Source: an uncultured Coriobacteriaceae bacterium (lineage in GTDB: Bacteria; Actinomycetota; Coriobacteriia; Coriobacteriales; Atopobiaceae). Taken from it: a stretch of 44,879 bases of DNA. Under the pieces are notes generated by a model. That model saw nothing but the letters and a program-made list of their open reading frames with translations. It was not told the DNA's origin and made no database searches. Positions 1-44,879 of the stretch are shown piece by piece. Location: positions 1-44,879 of the forward strand of contig CACXFC010000273.1 of the NCBI GenBank assembly GCA_902766835.1, in the 5' to 3' direction. Position 1 is the first letter of the stretch. Each line of letters opens with the position of its first letter. A program made the position numbers and the translations under genes.

Positions 1-9
1 ACACCTTAT

Positions 10-84
10 TCCCCGGTGGCGCAGTGGTAGCGCAGCGGACTGTTAATCCGTATGTCGTAGGTTCGAATCCTACCCGGGGAGCCA
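10..84 (+). tRNA. tRNA-Asn (GTT)
   Basis: Cloverleaf read by eye. The acceptor strands TCCCCGG (10-16) and CCGGGGA (74-80) pair, followed by discriminator G81 and an encoded CCA (82-84). The anticodon stem GCGGA/TCCGT encloses loop CTGTTAA with anticodon GTT at 42-44, which reads asparagine codons. The T arm GTAGG-TTCGAAT-CCTAC is canonical. A terminator hairpin follows 10 nt downstream. Anything upstream of position 1 is outside the window, so other tRNAs of the same transcript cannot be excluded. Confidence 0.97.
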
Positions 85-94
85 GACCTTTCCA

Positions 95-119
95 AGCCAC
101 CCACTCGGTGGCTTTTTTC
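95..119 (+). terminator. Intrinsic terminator of the tRNA-Asn gene
   Basis: The 7-bp stem AGCCACC (95-101) / GGTGGCT (107-113) has a 5-nt loop and runs straight into a T tract (113-118). Its position just after the tRNA fits termination of that transcript. Confidence 0.85.
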
Positions 120-124
120 TTATG

Positions 125-206
125 CATACAGGGGGCAATTAGGGGACACGCCCTTTTTTGCCCCGCGGGGCAAAAAAGGGCGTGTCCCCTAATTGCCCCC
201 TGTATG
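125..206. repeat. 82-bp perfect palindrome, REP-like
   Basis: Every base from 125 to 165 pairs with 206 to 166, with no loop, giving a 41-bp perfect hairpin arm. Each arm contains AATTAGGGGACACGCCC, then a T6 (A6 on the other arm), then GCCCCGC at the centre. There is no transposase or ORF inside. The AGGGGACA-type core resembles palindromic units I associate with IS200-type (REP-associated) transposases, but that link is from memory and not shown here. It sits between a tRNA terminator and the promoter region of the dlt-like operon, and could also act as a bidirectional terminator because of the T6/A6 runs. Confidence 0.85.
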
Positions 207-251
207 ACGCTTGAGCATGTGCAGGAACTGGCAATTATGTGTTGGGGGGAT

Positions 252-277
252 ATGCGCTAGGTGCGCATGTCTATAAT
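252..277 (+). promoter_or_regulatory. Candidate promoter of the dlt-like operon with an inverted repeat
   Basis: A perfect -10 box TATAAT lies at 272-277. No good -35 box is visible 16-18 bp upstream. A 6-bp inverted repeat ATGCGC (252-257) / GCGCAT (263-268) sits just upstream of the -10, where a regulator could bind in place of a strong -35. This gives an untranslated leader of about 125 nt, which contains a small hairpin CGGGGC-TTTT-GCCCCG (357-372) before the SD AAGGAG at 389-394. Apart from the palindrome, the promoter and this hairpin, I see nothing else in 207-408. Confidence 0.45.
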
Positions 278-408
278 GCTGAACCATGCGCACCACGGGA
301 GGGCACACATGTTGTGCCCTTCTGCTTGTATGGGGCGTGCCGATACACACAACATGCGGGGCTTTTGCCCCGTTCACACAGACGACTCAAGGAGATGGGC
401 GGTCCATC

Positions 409-2709
409 GTGAACAGAGCGAACCGAGCCTATCGCTATTTATCGCGAGCATTCATATTCGTGGTAGCCCTGCTTGTGGCGCTGTGGGGCGTTAACAGCTT
501 CCTGCAGCCCATCTGGTTCTACGAGAATAACTATCACACCTATCGCAGCTTCTACGAGGAGCCGCGCGACACTATCGAGACCGTCTTCGTGGGCGCCAGC
601 ATGACGCTGTTTGGCTTCTCGCCCATGGAGATGTACGCGCAGAACGGCATCTGCTCCTACAACCTGGCCTCATCGTCGCAACCCATTGTCATGTCCTACT
701 ACTGGGTCAAAGAGGCCCATCGCCTTCAGAGCGGCACGATGGATACCGTGGTGCTCGACGTCTCCATGCTGCGTCGCAAGTCCACCCAAGAGGACTACCG
801 GCGCGCGCTTGACGGTATGGCACGTGACTCTCCCGTGAAGCAAGAGGCCATCCAAGCGCTCACCAACGGCCCCATCGAGGCCCTTTCCTACCAGTACCCG
901 CTGTTTGGCTACCACGACCGCTGGTCTTCGGTCAACTACACCGACTTCATCAAGTATGGCACCGAGCTGGAAGACTACGCCCGCGGCTACTTCATGGAGT
1001 TCTCCAAGATCTTCGATCAGTACGATGCGCAGAGCATTCCCATCCCAGCTCAGATCATCAACCCCGATGCAGAGCCCTCGAGCTTCGAGAAGGAGTCGCT
1101 GTTCTATTTCAACAAGCTGGCGGAGTTCTGCCGCGACAACAACATCAAGCTGGTCCTTTGCAAGACGCCCTCGCCAAGCAACTGGTCGAGCGGCGACCAC
1201 AACGGCGTCCAGGAGCTGGCCGACGCCTATGGGCTCGACTTCCTCGACCTCGAGATTGAGCCGGCCCTTTCCGAGCTGAACTACTGCGTGCCGCTTGACT
1301 CGAAGGACCTCGACAAGCACCTCAACTACTACGGCGCCGCCAAGCTCTCCAGTTGGATGGGCAACTACCTTGCGCAGAACTGCGGCAACCGCGACGTGCG
1401 CGGCGACGAGAAGTACGCCTTTATGGATCGCCAGCTCGACAACTACGTCCGCAAGGTCGTGCAGATGGCCGAGGCCACCAATGCGGTCGACGTGGCCGAG
1501 TACCTCGAGAAGACCATTACAGCCGACAACTACACGGTGATGATTGCCGTGAAGGACGACGCGACGGTCAACCTCACGGCGGCGCAGCGCCTTGCCTTCG
1601 CCCGCCTGGGACTCACCAAGCTCTCCACCCTGCAGTTCCATGACTCCTACATTGCCATGGTGACCGATGGCAAGATCGATTTCGAGGAGATAGAGCGCTC
1701 TCCGTCAACCTACGCCGACGACGTCGAGCGCGAGAAGGAGGGCGGCCTTGCGGTCGAAGACCAGACGGTGCCGCAAAACGATGTGGCGACCGTTTCGGAC
1801 ATCTCATCGATCACTTCGAACGACTGGGAGAAGTGGGAGGTGGAGACTGCCGACGCGAAACCCATCTCGCAGTCGGGCAACTTTGCCGACGGCACCAACT
1901 ACACGGTCAAGAGCGGCGGCCTGCTGAAGGGCAACACGGCCTCCGTCATGCTCAACAAGGTCGAGTACGCCAAGAACCAGCGCGGCATCAACATCGTCGT
2001 CTACGACAACGACTCGCACCGCGTGGTTGACTCCGCCTACTTCGACACCTGCCTCTCCACTACGCGCGAATCGCGTGACTACCAGGCCTCTCTTGCCGAG
2101 GCCCTCGATGCGGGCACCAGGTATGCGCGCCTGTCCGACAATCTCCAGAAGCTCTATCGCTACAACTGGCGCTACACCTACAGCCTTGAGGCCAAGACCC
2201 TCAAGCAGGAGGTGGGAGCCACGGGCTTGTATTACTACCTCGACAACTACTGCCATCGCGACGGCCTGGTGGTCATGATCGCGGTGAAGGATGACGCAGC
2301 CGAGGCCCTGAGCGAGGAGGCCCGCTGGGCGCTTGCGTCGCTGGGGCTCGAGGAGGCCTCGAAGATCGAGCCGAACGACTCCTACTGCGCGGCCTTCGAG
2401 AACGGCGCGGTGGTGGAGGAGGCGCGCAGCAACGACGGCGTGCCGCTCACCATCGAGCGAATGGGCTACACCATCGAGAGTGGCGGCTACTTCTCGGGCA
2501 ATGTTGCCTCGATCGTCATCGACGAGAGTGGCGACCCTGCGGACTATGCCCTCAACAGCCGTGGCTTCAACATCGTGGTATACAATCCGAAGCTCGACAT
2601 CGTCGTGGACAGCGCCTGCTTCGACACGAGCCACAACGGCGTTGACGTACCCGAGGGGATGACCAATCCCAATCCGACAACTACCACTAGCACCAACACC
2701 AGAAAGTAA
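409..2709 (+). CDS. Membrane-anchored SGNH/DltD-like protein with interleaved ILEI/FAM3-type repeats
   Basis: First gene of a dlt-like operon, 766 aa from the GTG at 409. An earlier in-frame start at 286 would add a non-membrane leader and lacks an SD; AAGGAG at 389-394 lies 14 nt from the GTG. One membrane segment (about residues 15-37) is followed by an extracellular SGNH-like domain: VFVGAS with Ser64 as candidate nucleophile, and a late block DKHLNYYGAAK (about 302-312) with candidate Asp302/His304. This resembles DltD and related proteins that act with MBOAT acyltransferases. The C-terminal half (about 370-745) carries two copies of VVMIAVKDD-like half-repeats and two of GINIVVYD...DSAYFDT-like half-repeats. 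These match the two halves of the FAM3/ILEI fold, here arranged B-A-B-A. Its role in transferring an acyl group to a surface polymer is inferred; the SGNH similarity is clearer than the substrate. Confidence 0.75.
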   Translation: MNRANRAYRYLSRAFIFVVALLVALWGVNSFLQPIWFYENNYHTYRSFYEEPRDTIETVFVGASMTLFGFSPMEMYAQNGICSYNLASSSQPIVMSYYWVKEAHRLQSGTMDTVVLDVSMLRRKSTQEDYRRALDGMARDSPVKQEAIQALTNGPIEALSYQYPLFGYHDRWSSVNYTDFIKYGTELEDYARGYFMEFSKIFDQYDAQSIPIPAQIINPDAEPSSFEKESLFYFNKLAEFCRDNNIKLVLCKTPSPSNWSSGDHNGVQELADAYGLDFLDLEIEPALSELNYCVPLDSKDLDKHLNYYGAAKLSSWMGNYLAQNCGNRDVRGDEKYAFMDRQLDNYVRKVVQMAEATNAVDVAEYLEKTITADNYTVMIAVKDDATVNLTAAQRLAFARLGLTKLSTLQFHDSYIAMVTDGKIDFEEIERSPSTYADDVEREKEGGLAVEDQTVPQNDVATVSDISSITSNDWEKWEVETADAKPISQSGNFADGTNYTVKSGGLLKGNTASVMLNKVEYAKNQRGINIVVYDNDSHRVVDSAYFDTCLSTTRESRDYQASLAEALDAGTRYARLSDNLQKLYRYNWRYTYSLEAKTLKQEVGATGLYYYLDNYCHRDGLVVMIAVKDDAAEALSEEARWALASLGLEEASKIEPNDSYCAAFENGAVVEEARSNDGVPLTIERMGYTIESGGYFSGNVASIVIDESGDPADYALNSRGFNIVVYNPKLDIVVDSACFDTSHNGVDVPEGMTNPNPTTTTSTNTRK

Positions 2710-4121
2710 TGGGGGAGCACGTGTTTTACGATATCGTTGCTGATGAGAAGGAGGCGCTGGTCTCCGATGCCGGAGAGCGTCTCACCTATGCGCAGCTCGA
2801 CGAGGCCACATCGGCGTTTGCCACCTTTGGCCTGAAGCGCGACCTGTGCTTTTGCCTCTGCGAGAACAGCCCGTCGAGTGTGGTGGGCTATGTGGGGCTG
2901 CTGCGGGCCCACATCGTTCCGCTTCTGCTCGACCGCAAGATCACCTCTGAGCTGCTGAGTGCGCTTATGGAGCGCTACCAGCCGCACTACCTCTATGTCC
3001 CCCAGGACATGGTCGAGCGCTTCAGTGGCTATCACACCATCAGGGAGGTCATGTCCTACGCGCTGCTCGAGGCGGACGAGCCTCACTGCGCCGAGCTCTT
3101 CGATGAGCTGGCCCTGCTGCTCACCACCTCCGGATCCACCGGAAGCCCCAAGCTCGTGCGCCAGAGCTCGCGCAACATACAGTCGAACGCCGAGGCCATC
3201 GTGGAGTACCTGGGCATCACGCCCAGCGAGCGTGCCATCACCACGCTGCCCATGAACTACACCTACGGGCTCTCCATCATCAACAGCCACCTTCTGGCAC
3301 ACGCGACCATCCTGCTCACCGACAAGTCGATGAACATGAAGCCCTTCTGGACCTTCTTCAACGACGAGCAGGCCACCTCCTTTGGCGGCGTTCCCTTCAC
3401 CTACCAGATGCTCAAGCGCGTGCGCTTCTTCCGCATGGACCTGCCCAGCCTGCGCTACATGACGCAGGCCGGAGGCAAGCTCTCGCCCGAGCTGCATGCC
3501 GAGTTTGCCAACTGGGCAGCCGAGCGCGGCAAGCGCTTCATCGTCATGTATGGCCAGACCGAGGCCACGGCGCGCATGGGATACCTGCCTGCCGAAAAGA
3601 GCATCGAGAAGTACGGCAGCATGGGTATCGCCATCCCCGGCGGCAAGTTCACGCTCATCGACGTCGACGGCAAGGCCATCACCGAGCCGCATGTGACCGG
3701 CGAGCTGGTCTACGAGGGCGATAACGTGACCTTGGGCTACGCCGAGGGTCCGGCAGACCTTGCCCGCGGCGACGAGCGCGGCGGCCGCCTCGAGACGGGC
3801 GACATGGCGCAGTTCGACGAGGACGGCTACTACTACATCGTGGGCCGCAAGAAGCGCTTCCTCAAGATCTTCGGCAACCGCGTCAACCTCGACGAGATCG
3901 ACCGCCTGCTCTCCACTGAGTTCGAGGGTATGCAGTGCGCCTCCACCGGTGTTGACGACCGCATGGTCACCTTCATCACCGACGAGAGCAAGATAGAAGA
4001 TGTGCGTAGGTGGCTTTCTGGCACCACGCGCCTGAGTCAGTCGGCATTTGATGTACGCTACCTTGAGGCAATCCCGCTCAACGAGGCGGGCAAGGTGCTC
4101 TACAAGAATCTCCCGGCATAG
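2709..4121 (+). CDS. AMP-forming acyl/amino-acid ligase, DltA-like
   Basis: 470-aa member of the ANL adenylating superfamily, expected to activate an acid with ATP and load it on the carrier protein encoded next. Visible motifs are A3 TTSGSTGSPK (139-148), A5 YGQTEAT (281-287), A7 ETGDMAQFDEDGY, the hinge GRKKRFLKIFGNRV, and a C-terminal NEAGKVLYKNL containing the candidate catalytic lysine. The length is close to DltA (about 500 aa). The ATG overlaps the upstream stop (TAATG), implying translational coupling; a GTG at 2721 is possible but its SD would be too close. The order ligase-carrier-MBOAT matches dlt logic, but the substrate pocket cannot be read by eye. D-alanine, another amino acid or a short acid all remain possible, so no dltA symbol is assigned. 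Confidence 0.8.
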   Translation: MGEHVFYDIVADEKEALVSDAGERLTYAQLDEATSAFATFGLKRDLCFCLCENSPSSVVGYVGLLRAHIVPLLLDRKITSELLSALMERYQPHYLYVPQDMVERFSGYHTIREVMSYALLEADEPHCAELFDELALLLTTSGSTGSPKLVRQSSRNIQSNAEAIVEYLGITPSERAITTLPMNYTYGLSIINSHLLAHATILLTDKSMNMKPFWTFFNDEQATSFGGVPFTYQMLKRVRFFRMDLPSLRYMTQAGGKLSPELHAEFANWAAERGKRFIVMYGQTEATARMGYLPAEKSIEKYGSMGIAIPGGKFTLIDVDGKAITEPHVTGELVYEGDNVTLGYAEGPADLARGDERGGRLETGDMAQFDEDGYYYIVGRKKRFLKIFGNRVNLDEIDRLLSTEFEGMQCASTGVDDRMVTFITDESKIEDVRRWLSGTTRLSQSAFDVRYLEAIPLNEAGKVLYKNLPA

Positions 4122-4140
4122 GGCCAAGAAAGGACCAACC

Positions 4141-4383
4141 ATGAACAATGCCATCAAAGACAAGGTCATCGAGATCCTCTCCAGCATCAAGAGCGGCGTA
4201 GACTTCGCTAACGAGGACCAGATCGTGACCGGCGGCATCCTCGACTCCATCGACATCACCGAGTTCATCACCGCCCTCGAGGAGGAGTTCGACATCGAGA
4301 TCGGTATGGAGTACATGGAGAACGAGAACTTCGACTCCGTCGACGCCATCTGCGAGATGGTCGAAGAGCTGCAAGAGGCATAA
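4141..4383 (+). CDS. Acyl/peptidyl carrier protein, DltC-like
   Basis: An 80-aa acidic protein with the carrier-protein motif GGILDSIDITEF. Ser36 is the expected 4'-phosphopantetheine attachment site, and the downstream helix ALEEEFDIEIG is typical of the PP-binding fold. SD AAAGGA lies 7 nt before the ATG. It sits between the ligase and the MBOAT acyltransferase, just as DltC sits between partners in D-alanylation operons, so it probably carries the activated group as a thioester to the membrane enzyme. The size (78-82 aa is normal) and motif are convincing; the cargo is unknown. Confidence 0.88.
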   Translation: MNNAIKDKVIEILSSIKSGVDFANEDQIVTGGILDSIDITEFITALEEEFDIEIGMEYMENENFDSVDAICEMVEELQEA

Positions 4384-4387
4384 GCGC

Positions 4388-5977
4388 ATGACCGTCGTCT
4401 CGGGGGCCTTCCTCCTGTTCCTCTGCATAACCATGGGCGTTTACTACGCCTTTCCGAGCACCTATCGGTGGCTCGTGCTGCTTGCTGCCAGCATCGTCTT
4501 CTACGTGATGGCCGGCCGGTGGGAATTCCTGCCGTGCATCTTCCTCACGTCGCTGGTCGTATGGCTGGGAGCACGCCGCTTGGCCAAGCTCGATGGGCAG
4601 CTCAAGGCGCAGCTTGCCGAGGCAGGCAAGGACAAGGCGAGGAAGAAGGCCTTGCGGGGCGAGTTCAAGTCCTTGCGGAGCCGCACGCTCGTGGGCGTGC
4701 TGGTGCTGTGCATTGGCGTGCTCTGCGTAACCAAGTTCTCGCGCGTGGTCATACCGATGCTCGATGGCATCGTTGCCCGCACCAGCACGGGCGTGCATGT
4801 CGACCCAATGGCGATCGTCATGCCGCTGGGCATCTCGTACTACACCTTCTCGACGGTGGGCTACCTGCTGGACGTGTACTGGCATCGCTACGAGGCGGAG
4901 GAGAGCTTTGCGCGCTTCTTCACCTACACTATCTACTTCCCGCACATCCTGCAGGGTCCCATCTCTCGCTACAACCGCCTGGGGCAGGAGCTGCTGCGCG
5001 AGCCGCACTTCGACGAGCGCAACATCACCCATGGCGTCGAGCGCATCATCTGGGGCTTCTTCAAGAAGCTCGTCATTGCCGACCGCCTCAACCTGCTGGT
5101 GAGCACGGTCTACAACGGCGAGGCCCATGCGGGCTCCATCTTCCTCGTCGCCATGCTCATGGACGCGCTGATGATCTACATGGACTTCTCTGGCTACATG
5201 GAAATCGTCTGCGGCGCCTCCCAGCTCTTTGGCGTCGAGCTCGAGGAGAACTTCAACCACCCGTTCTTTTCGCGCACCGTTGCCGAGTTCTGGCGCCGTT
5301 GGCATATGACCCTGGGCGGCTGGTTCAAGGACTACGTCTATTACCCCATTTCAGTCGCGTCGTGGATGAAGAAGCTCAACAAGCGCAACAACAAGCGCTT
5401 CTCCAAGCGCGTGACCCGCGTGATCAGCGTGGCCATTCCCTGCCTCATCACATGGTTCCTCACGGGCCTGTGGCATGGCACCGGCCCCAACTACGTGTGC
5501 TGGGGCATCTACTACGGCGTGCTCATCACCATCTCCAACGCCTTTACCGAGGAGTTCAAGGCCTTAGACGAGCGTCTGGGCATCAACGTGGAGTCGCGCT
5601 CGTTCCGCCTGTTCCAGATGCTGCGCACCTTCTGCATCTTCATGGGCGGCCGCGTGCTCACCAGCCCCGGCAACCTTGCCAACACCGCCATGGTCTTCGA
5701 CAACATCCTGCACAACTTCCAGCCGTGGCAGTGGTTTGACGGGAGCCTGTGGACCTACGGCCTCACCGCCAAGGACGTGTGGCTGCTCATCCTGTGCCTG
5801 CTGGTAGTGCTGGTGGTCAGCAACCTGCAGGAGCGTATGAACATCCGTGACGAGATTGACCGTCGCGGCACGGCGTTCCGCTGGGTGCTCATGATGGCGG
5901 GCATCATCTCCGTCATCGTGTTTGGCGTCTACGGCGCAGGCTATGATGCCGCCAAGTTCATCTACATGCAGTACTAG
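4388..5977 (+). CDS. MBOAT O-acyltransferase, DltB-like
   Basis: A 529-aa polytopic membrane protein of the membrane-bound O-acyltransferase family. Diagnostic blocks are PHILQGPISRYNR, FWRRWHMTLGGWFKDYVYYP (His306) and TGLWHGTGPNYVCWG with the expected catalytic His363. About ten hydrophobic segments are visible. It starts 4 bp after the carrier-protein stop. By family knowledge it takes the acyl group from the carrier thioester and passes it across the membrane, either to the DltD-like partner encoded at the head of the operon or directly to a surface glycan. A lysine-rich cytoplasmic loop (about residues 69-100) is somewhat long. DltB and AlgI-type members share these motifs; the operon context favours a DltB-like role. 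Confidence 0.88.
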   Translation: MTVVSGAFLLFLCITMGVYYAFPSTYRWLVLLAASIVFYVMAGRWEFLPCIFLTSLVVWLGARRLAKLDGQLKAQLAEAGKDKARKKALRGEFKSLRSRTLVGVLVLCIGVLCVTKFSRVVIPMLDGIVARTSTGVHVDPMAIVMPLGISYYTFSTVGYLLDVYWHRYEAEESFARFFTYTIYFPHILQGPISRYNRLGQELLREPHFDERNITHGVERIIWGFFKKLVIADRLNLLVSTVYNGEAHAGSIFLVAMLMDALMIYMDFSGYMEIVCGASQLFGVELEENFNHPFFSRTVAEFWRRWHMTLGGWFKDYVYYPISVASWMKKLNKRNNKRFSKRVTRVISVAIPCLITWFLTGLWHGTGPNYVCWGIYYGVLITISNAFTEEFKALDERLGINVESRSFRLFQMLRTFCIFMGGRVLTSPGNLANTAMVFDNILHNFQPWQWFDGSLWTYGLTAKDVWLLILCLLVVLVVSNLQERMNIRDEIDRRGTAFRWVLMMAGIISVIVFGVYGAGYDAAKFIYMQY

Positions 5978-5985
5978 GTGCTGAT

Positions 5986-6759
5986 ATGGCTACCTATGTG
6001 AAAGGCGGGGGAGAGCCGCTGCTGCTGATGCACGGCATCATCTCCGATGCGTCGTTCTTCGATGCGGCGGCCGAGCACCTTTGTACGCACTACAAGACCA
6101 TCTGGTATGACCGCCGAGGCTATGGACGCGCCGAGGCGCCGGCCGATGGCGACTATTCTGTGGCAACGCAGGCCGATGACGCCGCGCGCGTGATTGAGGA
6201 GGCAGCCGGCGAGCCTGCCTGGGTCTTTGGCAACAGCGCCGGAGGCCTGATTGCGGTTGAGCTGGCGCTGCGGCACCCCGAGCTTGTGCGTGGCCTCGTG
6301 CTGCTGGAGCCGTCGCTGGTGGCCGACGACGCCTCGAAGGCAGAGATTGCCGCTTGGAACGCCGAGCTTAACGGATACGTGGAAGGCAAGCGTCTGAAGC
6401 GGGCGCTGCCTGCCTTTGCGCGCGTGGTGGGCGACCCGAACCCGCCTCAGGAGGCCTCATCGCTGGCGCAGATGCGTCAGGTATTTGCCAACCTGAGTAA
6501 CTTCATGCACGGGGAGCTCAACTGCGTGCAACGTTATGCGCCTCCGGTCGAGATTCTGCAAGGCATTGCCGCACCCACCGTAGTACTGGTCACGCGTGGG
6601 GGCAGACAGGGCATGTTTGGGTGCACCTCGGAGGCCGGGGCTCGTGCGCTGGGCTGGCCGGTCGAGTTCATCGATGGCTACCACAACGTTGCCAAGGACG
6701 ACCCGGAGGGCTTTGCCGCCCGGCTTGTGACGGTGCTTGGCGCGCTGCCGCGCTCGTAG
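5986..6759 (+). CDS. Alpha/beta hydrolase at the end of the dlt-like operon
   Basis: A 257-aa soluble alpha/beta hydrolase with an oxyanion-region LLMHGI near the N-terminus, the DRRGYG strand turn, and the nucleophile elbow FGNSAGG with Ser84. A late GYHNVAKD supplies the candidate catalytic His. There is no signal peptide, so it should be cytoplasmic. It begins 8 bp after the MBOAT gene and is therefore probably co-transcribed. Canonical dlt operons do not carry such a gene. A thioesterase that clears mischarged carrier protein, or an enzyme preparing the acyl donor, would fit, but both are speculative. Confidence 0.75.
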   Translation: MATYVKGGGEPLLLMHGIISDASFFDAAAEHLCTHYKTIWYDRRGYGRAEAPADGDYSVATQADDAARVIEEAAGEPAWVFGNSAGGLIAVELALRHPELVRGLVLLEPSLVADDASKAEIAAWNAELNGYVEGKRLKRALPAFARVVGDPNPPQEASSLAQMRQVFANLSNFMHGELNCVQRYAPPVEILQGIAAPTVVLVTRGGRQGMFGCTSEAGARALGWPVEFIDGYHNVAKDDPEGFAARLVTVLGALPRS

Positions 6760-6777
6760 CCAAGCTCCTTCTATGCA

Positions 6778-6801
6778 TGCAAGATTGTTGAAAATCTTGC
6801 A
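6778..6801 (+). other. Perfect 9-bp inverted repeat between operons
   Basis: TGCAAGATT (6778-6786) pairs with AATCTTGCA (6793-6801) around a 6-nt loop. No T tract follows directly, so it may be an operator or a weak terminator of the dlt-like operon. A possible -10 box TACAAT lies at 6840-6845, just ahead of the next gene. Confidence 0.4.
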
Positions 6802-6871
6802 AGAGCGTTGTTTGCGGGCGTGGATTGCACCGTTTTTCCTACAATGGGAAAACCGCATATTCGACGTTTGG

Positions 6872-9274
6872 ATGTCCATGAAACGTACCCTTGCCGTTTG
6901 GCGTACCTGTGCCGCAAGCGTTGCCCTGTGTGTGGCGCTTGGCGCAAACCCCATGCGGGCTTTCGCACAGCAGGCAGAAGCAGATCCCTTGGTCTCCGAC
7001 CCCATCGCGGTGCAGGAGGAAGGCAAACAGACGATAGAGGAGCCGGCATCAGACCCGACGGACGAGACCCTCCAGGAGGGCTCGACGCCGGCTGGCACTC
7101 CCGCCGTGGCTGCTGGCACAACTACCGACAACCCGGCAACCGACAACACGCTGGCAACCGACGGAGAGCCGGCCGAGGGGTCGGATGGAACGACGACGCC
7201 TGCCGAGGGCGAGCCGAGCGAGGCAGACCCTGCGCAGGGGACCGAAGGCCAGACCGCCGAGGGGCAGGAGCCCGCGGCAACAGACCCCGCCGCAGATCCT
7301 GCCCAGGACCAGGGCTGGGTGCGCGAGGGCGGCGCCACCTACTACTACCGCGGGGGCGCGCCGCTCACCGGCGAGCAGCTGCTGCCGCGCGAGGACGGAG
7401 GCGGCGAGGCGTGGTACTGGCTCGGGCCCGATGGCGCCATGGTGCGCTCCGCGGACGTCTACGTGCCCGCCGAGGGCGGCGGCAAGTGGGTGCGCTGCGG
7501 CGCCGACGGCGCCATGCTCACCGGCGAGCACTACGCCAACGACCCGGCGGGCGGCCACGTCGGCTGGTACCACTTCGACGAGCAGACCCGTGCGATGTCG
7601 TTCGGCCTCACCGACCTGCCCTCCGGCAAGACGGTCTTCTATGACAAGGCCACCGGCGTCATGCGCTTCGGTGAGCGCTGCGTGGGCGGCTCCTGGTACC
7701 TCTTCGAGAACGGCAACGGGGCCATGGTGCGCGGCTGGCGCTGGCTGCCTGCCGGCGCCAAGTGGGTCTACTATGCGCCCGAGGATGGCCGCATGAGCAT
7801 GGGGGAGCGCTACGTCACCGACGGCGAGCAAGGCTGGTGCTACTTCGACCCCGTCACCGGCGCCACTACCTTCGGGTGGTCCTACCATGACGGTGCGTGG
7901 CACTACTACAACACCTCCAACGGCCGCGCCTTCACCGGCGAGCGCTACATCACCGACGGCGAGCAGGGCTGGTGCTTCTTCAACGAGGACCGCGGCACGC
8001 TCCACCAAGGCTTCAAGTACCTCCCGCAGCACAGCAAGTGGGTCTACTACGACGGCGCCTCCGGGCGCATGCGCTTCGGCGAGCAGCTCATCGACGGCTC
8101 CTGGTACCTCTTCGACGGCGTCACCGGAGCTATGCAGACCGGCTGGCGCCATCTGCCCTCCAACGGCGGCAAGTGGGTGTACTACGACCCGAAGGACGGC
8201 AAAATGGCCACCGGAGAGAAGTACGCGACCGAGGGGATCAAGGGCTGGTATTACTTCGACAAGGTCACTGGCGCGATGCAGACGGGTTGGCGCTATCTTG
8301 AGTCCGGCTCTGGCAAGTGGGTGCACTACGACCTGCAGACCGGCCGCATGGACACCGGCGAGCGCTACATCACCGACGGCGAGCCTGGCTGGTGCCTCTT
8401 CGACAAGACCACCGGTGCCCTGCAACAGGGGCTTCGCTACCTTCCCGACCACAACAAGGTGGTCTACTACGACCGCTACACCGGCCGCATGCGCCTTGGC
8501 TTGCAGGAGATAGGGGGAACACAGGTATTCTTCGACCCCGTGACGGGCGCCATGCAGGCGGACGGTTTTGATGTGATGGCTCGCGCGGCGCACGTGGATG
8601 GCCTGGCGATTCCCGACGAAACCCTGCTTGCCTTGCTTCAGGATGGCGCGCGTGTTCGCGTGCTGGGCGACAGCATCTGTGGCGGCTGGGGCGTCAGCAC
8701 CCCAATTGCCTATGGCGAGCGTGTCATAGCCCAGATAGACGATAAGACGTGGCACGAGCCTGCGGACCAGGCGCCCACATGGGTGAACGCCCTGCGCTCC
8801 TACCTTGCGGCCCATAACGGCACGCTCTTCAACGCGGCCGTTCCCGCCAAGGGCTACGACTGGTTCGACACCCTCGAGGAGGGTCTGCCCAACGGTGGCG
8901 AGGAGGCCTTCGACCTTACGATTGTCGCTTTGGGCACCAATGACTGGGGGAAGACTCCGGAGGAGTTGACCGCCTACGCCACGAGCGTGTATGCAAAGGC
9001 ACAGGAAACGGGCGGTAAGGTGCTTGCCGTGCTGCCTGCGCCGGTCAAGACGAATGCCGAAGGCCATGAAGGCTCCTTCAAGGTGCATCAGACCCTAGTG
9101 GACACCTGCAATGACCTTGGCATCCAGACGATTGACCTCTTCCAGCACTTCTATCCCGCAGCGCTTGCGGCCAAGTTTGCAACTCCGGAGCTCTATGCCG
9201 ACGGTGTCCACCCGACGGTGGCGGGCCAGGCGGTGCTGTGGAACATCATCTCGGAGAGTCTGGGCATCATCTAG
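6872..9274 (+). CDS. Secreted SGNH/GDSL esterase with cell-wall-binding repeats
   Basis: An 800-aa secreted protein. The start is taken at ATG 6872 (ATG 6878 is equally possible). An in-frame extension to 6737 would overlap the previous gene and push the signal peptide inward. After the signal peptide, ending near FAQQAEA, comes an acidic Glu/Pro/Ala/Thr linker to about residue 147. About 420 residues of aromatic/Gly-rich cell-wall-binding repeats follow (units like GKWVYYD..GRM and GWCYFD..TGA). The C-terminal SGNH hydrolase has GDSICGG (Ser601), GTND (Asn690 region) and DGVHPT (Asp777, His780). It is probably an extracellular O-deacylase or esterase held at the wall. Lying next to an acylation operon, it could remove groups that operon adds, although a lipase-like role is not excluded. 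Confidence 0.85.
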   Translation: MSMKRTLAVWRTCAASVALCVALGANPMRAFAQQAEADPLVSDPIAVQEEGKQTIEEPASDPTDETLQEGSTPAGTPAVAAGTTTDNPATDNTLATDGEPAEGSDGTTTPAEGEPSEADPAQGTEGQTAEGQEPAATDPAADPAQDQGWVREGGATYYYRGGAPLTGEQLLPREDGGGEAWYWLGPDGAMVRSADVYVPAEGGGKWVRCGADGAMLTGEHYANDPAGGHVGWYHFDEQTRAMSFGLTDLPSGKTVFYDKATGVMRFGERCVGGSWYLFENGNGAMVRGWRWLPAGAKWVYYAPEDGRMSMGERYVTDGEQGWCYFDPVTGATTFGWSYHDGAWHYYNTSNGRAFTGERYITDGEQGWCFFNEDRGTLHQGFKYLPQHSKWVYYDGASGRMRFGEQLIDGSWYLFDGVTGAMQTGWRHLPSNGGKWVYYDPKDGKMATGEKYATEGIKGWYYFDKVTGAMQTGWRYLESGSGKWVHYDLQTGRMDTGERYITDGEPGWCLFDKTTGALQQGLRYLPDHNKVVYYDRYTGRMRLGLQEIGGTQVFFDPVTGAMQADGFDVMARAAHVDGLAIPDETLLALLQDGARVRVLGDSICGGWGVSTPIAYGERVIAQIDDKTWHEPADQAPTWVNALRSYLAAHNGTLFNAAVPAKGYDWFDTLEEGLPNGGEEAFDLTIVALGTNDWGKTPEELTAYATSVYAKAQETGGKVLAVLPAPVKTNAEGHEGSFKVHQTLVDTCNDLGIQTIDLFQHFYPAALAAKFATPELYADGVHPTVAGQAVLWNIISESLGII

Positions 9275-9289
9275 GCAGTCGGCCGTGCG

Positions 9290-11110
9290 GTGTACCAAGT
9301 GATGAGGAAGGCAATGGAGCAACGGGAGCCAAAGCTAGGCGAAGACACCGAGCGTCGAACGTGGTTGGGCGCTCGCGGCTCATGGCATCCTACGAGAATG
9401 CAGCGTGTGCTCTTCCTTGCCCTGTTGACCTTGATCTGCTCATACCCGTTTTTCCGCAGCACCATTGCCTTGGGCCACGACGTGATGTTCCACCTTTTGC
9501 GCATCGAGTCGATCGCAAAGGGCCTCTCACAGGGCATCCTGCCCGTACGGCTCTACCAGGCACAGGCGTATGGCTTGGGCTATCCCTGTGGGGTCTGCTA
9601 CCCAGACACTTTCCTCTACGCGCCGGCGCTGCTGCGCTGCCTGGGCCTGTCGCTCAAGGGCGCCTACGTGGCGTTCATCGTCATGGTGAATGCGGCGACG
9701 GCTTTCCTTGCCCTCTATTCGTTCAGGCGGCTGTTTGGCTCTTACGAGGCGGGCATGGCGTGCACGGTTCTATGGGCCTTGGCCCCATATCGCCTGTGCT
9801 GCCTGTTCATCCGTGCGAGTGTGGGGGAGTACCTGGCGCTGGTCTTTGCCCCGCTGCTTGCCCTGGGCATTTGGGCAACGCTTGGCACCGACAGATGGAA
9901 GAATGGCTGGGTCTGGCTCGGTCTGGCCTGCGCCGGCATCGCCCAGTCCCATCTGCTGAGCATCGTGCTGTTCGCCCTCATTGGCCTGCCGGTGGTTGTC
10001 GTTCTGCTCGTGAGGGGCACGACATCGCATAAGCTCTTCGGCCTCGCCAAGGCGGCCGTGCTGGCAACGGCGCTTTCGCTGTGGTTTGTGGTGCCCTTCA
10101 TGTCCTTCTACACGCAGCATGCGATGAAGGTGGCAGGTGTGGTGGAAGACACGTTCCGCTGGTCGCTCGAGCCCGCCCAGCTGCTTGCTCCCTTCCAGTC
10201 GTTCGAGGGGGTCTCGAGTCCTTTGGGAGATTCGCTCGAAAGCGAAATGCCGCTGGGGCTTGGATGGGCCCTGATGCTTGGCGTCCCCGCGTGGATCGCC
10301 ACACTCGACACGTCTCGCAAGGACTCCGATGAGGCGCCCGATGCGCCGGTGGCCCTGCTGCTTGCGGTGGCCGCTTGCGTGGCCGCCCTGCTCACCACCT
10401 ATCTATTCCCCTGGTACAAGCAATACGACGCGGGCTTTATGGGCGCCATTATGGGCAAGCTTGCCGTCATCCAGTTCCCCTGGCGCTTCTTGGGGCAGGC
10501 AAGCATCCTGCTGGCGCTGCTGTGGGGAGTCTTGCTGCTGCGGTGGCGCGGCAACACGGTGCGCGCGCTTGCCCTTGCCGCGCTTTGCCTCAGCGTGCTG
10601 GAGGCGGGGTATGCGACCAGCACCTATGTGCGCCATGCCTACGTGCTTCCCGAGGAGCAGCTGCTTGCCGAGGCGGGAGCCGAGATCGGAGCGGGGGAGT
10701 ACCTGCCGGAAGGCGTGGAGCTCGATGACGTGAAGGCGCGGGCGGACAGACAGCCCATTGCCTCGTCCGAAATGTTGGAGATCCAAGCGTCTGGTTGGCA
10801 GAACTCCCAGAGCTACGTCATCACCTACCGGAACAACGGGGCAGGCGAGGAGCGTATCTCGCTTCCCGTACTCTGGTGCAAGCTCCTGAAGGCAACCGTC
10901 ACAACCGATACGGGCAAGGATGAACCTCGCGCGTTGGGCATGGCTGGTGGGTTTGCCGAGCTTATAGTAGAGCCGCAGGAGCAAGCGACCGTGGAGGTCC
11001 GCTTCGTCGAACCGCTGCCGTGGCGCCTGGCCGAGGTGGTTTCGGTTCTTACGGTTATCGGCCTTGTGGCATGGGCGGAATACGCCCGTCGTGGCAATGC
11101 ACGCCTTTAG
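9290..11110 (+). CDS. Polytopic membrane protein, PTPS-related (GT-C-like)
   Basis: A 606-aa integral membrane protein with roughly 12 hydrophobic segments. The first outer loop has GHDVMFHLLRIESIAKGL and GLGYPCGVCYPDTFLYAP, the pattern of the '6-pyruvoyl-tetrahydropterin synthase-related' membrane family. Despite the name, this family resembles YfhO/GT-C glycosyltransferases using polyprenyl-phosphate sugars; the early Asp (GHD) fits a GT-C catalytic acid. A C-terminal extracellular domain of about 130 residues precedes a last membrane helix. The start is uncertain: GTG 9290, ATG 9302, ATG 9314 and ATG 9398 are all in frame and none has an ideal SD. It probably transfers sugar onto a surface glycan. 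Confidence 0.65.
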   Translation: MYQVMRKAMEQREPKLGEDTERRTWLGARGSWHPTRMQRVLFLALLTLICSYPFFRSTIALGHDVMFHLLRIESIAKGLSQGILPVRLYQAQAYGLGYPCGVCYPDTFLYAPALLRCLGLSLKGAYVAFIVMVNAATAFLALYSFRRLFGSYEAGMACTVLWALAPYRLCCLFIRASVGEYLALVFAPLLALGIWATLGTDRWKNGWVWLGLACAGIAQSHLLSIVLFALIGLPVVVVLLVRGTTSHKLFGLAKAAVLATALSLWFVVPFMSFYTQHAMKVAGVVEDTFRWSLEPAQLLAPFQSFEGVSSPLGDSLESEMPLGLGWALMLGVPAWIATLDTSRKDSDEAPDAPVALLLAVAACVAALLTTYLFPWYKQYDAGFMGAIMGKLAVIQFPWRFLGQASILLALLWGVLLLRWRGNTVRALALAALCLSVLEAGYATSTYVRHAYVLPEEQLLAEAGAEIGAGEYLPEGVELDDVKARADRQPIASSEMLEIQASGWQNSQSYVITYRNNGAGEERISLPVLWCKLLKATVTTDTGKDEPRALGMAGGFAELIVEPQEQATVEVRFVEPLPWRLAEVVSVLTVIGLVAWAEYARRGNARL

Positions 11111-11200
11111 TTGACGAGCGCCTGAGCGTGCACTGGGGGCGTCAAATGCCGTTTCCCCTGAATCATCATTAGAGGCTCGCTTCTGAGCTGCATGTGTGGT

Positions 11201-11231
11201 TTGCGGCAAGGCAGACATGTCTTGCTAGAAT
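11201..11231 (+). promoter_or_regulatory. Candidate promoter upstream of the first GT2 gene
   Basis: TTGCGG (11201-11206) and TAGAAT (11226-11231) are separated by 19 bp, a little longer than ideal. This lies in the 162-bp gap before a gene with a strong SD, so a separate transcript is plausible. Confidence 0.4.
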
Positions 11232-11272
11232 ACTCTGCGTATGTGTGAAACGCTCAGCTAAGGAGCCCCATC

Positions 11273-12208
11273 TTGTCTAACCCAACGATTGCGGTGCTGG
11301 TCCCCTGCTACAACGAGGCCCTGACCATCGCAAAGGTTATCGACGACTTCCACACCTCGCTGCCCGAGGCGACGGTGTATGTGTATGACAACAACTCATC
11401 GGATGGCACGTCCGAGATCGCGCTGGCCCACGGCGCCGTCGTGGTGGCTGAGCCGCGGCAGGGCAAGGGCAACGTGGTGCGCCAGATGCTGCGCGACATC
11501 GATGCCGACTGCTACCTGATGGTCGATGGTGACGACACCTATCCCGCCGAAGCAGCTCCCGCGCTGGTGGCACCCATCCTGAACGGCACGGCCGACCACG
11601 TGGTGGGTGACCGCCTCTCCAACGGCACCTACGGTGAGGAGAACAAGCGCGCCGGGCACGCCTTTGGCAACGACCTCGTCCGCTGGCTCATCAAGCGCCT
11701 CTATGGCTTCGACTACAACGACGTCATGACGGGCTATCGTGCCATGAGCCGCGCCTTCGTCAAGACGCTGCCGGTGCTCTCCGAGGGCTTCCAGATCGAG
11801 ACGGAGCTTTCCATCCACGCGGTCGACAAGCGCTGGCGCATCGTGCAGATCCCCATCGAGTACCGCGACCGTCCCGAGGGTTCGGTTTCGAAGCTCGACA
11901 CCATCCCGGACGGCATCCGCGTTCTGCGCATGATCGCCAGCCTGGCAAAGGACTACAAGCCGCTGCCGTTCTTCGGCATCCTGTCGTTCGTCTCGCTGGC
12001 GTTCTGCCTGCTGTTGGGCATCCCCGTCATCACCGAGTTCCACGTTACGGGCATGGTGCCGCGCTTCCCCACGGCCATTCTCGCACTTGGCCTGGGCATC
12101 CTGGCGGTGCTCTTCTTCGTGTCGGGCCTGATTCTCGACACGGTGGTCAAGGGCAACCGCCGCCAGTGGGAGCTTGAGGTCATGCGCGTGTGGAACGAGC
12201 GCAGGTAA
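11273..12208 (+). CDS. GT2 glycosyltransferase, DPM1/polyprenyl-phosphate type, membrane-anchored
   Basis: 311 aa from a TTG start, chosen because AAGGAG (11260-11265) lies 7 nt upstream and no ATG precedes the fold. The GT-A domain begins at once: VLVPCYNEALTIAKVI, DNNSSDGT, and a DGDDTYP metal-binding DXD. A DRLSNG motif and the MTGYRAMSRAFVKTLP acceptor-region motif follow. Two C-terminal hydrophobic segments (about 234-253 and 263-290) anchor it to the membrane. By family, it makes a polyprenyl-phosphate-linked sugar on the cytoplasmic face, which the neighbouring GT-C-like proteins could use outside. The sugar cannot be told from sequence. Confidence 0.85.
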   Translation: MSNPTIAVLVPCYNEALTIAKVIDDFHTSLPEATVYVYDNNSSDGTSEIALAHGAVVVAEPRQGKGNVVRQMLRDIDADCYLMVDGDDTYPAEAAPALVAPILNGTADHVVGDRLSNGTYGEENKRAGHAFGNDLVRWLIKRLYGFDYNDVMTGYRAMSRAFVKTLPVLSEGFQIETELSIHAVDKRWRIVQIPIEYRDRPEGSVSKLDTIPDGIRVLRMIASLAKDYKPLPFFGILSFVSLAFCLLLGIPVITEFHVTGMVPRFPTAILALGLGILAVLFFVSGLILDTVVKGNRRQWELEVMRVWNERR

Positions 12209-12281
12209 CGCGCCCTGCAGGCAAGACATGTTCGTGTAAGGCTTCGATTCTTCGACGCATTTGAAGAGGTGCGTAAACGCT

Positions 12282-13301
12282 ATGGATACAAGTGGTGTCG
12301 ATACGACGGTGGCAGTCGAGCAGAACCCTGCCTGCCCCAAGCTCTGGGTGGTCATCCCGTGCTACAACGAGGAGGCGGTCATCCCCGAGACCAGCCGTCG
12401 CCTCACAATCAAGATGCACGCACTGCTCGAGTCGGGTCGCATCGACCCGCAAAGTCACGTGCTGCTCATTGACAACGGCAGTCGTGACGCCACTTGGAGC
12501 CAGATCAGCCAACTGCATGCCGGCCGCCTGGGCGAACTCGAGGTGAAGCCCGGGCTGTTCCGTGGCTTGAGCCTGGCACACAACGCCGGACACCAGGGCG
12601 GGCTCTATGCCGGCCTCATGCATGCGCTGGACCACGGATGCGACTGCACCATCTCGCTCGATGCCGACCTGCAGGATGACATCGAGGCCATCGACGAGAT
12701 GCTGGCTAAGCATGCGGCGGGCGCCGAGGTCGTCTATGGCGTGCGCAACAACCGCGACACCGACACCGCCTTCAAGCGCAACACCGCCGAGGGCTTCTAT
12801 GGCTTCATGCGCTGGCTGGGAGTTGAGATGGTGTCCGACTCCGCCGACTACCGCCTGATGGGGCGTCGCTCGCTTACGGCACTCTCGCGCTATCAGGAGG
12901 CCAACCTCTTCCTGAGGGGCATCGTGCCCTCGTTGGGCTTCCCTGCCGACAAGGTCTACTATCGCCGCGCGGAGCGCTTCGCGGGGGAGTCGAAGTACCC
13001 GCTGGGCGACCTCATCTCCTTCGCGCTGGAAGGCATCACGTCGTTCTCTACCACTCCCATACGCCTGGTGACCATAGCGGGCCTGCTCTCGCTGGTGGTT
13101 TCGTTTGTCATGGTGCTCTATGCCCTCATCAGCCGTGCTACCGGGCATGTGGTGCCGGGCTGGACGAGCCTGATGGTATCGGTGTGGTTTGTGGGTGGCA
13201 TGATCATGGTGTCGCTGGGCATCGTGGGAGAGTATGTGGGTCGCACCTACATCGAGTCGAAGCGCCGTCCGCGCTACATCATCAGCGACTGGCTCGACTA
13301 G
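12282..13301 (+). CDS. GT2 glycosyltransferase, GtrB-like with two C-terminal membrane helices
   Basis: 339 aa from ATG 12282, with SD GAAGAGGT at 12263-12270 (11-nt spacing); a TTG at 12261 is the alternative. Motifs are VVIPCYNEEAVIPE, LLIDNGSRD, the NAGHQGGLYAGL loop, SLDADLQDD (DXD) and DYRLMGRRSL. The C-terminus has two long hydrophobic segments, ending GEYVGRTYIESKRRPRYI. That layout matches GtrB/YkcC-type polyprenyl-phosphate glucosyltransferases. It follows another enzyme of the same broad class by 73 bp, so two different lipid-linked sugars may be made here. The sugar specificity is unknown. Confidence 0.87.
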   Translation: MDTSGVDTTVAVEQNPACPKLWVVIPCYNEEAVIPETSRRLTIKMHALLESGRIDPQSHVLLIDNGSRDATWSQISQLHAGRLGELEVKPGLFRGLSLAHNAGHQGGLYAGLMHALDHGCDCTISLDADLQDDIEAIDEMLAKHAAGAEVVYGVRNNRDTDTAFKRNTAEGFYGFMRWLGVEMVSDSADYRLMGRRSLTALSRYQEANLFLRGIVPSLGFPADKVYYRRAERFAGESKYPLGDLISFALEGITSFSTTPIRLVTIAGLLSLVVSFVMVLYALISRATGHVVPGWTSLMVSVWFVGGMIMVSLGIVGEYVGRTYIESKRRPRYIISDWLD

Positions 13302-13356
13302 GGCCAAACGCTGCGGCTTGCCACGCGCACACGGGAGCGATAGGGGAGGAAGCGCT

Positions 13357-15135
13357 ATGTCAGGGCGCCATAAGGCCATGCGTCAAGATGCGCAAACTAC
13401 ACCGACGAGCCCAAGCCAGACGGCAGAGGCGGCTACGGGCGCGGTGGGGCATATCTGCGCTTGGGCATCAGGGGCCTTTACGACGCTCATCCTCTTTGCG
13501 GCAACGGTGCTGTTTGCGGGACTATCTGTCGCCTCGGCAGTTCTGACCGTGCAGGGGCGCGACTTTTCGATGACGTGGGCAACCATCAGCACCTATAACG
13601 CGATTCCCGTCATCGTGGGTCTTGTCCTTTGGTGCGGTGTTGCCCTGTGGGTGGTACGCCGCCAAACAGTGCCGGGGCACCGCCGCAATGCCCTCATCGG
13701 CTTTTGGGTTTCGTTTCTGCTGAGCCTCGCCTGGATATTCATCTCGTGCAGCGGCCCGGCTCGCGACTCCTACGATGTGTCGGGTGCGGCTTGGGCCATG
13801 CTGGGCGACGAGATTGTGCCTGAGTCCATGAAGAGCTGGGCGGCGCACGGGCGCTTCGTCTGGGGCATCGAGATGCCCGAAGGTATGCCCAGCAACGAAT
13901 CGTACCTGGGCCGCAACCCGCACCAGCTGCTGCTGGTTGCGATGCTCGAGCTCTGCCAGCTTGTGGCGGGCACGGGCTTTGCCCAGCTCTTTCAGGTGCT
14001 GAATGCCTTCGTCAACGGGGCAACATGGTTCGTGCTTATCGAGCTTACCTACGAGCTTTGCCGCGACGATCGCGCGGCGGTGTTCGCCTTGGGCATCTGC
14101 GCCCTGTTCAACCCCATAGTGCTCTACGCCACCTTCATCTACGGCAACTCTCTTGCCCTGCTGCTCGACCTGCTCGCCTGGTGGCTGACTTTGCGGGCGC
14201 TCCGCGAGGGCGTCTCCACGCGCATGCAGATGCTTCAACTGCTGGGGGCATCGGCCCTGCTTGCGCTGGGTGCGCTCGTGAAGCAGACGATGGTCATCGT
14301 CTCCATCGCCTTTGCGGTCACGATCGTCGCCCACATGGTGAGAACCCGCTCCGTGCGCATCGTGCCCTTTATTGTGCTGCCGTTTCTTTTGTATAGCGTA
14401 ACGAACGGGGCGCTTCTGGCGCACTACGAACAAAAGACGGGCTCGCAGCTTATCGGCCAGCCTAAGCTCACCTGGATCGTCATGGGCCTTGGCGGCGGCC
14501 GCGAGTATGATGCCGCTGCTACGGGAAACCCTGCCCTTGCCGATGACCTTGGGTATCCGGGTTACTTTGACGCGTATGTGTTCAAGTCGCCCAAGCAGGA
14601 GGGCTTTGCCTCCATCGACGAGATGAACGCGTACACGCTGAAGCTCAGGTTACAGCACTTCAGGCGCGACCCCGCTTTCACGTTGCGCTTCTTTGGCCGC
14701 AAGCTTGCCACGGAATGGCTCGAGCCCACCTATGAGTGCCTAAGAGTCTCCAACTATGACGGGGAGCCGGGAAACCCTGCTACGGTTCTAGCCGATAAGA
14801 GCAGGGAGTATACCGTGGTGGGAAGGCACTTTTACTACGGGCGGCTCAACAGCGCCATCATCTGTCTGGCCGATCTGGCCCAGTCTCTCGTGTACTTCGG
14901 AGCGCTTGCCTATTGCGCGAAGGCGCTGCGTGATTGCCGTGGGGCGAAGCTTGGAACTGCCGAGCTGCTCCCCCTCATTCTCATACTGGGCAGCGTCGTC
15001 CTGTATGTGGTATGGGAGAGCAAGTCGATGTATCTCATGCCCTACATCGTGTTCATGATTCCACAGGCGTCGGTCGGCTGGATTTGGGCAGCACATGCTG
15101 TTAGGACTCACGACATCAACACGCACATGCACTAA
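13357..15135 (+). CDS. GT-C-like multi-pass membrane protein (probable glycosyltransferase)
   Basis: 592 aa from ATG 13357, which has SD GGGGAGGA (13343-13350); 41 in-frame codons upstream overlap the previous gene and are not credible. About 11-12 hydrophobic segments are visible, with outer loops containing DSYDVSGAAW (candidate Asp) and a long C-terminal loop. The motifs QPKLTWIVMGL, FFGRKLATEW and a final VVWESKSMYLMPY recur as LPKTTWIAMG, FFGAKLATEW and VLWEAKSVYVLPY in the C-terminal half of the protein at 20753-23656. The two are therefore homologous. It probably uses a polyprenyl-phosphate sugar, perhaps one made by the two GT2 enzymes just upstream. Confidence 0.65.
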   Translation: MSGRHKAMRQDAQTTPTSPSQTAEAATGAVGHICAWASGAFTTLILFAATVLFAGLSVASAVLTVQGRDFSMTWATISTYNAIPVIVGLVLWCGVALWVVRRQTVPGHRRNALIGFWVSFLLSLAWIFISCSGPARDSYDVSGAAWAMLGDEIVPESMKSWAAHGRFVWGIEMPEGMPSNESYLGRNPHQLLLVAMLELCQLVAGTGFAQLFQVLNAFVNGATWFVLIELTYELCRDDRAAVFALGICALFNPIVLYATFIYGNSLALLLDLLAWWLTLRALREGVSTRMQMLQLLGASALLALGALVKQTMVIVSIAFAVTIVAHMVRTRSVRIVPFIVLPFLLYSVTNGALLAHYEQKTGSQLIGQPKLTWIVMGLGGGREYDAAATGNPALADDLGYPGYFDAYVFKSPKQEGFASIDEMNAYTLKLRLQHFRRDPAFTLRFFGRKLATEWLEPTYECLRVSNYDGEPGNPATVLADKSREYTVVGRHFYYGRLNSAIICLADLAQSLVYFGALAYCAKALRDCRGAKLGTAELLPLILILGSVVLYVVWESKSMYLMPYIVFMIPQASVGWIWAAHAVRTHDINTHMH

Positions 15136-15166
15136 AGTGCACCGTTGATTACATCAAATACCCGTT

Positions 15167-15198
15167 TTGTCACAGGCTCGCCTGTTTCATGCTACATT
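15167..15198 (+). promoter_or_regulatory. Weak promoter-like sequence with a hairpin in the spacer
   Basis: TTGTCA (15167-15172) and TACATT (15193-15198) are 20 bp apart. A short perfect inverted repeat ACAGGC/GCCTGT (15172-15185) fills the spacer and could be an operator. The gene downstream has a good SD (GGTGAGG), consistent with its own start of transcription. Confidence 0.3.
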
Positions 15199-15240
15199 TA
15201 AAAACGCTTTGTGTTTCTAGCTTGCGTGAGGTGAGGCTTT

Positions 15241-18200
15241 GTGAGACGTGTGCTGAGTAATGTATGGCTAACGCTTCTGTTGGCCTGTGCGGTTGTAGCT
15301 GCCGTTCCTATGGTGGTTCAGGCAACCGAAGCAAACGAGGTGCTGAACAGCGCTGTGGAGGAGTCTGCGGTGCCGGCGGCAGAAGTCGAGCCTGTCGACG
15401 AGGTGGCTGCACCCGAGGAGGCCGAGGCCACGGAGCTCCTTCCCGCAGAGGACGCGCCGGCGCTCGCGACGTTCGCGCCTCAGCACAACACGACGCTCGT
15501 CACGGTCACTCTAGGCGATATGGCCTCCGTCCAAGCCCAGGGAGCAACCGCCGTGCGCGTGCGCGCGGCGGTCATCTACAACGGCGAGGAGAAGCGCAGC
15601 GTCCAGCAGGAGGTTGCTCTGGCTGATATCGACCCTGCAACCGGCTCCTTCGACGTGGACTTTGGGACCTTCGGCAAGCTCTTTGCCACGGTGGACCTTC
15701 TGAAGGACGGCGAGGTACTGCAGAGCCTTCCCCAGACCCAGGTCAATGTGACGGCCGACACCTACAACATCGGCGCTCTCACGGCAACGATGCCCGTGAC
15801 ACTCTTCTCGCTTTCGCTCTGGGGCGACGGGAACATTCGCACCGATGGCCCCTCGATGATCATGCTCATGCGTGCGGCTGCCTACAACTGGGATGAGCTG
15901 CCCGGGCCCACCGACAGCCTGTATGGCGTGTATGGCATTCCGTACTTCACCGACGAGGAGCTGCGCGCCCAGCAGGACGACCAGTTCGGGCATTTCATCA
16001 ACGATCAGGCGGCCGTGATAGCCGACTACGTGCATGACCTCTATGAGATTAGCCCCGACTCGCAGTTCGTCTTCTACTTTGGCGACAACTTCTCGTTCGT
16101 GGCACAGACTTGCATCTATGCGAACGGCATTCCCGAAGACCACTATTCCATGAACGTGCTTAGCGATGGCACGGGCTCATACTCCGCATCGTTCGGGCAG
16201 CACTACGCAGGAACCGATCCTGCTGCCGACCATGAGCGCTACGTGCAGGAGTGGGTTGCCGCCAAGCAGCACGCCTACGAGACCGGCGTGGTGGACGAGG
16301 GCTTCGACGGACCTGCCTACGACAACATCCAGCGCCATGTGTGGGCCATGATCGACTCCGAGCCCAACGCGCACTGGTGGCTTACGCGCCCCTCGCTGCT
16401 CAATTCTGCAGGCGATGGCAATACTTTTGGAAGTGCCGTTGCCGCAAGCCCCAAGGTGCGCTCGTTCAATGTGGGCAATGCCCTCAAGGCGCTGCAGGCA
16501 GCAGGCGATGACGCCATTGCCGAGTTCAAGGCACTCTACGACTTCAACGATGGCTACTTCTCTGCCGCCGAGGAGCAGGGCAAGGATGCGATGGTCTTTC
16601 TGGGCACGCGCGTCGATCGCGAAGCGAACTTTTCCGAGTACGCACGCTTCGTGATGGAGTACTACGGCGACGACTACGTGTACTACTACAAGGGTCACCC
16701 CGCAACTCCCACCGATCTGCACCCCAACAAGGCCGCGCAGCTCAAGGGCCTGGGCATCACCGACGTCGATGCCACCATCGCCGCCGAGCTCATCCTGTTC
16801 TTCAATCCCGAGATCTACCTCTCGGGCTATGCCTCTAGCACCTACTCGAGCGTGCCCAAGGGCATGGGCAAGGGCATGTTCAACATGACCAAGGCCGCGG
16901 GCCTTGCCAACGAGATGTACTGCAACATGGACTACTGGTCCACGCCGGTCAGCGACGCCACGCCCGAGGCGGCCCGCGCGCTCTGCACCGAGGGGCATGA
17001 CAATTTCCTGGTGGAGTTCAGCGACGAGATCATTGCCGAGAAGGGCTATGACATCGCCATCTGGGACGCCACCGACTCGCTCATCATCTACTACCGCCTC
17101 GAGGAGGATGGCTCCTATACCGAGGTGGGCCGTAGTGGCAGCGGTATCAAGGGCGACATGTCCCTTCCCGAGGGAACCTACATCATCCAGAGCAACCTGC
17201 GCGATGACCTGGTGCTCGACAATCCGCACAGCTCGACCGTCGCAGGCTCCAACATCCACGTGTGGGCCTACAACGGTGGTGCCAACCAGCAGTGGGAGCT
17301 TACCTACGACCGCGAGGGCTATGCGACGCTCGTCAACAAGGCCAGCGGCAAGGCGCTTGACGTGACGGCCGGCTCCTCGCGCCCCGGTACCAACATCGAG
17401 CAGTGGGATACCATCGGCAGCACGGCTCAGAAGTGGAACGTCAAGCGCAACACCGACGGTACCTATACGCTCATCTCGTGCGTGGGCAACGACGTTGCGG
17501 CCGATGTGGCCGGAGCGAATGCTGCCAACGGCACGAATGTCCTTTTGTGGAACAAGACGAATGCGGCCAATCAGAAGTGGCGTTTCCTTTCCCTTAAGCC
17601 CGACGTTTCCGCCGAAGGCATGGCAGAGATTGAGGAGGGTTACTACACACTGGCGCCAAAGCTCGCTCCCTCCATGCGCCTCGACGTCGAGGGCTGGTCG
17701 ATGGTCAATGGTGCCAACCTGCTGAGCTGGCATGAGACCGGTGGCGTCAATCAGGTCTTCCACATCAAGAAGCTGGAGAGCGGCTTCTATAGCTTGACCA
17801 ACGCCTTCACCGGCAAGGCGCTGGACGTGGACCATGGTGCTCCCATTTCGGGCACCAACGTGCTTCAGTGGCAGGCCAACGGCGGCACCAACCAGGAGTG
17901 GGCCATCACGAGCCTCATCGATGGAACCTACGGCCTGCAGAATGTGGGCACGGCGCTCATGCTCGACCTCTATGGCGCCAACACCTCCGCAGGTGCCAAC
18001 GTGGCAGGATACCGAGCCAACGGCAGGAACTCTCAGCGCTGGCTGCTCCACAAGGTCGATGACCCGTGCGCCGCGACGCGTGAGAAGACGAGCGGGCAGG
18101 AGCCGGTCGTGGAGGCAGGCACCTACACCATCGCGTCGAGCGTGCGCGCCAATGCGGTGCTGGACGTGGCGGGCGCCAATATGAATGGTGGCGCCAATGT

Positions 18201-18537
18201 GCTTCTGTGGGACAACCACGGCGGAGCAAACCAGAAGTGGGAGATCTCCTACGACGAGGACGGCTTCGCAAGCATTGTGAACGTGAACAGCGGCAAGGCG
18301 CTCTCGTACGAGGGCATCGGCAATCTGGTCAACGTGGCGCAGCACACCCGCATCGGTGCCGCCAACGAGAAGTGGGCGCTTGTGGCAAACGATGACGGCA
18401 CGGTCACGCTGGTGCCGGCGCTGGCGTCTGGCTTTGCGCTCGATGCCGATCATGGCCGCGCAACGAATGGCACGAACATCCAGCTCTACCAGGCGAATGG
18501 GGGAGCGGCACAGCGCTTCCGCCTGACGGCCGCGTAA
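15241..18537 (+). CDS. Secreted GT80 sialyltransferase-like domain fused to three RICIN lectin domains
   Basis: 1098 aa from GTG 15241, with SD GGTGAGG 5 nt upstream. A signal peptide (about 1-29) and an acidic linker lead to a roughly 440-residue domain (about 185-625). Its motif order follows GT80 sialyltransferases such as Pasteurella PmST1: SDG (308-310, where GT80 has D-D/E-G), YYYKGHP with His486, a Pro-containing strand then YASSTY with Ser532/Ser533, and IAIWDATD near 605-612. From about 641 onward, nine QxW-type units (NQQWEL, AQKWNV, NQKWRF, NQEWAI and others) form three RICIN-type beta-trefoil domains. GT80 enzymes are normally cytoplasmic because they use CMP-sialic acid. A signal peptide and lectin tail suggest either an extracellular donor or loss of catalysis. 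It lies alone between a membrane glycosyltransferase and a galactofuranosyltransferase. Confidence 0.7.
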   Translation: MRRVLSNVWLTLLLACAVVAAVPMVVQATEANEVLNSAVEESAVPAAEVEPVDEVAAPEEAEATELLPAEDAPALATFAPQHNTTLVTVTLGDMASVQAQGATAVRVRAAVIYNGEEKRSVQQEVALADIDPATGSFDVDFGTFGKLFATVDLLKDGEVLQSLPQTQVNVTADTYNIGALTATMPVTLFSLSLWGDGNIRTDGPSMIMLMRAAAYNWDELPGPTDSLYGVYGIPYFTDEELRAQQDDQFGHFINDQAAVIADYVHDLYEISPDSQFVFYFGDNFSFVAQTCIYANGIPEDHYSMNVLSDGTGSYSASFGQHYAGTDPAADHERYVQEWVAAKQHAYETGVVDEGFDGPAYDNIQRHVWAMIDSEPNAHWWLTRPSLLNSAGDGNTFGSAVAASPKVRSFNVGNALKALQAAGDDAIAEFKALYDFNDGYFSAAEEQGKDAMVFLGTRVDREANFSEYARFVMEYYGDDYVYYYKGHPATPTDLHPNKAAQLKGLGITDVDATIAAELILFFNPEIYLSGYASSTYSSVPKGMGKGMFNMTKAAGLANEMYCNMDYWSTPVSDATPEAARALCTEGHDNFLVEFSDEIIAEKGYDIAIWDATDSLIIYYRLEEDGSYTEVGRSGSGIKGDMSLPEGTYIIQSNLRDDLVLDNPHSSTVAGSNIHVWAYNGGANQQWELTYDREGYATLVNKASGKALDVTAGSSRPGTNIEQWDTIGSTAQKWNVKRNTDGTYTLISCVGNDVAADVAGANAANGTNVLLWNKTNAANQKWRFLSLKPDVSAEGMAEIEEGYYTLAPKLAPSMRLDVEGWSMVNGANLLSWHETGGVNQVFHIKKLESGFYSLTNAFTGKALDVDHGAPISGTNVLQWQANGGTNQEWAITSLIDGTYGLQNVGTALMLDLYGANTSAGANVAGYRANGRNSQRWLLHKVDDPCAATREKTSGQEPVVEAGTYTIASSVRANAVLDVAGANMNGGANVLLWDNHGGANQKWEISYDEDGFASIVNVNSGKALSYEGIGNLVNVAQHTRIGAANEKWALVANDDGTVTLVPALASGFALDADHGRATNGTNIQLYQANGGAAQRFRLTAA

Positions 18538-18557
18538 GCGAAACCCTGTACGCATCT

Positions 18558-18590
18558 GGGCGCCACTCAACGTTGAGTGGCGCCCTTTTT
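18558..18590 (+). terminator. Intrinsic terminator after the GT80-RICIN gene
   Basis: A 28-bp perfect palindrome (18558-18585, centre AACGTT) is followed by TTTTT (18586-18590), 20 bp after the stop codon. Confidence 0.85.
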
Positions 18591-18683
18591 CGTACAGAGT
18601 GGCCGACCCTGCACGCAATCGGGCGAAGAGCGAGATGCGGTAGCGCCCATATCCGTACACGGTCGCATACCTGCATGGATTTC

Positions 18684-18828
18684 GCTTGCAGGACTGGCCA
18701 TGAGCGCGAGTCCCGTGGCCAGTCCCGCACGCAAGAACCGACACTGGGTGTGCATAATGAGATGGTTTCCTCTTGTGTTGTGCGGATATCCCCACATTTC
18801 TGGCCATGTGAAATGGCTATGGTATTAT
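18684..18828 (+). promoter_or_regulatory. Inverted repeat and candidate -10 box ahead of the GlfT2-like operon
   Basis: In the 335-bp gap 18538-18872, after the terminator, GGACTGGCCA (18691-18700) pairs perfectly with TGGCCAGTCC (18716-18725) around 15 nt. CTTGC/GCAAG outside this can extend the stem with a bulge. Downstream is a -10-like TATTAT (18823-18828) without a convincing -35. It may be an operator or leader structure for the operon starting at 18873. I see no small gene or T tract here. Confidence 0.4.
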
Positions 18829-18872
18829 CCACTAGATACGTGCTATATGGAGTTTCATGCTTGGAGTGACCT

Positions 18873-20753
18873 ATGACGCAATTCAAGATAATGAATGTTC
18901 TGCTTTCCGACACCCCGCAGTTCCTAGGCTGCCCCCTGCTGCTGACCCGCTCCGACCGCCTCTGGCGTCGTGGCGCAGAACAGGGCACGTGGCTTCTGGA
19001 AGGCCCGGGCTCGCATGATTTCACGACCTTCTTCAACGGGGCCTCCGTCCAGAAGTGGCGCGAGTACACGGTTGCCCAGGACTTCTTCCTGCACATTGAG
19101 CTGCGCGGAGCGGCCGCTACGCTTATCGAGACTCGTACCGGTGCCTTCAACTGGTACTCCGACGAGGTGAGCGAGGCTCAGGTTGAGGTTGACGCCAGCA
19201 ATCAGTGGCAGAGCATCGATCTTCCGCTTGTCGTCAAGGATGACGATGTGGTCGTCTCGTTCAAGCTCGTCTGCGAGGGTGCCGTTGAGGTGCGCAACGC
19301 CTACTTCTACACCGAGGTCGAGCAGGACCAGATTCGCGACGTCGAGCTTGCGCTGTGCACCACCACCTTCAAGAAGGAAGAGTTCATCGAGCGCAACATC
19401 GGCCTGGTGAAGCAGGAGATTCTCGCTTCTACCGACCTCATTGCCAAGCACTTCCACATGCACGTGGTGGACAACGGCCGTACGCTCGACGCGGCAAGCC
19501 TCGAGGCGCCCGGTGTGACCATTCACCCCAACCCCAACGCTGGTGGCGCTGGCGGATTTGCGCGTGGCATGATTGAGGCCATGGAGCAGGAGCCGCGCGC
19601 GACGCACGTGCTTTTGATGGACGACGACGTGCTTGTGTCGCCTGAGAGCATCATCCGCACGTTCAACCTGCTCTCTATCGTCAACGACAAGTACGCAGAG
19701 GCCTTCGTCTCTGGCGCCATGATGAACCTCGACGAGCCCAACATCCGCTGGGAGGACATGGGCTTTGTGGGCTACGACGGTGCCTTCCATCCCATCAAGC
19801 CCATCTCGCGTATGGACGTCCTGCATGACGTCGTGGCGAACGAGACCTTCGACATTCCGTCATACCTGCCCAAGTGCGGTGACCAGGAAGAGCACTATGC
19901 CGCTTGGTGGTACTGCGTGATTCCCATGACGCAGATTGACCGCAACGGCCTGCCGCTGCCCATCTTCGTGCGCGGCGACGATGCCGAGTACAGCCGTCGT
20001 TGCAAGCCTGAGTTCATCACGATGAACGGCATCTGCATCTGGCACCTCTCGTTCCACATGCGCTACAGCGCCGCCCAGGAACGCTACCAGATGGTACGCA
20101 ACACCCTCATTGACCACTACACCACGAGCTTTGGTGGCGACGCCGACTTTATGGGCGCCTTCGAGAAGATGGTCACGCGGGAGCTGCACAAGTTCAACTA
20201 CACCAATGCCGAGCTTGCCATCAAGGGCCTTGAGGACTTCCTCAAGGGGCCGGAGTGGATCATGCAGCCGGTGGCCGAGCAGGCCTTCATGGACGCGAAC
20301 CGTACCTGCGAAAAGCTCATTCCGTTCCCCGAGCTCTTCGAGCAGGCCAAGGAGCTGGGCGTCGACCTCACCGAGGCTACCGACTGGAAGATTTATCGCG
20401 ACCGTCCCTTCGAGGGCGGCGACAAGAAGCTGCTCGAGCTGACCTACAACGGCCAGCGTTTCACCACGTCGTATATCGAGAAGGGCAAGGTTGCCGTCAT
20501 CGACAACGTGGGCTGGGCATATCCTGCGGGCAAGTTCCAGCATGCCGAGTACATCATCTCGATGGACCTGCCCAACCATCAGGGCATCATTCGCCACATC
20601 GACCGCGAGCGCTTCCGTCAGGTGAAGGAGCGCCTGCGCAAGGCGCTGCACGAGTATGACGAGCGTAAGGACGAGCTCGCCAAGAGCTACTCCGCCGCAC
20701 GCGCTGAGATGACTTCGGTGCCGTTCTGGAAGCAGTACCTGGGCATCGCGTAA
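18873..20753 (+). CDS. GlfT2-like galactofuranosyltransferase (GT2)
   Basis: A 626-aa cytoplasmic, membrane-associated glycosyltransferase whose size and motif spacing match mycobacterial GlfT2 (637 aa). There is an N-terminal beta-domain (about 1-150), then a GT-A core starting CTTTFKKEEFIERN, the NPNAGGAGGFARGM loop, and the metal-binding MDDDVLVSPE (Asp250-252). FVRGDDAEY follows (Asp369/370, candidate base), then WHLSFHMRY with His391 in the position of the GlfT2 catalytic His. GlfT2 polymerises galactofuranose from UDP-Galf onto a lipid-linked acceptor, so this gene implies a galactofuran-containing wall glycan. No UDP-galactopyranose mutase is in the window. The next gene overlaps its stop (TAATG). 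Confidence 0.88.
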   Translation: MTQFKIMNVLLSDTPQFLGCPLLLTRSDRLWRRGAEQGTWLLEGPGSHDFTTFFNGASVQKWREYTVAQDFFLHIELRGAAATLIETRTGAFNWYSDEVSEAQVEVDASNQWQSIDLPLVVKDDDVVVSFKLVCEGAVEVRNAYFYTEVEQDQIRDVELALCTTTFKKEEFIERNIGLVKQEILASTDLIAKHFHMHVVDNGRTLDAASLEAPGVTIHPNPNAGGAGGFARGMIEAMEQEPRATHVLLMDDDVLVSPESIIRTFNLLSIVNDKYAEAFVSGAMMNLDEPNIRWEDMGFVGYDGAFHPIKPISRMDVLHDVVANETFDIPSYLPKCGDQEEHYAAWWYCVIPMTQIDRNGLPLPIFVRGDDAEYSRRCKPEFITMNGICIWHLSFHMRYSAAQERYQMVRNTLIDHYTTSFGGDADFMGAFEKMVTRELHKFNYTNAELAIKGLEDFLKGPEWIMQPVAEQAFMDANRTCEKLIPFPELFEQAKELGVDLTEATDWKIYRDRPFEGGDKKLLELTYNGQRFTTSYIEKGKVAVIDNVGWAYPAGKFQHAEYIISMDLPNHQGIIRHIDRERFRQVKERLRKALHEYDERKDELAKSYSAARAEMTSVPFWKQYLGIA

Positions 20754-23656
20754 TGGTTGAGACAGACGCTGCCGCCAAGAAGGTACGCGTAGGGTATTTT
20801 GACGCCGCAAAAGCGCTGGCCATCCTGGCTGTCATTTGCGGGCATACTGCCATACGCTTTCTGGGGGTGGGCAGGGGAGCGACGCTTACGTTCGCCACCT
20901 GCTTCACCTTCCATCTGCCGCTCTTCTTTATGGTGAGCGGCTACTTCCTGCATGTGGATAGGCCTTTCTCGTGGAAGCGCGAGGCCAAGACCCTCATCCT
21001 GCCATATGCTTTCACAGCCGCGGCGGTGGTTGTGGGGGTCTGCGCCTGCAACCTCTGGCTTCACGACTGGGGCTCCACGCGTCAGCTACTCTACGATTGG
21101 GCGAATGCCGCCCTCTATGGCGCGGGCGACATTCCCGCGCACCCGCTGTGGCCCCAGAACGTGCGCATCGGCGCCATCTGGTTCTTGCTCGCGCTGTTCT
21201 GGGCACGCCTTGTGGTGGTTCTGGCACACAAGACGCCGGCTCCCGCCGTAGTGGTGGCTGCGTCCTTTGTGCTTGGCTACGTTTCGAGCACGTATGTCTT
21301 CCTGCCGTTCGACGTGCAGAGCGGCCTGTGCGCTGCCGCGTTCGTCTACCTGGGCACCCTTGCGCGGCGCTACAGGGTTTTCGACGAGAGCGTGCTTCCC
21401 GTGTGGGTGTGGCCCTGCCTGGCAGCCGTTTGGGTGTGGGCCATCCTGTGCTATGACGGCTTTGGCATGGCCATGTGCGCCTATGGCTCAACGCCGGTGG
21501 CTTTCGTGCGTAACGTGGCGGGCGGCATCGCAGGCACGATGTGCATCATCGGCATCTGCATGGCGGCCGAGCGCTTCTTGGGCTGGTCGTCGCCTTACCA
21601 GCTGCTGTGCTCTCTGGGTCGCATCACCCTTCCCATCATGTGCGTGCACCTCTTTGAGGACGATGTGGTGCGCTGGGGCTGGGTCGTCGACTTCACGGCG
21701 CGCGCGTTTGGGCACATGAGCTTTGCCTGGCTTATCGTGCTGGCCATTCGTGTGATTCTCGACGTGGCTATAGCGCGCTTCCTCATCAAACTCCCGGTGG
21801 TCTCCGTATGTCTGGGTGCCCCGCGCAAGGTGCAGGATCCTGGGGAGGAGCCCTCTGATGGCGAGGACCCTATTCCTTCTTGGGGCAACTTCGGCTGGGA
21901 GGGCAAGCTCCTTCTTGTGCTTGTCATACCCTGCGTGGTGCTCATCACTTACCTGGCCGCTGTCACCACGGCAGACATCAACATTGCCACGGGAATGCCC
22001 AAGGGCAACGAGGACCTCATGGTGCTCACGGGCCTTGCCAACGGCGACCTTGCGAGCGTGGTCGTTCCGGCCATTCTGGCACTGGTGCTGCTGGCGTGCA
22101 TCGTCGCTGTGGTCTGGCTTTTGCGCCGCGCCAATCCCGACATCCTGTGCGCGGTCTGCATGCTGGTCATTCTCGTCATACAGGTGCTGTGGATTCGCGC
22201 CTTGGGGACGACGAAGTATCTCTACGTTGACAGCATGTCGGTCGAGAAGCTGGCACGCGACTATCTCAACGGCACGTATGCCGAGTTCAAAGACCCAATA
22301 CATAGCGTGGTGCCCTACCTCAGCTTCTATCCCTTCCAAGCCTGTACGACCTGGTTCCTGATTGCGTGCTATGTGCTCTTTGGCGTAGGCAACCAGATGG
22401 CGTACTTCGTGATCAACGCTGTGTGCAACGTCTTTACGTTCCTGGGTCTTTACCTGCTGCTTCGCCACGCGTTCCCGAAACGCCCCGTCATTGGGGTTGC
22501 GTACTGTGTGCTCATGGGCATCTGCACGCCGCTGTGGTTCTCGTGCGTGTTCCTCTACGCCAATATGATAGGGCTGGCATTTGGCGTGTGGGGCATTCTG
22601 TTCTCGGTAAAGGCAATCGATACCGAAGACAGGGGAGATAGGCTCGCAAAGATCATCTGGTCGTTCTTCCTGTTGGCCATCTCGTGCTTTACCAAGTCGA
22701 CCTACGTGCTGTTCGTGCTTGCTGCCATTGTGCTGTGGGTGGTTTATGCGCTGAGATCACGTCACATGGGGGCCATACCCTGCGTGCTGCTGTGCGCATA
22801 CCTTGCCTCGCAGAGCGCCAACCTGGGCGTGCGTGCCATGGAGCGCATCGTGGACATCGACTTCGGCCGTGGCCTACCGAAAACCACATGGATTGCCATG
22901 GGCATTAACAACCATACCGAGGTTCAGCTCTACACCAAGAACATGTCCGAGGCTGACGCCGAGGCCTTTGTGCAGAACTTCGCCGAATCCGAGTGGATTT
23001 ATGGTCCAAAGATTGTCGACCCGGCACCACTTGAGAACGGAACGCTCCCTGAGGGTCAAAAGCGCGTGAGCTATTACCGCAAGGCTGTGCCGGGCTGGTG
23101 GCGCTGGGACATGTACGACGCCTTCTTAGCAACGAATAACGACTACGACAAGCAGAACGAGATTCAGATTGCCCACATCAAGGAGCTGGTTGAGGGCTAT
23201 ATCGCCAACCCCCAGAGCGCCATCGACTTCTTTGGGGCAAAGCTGGCCACCGAATGGGCCAACCCCGACCTCATGACGCTGTATTACTCGTCGCTGGGCG
23301 ACAACCATTTGGGCGGTGTCGAGAACTACCTGATCTACCAGGACTATCCCAGTGCCAGGTACCTGCGGGTAGGCCTCGACGCGTTCCAGAACCTCGTGTA
23401 TTGGGCTGCCCTCGCGACGCTCCTGGGCCTGCTCGTGAGCAAGAGGCGTCTCAACGCGAGCCTCGCGGGCATACTCGTGTGCTTCCTGACGGGCTTCCTC
23501 TGCTTCGTGTTGTGGGAGGCAAAGAGCGTGTACGTCCTGCCGTACTTCTTCCTGCTGGTACCCGTGGCAGCCGTGGGGCTGGGCGCGCTGGTCCAGCGTT
23601 TTGGAGGAATGCGTTCGGAGAACCCCATCGTTGTGGCCAAAGGCACGAACGAATAG
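20753..23656 (+). CDS. Fusion of an acyltransferase-3 domain and a GT-C-like membrane domain
   Basis: A 967-aa protein with about 20 hydrophobic segments. Residues 1 to about 350 are an acyltransferase_3 (OafA/fucose-O-acetylase-like) domain: VGYFDAAKALAILAVICGHT with the conserved His, then TFHLPLFFMVSGYF. After a short charged linker (about 355-380, PGEEPSDGEDPIP), residues 385-967 form a second polytopic domain. It shares PKTTWIAMG, FFGAKLATEW and VLWEAKSVYVLPY with the protein at 13357-15135, so it is a likely GT-C-type glycosyltransferase. One chain could therefore add both a sugar and an acyl group to the same exported glycan. The start overlaps the previous stop, giving translational coupling. 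Confidence 0.78.
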   Translation: MVETDAAAKKVRVGYFDAAKALAILAVICGHTAIRFLGVGRGATLTFATCFTFHLPLFFMVSGYFLHVDRPFSWKREAKTLILPYAFTAAAVVVGVCACNLWLHDWGSTRQLLYDWANAALYGAGDIPAHPLWPQNVRIGAIWFLLALFWARLVVVLAHKTPAPAVVVAASFVLGYVSSTYVFLPFDVQSGLCAAAFVYLGTLARRYRVFDESVLPVWVWPCLAAVWVWAILCYDGFGMAMCAYGSTPVAFVRNVAGGIAGTMCIIGICMAAERFLGWSSPYQLLCSLGRITLPIMCVHLFEDDVVRWGWVVDFTARAFGHMSFAWLIVLAIRVILDVAIARFLIKLPVVSVCLGAPRKVQDPGEEPSDGEDPIPSWGNFGWEGKLLLVLVIPCVVLITYLAAVTTADINIATGMPKGNEDLMVLTGLANGDLASVVVPAILALVLLACIVAVVWLLRRANPDILCAVCMLVILVIQVLWIRALGTTKYLYVDSMSVEKLARDYLNGTYAEFKDPIHSVVPYLSFYPFQACTTWFLIACYVLFGVGNQMAYFVINAVCNVFTFLGLYLLLRHAFPKRPVIGVAYCVLMGICTPLWFSCVFLYANMIGLAFGVWGILFSVKAIDTEDRGDRLAKIIWSFFLLAISCFTKSTYVLFVLAAIVLWVVYALRSRHMGAIPCVLLCAYLASQSANLGVRAMERIVDIDFGRGLPKTTWIAMGINNHTEVQLYTKNMSEADAEAFVQNFAESEWIYGPKIVDPAPLENGTLPEGQKRVSYYRKAVPGWWRWDMYDAFLATNNDYDKQNEIQIAHIKELVEGYIANPQSAIDFFGAKLATEWANPDLMTLYYSSLGDNHLGGVENYLIYQDYPSARYLRVGLDAFQNLVYWAALATLLGLLVSKRRLNASLAGILVCFLTGFLCFVLWEAKSVYVLPYFFLLVPVAAVGLGALVQRFGGMRSENPIVVAKGTNE

Positions 23657-23665
23657 GAGGCTGGC

Positions 23666-24715
23666 ATGGCAACTGATTCGTCTGCGCCCCAAGCCGCGAA
23701 GGTACGCCTGCCCTATTACGACAACGTCAAGTTCTTCCTCATCGTGTGCGTTGTCATCGGACACATCATCAAGTTCGGGCCGATGGATACTGCCTCCGAA
23801 GCGCGAGGCTTAGGCGTGTTCATCTACTCGTACCATATGCCCCTGTTCATCTTTTTGTCGGGGCTGTTCCTCAAGCGCGAGCGCATCACCTTTGCGGGGA
23901 CCTTCAAGCGCGCGGCGCAGTATCTGGCGCTCTATGCGCTTGCCAAAGTCCTGCGTAGGGCAGTGCCCTTCATGCTTGGCCAGCCGGTAACCATCGACTG
24001 GCTCAATGAAGCCGGTCTGCCTTGGTTCATGTTCGCGCTTGCTGCCTACTACGTGCTTGCCTGGGCTCTACAGTGGTGCAACTTCTACGTGGTAGGAATT
24101 GCGGCGCTGGTGGGTGCACTCTATGCCGGCAATGTGCCCGAGATAGGGGACTACCTCTGTCTTTCGCGCGTGATTGTGTTCTTCCCCTTCTTCTGGCTGG
24201 GTCATGCCCTTGATGCCCGGCGCGTGACCGAGCACTTTGCGCAGGAGGGCCCGAAGGTGGCGGGCGTCGCCCTGATCCTACTCGCGGGATATGTGTGCTT
24301 CACGCACGCCGATGCGCTCTTTGGCTACCGCGACCTCTTCTTGGGCAGGAGCTGCTATGCGCTCTCTCCCATCCCTCGCTGCACGTGGATGAATCGCCTG
24401 TGCGGTTACGCCGTCTCGCTCGCCCTCTCCTATGCCATCCTGGCCATCATGCCGCAGGGCCACGTTCCGCTGATGAGCACCTATGGCACGAGGACCCTGC
24501 AGGTGTACCTGCTTCACTATGAGGTCATCGAGCTGCTTTGGGTCTATGGGGTCCTCGATGCGGTGCTGAACTGCGACAAGTACGGGTGGGTGCTCTTCAT
24601 ACCGCTTGCCGTGCTCATTGCGGTGGTGCTTTCCATTCCCAAGCTGCCGAAGCTGCCCAAGCTGCAGGTGCCGGAGATGTTCAAGCGCGCCACCTCGGCG
24701 GCAGACGGTTCGTAA
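23666..24715 (+). CDS. Acyltransferase family 3 membrane protein
   Basis: A 349-aa integral membrane O-acyltransferase. Characteristic N-terminal blocks are RLPYYDNVKFFLIVCVVIGH (conserved His) and YSYHMPLFIFLSGLFLKRE, followed by about ten membrane helices and a short basic tail. SD GGAGG lies just upstream and the gap to the preceding gene is 9 bp, so it belongs to the same operon. Family members acetylate or succinylate sugars of exopolysaccharides, O-antigens or peptidoglycan using cytoplasmic acyl-CoA. It is a second, independent acylation activity besides the dlt-like operon. Substrate unknown. Confidence 0.88.
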   Translation: MATDSSAPQAAKVRLPYYDNVKFFLIVCVVIGHIIKFGPMDTASEARGLGVFIYSYHMPLFIFLSGLFLKRERITFAGTFKRAAQYLALYALAKVLRRAVPFMLGQPVTIDWLNEAGLPWFMFALAAYYVLAWALQWCNFYVVGIAALVGALYAGNVPEIGDYLCLSRVIVFFPFFWLGHALDARRVTEHFAQEGPKVAGVALILLAGYVCFTHADALFGYRDLFLGRSCYALSPIPRCTWMNRLCGYAVSLALSYAILAIMPQGHVPLMSTYGTRTLQVYLLHYEVIELLWVYGVLDAVLNCDKYGWVLFIPLAVLIAVVLSIPKLPKLPKLQVPEMFKRATSAADGS

Positions 24716-24725
24716 GGGACCGCGT

Positions 24726-24771
24726 GCGTGAGGCCCTGTGCGTACTTTTCGGATTATCCGAGGCCTCATGC
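24726..24771 (+). other. Nested hairpins between operons
   Basis: GCGTGAGGCC (24726-24735) pairs with GGCCTCATGC (24762-24771, one G-T pair). Inside it TCGGAT/ATCCGA (24749-24761) forms a second tight hairpin. There is no T tract, so this may be a Rho-independent-like pause or a regulatory leader of the CDP-sugar operon. Confidence 0.4.
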
Positions 24772-24825
24772 GACATCTGGTAGGTTTGTCTGTAACGCAA
24801 CATGAGCAAATCGAGGTGACACCCC

Positions 24826-25611
24826 ATGAAAGTGGTTATCCTAGCTGGTGGCTATGGCACGCGCATCTCCGAGGAGTCGCAGTTCAAGCCCAAGCCCATG
24901 ATAGAGATAGGCGGCATGCCCATCCTCTGGCACATCATGAAGACCTACTCCCATTATGGGTTCAACGACTTCGTCATCTGTGCCGGATACAAGCAGAGCT
25001 ACATCAAGGAGTGGTTCTCAAACTACTTCCTGCACACCTCCGATGTGACCTTCGACTTCTCGACGGGCGAAAACCTCGTCACCTTCCACAACCGCCAGAC
25101 CGAGCCCTGGAAGGTCACCATCTCCGACACCGGCCTTCACACGCAGACGGGTGGCCGCATCAAGCGCATCCGTGAGTACGTGGGTGACGAGCCCTTCATG
25201 CTGACCTATGGCGACGGCGTGGCCGATGTCAACATCCCCGAGCTGCTCGCCTACCACAAGTCGCACGGGCGTATCGGCACCATGTCCATGTACAACTTCG
25301 GCCAGAGCAAGGGCGTCATCGAGGTGGGCAAGGAAGGTGTCATCGATGCCTTCCGCGAGAAGTCCGACATGGATGGCGACCTCATCAACATCGGCTTCAT
25401 GGTCTTCGAGCCTGGTATCTTCGACTATTTGCCGGGCAACTGCGACGACATGCCCTTCGAGCGCGACCCCCTCTACAACCTGGTGGCCGACCACCAGCTC
25501 ATGGGATTCGTCCATCACGGCTACTGGCAGTGCATGGACACGCTGCGCGAGAAGCAGCAGATAGAGCGACTCTGGGAATCTGGCAACGCACCGTGGAAGC
25601 TGTGGGAATAA
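24826..25611 (+). CDS. rfbF: Glucose-1-phosphate cytidylyltransferase
   Basis: A 261-aa nucleotidyltransferase making CDP-glucose from CTP and glucose-1-phosphate, the first step to CDP-linked 6-deoxysugars. The N-terminal MKVVILAGGYGTRISEES signature and FKPKPMIEIGGMPILWHIM, the TYGDGVADVNI block with its metal-binding Asp, and the tail CMDTLREKQQIERLWESG are all characteristic of RfbF/DdhA. The length (about 257 aa expected) fits. SD GAGGTG lies 7 nt from the ATG. The next gene starts directly after its stop and encodes the next pathway enzyme, which strengthens the assignment. Confidence 0.95.
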   Translation: MKVVILAGGYGTRISEESQFKPKPMIEIGGMPILWHIMKTYSHYGFNDFVICAGYKQSYIKEWFSNYFLHTSDVTFDFSTGENLVTFHNRQTEPWKVTISDTGLHTQTGGRIKRIREYVGDEPFMLTYGDGVADVNIPELLAYHKSHGRIGTMSMYNFGQSKGVIEVGKEGVIDAFREKSDMDGDLINIGFMVFEPGIFDYLPGNCDDMPFERDPLYNLVADHQLMGFVHHGYWQCMDTLREKQQIERLWESGNAPWKLWE

Positions 25612-26667
25612 ATGGTTGATCTGAACTTCTTCAAGGGAAAGCGCGTCCTTCTTACCGGGCACACCGGCTTCAAGGGATCGTGGATGAGCGTCGTTTTGGC
25701 AAACGCGGGCGCCGAGGTCATTGGCTACTCGAGCTGCAGCAAGACCGAGACGAGGCTGTTCGACCTGTGTGGCATCAAAGACCAGATCACGCACATCAAG
25801 GGTGACGTGCGCGACCTCGACCATCTGCTCGCAGTGTTTGCCGAGCACCAGCCCCAGATTGTGATCCACATGGCCGCGCAGCCCATCGTGCGCGACAGCT
25901 ACAAGGACCCGGTCGGCACCTACAGCACCAACGTCATGGGCACAGTGAACGTCTGCGAGGCCGTGCGCCAGACCCCCAGCGTGCGCTCCTTCCTCAATGT
26001 CACCACCGACAAGGTGTACCAGAACAACGAGTGGGAGTGGGGCTACCGCGAGAACGAGCCCCTCGACGGCTACGACCCGTACAGCAACTCGAAGTCGTGC
26101 TCGGAGCTGGTCACCCACAGCTACCAGCGCAGCTTCTTCGCAGAGTCCGGCGTCGCGGTCTCCACGGCGCGCGCGGGCAATGTCATTGGCGGCGGCGACT
26201 TCGCCCGTGACCGCATCATCCCCGACTGCGTGCGCGCGGCGGTTGCGGGGCGCAGCATCGTGGTGCGCAACCCCTTCTCCACGCGTCCCTACCAGCATGT
26301 GCTCGAGCCGGTGTTTGCCTACCTGATGATTGCGGCCAAGCAGTATGAAGATCCCTCGTTTGCCGGCTACTACAACGTGGGCCCCGACGACCGCGACTGC
26401 TATCAGACCGGCCAGCTGGTCGATGTCTTCGTGAAGGAGTGGGGAGAGGGCCTGAGCTGGGTCAACGAGTATGACGGCGGCCCCCATGAGGCGAACTTCC
26501 TCAAGCTCGACTGCTCGAAGCTCAAGAACACCTTTGGCTGGGCTCCCCGCTGGGATCTTGCCGAGGCCGTCGCCAAGACCGTCGAGTGGAGCAAGGCCTG
26601 GGCAGCTGGACGCGACGTGCGCGCGGTCATGAACGAGCAGATTCGCACCTATGTCGAGGGGTGCTGA
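25612..26667 (+). CDS. rfbG: CDP-glucose 4,6-dehydratase
   Basis: A 351-aa short-chain dehydrogenase/reductase-family enzyme converting CDP-glucose to CDP-4-keto-6-deoxyglucose with bound NAD. It shows the Rossmann motif TGHTGFKG (15-22), HMAAQPIVRDSYKDP, NVTTDKVYQN, and the catalytic YDPYSNSK (YxxxK), all specific to RfbG/DdhB. The ATG abuts the rfbF stop and the next gene overlaps its own stop, so the three are translated together. No rfbH-type 3-dehydrase, which would lead to 3,6-dideoxyhexoses, follows in the window. The branch therefore probably ends in a 6-deoxyhexose unless such a gene lies elsewhere. Confidence 0.95.
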   Translation: MVDLNFFKGKRVLLTGHTGFKGSWMSVVLANAGAEVIGYSSCSKTETRLFDLCGIKDQITHIKGDVRDLDHLLAVFAEHQPQIVIHMAAQPIVRDSYKDPVGTYSTNVMGTVNVCEAVRQTPSVRSFLNVTTDKVYQNNEWEWGYRENEPLDGYDPYSNSKSCSELVTHSYQRSFFAESGVAVSTARAGNVIGGGDFARDRIIPDCVRAAVAGRSIVVRNPFSTRPYQHVLEPVFAYLMIAAKQYEDPSFAGYYNVGPDDRDCYQTGQLVDVFVKEWGEGLSWVNEYDGGPHEANFLKLDCSKLKNTFGWAPRWDLAEAVAKTVEWSKAWAAGRDVRAVMNEQIRTYVEGC

Positions 26668-27602
26668 TGGCCGAAGACGTCATCATCACCGGCGCGTCTG
26701 GCTTTGTGGGCAGCCATGTGGCGGCACACCTTGCCAGCAATGGATACCATGTGCATGCGCTCGCCCTTCCCGGCGAGCGGATACCTGACGCCCTGTGTGG
26801 CGAGGGCATAACGGTCGTGCGTGCAGACCTTGCCACCTGTGACATTCACGCCCTGGTGCTGCCCAAAGACCCGGTCTGCCTCTTCCACTTCGCATGGGCG
26901 GGCGTGGCCCCCGAGAGCCGCAGCTCCATAGAAGAGCAGAAGCGCAATGTCGACCTCACCTTGCGGGCCGTTGAGCTCGCCCATCAGCAGGGCGCCAAGC
27001 GCTTCGTGTTTCCCGGCTCCACGATGGAATATAGCTACGCTGGCACCGTCATCAACCGCAGCACGCCGCCCACCCCGCAGGATGCCTATGGGGCGGCCAA
27101 GATCAGCGCGCGCTACTTCGCCGAGCTGCTCTGCCGCCAGCACGGCATCGACTTCCTCTATACCGTCATCTCGGGCATCTATGCGCCCGACCGGCTGGGC
27201 AGCAACGTCATCACCTACACCATCGAGAAGCTGCTGGCAGGGGAGCGCCCCTCGCTCACCAAGCTCGAGCAGCTGTGGGACTACGTGCACATCGACGACG
27301 TCGTCCGTGCGTTCAGGCTCGTGATGGAGCGCGGCAAGAATGGTGGCTTCTATTGCATCGGCCACGGCGACAACTGGCCCCTGCACAACTACATCTACCT
27401 GATTCGCGACCTCATCGACCCGTCGCTGCCCTTGGGCGTGGGAGACGTTCCCTACAAAGACGAGGTCATGCCCATGTCTTGCGTCGACCTTTCCGAGATC
27501 GAGCGTGACACGGGCTATGAGCCCTCCATCGACTTCAAGGATGGCGTTGCGAGCATGATCGAGGCCGTGCGCCGCAGGATGGGCCAACGCTCGGAAAACT
27601 AA
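26667..27602 (+). CDS. NAD(P)-dependent epimerase/reductase, CDP-sugar pathway
   Basis: A 311-aa extended SDR. The start is placed at ATG 26667, overlapping the rfbG stop (TGATG); the open frame to 26586 lies inside rfbG. It has the cofactor motif TGASGFVGSH (8-17), FHFAWAG, FPGSTMEYSY, and YGAAK as the YxxxK catalytic pair. Being third after rfbF and rfbG, it most likely reduces or epimerises CDP-4-keto-6-deoxyglucose to a CDP-6-deoxyhexose. Candidate end products such as CDP-6-deoxy-gulose or -altrose types cannot be told apart by eye. Confidence 0.8.
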   Translation: MAEDVIITGASGFVGSHVAAHLASNGYHVHALALPGERIPDALCGEGITVVRADLATCDIHALVLPKDPVCLFHFAWAGVAPESRSSIEEQKRNVDLTLRAVELAHQQGAKRFVFPGSTMEYSYAGTVINRSTPPTPQDAYGAAKISARYFAELLCRQHGIDFLYTVISGIYAPDRLGSNVITYTIEKLLAGERPSLTKLEQLWDYVHIDDVVRAFRLVMERGKNGGFYCIGHGDNWPLHNYIYLIRDLIDPSLPLGVGDVPYKDEVMPMSCVDLSEIERDTGYEPSIDFKDGVASMIEAVRRRMGQRSEN

Positions 27603-27792
27603 GCATGCGCACCAGGATGGCGAGTGCCTGGGCTCATATTCCCATTGGGTATGTGGGCATGCGGTGGTGATTGGCACGCGCAAGGTATCAAAACAGAGAA
27701 CACCACCCCATGAAGCGCGGGGCTGCTGCTACCCTAAACCCTATCTGCCGAAGCTGACGGAAGATCCGTTACCAAAACTGGGAGGAACCCCT

Positions 27793-30309
27793 ATGCGCAG
27801 GCGCAAGCTCTCTTCTTTCATCGCTGTGCTGATGCTGACCTTGGCGATGCTGGTGCCCTCGATGGCCCTGGCGGACGAGGCCGACATCGTTGCCCAAGAC
27901 GTGACTGCAGCCACCGAGCCGGTGGCCGTCGTCACCGAGCAGGTAGCCGACGAGCCTGACGTGGGCGGAGAGGCCGTACAAGAGGTCGCTGCTCCCAGCG
28001 AGGAAGAGCCTGCCACGCCTGAGGGCGAGCTTCCCGAGGCTGTGGTGGAAGACGATGCTGCCGCGCCCGAGAATGACGGCACCGGTGACGCCGCCGCCGA
28101 CGACGCCATGGCCCAGGACGTGGTCGAGACCACGACGGATGAGGTGTTGGACGCTCCACAGGGGCAGGAGTCTGTTGCAAGCGAGCTTGAGCCTACCGCA
28201 GGCGAGCAGGCCATGCAGGTGACCTCCGAAGGCCAGGCGGCACTCGATGCCTTTGCCGCGGCGCACGCCCACGACATCGCCGAGGGCACCTATGCCATCA
28301 AGAGCGGCTTGGGCAACAACCTGGTGATGGACGTGGACCATGCGGGCAAGACCGATGGCACGACCATCCTGATCTGGGAGTTCTTGAACGCGACCAACCA
28401 GCAGTGGGAGCTGAAGGCCACCACGGGCGGCTATTTCACCATTGCGAGCAAGTCGAGCGGCAAGTACCTCGACATCGCGGGCGGTGACACAAAGGCTGGC
28501 CCCTTTGCTGGCATCGTGCAGTGGAGCGAGCGCAAGGACGGCTCGCGCGGGCAGCTGTGGGTCATCTCGCAGGAGTCGGACGGCTACAAGTTCACCTCTG
28601 CGGTGCTCGGCGCCAAGGGCGAGCGGTACGTGCTCGACGTCTACGGCGGTAATGCCACCATGGGTGCCAAGCTCACCCTCTGGACCGACAAGAAGACCCA
28701 GGCGGCCAACCAGCGCTGGACCTTTGCCGTGACCGACAAGATCCTTGACGCCCTGGCAAAGGAGCACAAGGGCGACCTTGCCGATGGCACCTACTTCATC
28801 TCGAGCGAGCTGGGCTCCAAGCTCGTGCTCGACATCGAGTACGCATCGCGCGACAATGCAGCTGCCGCCGTCGTGTGGCCCAAGAACCCCTCGGCCAACG
28901 AGGGCTGGACCGTCTCACACAACGCGGCTGGATACCTCACCATCACCAACGCTCTTTCGGGTAAGGTGCTTGATGTGTACGGCGGCACCGCCTCCATCGG
29001 TGCCTCGGTCATCCAGTGGATGGACAAGCATGACGGCGCCCGCAACCAGCAGTGGATTGCCGCCAAGCAGAGCGATGGCACCTACCACCTCGTCTCGGCG
29101 CTTCCCTTCTCCAACTATCTGGTGCTTGACGTGTACGGCGCCAAGGCTGTGCCGCAGGCAAAGACCATCCTGTGGGTCGACAAGGGTGACGGTGCAGCCA
29201 ACCAGCGCTGGTCGTTCGACGAGGCACCCGAGCAGTACGCCTACGCGCACTCCGTAGCCGATGGTACCTACACCGTGCGTACCGCACTCGACGCCACCAA
29301 GACCCTCGACGTCTATCAGGCGCTCGATGCGGCCGGCACCCAGGTCATCCTGTGGGTGGCCCATGGCGGCAACTCGGCCAACCAGCGCTGGACCATCACG
29401 CACGACAACCAGGGCTATGCGCACCTGACCAACGTGAACAGCAAGAAGGAGCTGGGCTTCTCGGAAGCGGGGAAGGCCGTGCAGGTTGCCGGTTCCTTCA
29501 ATTGGGTGATTGAGCCGCAGAGCGATGGCACCTACCGCTTCAGGGCGGCCACGGGCACCTCTGCCGGCAAGTACCTGGACGTCGACCACGCCAAGACCGA
29601 CAACGGCACCACGGTGCTCGCATGGGCCTCGAATGGCGGCAGGAACCAGACGTGGGTTATCCGCGGAGGCGGCGCCAACGTCATCGCCCTCGACCCCGGC
29701 CATGGCGGCAACGACTCGGGCGCCACGGCCAATGGCCTGCGCGAGTGCGACCTCACTTGGAGCATCACCCAGGCCTGCGCCGAGCGTCTGCGCTCCTATG
29801 GCTATGAGGTGTACATCACGGTTAGCGAGGCCGAGTTCAAGAACGGGGGCATCCCCGCGGTGACTTTGGCCTCACGCGTGCAGCGCGCGGCCGACCATGG
29901 CGCCGCGGCCATCTTCTCGATTCACATCAACGCGGGTGGCGGCCATGGTGCCGTGACGCTCGTGCCCAACAACAGCTCCTACCATTACGAGCTGTACCAG
30001 CAGGGCCAGCAGTTTGCCCAGACGCTTTTGCCCAAGATCAACGCCATCGGCATTGGAACCTGGGGTGATGGCGCGTGGGAGCGCAACTACTCCACTGGCG
30101 ATGGTGCCGAGACCAACCGCTACTACGATGGCGGCGGCTTCCAGGACTACTATGGCATCGTGCGCTACGCACGCCTGAAGGGCATGCTGGGCGTCATCAT
30201 CGAGCATGGCTTCATCGACTCGAGTGACGCGAACCTGCTGCGTCAGGCGGTTGTGCAGGCAAGGCTCGGACAGGCTGACGCCGAGGCCATCAACGCAATC
30301 TACGGCTAG
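27793..30309 (+). CDS. Secreted N-acetylmuramoyl-L-alanine amidase with three RICIN domains
   Basis: 838 aa from ATG 27793, which has SD GGGAGGAA; 43 upstream in-frame codons would bury the signal peptide. The layout is signal peptide (about 1-25), acidic linker to about 150, then RICIN repeats with nine QxW-like units (NQQWEL, GQLWVI, NQRWTF, NQQWIA, NQRWSF, NQRWTI, NQTWVI and two degenerate). A C-terminal Amidase_3 domain spans about 629-838. Zinc and catalytic residues are in place: DPGHGG His637, RECD Glu651, SIHINAG His711 and IIEHGF Glu804. It should cleave the MurNAc-L-Ala bond of peptidoglycan, with RICIN domains binding a wall or capsule glycan. The 190-bp region ahead of it has no clear promoter. 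It is paralogous to the next gene outside the catalytic domain. Confidence 0.9.
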   Translation: MRRRKLSSFIAVLMLTLAMLVPSMALADEADIVAQDVTAATEPVAVVTEQVADEPDVGGEAVQEVAAPSEEEPATPEGELPEAVVEDDAAAPENDGTGDAAADDAMAQDVVETTTDEVLDAPQGQESVASELEPTAGEQAMQVTSEGQAALDAFAAAHAHDIAEGTYAIKSGLGNNLVMDVDHAGKTDGTTILIWEFLNATNQQWELKATTGGYFTIASKSSGKYLDIAGGDTKAGPFAGIVQWSERKDGSRGQLWVISQESDGYKFTSAVLGAKGERYVLDVYGGNATMGAKLTLWTDKKTQAANQRWTFAVTDKILDALAKEHKGDLADGTYFISSELGSKLVLDIEYASRDNAAAAVVWPKNPSANEGWTVSHNAAGYLTITNALSGKVLDVYGGTASIGASVIQWMDKHDGARNQQWIAAKQSDGTYHLVSALPFSNYLVLDVYGAKAVPQAKTILWVDKGDGAANQRWSFDEAPEQYAYAHSVADGTYTVRTALDATKTLDVYQALDAAGTQVILWVAHGGNSANQRWTITHDNQGYAHLTNVNSKKELGFSEAGKAVQVAGSFNWVIEPQSDGTYRFRAATGTSAGKYLDVDHAKTDNGTTVLAWASNGGRNQTWVIRGGGANVIALDPGHGGNDSGATANGLRECDLTWSITQACAERLRSYGYEVYITVSEAEFKNGGIPAVTLASRVQRAADHGAAAIFSIHINAGGGHGAVTLVPNNSSYHYELYQQGQQFAQTLLPKINAIGIGTWGDGAWERNYSTGDGAETNRYYDGGGFQDYYGIVRYARLKGMLGVIIEHGFIDSSDANLLRQAVVQARLGQADAEAINAIYG

Positions 30310-30329
30310 GGTTTTCAAGGGGGTTTCCG

Positions 30330-32591
30330 ATGCGCCAACGTGGGATCGTCTCACTGCTTCTGGCAGCAAGCCTTGCGATGGGCATGCCGCTCGCGGCAAG
30401 GGCAAGCGAGGGCGTGGACGGTGAGGCGCGGGAGGATGTTACCCCCGCGGTGGTTGCGGAGGATGCGGAGATCTTGCCGGGAGCCACCGACGAGGCCGCT
30501 GCCATAGAGACAACGGTGCAGGAAACCACCGAGCCTGTTGCCGCGGCACCCGTTGAAACTGGTGCCGCGGAGCTGCAGGCGCAGGCCGAGGCCACTGCCA
30601 ACACCGCAGAGGCCGCCCTCGACGCCTATGCGGCAGCGCATGAGGGCGACATCGAAGACGGCGTCTATGCCATAACAAGCTGCCTGCCGGGCAACTTCGC
30701 CCTGGACGTCTATGGCAACTCCAAGGACCCCGGCGCGAAGATCATCATGTGGTTCAAGCAGGAGACCGAAAACCAGCGTTGGAAGATCACCAGCGTGGGC
30801 GGTGGCTACGTGACCATCACGAGCGTGTCGAGCGGCAAGGTGCTTGACGTGAGCGGGGGAGAGGCCATCCCGGCCTCCGACGTGATCCAGTGGGTGGACA
30901 AGGCCAATGGCGCGCGCAACCAGCGCTGGGTCATCTCAAGGGAGGCCGACGGCAGCTACAAGATCACCTCTGCCATGGTCACCTCTGGCGGCGAGCGGCT
31001 CGTCCTTGACGTGTACGGTGGCGTGGCGCAGGCCTTTACGGGCACCTGCGTCTTCCTCGACAAGACCGAAGGGGCCCAGAACCAGCGCTGGAGGATCGAG
31101 AAGCCGCTTGACGTGCAGCTTGACGCCGAGGCAAGGGCCCATGAGAACGACCTTCCCGACGGCACCTATCTGATTGCCAGCAAGCTAGGCTCCTCGCTTG
31201 TGCTCGACGTCTCGGGCGCGTCGAAGGACTATGCGGCCAAGGTCGTGGTGTGGCCCAAGATACCTGCTGCCAACGAGGCGTGGCGCGTGACCCATGATAA
31301 CGAGGGGTATGTTACCTTTACGAACGTGTACTCGGGCCAGGTGCTCGACGTCTACGGGGGCGTGGCCAATGCGGGCGCCGAGGTCATCCAGTGGGCAAAG
31401 CATGCCGCGGGTGCCAGAAACCAGCGCTGGATCGTCTCCGAAGAGGCCGACGGCAGCTACAAGATCACCTCTGCCATGACGGGTCAGCGCCTGGTGCTCG
31501 ACGTGGCTGGCGCCAGCACGGCACCGGCAACGCAGGCCGTGGTATGGCTTGACAAGGGAGGCGCTGCCGCCAATCAGCGTTGGACCTTCCTCGAGGCACC
31601 CGAGCACTTCGCCTACCTTGGCGTGGTGTCTTCGGGCACCTATGCCGTGAAGAGCGCGCTCAACAACAAGGTGCTCGACGTCTACGGGGCCTCAACCGAG
31701 CAGAACGTTGCGGTGAAGCTGTGGGTCAAGAAGAACACTGACAACGCCAACCAGGTGTGGCTCGTCTCGCAGGACTCGCGTGCCTACGTGCACTTCGAGA
31801 GCATGCACAGTGCGCTTCAGCTGGCCCTACGCCAGAATGGCGCGGTCCAGGCGAAGGGACAGGCAGACTGGATCGTCGAGCCAGCGGGTTCGGGCTACTT
31901 CTACCTGCGCGATGCGAAGAGCGACAAGGTGCTTACCGTGGAAAGCGACGGGACCACCGTCTCGGCTGCCGTGCAGACGGGTGACAAATCGCAGCTCTGG
32001 TCCTTCGAGGCAACTGATGTGGCCTTTAGCTCCGCCTTTGCAACGGGTGACACGCGCATCATGGGAACCACCTCCACCACGCGCGCGCAGGCGGTCGCCT
32101 ACCTCAAGGCGCTCTATGCGCGCAATGGCTATCAGCTTCCGGCCTATTGGCGGGGTCAGGGCGAGTCGATCGAGTCCATCGTGAACTACTTCTGGGAGGA
32201 AGGCGCGGCCGAGGGCGTGCGTCCCGACGTCGTGTTCGCCCAGTCGCTGCATGAGACGGGCAACTTCCAGTTTGGTGGCGACGTCATTCCCGAGCAGTAC
32301 AACTTCGCAGGGCTGGGCACCACGGGCGGCGGCGTGAAGGGCAACTACTTCCCCAACGCGCGCACCGGCATCAGGGCGCAGGTCCAGCACCTGAAGGCCT
32401 ACGCATCGACGGCTCCGCTCAACCAGACCTGCGTCGACCAGCGCTTCAACCTGGTGTCTCGAGGCTGCGCTCCCACGCTTTCGGGGCTGAGCGGCAGGTG
32501 GGCCGTGCCCGGTTACGGCTACGAGAATGGTAGGCGCGTCTACTACCACGAGCAGATCGCCGAGATCATGAACAGGATGGGTGCAATCTAG
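30330..32591 (+). CDS. Secreted glucosaminidase with three RICIN domains
   Basis: 753 aa, starting 20 bp after the amidase gene. A signal peptide (about 1-25) and acidic linker are followed by three RICIN domains with about nine QxW units (NQRWKI, NQRWVI, NQRWRI, NQRWIV, NQRWTF, NQVWLV, SQLWSF and others). A C-terminal domain from about 569 has SLHETGNFQFGG, where Glu642 is the expected catalytic acid, and YNFAGLGTTG. These are hallmarks of the mannosyl-glycoprotein endo-beta-N-acetylglucosaminidase-like (Glucosaminidase) family that cuts peptidoglycan glycan strands. The RICIN part is close to that of the upstream amidase, so the pair look like duplicates with exchanged catalytic modules and complementary bond specificity. 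Confidence 0.88.
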   Translation: MRQRGIVSLLLAASLAMGMPLAARASEGVDGEAREDVTPAVVAEDAEILPGATDEAAAIETTVQETTEPVAAAPVETGAAELQAQAEATANTAEAALDAYAAAHEGDIEDGVYAITSCLPGNFALDVYGNSKDPGAKIIMWFKQETENQRWKITSVGGGYVTITSVSSGKVLDVSGGEAIPASDVIQWVDKANGARNQRWVISREADGSYKITSAMVTSGGERLVLDVYGGVAQAFTGTCVFLDKTEGAQNQRWRIEKPLDVQLDAEARAHENDLPDGTYLIASKLGSSLVLDVSGASKDYAAKVVVWPKIPAANEAWRVTHDNEGYVTFTNVYSGQVLDVYGGVANAGAEVIQWAKHAAGARNQRWIVSEEADGSYKITSAMTGQRLVLDVAGASTAPATQAVVWLDKGGAAANQRWTFLEAPEHFAYLGVVSSGTYAVKSALNNKVLDVYGASTEQNVAVKLWVKKNTDNANQVWLVSQDSRAYVHFESMHSALQLALRQNGAVQAKGQADWIVEPAGSGYFYLRDAKSDKVLTVESDGTTVSAAVQTGDKSQLWSFEATDVAFSSAFATGDTRIMGTTSTTRAQAVAYLKALYARNGYQLPAYWRGQGESIESIVNYFWEEGAAEGVRPDVVFAQSLHETGNFQFGGDVIPEQYNFAGLGTTGGGVKGNYFPNARTGIRAQVQHLKAYASTAPLNQTCVDQRFNLVSRGCAPTLSGLSGRWAVPGYGYENGRRVYYHEQIAEIMNRMGAI

Positions 32592-32760
32592 CCAGCTGAC
32601 CTGCAGGGGCGTGTGCCCAGCGCAGGTTGCTGTACGTTTGCACAAGCGAACGCCACTTCAACTGCCCGGTTCTTTACATGACATGAGCGGGGGGTTGGGT
32701 GTATCGTATAGGGTGCAATATCAGTATCGGACTTAGGCAAACAGGAAGAGAGGTAGAAAC

Positions 32761-34437
32761 ATGCTAATCTGTTTGACTGCCGACACGCGTAAGAAGGTGT
32801 CTCACGCCATCCTTGCGTTTGGTCTGGCAGCAGCGGTTGCCATGCCAGGCGTGGCGCTGGGCGAGCCTGACACCGAACAGGTTGACGACCAGCAGCTTGA
32901 GCAGGTGGTCGTTGAGGAGGAGGCTCCCGCGCAGGAGGAGCTGGTCACCGAGGAGCAGCAGGCTGGTGGCGAGCAGCAGGAGGCCCAGGCTGAGGAGCAG
33001 GCCGAGGTGCCTGCCGAGGCCGAGCTTGTAACCACCGCCGAGGAGCAGCCCGCAACCGACGCCGTCGAGCTTGAGCTCCAGGCGGTCAAGAACGGCTGGT
33101 ACGACCTCGAGGGCCACAAGTGCACGGCTGCCAACATCCCCAACGGTGCCTACTGGTTCGAGAACGACGTGATGCTCAAGTCCAAGGAGATCTACGATCC
33201 CGAGAGTGACGGCTGGTACTGGCTTGATGCCGACGGTACCGCAGCCTTCAATGAGGACGTCTACGTGCCTTCCGATGGCGGCAAGTGGGTTCACTACGGC
33301 CCCAACGGCAAGATGGCCAAGGGCGAGTGGTGCCGTGGCGAGGATTGGTACTACTCCGATCCCATCAATGGCGCCATCTTCTTCGGCTGGAAGTACCTCG
33401 AGTCCAGCGGCGGCAAGTGGGTCTATTACGATCCCTCTAACGGCATCATGTCCAAGGGCGAGAAGTACGTCACGGGCTCCGGCGGCAAGGGCTGGTGCTA
33501 CTTCGACACCGTCACCGGTGCCTGCCACTTTGGCTGGAAGTACCTCAATTCCGACGGCGGCAAGTGGGTCTACTACGATCCCATCAACGGCCGCATGCAT
33601 TTCGGTGAGACCTACGTCACCGGCTCCGGCGGCAAGGGCTGGTGCTACTTCGACGAGGTCAACGGTGCCATGCAGACTGGCTGGAAGTATCTCAAGTCTA
33701 GCGGCGGCAAGTGGGTCTACTACGATCCCATCAACGGCCGCATGCACTTCGGCGAGTGCTACGTGACCGGCTCCGGCGGAAATGGCTGGTGCTATTTCGA
33801 CACCACCACCGGCGCTTGCTACTTCGGCTGGAAGCACCTTGACTCTGATGGAGGCAAGTGGGTCTACTACGATCCCATCAACGGCCGCATGCACTTCGGT
33901 GAGTGCTACGTCACCAAGGATGGCGCCAATGGCGGCAAGGGCTGGTGCCTGTTCGACTCCAAGAACGGTGCCCTCCAGTACGGCTGGAAGAAGCTCGGCG
34001 ACGGCCGCACGGTCTTCTATAACAGGAGCACGGGCCGCATGGTGTTTGGCGTCCAGACCATCGATGGCAAGAAGTACCGCTTCAACGAGGTCAACGGCGC
34101 CCTCATCGGCGAGGTTCCCGACACGCCGACCGGTGACAAGGTCTTCTGGAACACGGGTGGCGTCCATTACCACACCACCAAGAGCTGCTCGACGCTGACC
34201 ATCAAGGACAACATGAAGTCCGGTACGATTGCGCAGGCTCAGGCTGCCGGCAAGACTGCCTGCCCGACCTGCGCATCGAGCACCAACAAGGTGTGGTGGA
34301 ACGCTGGTGGAGTGAACTACCACAAGTCCAACACCTGCTCCGCGGTCGCACCGCAGTACCGCAGCTCCATGATTTCTGGCACGGTCGCTCAGGCCCAGGC
34401 GGCAGGCAAGACCTGGTGCGCAACCTGCAAGCCCTAA
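32761..34437 (+). CDS. Secreted cell-wall-binding-repeat protein with two C-terminal Cys/His repeats
   Basis: A 558-aa secreted protein with no recognisable enzyme domain. A signal peptide (about 1-35) and a Glu/Gln-rich linker (to about 105) precede cell-wall-binding repeats of 49 residues, the best-conserved being GGKWVYYDPINGRMHFGE plus GSGGKGWCYFD. The last 100 residues hold two copies of a small module, each with VxWNxGGVxYH, a Cys 5-6 residues later, and a final CPTC or CATC. This resembles short metal-binding domains of the Ada-like 'thermonuclease tail' sort. It sits among RICIN wall enzymes and may be a structural wall protein. Repeats at DNA level are listed separately. Confidence 0.8.
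   Translation: MLICLTADTRKKVSHAILAFGLAAAVAMPGVALGEPDTEQVDDQQLEQVVVEEEAPAQEELVTEEQQAGGEQQEAQAEEQAEVPAEAELVTTAEEQPATDAVELELQAVKNGWYDLEGHKCTAANIPNGAYWFENDVMLKSKEIYDPESDGWYWLDADGTAAFNEDVYVPSDGGKWVHYGPNGKMAKGEWCRGEDWYYSDPINGAIFFGWKYLESSGGKWVYYDPSNGIMSKGEKYVTGSGGKGWCYFDTVTGACHFGWKYLNSDGGKWVYYDPINGRMHFGETYVTGSGGKGWCYFDEVNGAMQTGWKYLKSSGGKWVYYDPINGRMHFGECYVTGSGGNGWCYFDTTTGACYFGWKHLDSDGGKWVYYDPINGRMHFGECYVTKDGANGGKGWCLFDSKNGALQYGWKKLGDGRTVFYNRSTGRMVFGVQTIDGKKYRFNEVNGALIGEVPDTPTGDKVFWNTGGVHYHTTKSCSTLTIKDNMKSGTIAQAQAAGKTACPTCASSTNKVWWNAGGVNYHKSNTCSAVAPQYRSSMISGTVAQAQAAGKTWCATCKP
33405..33910 (+). repeat. 147-bp in-frame tandem repeats
   Basis: The block CAAGTGGGTCTACTACGATC or a near match begins at 33414, 33561, 33708 and 33855, exactly 147 bp (49 codons) apart. 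The second to fourth copies are almost identical over about 50 bp. The repeats encode the cell-wall-binding units of the 558-aa protein. Confidence 0.9.
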
Positions 34438-34468
34438 GCGCTTTGCCCCTATAAGATAGCGCTCTACC

Positions 34469-34510
34469 TAGCACACCGCATCTGTCTCAGGTGCGGTGTG
34501 CTACGCTTTT
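34469..34510 (+). terminator. Probable intrinsic terminator after the wall-binding protein gene
   Basis: A 12-bp perfect stem TAGCACACCGCA (34469-34480) / TGCGGTGTGCTA (34492-34503) with an 11-nt loop; TTTT follows after CGC (34507-34510). The T tract is short and offset, so efficiency may be moderate. Confidence 0.65.
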
Positions 34511-34555
34511 CTATGTCGTGCACAGTGATATGGATTCAAAACGGGAGGCATGGCT

Positions 34556-37225
34556 ATGGACCGGCAAGACAAGCCCAAGACAATGCTCCTACGTATGGTG
34601 GCCATGACTGCCTTGCTGGCTGCGCTCTGCATTGCCATGCCGCAACGCGCTCTGGCCGAGGAGGCCCTAGGAGCGCTAGATGATGCCTTGCCGGTTGCGA
34701 CTGTTGCCGGCGCGGGTGAGGATGAAACGACCGTGGCTGTGCCAGTGCATACGCCGGTTTCCGCCGTGCCTGAGGCCACGCCGGACCTGCTGCCGGCCAA
34801 AGTCGCTGCAACGTCGCAGCAGGGCGACGACAACCTTGCCCCAATCGATACCGTGTCCACGGATGACGTTGTGGTAAAGCCCCCTGAGGGTGATGCCGAC
34901 CCGGTTGTTGCTGACTTGGCAGAAATCGAGACAGACGAAACCAATCTCAGCGACGCCGCGGCGGATGACGCCGGCTTGGCAGAAGCCACCCCAGAAGAAG
35001 ACCTACTTCCCGCAAACGATGAAGAGGTCACGCCAACGATTCCGGCGGCCCCTGAAGATGCGCTTGAGGTTGAAGAGGGTTGCTACGTCCTGCAGAGCGA
35101 GCTTACGGGCAAGCAGGTAGTGGATGCGGCCGGCGTTGCACCGGGCAATGGGTCGAACGTCGGCACCTGGTGGTACAACAAGGGTGACAACCAGAAGTGG
35201 ATCGTCGAGCGTGCGAAGGAGACGACCGAGCTCTGGTATCGCCTCCGTCTGGCAGCTGACAAGACCTTGGTGCTTGCCGCAACGTCTGCCGAGAACGTGG
35301 TGGTTGCCCGGGAGGATGTGGACGACCTGAACAACCTGTGGGCATTTCTGCGGGCAGGGGAGCAGGGCTACAAGCTTGTCAGTGCTGCGGCGAACAAGGT
35401 TCTTGACATCTATGACAACCGCACGCAGAACGGCACCAACATCGCGTTGTGGTACGACAAGAACACAGGAGACGCCAACCAGCGCTTCGACCTGGTGAGC
35501 ACCGAGATTTCCGTTGATGCGAGCGACGATGCCAGCGGCTACGAGGGCGCTCGCTCCCTCGCGCTGGTGGGGTCGGGCCTTGTGGCCGACATCGACCATG
35601 CCAAGACCGCCAATGGGGCAGATCTCTTGCTCTGGCACGCGAGCGGGGCCACCAACCAGAAGATGTACCTCGAGCCCGACGGCCACGGGTACTACCTGGT
35701 GTGGAACGTGAATTCAGGCAAGGTGCTCGACGTGGACAATGGCAGCATCCTGCCGGGCGCTAACGTACTGCAGTGGGAGCGCAACGGCGGCGACAACCAG
35801 CTCTGGGCCATTTACCAGGCATCCGACGGCTCACTGTCACTGCGCAACAAGGCAACGGGGCTCTGGCTGGGCAATGCTGCGCCATCTTTGGGTGCCAGCC
35901 TCGTTGGCCTTTCGCGTGCCTGCTTCTTCAACGTACACGAGGTGGAGCTGCTATCCGCGGGCATAAAGGAAATCCACCCGCGCACCAACCCCAACACGAG
36001 CCTCGACGTGCGCCAGGCTTCCACCGCCAATGGCGCCGACGTGCTGCTGTGGCTTGACACCGATGCTCTCAACCAGCGCTTCGAGCTGGTGAGCGCCGGG
36101 CAGAACCTCTGGCGCGTGCGGACGGCATCCTCAGGCGGCTGGCTTCACGACAACGGGCGGGGCAAGAGCGTCACGCAGGTGGGCTCCTCGGCAACTCAGG
36201 GCTCGGCTGACGTGTGGCGTGCCACCTTCCGCGGCGGCTGGTATGGCCTTATCAACGAGCGCACGGGCCGTGCGCTCGACATGTTGGGCGGCGGCAATGG
36301 GGCGAATACCTCCATTGGCACCTGGGACTCCCACGGCGGCGACGCACAGCACTTCACCTTCGACTACAACGAGCTGCTGGCTCCGGGCTACTACCTCTTC
36401 CAGAACGCAGGCGGAAAGTACCTGGACATTGCCTGGGACAGCATGGATAACGGCGGCAATGCCATCACGTGGGAGCGCAACGGCACCTTTGGCGAGTACT
36501 TCATCATCGAGCGCTATGGCGCGGGCGTGCGCATCAAGAGTGCCTGGAGCGAGAAGTACCTCACCGCCGCGGGTGGCAATGACTTTGACAACGTCACCCA
36601 GCAGCCAGGCTCTGGCTCCGCGCTTCAGCAGTGGCGTTGCACCATTGCCGACGGTGGGCGCGTGACCTTTGTGAACGCGGCGTCGGGCCGCGCGCTCGAC
36701 GTTATGGGCGCAAGCACCGACAACGGGGCAAACGTGCAGGTCTTTGGCATCAACGGCGGTCAGGCGCAGGCCTGGCGGCCCGAGCGCAACTACGCAGAGC
36801 CCTACACCGGCTACATGCTCTATGCCGTGCGCAGGGCCAACGCCGCACGTAGCTCCACCGGATACCTCATCGTGGTCGACCGCCAGCGCACGCGCACCAT
36901 CGTCATGACCGGCGGCAACGGCAACTGGCGTCCCTACAAGGATTTCGCCTGTTCCGTAGGCGCCCCGGGTTCGCCCACCGTGACGGGCAACTTCACCGTA
37001 GGGTCGCGTGGCTACTCGTTCGGGCATGGCTATACCTGCTATTACTGGACACAGATCTACAGCGACTACCTCTTCCATTCGGTGAAGTACTACGAGGGCA
37101 CGCGCTCCATCATGGATGGGCGCCTGAACGCGCACATATCGGCCGGCTGCGTGCGCATGGACATCAACAATGCCTACTGGATCTATTCGACGATTCCCTC
37201 GGGAACGCGGGTCGTCATCTACTAG
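34556..37225 (+). CDS. Secreted L,D-transpeptidase (YkuD) with about four RICIN domains
   Basis: 889 aa from ATG 34556, preferred over ATG 34550 because GGGAGG (34543-34548) is then 7 nt away. A signal peptide (about 1-33) and acidic linker (to about 165) are followed by RICIN repeats with some 10-12 QxW-like units, several degenerate (NQKWIV, NQRFDL, NQLWAI, NQRFEL, LQQWRC, AQAWRP). A C-terminal YkuD domain spans about 751-889. His841 and SAGCVRMD with Cys865 form the catalytic L,D-transpeptidase motif, giving either 3-3 peptidoglycan crosslinks or attachment of proteins. The N-terminal three quarters align with the next protein (GCYVLQSE versus GTYVLQSE, then a shared LWAF segment), so the two are paralogues with different catalytic ends. 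Confidence 0.88.
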   Translation: MDRQDKPKTMLLRMVAMTALLAALCIAMPQRALAEEALGALDDALPVATVAGAGEDETTVAVPVHTPVSAVPEATPDLLPAKVAATSQQGDDNLAPIDTVSTDDVVVKPPEGDADPVVADLAEIETDETNLSDAAADDAGLAEATPEEDLLPANDEEVTPTIPAAPEDALEVEEGCYVLQSELTGKQVVDAAGVAPGNGSNVGTWWYNKGDNQKWIVERAKETTELWYRLRLAADKTLVLAATSAENVVVAREDVDDLNNLWAFLRAGEQGYKLVSAAANKVLDIYDNRTQNGTNIALWYDKNTGDANQRFDLVSTEISVDASDDASGYEGARSLALVGSGLVADIDHAKTANGADLLLWHASGATNQKMYLEPDGHGYYLVWNVNSGKVLDVDNGSILPGANVLQWERNGGDNQLWAIYQASDGSLSLRNKATGLWLGNAAPSLGASLVGLSRACFFNVHEVELLSAGIKEIHPRTNPNTSLDVRQASTANGADVLLWLDTDALNQRFELVSAGQNLWRVRTASSGGWLHDNGRGKSVTQVGSSATQGSADVWRATFRGGWYGLINERTGRALDMLGGGNGANTSIGTWDSHGGDAQHFTFDYNELLAPGYYLFQNAGGKYLDIAWDSMDNGGNAITWERNGTFGEYFIIERYGAGVRIKSAWSEKYLTAAGGNDFDNVTQQPGSGSALQQWRCTIADGGRVTFVNAASGRALDVMGASTDNGANVQVFGINGGQAQAWRPERNYAEPYTGYMLYAVRRANAARSSTGYLIVVDRQRTRTIVMTGGNGNWRPYKDFACSVGAPGSPTVTGNFTVGSRGYSFGHGYTCYYWTQIYSDYLFHSVKYYEGTRSIMDGRLNAHISAGCVRMDINNAYWIYSTIPSGTRVVIY

Positions 37226-37276
37226 GCCGGGCGGCAGCCAAGCATGAGGGGGTCTTGGGGTTTGGAAGCGCATAGC

Positions 37277-39793
37277 ATGGGGTCGCAGCGCACACGGCTG
37301 GCGGCTTGGATTCTGGTACTTTCAATCGCCTTGTTGTGCCTGTGGCCACACGCGGCCCATGCGCAGGAAGAGGGTGCTCTGGTAGACGAGGCCTCTGGTC
37401 TGGCTGCCGTTGTGGCCGTGGGCGAAGGAGAGCCCACCGACCTGGTGACGGAACCGCCTGCAGATGGTGACGAGCAGGCGAGCATCCAAGAGAGCGAGCC
37501 GCAGGAGAAAGACGAGCCTGTTGCCGAGGCCGCCGATGGTGCGGAAGCTCCCGAGGCTCCCATGGCAGACGCGCAGCCGCTCGGCGAAGGCATCGCCAAA
37601 GGGCAGCCCATAGCTCCTCGGGACGACACCCCCGCGCCCCCCGAAGGCGCGGTTGAGGTTGAGGAGGGCACCTATGTGCTGCAGTCCGAGGTAGCGCCCG
37701 ACCGCGTGCTCGACGCTTCCGGCAAAGACCCCGTCGCGGGTGCGTCTGTAGCCACTTGGTCGTATAACGGCGGTGGCAACCAGGCATGGGACGTGGAGCG
37801 CGACGAGGATTCCGGCTGGTATCGGCTCTACGTGAATCATGCGGCGGGCAACAAGCGGCTCGCCTTGGGGCTGCGTCCTGGCACCTGTGACGCGTGCCTC
37901 GTAGACACAGACGGCGCCACCAGTCTGAAAGAGCTGCTCTGGGCCTTTGTGACGGCGGGGGAGTCGTACCACCTGGTCAATGCGGCCCATCCCACGAAGA
38001 GCCTTGACGTGTACGGGAATTCCCCAGATCTTGCAGCCCATTTCGTGCTTTGGGACACGAAGCACGATGCCAGCAAGAACCAGTGCTTCCAACTGGTGGA
38101 GCGCCATCCCCAGGTGGCGGAAAGCGATGTGGAGCTGGAAGGCACCTACAACCTCGTCCTTTCCGACGCAGACCGCATGGTCGACGTCGACAACGCCGGC
38201 ATGGACAACGGTGCCAACGTGCTTTTGTGGTCGGGTAACGGTGGCAGAAACCAGCGCGTTTGCCTCGAGAGCGACGGAGAGGGCTACCACATTGCCTGGG
38301 TTCTGTCGTCGGGCAAGGTGCTTGACGTGGCTGGTGGTTCCATCTTGCACGGCACCAACGTCCTGCAGTGGGAGTACAAGGGCACAGACAACCAGAAGTG
38401 GGCGCTGCGCGAGGCCGACGATGGCAGCTTTACGCTGGTGAACAAGGGAACGGGCCTCGTGCTGGGCGCCCACACAAGCGCCCTTGCGGCAAATGTCTGT
38501 GGCGTCGGCGCAAGCGATGCCTCCGCGCGCACGAGCTTTACGCTCAAGCGGGCCAACTTGGTGGACGAAGGCATCTGTGTCATTCGCTCCAACGTGAACA
38601 GGCGGCTGGTCTTTGATGTCGACCATGCCTCGACGGGCACTGCCAGCCTGCTTCTCTGGCACGACACTGGTGCGCTGAACCAGCGCTTCGAGCTTGTGAG
38701 GGCTGATGCGGATGGCACCTGGCGGCTCCGCACGGCATCGTCGGGCGGCTGGGTGACGCTTGTCAATGGCTGCGTCAGGCAGGAGGGCAAAGGAGCGACT
38801 CCAGCAAGTGCTGCCAACAGCTGGAAGGCCATCTGGCACAAGGGCTCCATCCAGCTGGTCAGCTTGGCGTCGGAGTTGGCGGCCGACCCCTTCTATGGCG
38901 CGGCGCAGGCGGGAACCTTCCTCGGTAACGCACCGGTAGGCGCCGAGCTGGCCCAGGGGCTGGTGATTGAGCCCGCATCGCTGCTTTCGGCAGGCCTCTA
39001 CTTCTTTGGCAACGACTATGGCAAGTACCTTGAGGTAGCAGGGCTCTCCATAGACGAGGGGACCAATGTTCAGGTGGGGGAGCGGGCAGGCTCCTTCAAC
39101 CAGTTGTTCCGCATCGAGCCCAACGGCAGGACCTGCCGGATTATCAATGCACTTAGCGGCAAGGCTCTGCAGACTGATGGGGCCGCAAGTGCGCGCAACG
39201 TGACGCAGCGCACGGTTGGCAACTCCACGCTGCAACAGTGGGTTATGCGCATTGCCGACGGTGGGCACGTGTGCTTCGAGAGTGCGGCAAACAGATCGAT
39301 TGCCCTTGATGCGTGGGGCGGCGGAGCCACCGCGGGTACCAACGTGGGAACCTACGAGAACAACTCGAGCAAAGCTCAGGCCTGGCGTGCTGTGCCCTAT
39401 GTCGAAGCTGGCATGAGTGGCTGGCAGGCACGAGCGGTGCAGGCGGCAAAGACCACGCCTAGCACTGCCGGTGGGCTTTGCGCCCTGTGGGTGAGCAACG
39501 TCTTCCGCAATGCGGGCATCGGCTCGTGGGATGGCGACGCGCGCGACCTCTATAGCTGGTACTGCCACTCCAACGACCTGACGGCACTTCGCCCGGGCAT
39601 GATCGTGGCGGTGAGCTCTCATGGGCACACCTGGGCCGGAAGCATCTGGGGCCACGTGAGCATCTACATTGGCGGTGGCCAGATCATGGACAGTGTGGGA
39701 CGGGTGCGCACCATGTCACTTGCCGAATGGGCCGCCTGGTACGGTAATCGCGTGACGGTCCGATGGGGCTGGATTGGGGGCCGCGTGCTGTAG
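37277..39793 (+). CDS. Secreted CHAP/NlpC-type cysteine hydrolase with about four RICIN domains
   Basis: 838 aa from ATG 37277 (GGAAG 8 nt upstream); ATG 37244 is in frame but has no SD. A signal peptide ending near AHAQEEG and an acidic linker are followed by RICIN repeats (NQAWDV, NQCFQL, NQKWAL, NQRFEL, NQLFRI, LQQWVM, AQAWRA). A C-terminal domain from about 714 has GGLCALWVSNVFRNAG with Cys735 and WGHVSIYIGGGQIMDS with His793. That is the papain-like Cys/His arrangement of CHAP and NlpC/P60 peptidoglycan hydrolases; the two families cannot be separated firmly here. It most likely cuts peptide stems or cross-bridges. The gap to the upstream gene is 51 bp, suggesting co-expression with the transpeptidase. 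Confidence 0.82.
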   Translation: MGSQRTRLAAWILVLSIALLCLWPHAAHAQEEGALVDEASGLAAVVAVGEGEPTDLVTEPPADGDEQASIQESEPQEKDEPVAEAADGAEAPEAPMADAQPLGEGIAKGQPIAPRDDTPAPPEGAVEVEEGTYVLQSEVAPDRVLDASGKDPVAGASVATWSYNGGGNQAWDVERDEDSGWYRLYVNHAAGNKRLALGLRPGTCDACLVDTDGATSLKELLWAFVTAGESYHLVNAAHPTKSLDVYGNSPDLAAHFVLWDTKHDASKNQCFQLVERHPQVAESDVELEGTYNLVLSDADRMVDVDNAGMDNGANVLLWSGNGGRNQRVCLESDGEGYHIAWVLSSGKVLDVAGGSILHGTNVLQWEYKGTDNQKWALREADDGSFTLVNKGTGLVLGAHTSALAANVCGVGASDASARTSFTLKRANLVDEGICVIRSNVNRRLVFDVDHASTGTASLLLWHDTGALNQRFELVRADADGTWRLRTASSGGWVTLVNGCVRQEGKGATPASAANSWKAIWHKGSIQLVSLASELAADPFYGAAQAGTFLGNAPVGAELAQGLVIEPASLLSAGLYFFGNDYGKYLEVAGLSIDEGTNVQVGERAGSFNQLFRIEPNGRTCRIINALSGKALQTDGAASARNVTQRTVGNSTLQQWVMRIADGGHVCFESAANRSIALDAWGGGATAGTNVGTYENNSSKAQAWRAVPYVEAGMSGWQARAVQAAKTTPSTAGGLCALWVSNVFRNAGIGSWDGDARDLYSWYCHSNDLTALRPGMIVAVSSHGHTWAGSIWGHVSIYIGGGQIMDSVGRVRTMSLAEWAAWYGNRVTVRWGWIGGRVL

Positions 39794-39846
39794 GGGTGCG
39801 CGGGCACGTGCTTCTAAGAATTGGCACTCCGTTCGGCGAGCCCGAC

Positions 39847-39987
39847 GCGCCACGGGCGCACGCTCGGCCTAAACGCCGCACACCTCGGTGCGGCGGCTGC
39901 GGAACTCGCCCGCTGCGCGGGCTCAGACAGTCCTCGCCATGCGCCGCTCCTCGGCGTGCGGCAGGCCGAGAGCGCGCACCGTGGCGC
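39847..39987. repeat. 141-bp imperfect inverted repeat with internal hairpins
   Basis: In the 327-bp gap 39794-40120, the left arm 39847-39881 (GCGCCACGG...CTCGGCCT...CGCAC) is closely mirrored by 39956-39987 (GTGCGGC...AGGCCGAG...CCGTGGCGC). Inside are CGCCGCAC/GTGCGGCG (39874-39895) and GCCCGC/GCGGGC (39908-39922). No credible gene is present. It resembles a REP/BIME-type palindromic element. The left arm can pair with either partner, so alternative folds exist. Confidence 0.65.
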
Positions 39988-40070
39988 CTCAGCATCGCCT
40001 TCCTGATGGCCGCAAAGTCCATGCTGACCTGTGGCCTGTGTCTGTGGTTTGGGGGAAGCGCGGCCAAGAG

Positions 40071-40079
40071 TGCTAGTAT
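40071..40079 (+). promoter_or_regulatory. Extended -10 promoter for the ABC export operon
   Basis: TG-C-TAGTAT (40071-40079) matches an extended -10 element, about 42 nt before the GTG start. No good -35 is seen, which is usual for extended -10 promoters. Confidence 0.5.
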
Positions 40080-40120
40080 TTCAAAATGCTATTCAGAATC
40101 GTCAGTCTCCAGGGAGAGCC

Positions 40121-40948
40121 GTGAGCCAAACCGAAACGACAACGACAAGCCCCACAAGCGCCAGCAACGCTTGGTATCCCGCTTCGCAGCGAGACATCTA
40201 TGTCGTCAAGCAGCTGGTCTCGAAGGACTTCAAGCTCAAGTACCGGCGCAGCGTCTTGGGTGTGGCGTGGAGCGTCCTCAACCCGCTGCTCATGATGCTC
40301 GTGCAGGCCGCTGTCTTCAGCCAGATCATGAGGAACAACGACCCCAACATCCCCAACTTCCCCATCTACCTGCTTCTGGGCAACACGGCCTGGAGCCTCA
40401 TGAGCGACGCCACCCGTCAGGGCATGGAGTCGATCATCTTCGCCCAGTCGCTGCTCAAGAAGGTGCGTGTCAACCGCTGGGTGTTCCCCGTGCAGAAGGT
40501 GCTCTTCGCCGTGGTGAACTATGCGTTCTCGCTGGTGGCCGTGGCGCTGGTGATGGCGGTGTTTGGCTGGTATCCCAGCTGGTGGGCGCTGCTGCTCCCG
40601 CTTGGCGTGTTCTACCTTGCCCTGTTCTGCATCGGGCTTGCGCTTCTGCTCTCGGCCCTTGCCGTCTTCTTCCGTGACGTCATCCACCTGTGGGGCGTGT
40701 TCCTGACGGCGTGGATGTACCTCACGCCTCTGTTCTACTCGGTCACCATCCTGCCGGGTTGGATGCAGTCCGTCATGCGCTTCAACCCGATGTATCTCTA
40801 CGTGACCTTCATCAGGCGCGTGCTTTTGTGGCGCATGAACCCCGGCCTTCTGGTGCACGCCGGTTGCATCGGCTTTGCCCTCGCATCGCTTGCGCTGGGC
40901 TATTACGTGTTCCACAAGACCGAAGACCGCTTCATTCTGTACATCTAG
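40121..40948 (+). CDS. ABC-2 type polysaccharide export permease
   Basis: 275 aa from GTG 40121, chosen for SD GGGAG just upstream; 30 upstream in-frame codons are non-membrane and unlikely. It is an ABC2_membrane/TagG-Wzm-type permease. The amphipathic start QRDIYVVKQLVSKDFKLKYR is followed by SVLGVAWSVLNPLLMMLVQA and six membrane helices, ending KTEDRFILYI. It works with the ATPase encoded 8 bp downstream to flip an undecaprenyl-linked polysaccharide or teichoic-acid-like polymer to the outer face. It is the only export system in the window and the likely exit for the glycan made by the surrounding enzymes. Confidence 0.93.
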   Translation: MSQTETTTTSPTSASNAWYPASQRDIYVVKQLVSKDFKLKYRRSVLGVAWSVLNPLLMMLVQAAVFSQIMRNNDPNIPNFPIYLLLGNTAWSLMSDATRQGMESIIFAQSLLKKVRVNRWVFPVQKVLFAVVNYAFSLVAVALVMAVFGWYPSWWALLLPLGVFYLALFCIGLALLLSALAVFFRDVIHLWGVFLTAWMYLTPLFYSVTILPGWMQSVMRFNPMYLYVTFIRRVLLWRMNPGLLVHAGCIGFALASLALGYYVFHKTEDRFILYI

Positions 40949-40956
40949 GAGCTTTG

Positions 40957-41724
40957 ATGGCAATCGCCAACGCAAACTTAGCCAACCAGCCCGGCTCGAT
41001 TATTGTCGACGACGTGTCGATGGTCTTCAACATTGCCTCCGAGCAGTACAACTCGCTCAAGGAGTACTTCATCGCCCTTTCGCGCCACAAGCTGCGCTTC
41101 AAGCCCTTCTACGCCCTCAAGGACATCAGCTTCTCCATCAAGCCGGGCGAGTCGGTGGGTCTTGTGGGCACCAACGGTTCGGGCAAGTCGACCATGCTCA
41201 AGATCATCGCCGGCGTGCTCAGCCCCTCTGAGGGCACGGTGACGGTCAATGGCAACATCGCTCCGCTCATCGAGCTTGGCGCCGGCTTCGACCACGAGCT
41301 CACGGCCCGCGAGAACATCTATCTCAACGGCGCGCTTCTGGGCTACCGCAAGGAGTTCATCGACGAGAACTACCAGCGCATCGTCGAGTTTGCCGAGCTG
41401 CAGGACTTCATGGAGATGCCGCTCAAGAACTACTCCAGCGGCATGGTCGCGCGCATCGCATTTGCCATTGCCACCATCACCGAGCCCGACCTGCTCATCG
41501 TGGACGAGGCGCTTTCGGTGGGAGACCAGTTCTTCCGTGAAAAATGCGAGCGGCGTATCTCTGAGCTGGTCGAATCGAAGAATGTTACGGTACTATTCGT
41601 AAGCCATAGCGTCGAGCAGGTGAAGCGTGTCTGCGAGCGCTGCATTTGGATTGAGAAGGGCAACCTTCGCATGGACGGACCTGCCGCGGAAGTGGCAGAC
41701 GCATACGCACATATGGAGAGGTAA
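40957..41724 (+). CDS. ABC polysaccharide export ATPase
   Basis: 255 aa from ATG 40957 with AGGAG overlapping the permease stop. Motifs are Walker A GTNGSGKST (71-79), signature YSSGM (159-163), Walker B LLIVDEA with Asp183/Glu184, and H-loop VSHS. The N-terminal insert NIASEQYNSLKEYFIALSRH and the GAGFDHELTARENIYLNG segment are typical of TagH/Wzt-type exporters. Unlike Wzt proteins that carry a C-terminal glycan-binding domain, it stops right after the ATPase fold, so export is unlikely to depend on recognising a terminal cap through this subunit. Confidence 0.93.
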   Translation: MAIANANLANQPGSIIVDDVSMVFNIASEQYNSLKEYFIALSRHKLRFKPFYALKDISFSIKPGESVGLVGTNGSGKSTMLKIIAGVLSPSEGTVTVNGNIAPLIELGAGFDHELTARENIYLNGALLGYRKEFIDENYQRIVEFAELQDFMEMPLKNYSSGMVARIAFAIATITEPDLLIVDEALSVGDQFFREKCERRISELVESKNVTVLFVSHSVEQVKRVCERCIWIEKGNLRMDGPAAEVADAYAHMER

Positions 41725-41727
41725 CAC

Positions 41728-42852
41728 ATGGACAGCATTGACGTTTCCGTCGTTATCCCGTGCTACAACACCGAGAAATTCCTCGACCAGGCGCTCTCAT
41801 CAGCCGAGCAGAACGACCGCATCAACCTCGAGATCATCGTCCTCAACGACGGATCTACCGATGGCTCGCTCGAGATCATGCGCGCCCACGAGGCCGCTGA
41901 CCCGCGCGTCCGCGTCATCGACAAGGAAAACCAGGGCTATGGTGCCTCGGTCAACCGTGGCTTCAAGGAGGCCCGCGGCACCTACCTTGCCATCCTCGAG
42001 CCGGACGACTGGGTGGCTCCGCACATGTACGACGACCTCTTCGAGTACGGCAAGAGCTTTGCGCCCGTCGAGCCCGACATCATCAAGAGCCCCTACACGC
42101 GCGTCGTGTTCCCCGAGACGAAGGACCAGTACTTCTGCAACTGCTCCTACTACAAGCGCGTCGACCCGGGCTTCCAGCCGTTCACGCTTGCCGATGCGCC
42201 GCACCTCATCCAGCACCACCCCTCCATCTGGTCTGCCATCTACCGCAAGGCGTTCTTGGAGGAGAAGGGCATCCGCTTCATGGAGGTGCCCGGTGCGGGC
42301 TGGGTCGACAACCCCTTCCTCATCGAGACGCTTTGCCAGGCAAGTTCCATCGTCTACAAGGAGCAGCCCTACTACCACTATCGCGAGGACCTGCCCGGAT
42401 CCTCGTCGGTGCTCAAGAAGGCGCGCCTGTGCTTCGATCGCTGGAACGACATGGCCGACATTCTCGAGCGGCTCAACGTCACCGATGACGAGATCCTCAA
42501 GGCCTTCTATGTGATTGGCTTCAGGTATGTGGGCGGCTCGTTCGCCGACTTCGGTGACGACAACCCCGACATCAAGGCATGGTCCGCCGAGCTGTTCCGC
42601 AGAATGGACCCCGAGCGCGTCGTGCGCATCAAGAACCTGTCGGGTCACTCGAAAAAGCTCTACTTCGAGCTTTCTGGGTACGACCCCATCCCTTACAGCA
42701 ACAACGAGTACTTAGGCGAGCTGGTAAACGAGTTCTTCTACTCTATTCGCACCAATGGCGTAGGCTTTGCCTTGGGCCGCGTGTTCTGGTATGGCAAGCA
42801 GAAGGCCACCGAGGCAGGCATCATCAAGCAGAAGCTCAACGTCGCCGAGTAA
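41728..42852 (+). CDS. GT2 family glycosyltransferase
   Basis: 374 aa, starting 3 bp after the ATPase gene. The N-terminal GT-A domain has VSVVIPCYNTEKFLDQAL, VLNDGSTDGS, NQGYGASVNRGF and LEPDDW (DXD equivalent), as in WcaA-type transferases that add sugars to exopolysaccharide repeat units. The C-terminal 150 residues are helical without a clear domain. It has no membrane segments, so it acts at the cytoplasmic face, probably building the polymer carried by the adjacent exporter. A strong terminator follows, closing the operon. The sugar transferred is unknown. Confidence 0.88.
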   Translation: MDSIDVSVVIPCYNTEKFLDQALSSAEQNDRINLEIIVLNDGSTDGSLEIMRAHEAADPRVRVIDKENQGYGASVNRGFKEARGTYLAILEPDDWVAPHMYDDLFEYGKSFAPVEPDIIKSPYTRVVFPETKDQYFCNCSYYKRVDPGFQPFTLADAPHLIQHHPSIWSAIYRKAFLEEKGIRFMEVPGAGWVDNPFLIETLCQASSIVYKEQPYYHYREDLPGSSSVLKKARLCFDRWNDMADILERLNVTDDEILKAFYVIGFRYVGGSFADFGDDNPDIKAWSAELFRRMDPERVVRIKNLSGHSKKLYFELSGYDPIPYSNNEYLGELVNEFFYSIRTNGVGFALGRVFWYGKQKATEAGIIKQKLNVAE

Positions 42853-42890
42853 GTGGCGCGTAAGGCAAACCCGCATTCGTCAAAGACGAG

Positions 42891-42925
42891 CGGACCAGAA
42901 GTGAGCAGCTTCTGGTCCGTTTTTT
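42891..42925 (+). terminator. Strong intrinsic terminator of the export operon
   Basis: An 11-bp perfect stem CGGACCAGAAG (42891-42901) / CTTCTGGTCCG (42909-42919) with a 7-nt loop, followed by T6 (42920-42925). Confidence 0.95.
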
Positions 42926-42957
42926 CATGGCGGGATTCTTCGATTCAGGCCAGTAAG

Positions 42958-43145
42958 GGCGGCCGGGCTTGGTGAGGTTGCGGCGGCCTGCGTCCTCTTC
43001 GAGGGCTGACCGATCCACATGGCGCGGCGGGAGCGAGGACCCAAGCGAGCGAAGCGAGCGTTTCCGCAGCTGCCGCACCATGAGGATCGGTCGTATAGCC
43101 CGAGCGAGGACGCAGGCCGCCGCAACCTCACCAAGCCCGGCCGCC
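42958..43145. repeat. 188-bp palindromic element with 40-bp perfect arms
   Basis: 42958-42997 is the exact reverse complement of 43106-43145. Pairing continues inward with GACCGATCC (43008-43016) / GGATCGGTC (43084-43092) and an imperfect GATCCACATGGCGCGGC / GCCGCACCATGAGGATC stretch. The middle holds the direct repeat AGCGAGCGAAGCGAGCG. Frames open through it are by-products of the palindrome. No transposase is present. It lies between a terminator and the pyrR promoter. It could be a REP/BIME or MITE-like element. Confidence 0.88.
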
Positions 43146-43178
43146 ATCGCGCAGCTTCCGTGAACCTTCTGTGTGTGC

Positions 43179-43207
43179 TTGAAAATGCATGTATGGCTGT
43201 ATATATT
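43179..43207 (+). promoter_or_regulatory. pyrR operon promoter
   Basis: TTGAAA (43179-43184) and TATATT (43202-43207) are separated by exactly 17 bp, a near-consensus vegetative promoter. Transcription should begin near 43214, giving a leader of about 130 nt before pyrR. Confidence 0.85.
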
Positions 43208-43281
43208 GGTTACCAACCTTTAAGCGTGGTACGGGATACCCGCAAGGCGACTATCTACATACGCACTCTATTTCTACGAGT

Positions 43282-43341
43282 CTCCTTCCGGATGCCCAAG
43301 CCGCGCCTAGCGGATAGGCATCTTTTTTCTTACGGAAGGAG
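43282..43341 (+). promoter_or_regulatory. pyrR leader: terminator nested in an SD-sequestering helix
   Basis: CTCCTTCCG (43282-43290) pairs perfectly with CGGAAGGAG (43333-43341), which contains the pyrR Shine-Dalgarno. Immediately inside, GATGCC (43291-43296) / GGCATC (43317-43322) with inner CCGC/GCGG (43301-43313) forms a hairpin followed by T6 (43323-43328), an intrinsic terminator. The leader could thus control both transcription and translation of the pyr genes. I could not find a convincing PyrR-binding loop of the Bacillus type upstream. Confidence 0.7.
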
Positions 43342-43345
43342 TTCC

Positions 43346-43912
43346 ATGGAACAGGCCAGCCTCAAAGCGGTCATCATGGACGAGCAGGCGATGGATCGCG
43401 CCCTGACTCGCGTGGCCCATGAGATTATCGAGCACAACGAGGGTGCCGAAGGCATAGCGCTTGTGGGCGTGCTTCGTCGCGGCGTGCCCCTTGCCGAGCG
43501 TCTCGCCGAAAAGATCGAGGCGATCGAGGGAGTGCGTCCCAAGATCGGCAAGCTCGACATCAGCTTCTACCGTGACGACTTCTCGAGCCACATCGCCCCG
43601 GTTCTGCATGCAACCGAGATCATGTTCCCCATCGATGGCGTCGACGTCGTCCTCGTCGATGACGTGCTCTACACCGGGCGCACCATTCGTGCCGCCCTCG
43701 ACGCCCTTATGGACTTCGGTCGCGCCAAGAGCGTCCAGCTCGCCGTCATGGTCGACCGCGGCCATCGCGAGCTGCCCATTCGCGCCGACTACGTAGGCAA
43801 GAACGTGCCCTCCTCGCATGAGGAGGACGTGCGCGTGAGCATTACCCCGCTTGACGACAAGGATTCCGTCGAGATCTGGGGCATCGACAAGAACGCTGGA
43901 GGTGCCAACTAA
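43346..43912 (+). CDS. pyrR: Bifunctional pyr operon regulator / uracil phosphoribosyltransferase
   Basis: 188 aa from ATG 43346, with AAGGAG 4 nt upstream; the open frame back to 43019 runs through a palindrome and the promoter and is not used. It is a type I phosphoribosyltransferase fold with [26 protein letters not shown], the PRPP-binding [18 protein letters not shown] (Asp105/Asp106), and [20 protein letters not shown], all diagnostic of PyrR. It binds pyr mRNA in a UMP-dependent way and has UPRTase activity in many species. It is first in the operon, directly before pyrB, with a structured leader that is probably its own target. Confidence 0.96.
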
Positions 43913-43913
43913 C

Positions 43914-44837
43914 ATGCTTTCCGTCAAACATCTCATCGACACGACGAGCCTCACGGCCGACGACATCACCCAGATCCTCGACACGGCGAAGTCGTTCGAC
44001 CCCATCGTCAACGGCCGCACCATCAAGAAGGTGCCGGCTCTGCGCGGCCGCACCATCGTCAACCTCTTCCTTGAGCCGTCCACCCGTACGCTCAAGAGCT
44101 TCGAGCTTGCCGAGAAGCGCCTGTCCGCCGACTCCATCTCTATGGGTGGAGCTACCTCCTCGGTGGTGAAGGGCGAGAGCCTCGCCGACACCATCCAGAC
44201 CATCGACGCCATGAAGGTCGACATGTTCGTCGTGCGCGCTCGTCTGGCAGGCACGCCCCAGAAGATCACCGAGAACACCGACGCCATCGTCATCAACGGC
44301 GGCGACGGCAAGCATCAGCATCCCACGCAGGCCATGCTCGACCTCTACACCATTCGCGAGCACTTCGGCCATCTCGATGGCCTGAAGGTCGCCATCGTGG
44401 GCGACCTTGCCCACAGCCGCGTGTGCGGTTCTCTGGCCCCGGCCCTCAAGACCATGGGCGCCGACGTCACCCTCGTGGCGCCTCCCACCTTCCAGGTGGG
44501 CGACCCCTCCTGGTTTGGCTGCAACCAGACCAACCATCTCGACGACGTCATCGAGGACATGGACGTGGTGTACATGCTGCGCGTCCAGCTCGAGCGCATG
44601 GAGGGCGCGGCCATCCCGTCCCGCCGCGAGTACAACCGCCTCTATGGCCTCTCCCTCGAGCGCGAGGCCCGCATGAAGGACAACGCCATCATCTGCCACC
44701 CCGGCCCCATGAACCGTGGTATGGAGATCGACGCCGAGGTTGCCGACTGCGCTCGTTCGAGGATTCTTGACCAGGTCAACGCGGGCGTCCTTACCCGCAT
44801 GGCCGAGATGTACCTGCTGCTGGGAGGAGAAGAGTAA
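43914..44837 (+). CDS. pyrB: Aspartate carbamoyltransferase catalytic chain
   Basis: A 307-aa enzyme condensing carbamoyl phosphate with aspartate in pyrimidine synthesis. The carbamoyl-phosphate loop LEPSTRT (Ser56-Thr57-Arg58-Thr59), the GESLADTIQT loop with its active-site Ser/Lys neighbours, KHQHPTQAMLDLYTI (His136), and CHPGPMNRG near the C-terminus are all present. The ATG lies one base after the pyrR stop with GGAGG about 11 nt upstream inside pyrR. The stop overlaps the next ATG (TAATG). The length matches Bacillus-type PyrB (about 304 aa), which works without a PyrI subunit. Confidence 0.97.
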   Translation: MLSVKHLIDTTSLTADDITQILDTAKSFDPIVNGRTIKKVPALRGRTIVNLFLEPSTRTLKSFELAEKRLSADSISMGGATSSVVKGESLADTIQTIDAMKVDMFVVRARLAGTPQKITENTDAIVINGGDGKHQHPTQAMLDLYTIREHFGHLDGLKVAIVGDLAHSRVCGSLAPALKTMGADVTLVAPPTFQVGDPSWFGCNQTNHLDDVIEDMDVVYMLRVQLERMEGAAIPSRREYNRLYGLSLEREARMKDNAIICHPGPMNRGMEIDAEVADCARSRILDQVNAGVLTRMAEMYLLLGGEE

Positions 44838-44879
44838 TGGCATATCTGATCAAGGGCGCCCACGTGGTCGATCCGCAGG
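44837..44879 (+). CDS. pyrC: Dihydroorotase, 5' end only
   Basis: Only 14 codons (MAYLIKGAHVVDPQ) lie in the window; the rest runs off the end. The ATG overlaps the pyrB stop. The short segment has the beta-strand pattern (LIKGAHVVDP) seen at the start of type I dihydroorotases, and pyrC follows pyrB in many pyrR operons. The name rests on these two points, so it is likely but not proven. Confidence 0.75.
   Translation, partial: MAYLIKGAHVVDPQ

What the first reader, a model, noticed from the sequence alone, without database searches (positions are those of the whole stretch)
15241..18537. A secreted GT80 sialyltransferase-like domain fused to RICIN lectins
The region of about residues 185-625 follows the GT80 motif series (x-D-G, KGHP, paired serines, late IxWD) in order and at similar spacing to PmST1-type enzymes. 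Yet it has a signal peptide and three RICIN domains. CMP-sugar donors are not expected outside the cell. The first acidic residue of the D-D/E-G motif appears as Ser308 (SDG). It could be an extracellular transglycosylase or hydrolase using another donor, or a repurposed glycan-binding domain. I know of no described secreted GT80-lectin fusion.
Basis: partly seen in the sequence, partly recalled or inferred. Interest (0 to 1): 0.8.

Follow-up and report, generated by a model that had tools for sequence, protein, structure and literature searches.

The report
Secreted lectin-tethered GT80-like sugar transferase
A gut-type bacterium exports a wall-bound protein whose core closely resembles enzymes that add sialic acid and keeps all their key active-site residues, yet no sialic-acid pathway was found in its genome, so it raises the testable question of how such an enzyme gets its donor sugar outside the cell.

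Summary
ORF 15241-18537 encodes 1098 aa: Sec signal peptide, Ig/FN3-like domain, GT-B domain, three ricin-type trefoils. A confident AlphaFold model (pLDDT 92.9) matches only GT80 sialyltransferases well: the 12 best Foldseek hits, and all 21 VIA rows at Z 16.4-20.4 against 10.3 for the next. The 'missing' acid is not the catalytic base. In PmST1 and MhPST the base is the second acidic residue of D/E-D/E-G, here Asp309, invariant in 47 relatives. The KGHP His486, ribose Glu516 and Ser532/Ser533 are also kept. The protein belongs to an unnamed family (66 loci; Actinomycetota, Bacillota, a few others). Nearly every member with a readable N-terminus is exported (signal peptide, lipoprotein or membrane anchor), with RICIN, choline-binding, ChW, SLH, LRR or Ig modules. 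Its own genome has no recognisable nonulosonate synthase or CMP-sugar synthetase. Most likely it is an active, surface-tethered CMP-sugar-binding glycosyltransferase using donor from outside; CMP-assisted trans-sialidation and another donor remain open. It is not filed as a GT80 member: the strict acidic pair is absent and the window protein scores below the Pfam cut-off. New variant of a known kind. Activity, donor and acceptor are untested.

The parts
15228..15236 (+). ribosome-binding-like sequence GAGGTGAGG
   Evidence: sequence read
15241..18537 (+). whole gene, 1098 aa secreted GT80-like/RICIN protein (GTG start)
15241..15324 (+). signal peptide, about residues 1-28, cleavage near VQA|TEA
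   Evidence: sequence and hydropathy; relatives also carry export signals
15325..15477 (+). acidic/proline-rich linker, residues 29-79
   Evidence: sequence
15478..15774 (+). Ig/FN3-like beta-sandwich domain, about residues 80-178
   Evidence: AF2 model of this domain pLDDT 93.2; FN3 domains Z up to 8.7
15775..17115 (+). GT-B domain related to GT80 sialyltransferases, about residues 179-625
   Evidence: AF2 model pLDDT 92.9; Foldseek and VIA
16162..16170 (+). S308-D309-G310, place of the D/E-D/E-G motif; D309 takes the place of the catalytic base (PmST1 D141, MhPST E153)
   Evidence: D309 47/47, S308 41 Ser/6 Thr; loop between a strand and a helix in the model as described for MhPST
16690..16701 (+). 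KGHP motif, K484-P487; H486 corresponds to PmST1 H311
16783..16788 (+). A515-E516; E516 corresponds to the ribose-binding PmST1 E338 / MhPST E323
16834..16842 (+). S532-S533-T534; corresponds to the phosphate-binding S355/S356 of PmST1
17158..17610 (+). ricin-type beta-trefoil 1, about residues 640-790
17638..18075 (+). ricin-type beta-trefoil 2, about residues 800-945
18109..18534 (+). ricin-type beta-trefoil 3, about residues 957-1098
18558..18585 (+). intrinsic terminator-like hairpin just after the gene (12 pairs, T-run)
   Evidence: the scan finds about as many as in shuffles, but this one is long and well placed

Best explanation
The protein is an exported, surface-tethered glycosyltransferase of the bacterial sialyltransferase superfamily (GT80/GT38/GT52 type, GT-B fold). 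Shown: it has an export signal, an Ig/FN3-like domain, a GT80-type fold with the catalytic and CMP-site residues kept, and three ricin-type lectins. Inferred: the lectins hold it on cell-surface or wall glycan; the cleft between the two Rossmann domains binds a cytidine nucleotide (Lys484, Ala515, Glu516, His486, Ser532/533); Asp309 deprotonates an acceptor hydroxyl; the sugar passes in one inverting step to a surface or mucosal glycan. The donor would be a CMP-activated ulosonic acid, probably sialic acid, scavenged from outside, because no recognisable pathway for making one was found in the genome.
For: Fold: 12 best Foldseek hits are GT80 (E 1.6e-13 to 2e-10; next 2e-5) and 21 VIA rows are GT80 at Z 16.4-20.4, next 10.3, on a model of pLDDT 92.9. 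Residues: D309, K484, H486, A515 and E516 invariant in 47 relatives of median 35% core identity; collinear alignment KGHP...E...SS with PmST1-type chains. The base is the second acid of the motif (PMC5517516), and Asp141, His311, Glu338, Ser355 and Ser356 are important in PmST1 (PMC4202792). Relatives pass curated cut-offs: L089 for PM0188 (26.3 vs 25) and L060 for polysialyltransferase (28.5 vs 23.3). Export: nearly every member with a readable N-terminus has a signal peptide, lipobox or TM anchor, with wall- or surface-type modules. No pathway: NeuB-like hits at E about 1e-10 fit DAHP synthase (the one scanned, L092, is) and the own-genome CTP_transf_3 hit is GlmU. Use of scavenged CMP-Neu5Ac is known in gonococcus (PMC11078009).
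Against: No activity, donor or acceptor was tested. CMP-sugars are not known to be plentiful outside cells. [quoted passage not shown] Relatives occur in what appear to be termite-gut and reactor MAGs (L032, L042 titles), where host sialic acid should be scarce. Sialidase homologues (BNR_2) occur in only 2 of 22 genomes with the protein, so a sialic-acid niche is not obvious. The first acidic residue, whose mutation slows MhPST 300-fold, is Ser or Thr. The D309-D141 correspondence rests on motif order, conservation and position after a strand, not on a printed superposition. The own genome is 90% complete, so a missing pathway is not proven absent.
Confidence: 0.5

Rival explanations
1. CMP-assisted trans-sialidase or sialidase. 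The enzyme runs in reverse: with extracellular CMP it takes sialic acid off host glycans and passes it to another glycan or to water, so no pre-made CMP-sialic acid is needed.
For: Three Photobacterium GT80 enzymes have sialidase activity that rises with CMP (PMC4521712); GT80 enzymes are described as having sialidase, trans-sialidase and CMP-sialic acid hydrolase activities (PMC4202792). The site residues needed are kept. It resolves the donor paradox.
Against: It needs free CMP outside the cell. Ordinary sialidases do the same job more simply. The broad host range includes hosts and habitats expected to be poor in sialic acid.
Confidence: 0.2
2. An active extracellular transferase with a different donor: another cytidine-linked sugar or polyol, or a phosphate-linked donor of the cell-wall polysaccharide pathway, acting on the bacterium's own wall polymer.
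For: The window is a wall-polysaccharide locus: CDP-glucose pathway genes 24826-26664, GlfT2-like GT, DltB-like MBOAT and TagH/Wzt-like ATPase. Glycan genes recur near relatives (GT2, sugar dehydratases). No nonulosonate pathway was found. The first motif residue and the acceptor side differ from GT80.
Against: CDP-sugars are made and used in the cytoplasm. The CDP-glucose genes did not cluster with any flanking gene of the relatives. Donor-side residues match CMP enzymes closely.
Confidence: 0.22
3. A catalytically dead nucleotide- or glycan-binding module that only serves adhesion.
For: CMP-sugars are unexpected outside the cell, and three lectin domains suit a binding role.
Against: Asp309, His486 and Glu516 are invariant across 47 sequences down to 25% identity, which binding-only use would not require.
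Confidence: 0.06

Closest known systems
GT80 sialyltransferases (PmST1/PM0188; Photobacterium alpha-2,3- and alpha-2,6-sialyltransferases, PDB 2z4t, 4r83, 2zwi, 2ihk)
   Same: Whole GT-B fold, KGHP, ribose Glu, Ser pair and the catalytic Asp; Photobacterium enzymes also have an N-terminal Ig-like domain (4r83 aligns from model residue 4; the Ig-like name is from my knowledge). From memory, not verified here, Photobacterium enzymes carry lipoprotein-type leaders.
   Different: S/T-D-G instead of an acidic pair; 10-16% identity; RICIN, choline-binding, ChW, SLH or LRR modules; mainly Gram-positive hosts; no recognisable CMP-sialate pathway in the own genome.
GT38 bacterial polysialyltransferases (MhPST, PDB 5wc6; PF07388)
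   Same: GT-B fold, HP motif, A-E and S-T phosphate/ribose residues; one relative (L060) passes the Pfam cut-off.
   Different: Weaker fold match (E 7.6e-5); first motif acid missing; exported.
Gonococcal lipooligosaccharide sialyltransferase Lst (GT52)
   Same: A transferase in an organism that cannot make sialic acid and uses scavenged CMP-Neu5Ac (PMC11078009).
   Different: Not compared by sequence or fold here; [quoted passage not shown] no lectin domains.
Ricin-type beta-trefoil wall enzymes of the same locus (amidase, glucosaminidase, L,D-transpeptidase at 27664-37225)
   Same: Same RICIN modules on wall enzymes in the same window.
   Different: Hydrolase or transpeptidase catalytic domains rather than a glycosyltransferase.

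Membership tests
GT80 (Pfam PF11477, PM0188) | GT-B double-Rossmann fold closest to GT80 structures | tested here: met
   GT80 takes the first 21 VIA rows, Z 16.4-20.4, next 10.3
GT80 (Pfam PF11477, PM0188) | D/E-D/E-G motif with both acids | tested here: not met
   S308 in 41, T in 6 of 47; only D309-G310 kept
GT80 (Pfam PF11477, PM0188) | catalytic base at the second acid (PmST1 D141) | tested here: met
   D309 47/47; loop between strand 223-228 and helix 232-242 of the model; mapping by motif and position, not by printed superposition
GT80 (Pfam PF11477, PM0188) | KGHP motif (PmST1 H311) | tested here: met
   K484-P487; also invariant in A1, which was not recruited by motif
GT80 (Pfam PF11477, PM0188) | ribose-binding Glu (E338) and phosphate-binding Ser pair (S355/S356) | tested here: met
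   E516 47/47; S532 44/47 Ser/Thr, S533 47/47 Ser/Thr
GT80 (Pfam PF11477, PM0188) | score over Pfam gathering cut-off (25 bits) | tested here: not met
   window protein 14.9-16.5 bits; relative L089 26.3 passes
GT80 (Pfam PF11477, PM0188) | CMP-Neu5Ac sialyltransferase activity | not testable with these tools
   needs purified protein
GT38 polysialyltransferase (PF07388) | score over Pfam cut-off | tested here: not met
   window protein not listed for PF07388; 7 of 16 members hit weakly; L060 28.5 vs 23.3 passes
Ricin-type beta-trefoil lectin (PF14200/PF00652) | score over Pfam cut-off, QxW triads | tested here: met
   238.9 and 116.3 bits; nine QxW-type motifs
exported protein | N-terminal Sec signal | tested here: met
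   sequence and hydropathy only; consistent across relatives; no signal-peptide predictor available

The most novel reading that the evidence does not exclude
A widespread family of surface-anchored bacterial enzymes catalyses nucleotide-sugar-dependent (CMP-nonulosonate) glycosylation outside the cell, with donor taken from the host or neighbours. This would be a way for Gram-positive gut bacteria without sialic-acid synthesis to decorate their own wall, or mucus, with sialic acid.
Probability: 0.3. Interest if true: 0.85.

Novelty: new variant of a known kind. Interest (0 to 1): 0.64.

Why it matters
Nucleotide-sugar glycosyltransferases are normally cytoplasmic, or in eukaryotes lumenal, because that is where their donors are. 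A conserved, exported family with intact CMP-enzyme residues in bacteria such as Collinsella, Actinomyces and Trueperella would mean either that extracellular CMP-sugars or CMP are a usable resource on mucosal surfaces, or that this fold has a second, donor-independent activity. Both can be tested with one purified domain. The answer bears on how commensals display sialic acid, and on how GT80 enzymes came to have sialidase side activities.

Tried and rejected
Ser308 as loss of catalysis: rejected, the base is the second acid. True NeuB or CMP-sugar synthetase in the own genome: NeuB-like hits fit DAHP synthase (sampled) and the own CTP_transf_3 hit is GlmU. Profile searches of A1/A2 and of L042/L083 against PDB sequences gave nothing useful, so the sequence link to GT80 rests on single-sequence phmmer (E about 0.02) and Pfam. 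Viral structures gave no sialyltransferase. A profile-profile test against bona fide GT80 sequences was not done: the E. coli locus could not serve as a centre for a gammaproteobacterial search. GT80 model over 396 genomes of the phylum: nothing over the cut-off. Conserved neighbour genes: only general surface-glycan genes recur, and Actinomyces/Trueperella loci have housekeeping neighbours. Signal peptides of Photobacterium GT80 enzymes could not be confirmed from the open library, so that point is from memory. Caution on conservation: 66 loci were recruited with patterns containing YxYYYKGH or AELILF, so K484/H486 and in part A515/E516 are selected for; D309 is not, 15 of the 47 rows lack the second pattern yet keep A-E, and A1 was recruited without patterns.

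Full report
The observation. ORF 15241-18537 on the + strand encodes 1098 residues from a GTG codon behind a GAGGTGAGG sequence. The order is: signal peptide (about 1-28), acidic linker (29-79), Ig/FN3-like domain (about 80-178), GT-B domain (about 179-625), three ricin-type trefoils (about 640-790, 800-945, 957-1098). Ricin domains score far over the Pfam cut-off, and nine QxW-type motifs fall three to a trefoil. A 12-pair hairpin with a T-run lies at 18558-18585. The 876-aa ORF on the other strand (16177-18807) has no support and is taken as a shadow of the coding frame.

Is it GT80? By sequence alone the link is weak but collinear. PM0188 scores 14.9-16.5 bits against a cut-off of 25. The region around residues 474-541 matches PmST1-type chains at E about 0.02-0.05, with YYYKGHP over YFKGHP, the Glu of AELI over that of FEIL, and GYASST over GVASSL. 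Some relatives pass curated cut-offs: L089 for PM0188 and L060 for polysialyltransferase. The fold settles it. A model from 47 aligned relatives (pLDDT 92.9, pTM 0.89) matches GT80 structures first in Foldseek (E 1.6e-13 for 4r83, 5.5e-13 for 2z4t; the first non-GT80 hit is 2e-5). In VIA-align the first 21 rows are GT80 at Z 16.4-20.4, then a gap to 10.3. The N-terminal domain alone is an Ig/FN3-like sandwich.

Which residue is changed? Here S308-D309-G310 lies between strand 223-228 and helix 232-242 of the model (numbering from residue 80), and D309 is invariant in 47 sequences. So the base is kept; the first acid, which matters for rate (E152A is about 300-fold worse in MhPST), is Ser or Thr throughout. 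His486, Glu516 and Ser532/533 match the PmST1 residues His311, Glu338, Ser355 and Ser356 listed as important for catalysis (PMC4202792). Only 20 of 421 core columns are invariant at a median pairwise identity of 35%, and they include D309, K484, H486 and E516. Because the larger set was recruited by patterns around KGHP and AELILF, K484 and H486 are partly selected; the set A1, recruited without patterns, shows the same invariants, and 15 of 47 rows lack the second pattern yet keep Ala-Glu.

The family. In the order of the window (Coriobacteriales by its relatives) 21 of 299 genomes encode the core; in an even draw over the phylum 3 of 396 do. A scan of species genomes gave 66 loci in Coriobacteriia, Actinomyces, Trueperella, Propionibacteriaceae, a Bifidobacteriaceae MAG, Lachnospiraceae and other Clostridia, Erysipelotrichaceae, Mollicutes-type MAGs, a spirochaete and a Prevotella MAG. 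Of the members whose N-terminus is readable, nearly all begin with a Sec signal, a lipobox or a TM anchor; L070 has no clear one, and L052 is masked. The accessory modules differ while the core stays: RICIN, SLH, choline-binding repeats, clostridial hydrophobic W, leucine-rich repeats, Big_2, or none. This pattern is what one expects of an enzyme held at the cell surface by whatever anchor the lineage uses.

Where would the donor come from? Of 22 genomes with the gene, only Senegalimassilia (G221) has strong NeuB-family and CMP-synthetase matches, which score as pseudaminic acid synthase and cytidylyltransferase. The other NeuB-like matches are weak (E about 1e-4 to 1e-12). One of them, L092, scores as DAHP synthase, and others whose first residues were read look alike. 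The own-genome CTP_transf_3 match is GlmU. The own genome is 90% complete, so absence is likely, not proven. BNR sialidases are in 2 of 22. The window itself is a wall-polysaccharide locus with CDP-glucose genes, a DltB-like MBOAT, a TagH/Wzt-like ATPase and RICIN-bearing wall enzymes. Near relatives, GT2 enzymes and sugar dehydratases recur, but no single neighbour is constant.

Mechanism. Shown: export signal, fold, residues, domains. Inferred: the lectins hold the enzyme on surface glycan; cytidine nucleotide binds between the Rossmann domains; Asp309 and His486 act as base and leaving-group stabiliser in an inverting transfer; the donor comes from outside. I give about 0.95 to the GT80-type fold, 0.8 to an active site that works, and 0.5 to the full statement. 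The trans-sialidase rival (0.2) is attractive because Photobacterium GT80 enzymes have CMP-stimulated sialidase activity (PMC4521712). Another donor (0.22) is attractive because of the wall-polysaccharide locus and of relatives in habitats that should be poor in sialic acid. [quoted passage not shown]

Filing. The protein is a member of a GT80-like family, not filed as GT80: the strict acidic pair is absent and the window protein is below the Pfam cut-off. It very probably works like one. I found no paper describing a secreted GT80-lectin protein in the open library, which does not hold most subscription journals. From memory, Photobacterium GT80 enzymes carry lipoprotein-type leaders; I could not confirm this here.

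Noticed in passing
window 2709-9274: An AMP-binding enzyme, a DltB-like MBOAT (177 bits, below the equivalog cut-off), an alpha/beta hydrolase and a choline-binding GDSL esterase in a row: looks like a wall-polymer acylation set.
   Followed up: partly
window 24826-27602: Glucose-1-phosphate cytidylyltransferase and CDP-glucose 4,6-dehydratase (both over the equivalog cut-off) plus an epimerase: a CDP-deoxysugar pathway.
   Followed up: partly
window 27664-39793: Run of RICIN or choline-binding wall proteins: amidase_3, glucosaminidase, a choline-binding protein, L,D-transpeptidase, and a RICIN protein with no recognised catalytic domain (37244-39793).
   Followed up: no
window 40690-41724: TagH/Wzt-like export ATPase with about 100 extra N-terminal residues; the ORF just before it as listed (39763-40677) looks spurious, so its permease was not identified.
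   Followed up: partly
window 18873-20753: GT2 protein with GlfT2-like domains just below the Pfam cut-off, suggesting galactofuranose in the wall polymer.
   Followed up: no
window 286-2709: 807-aa protein with ILEI domain matches (86 bits) upstream of the acylation genes.
   Followed up: no
L020/L023/L051 and L022/L069: Copies of the family interrupted by stop codons in a Collinsella MAG and an Eggerthellales MAG.
   Followed up: no
L090, L098 (Senegalimassilia, G221): The only genome of the 22 with a nonulosonate pathway; it scores as pseudaminic acid synthase and cytidylyltransferase, not sialic acid.
   Followed up: yes
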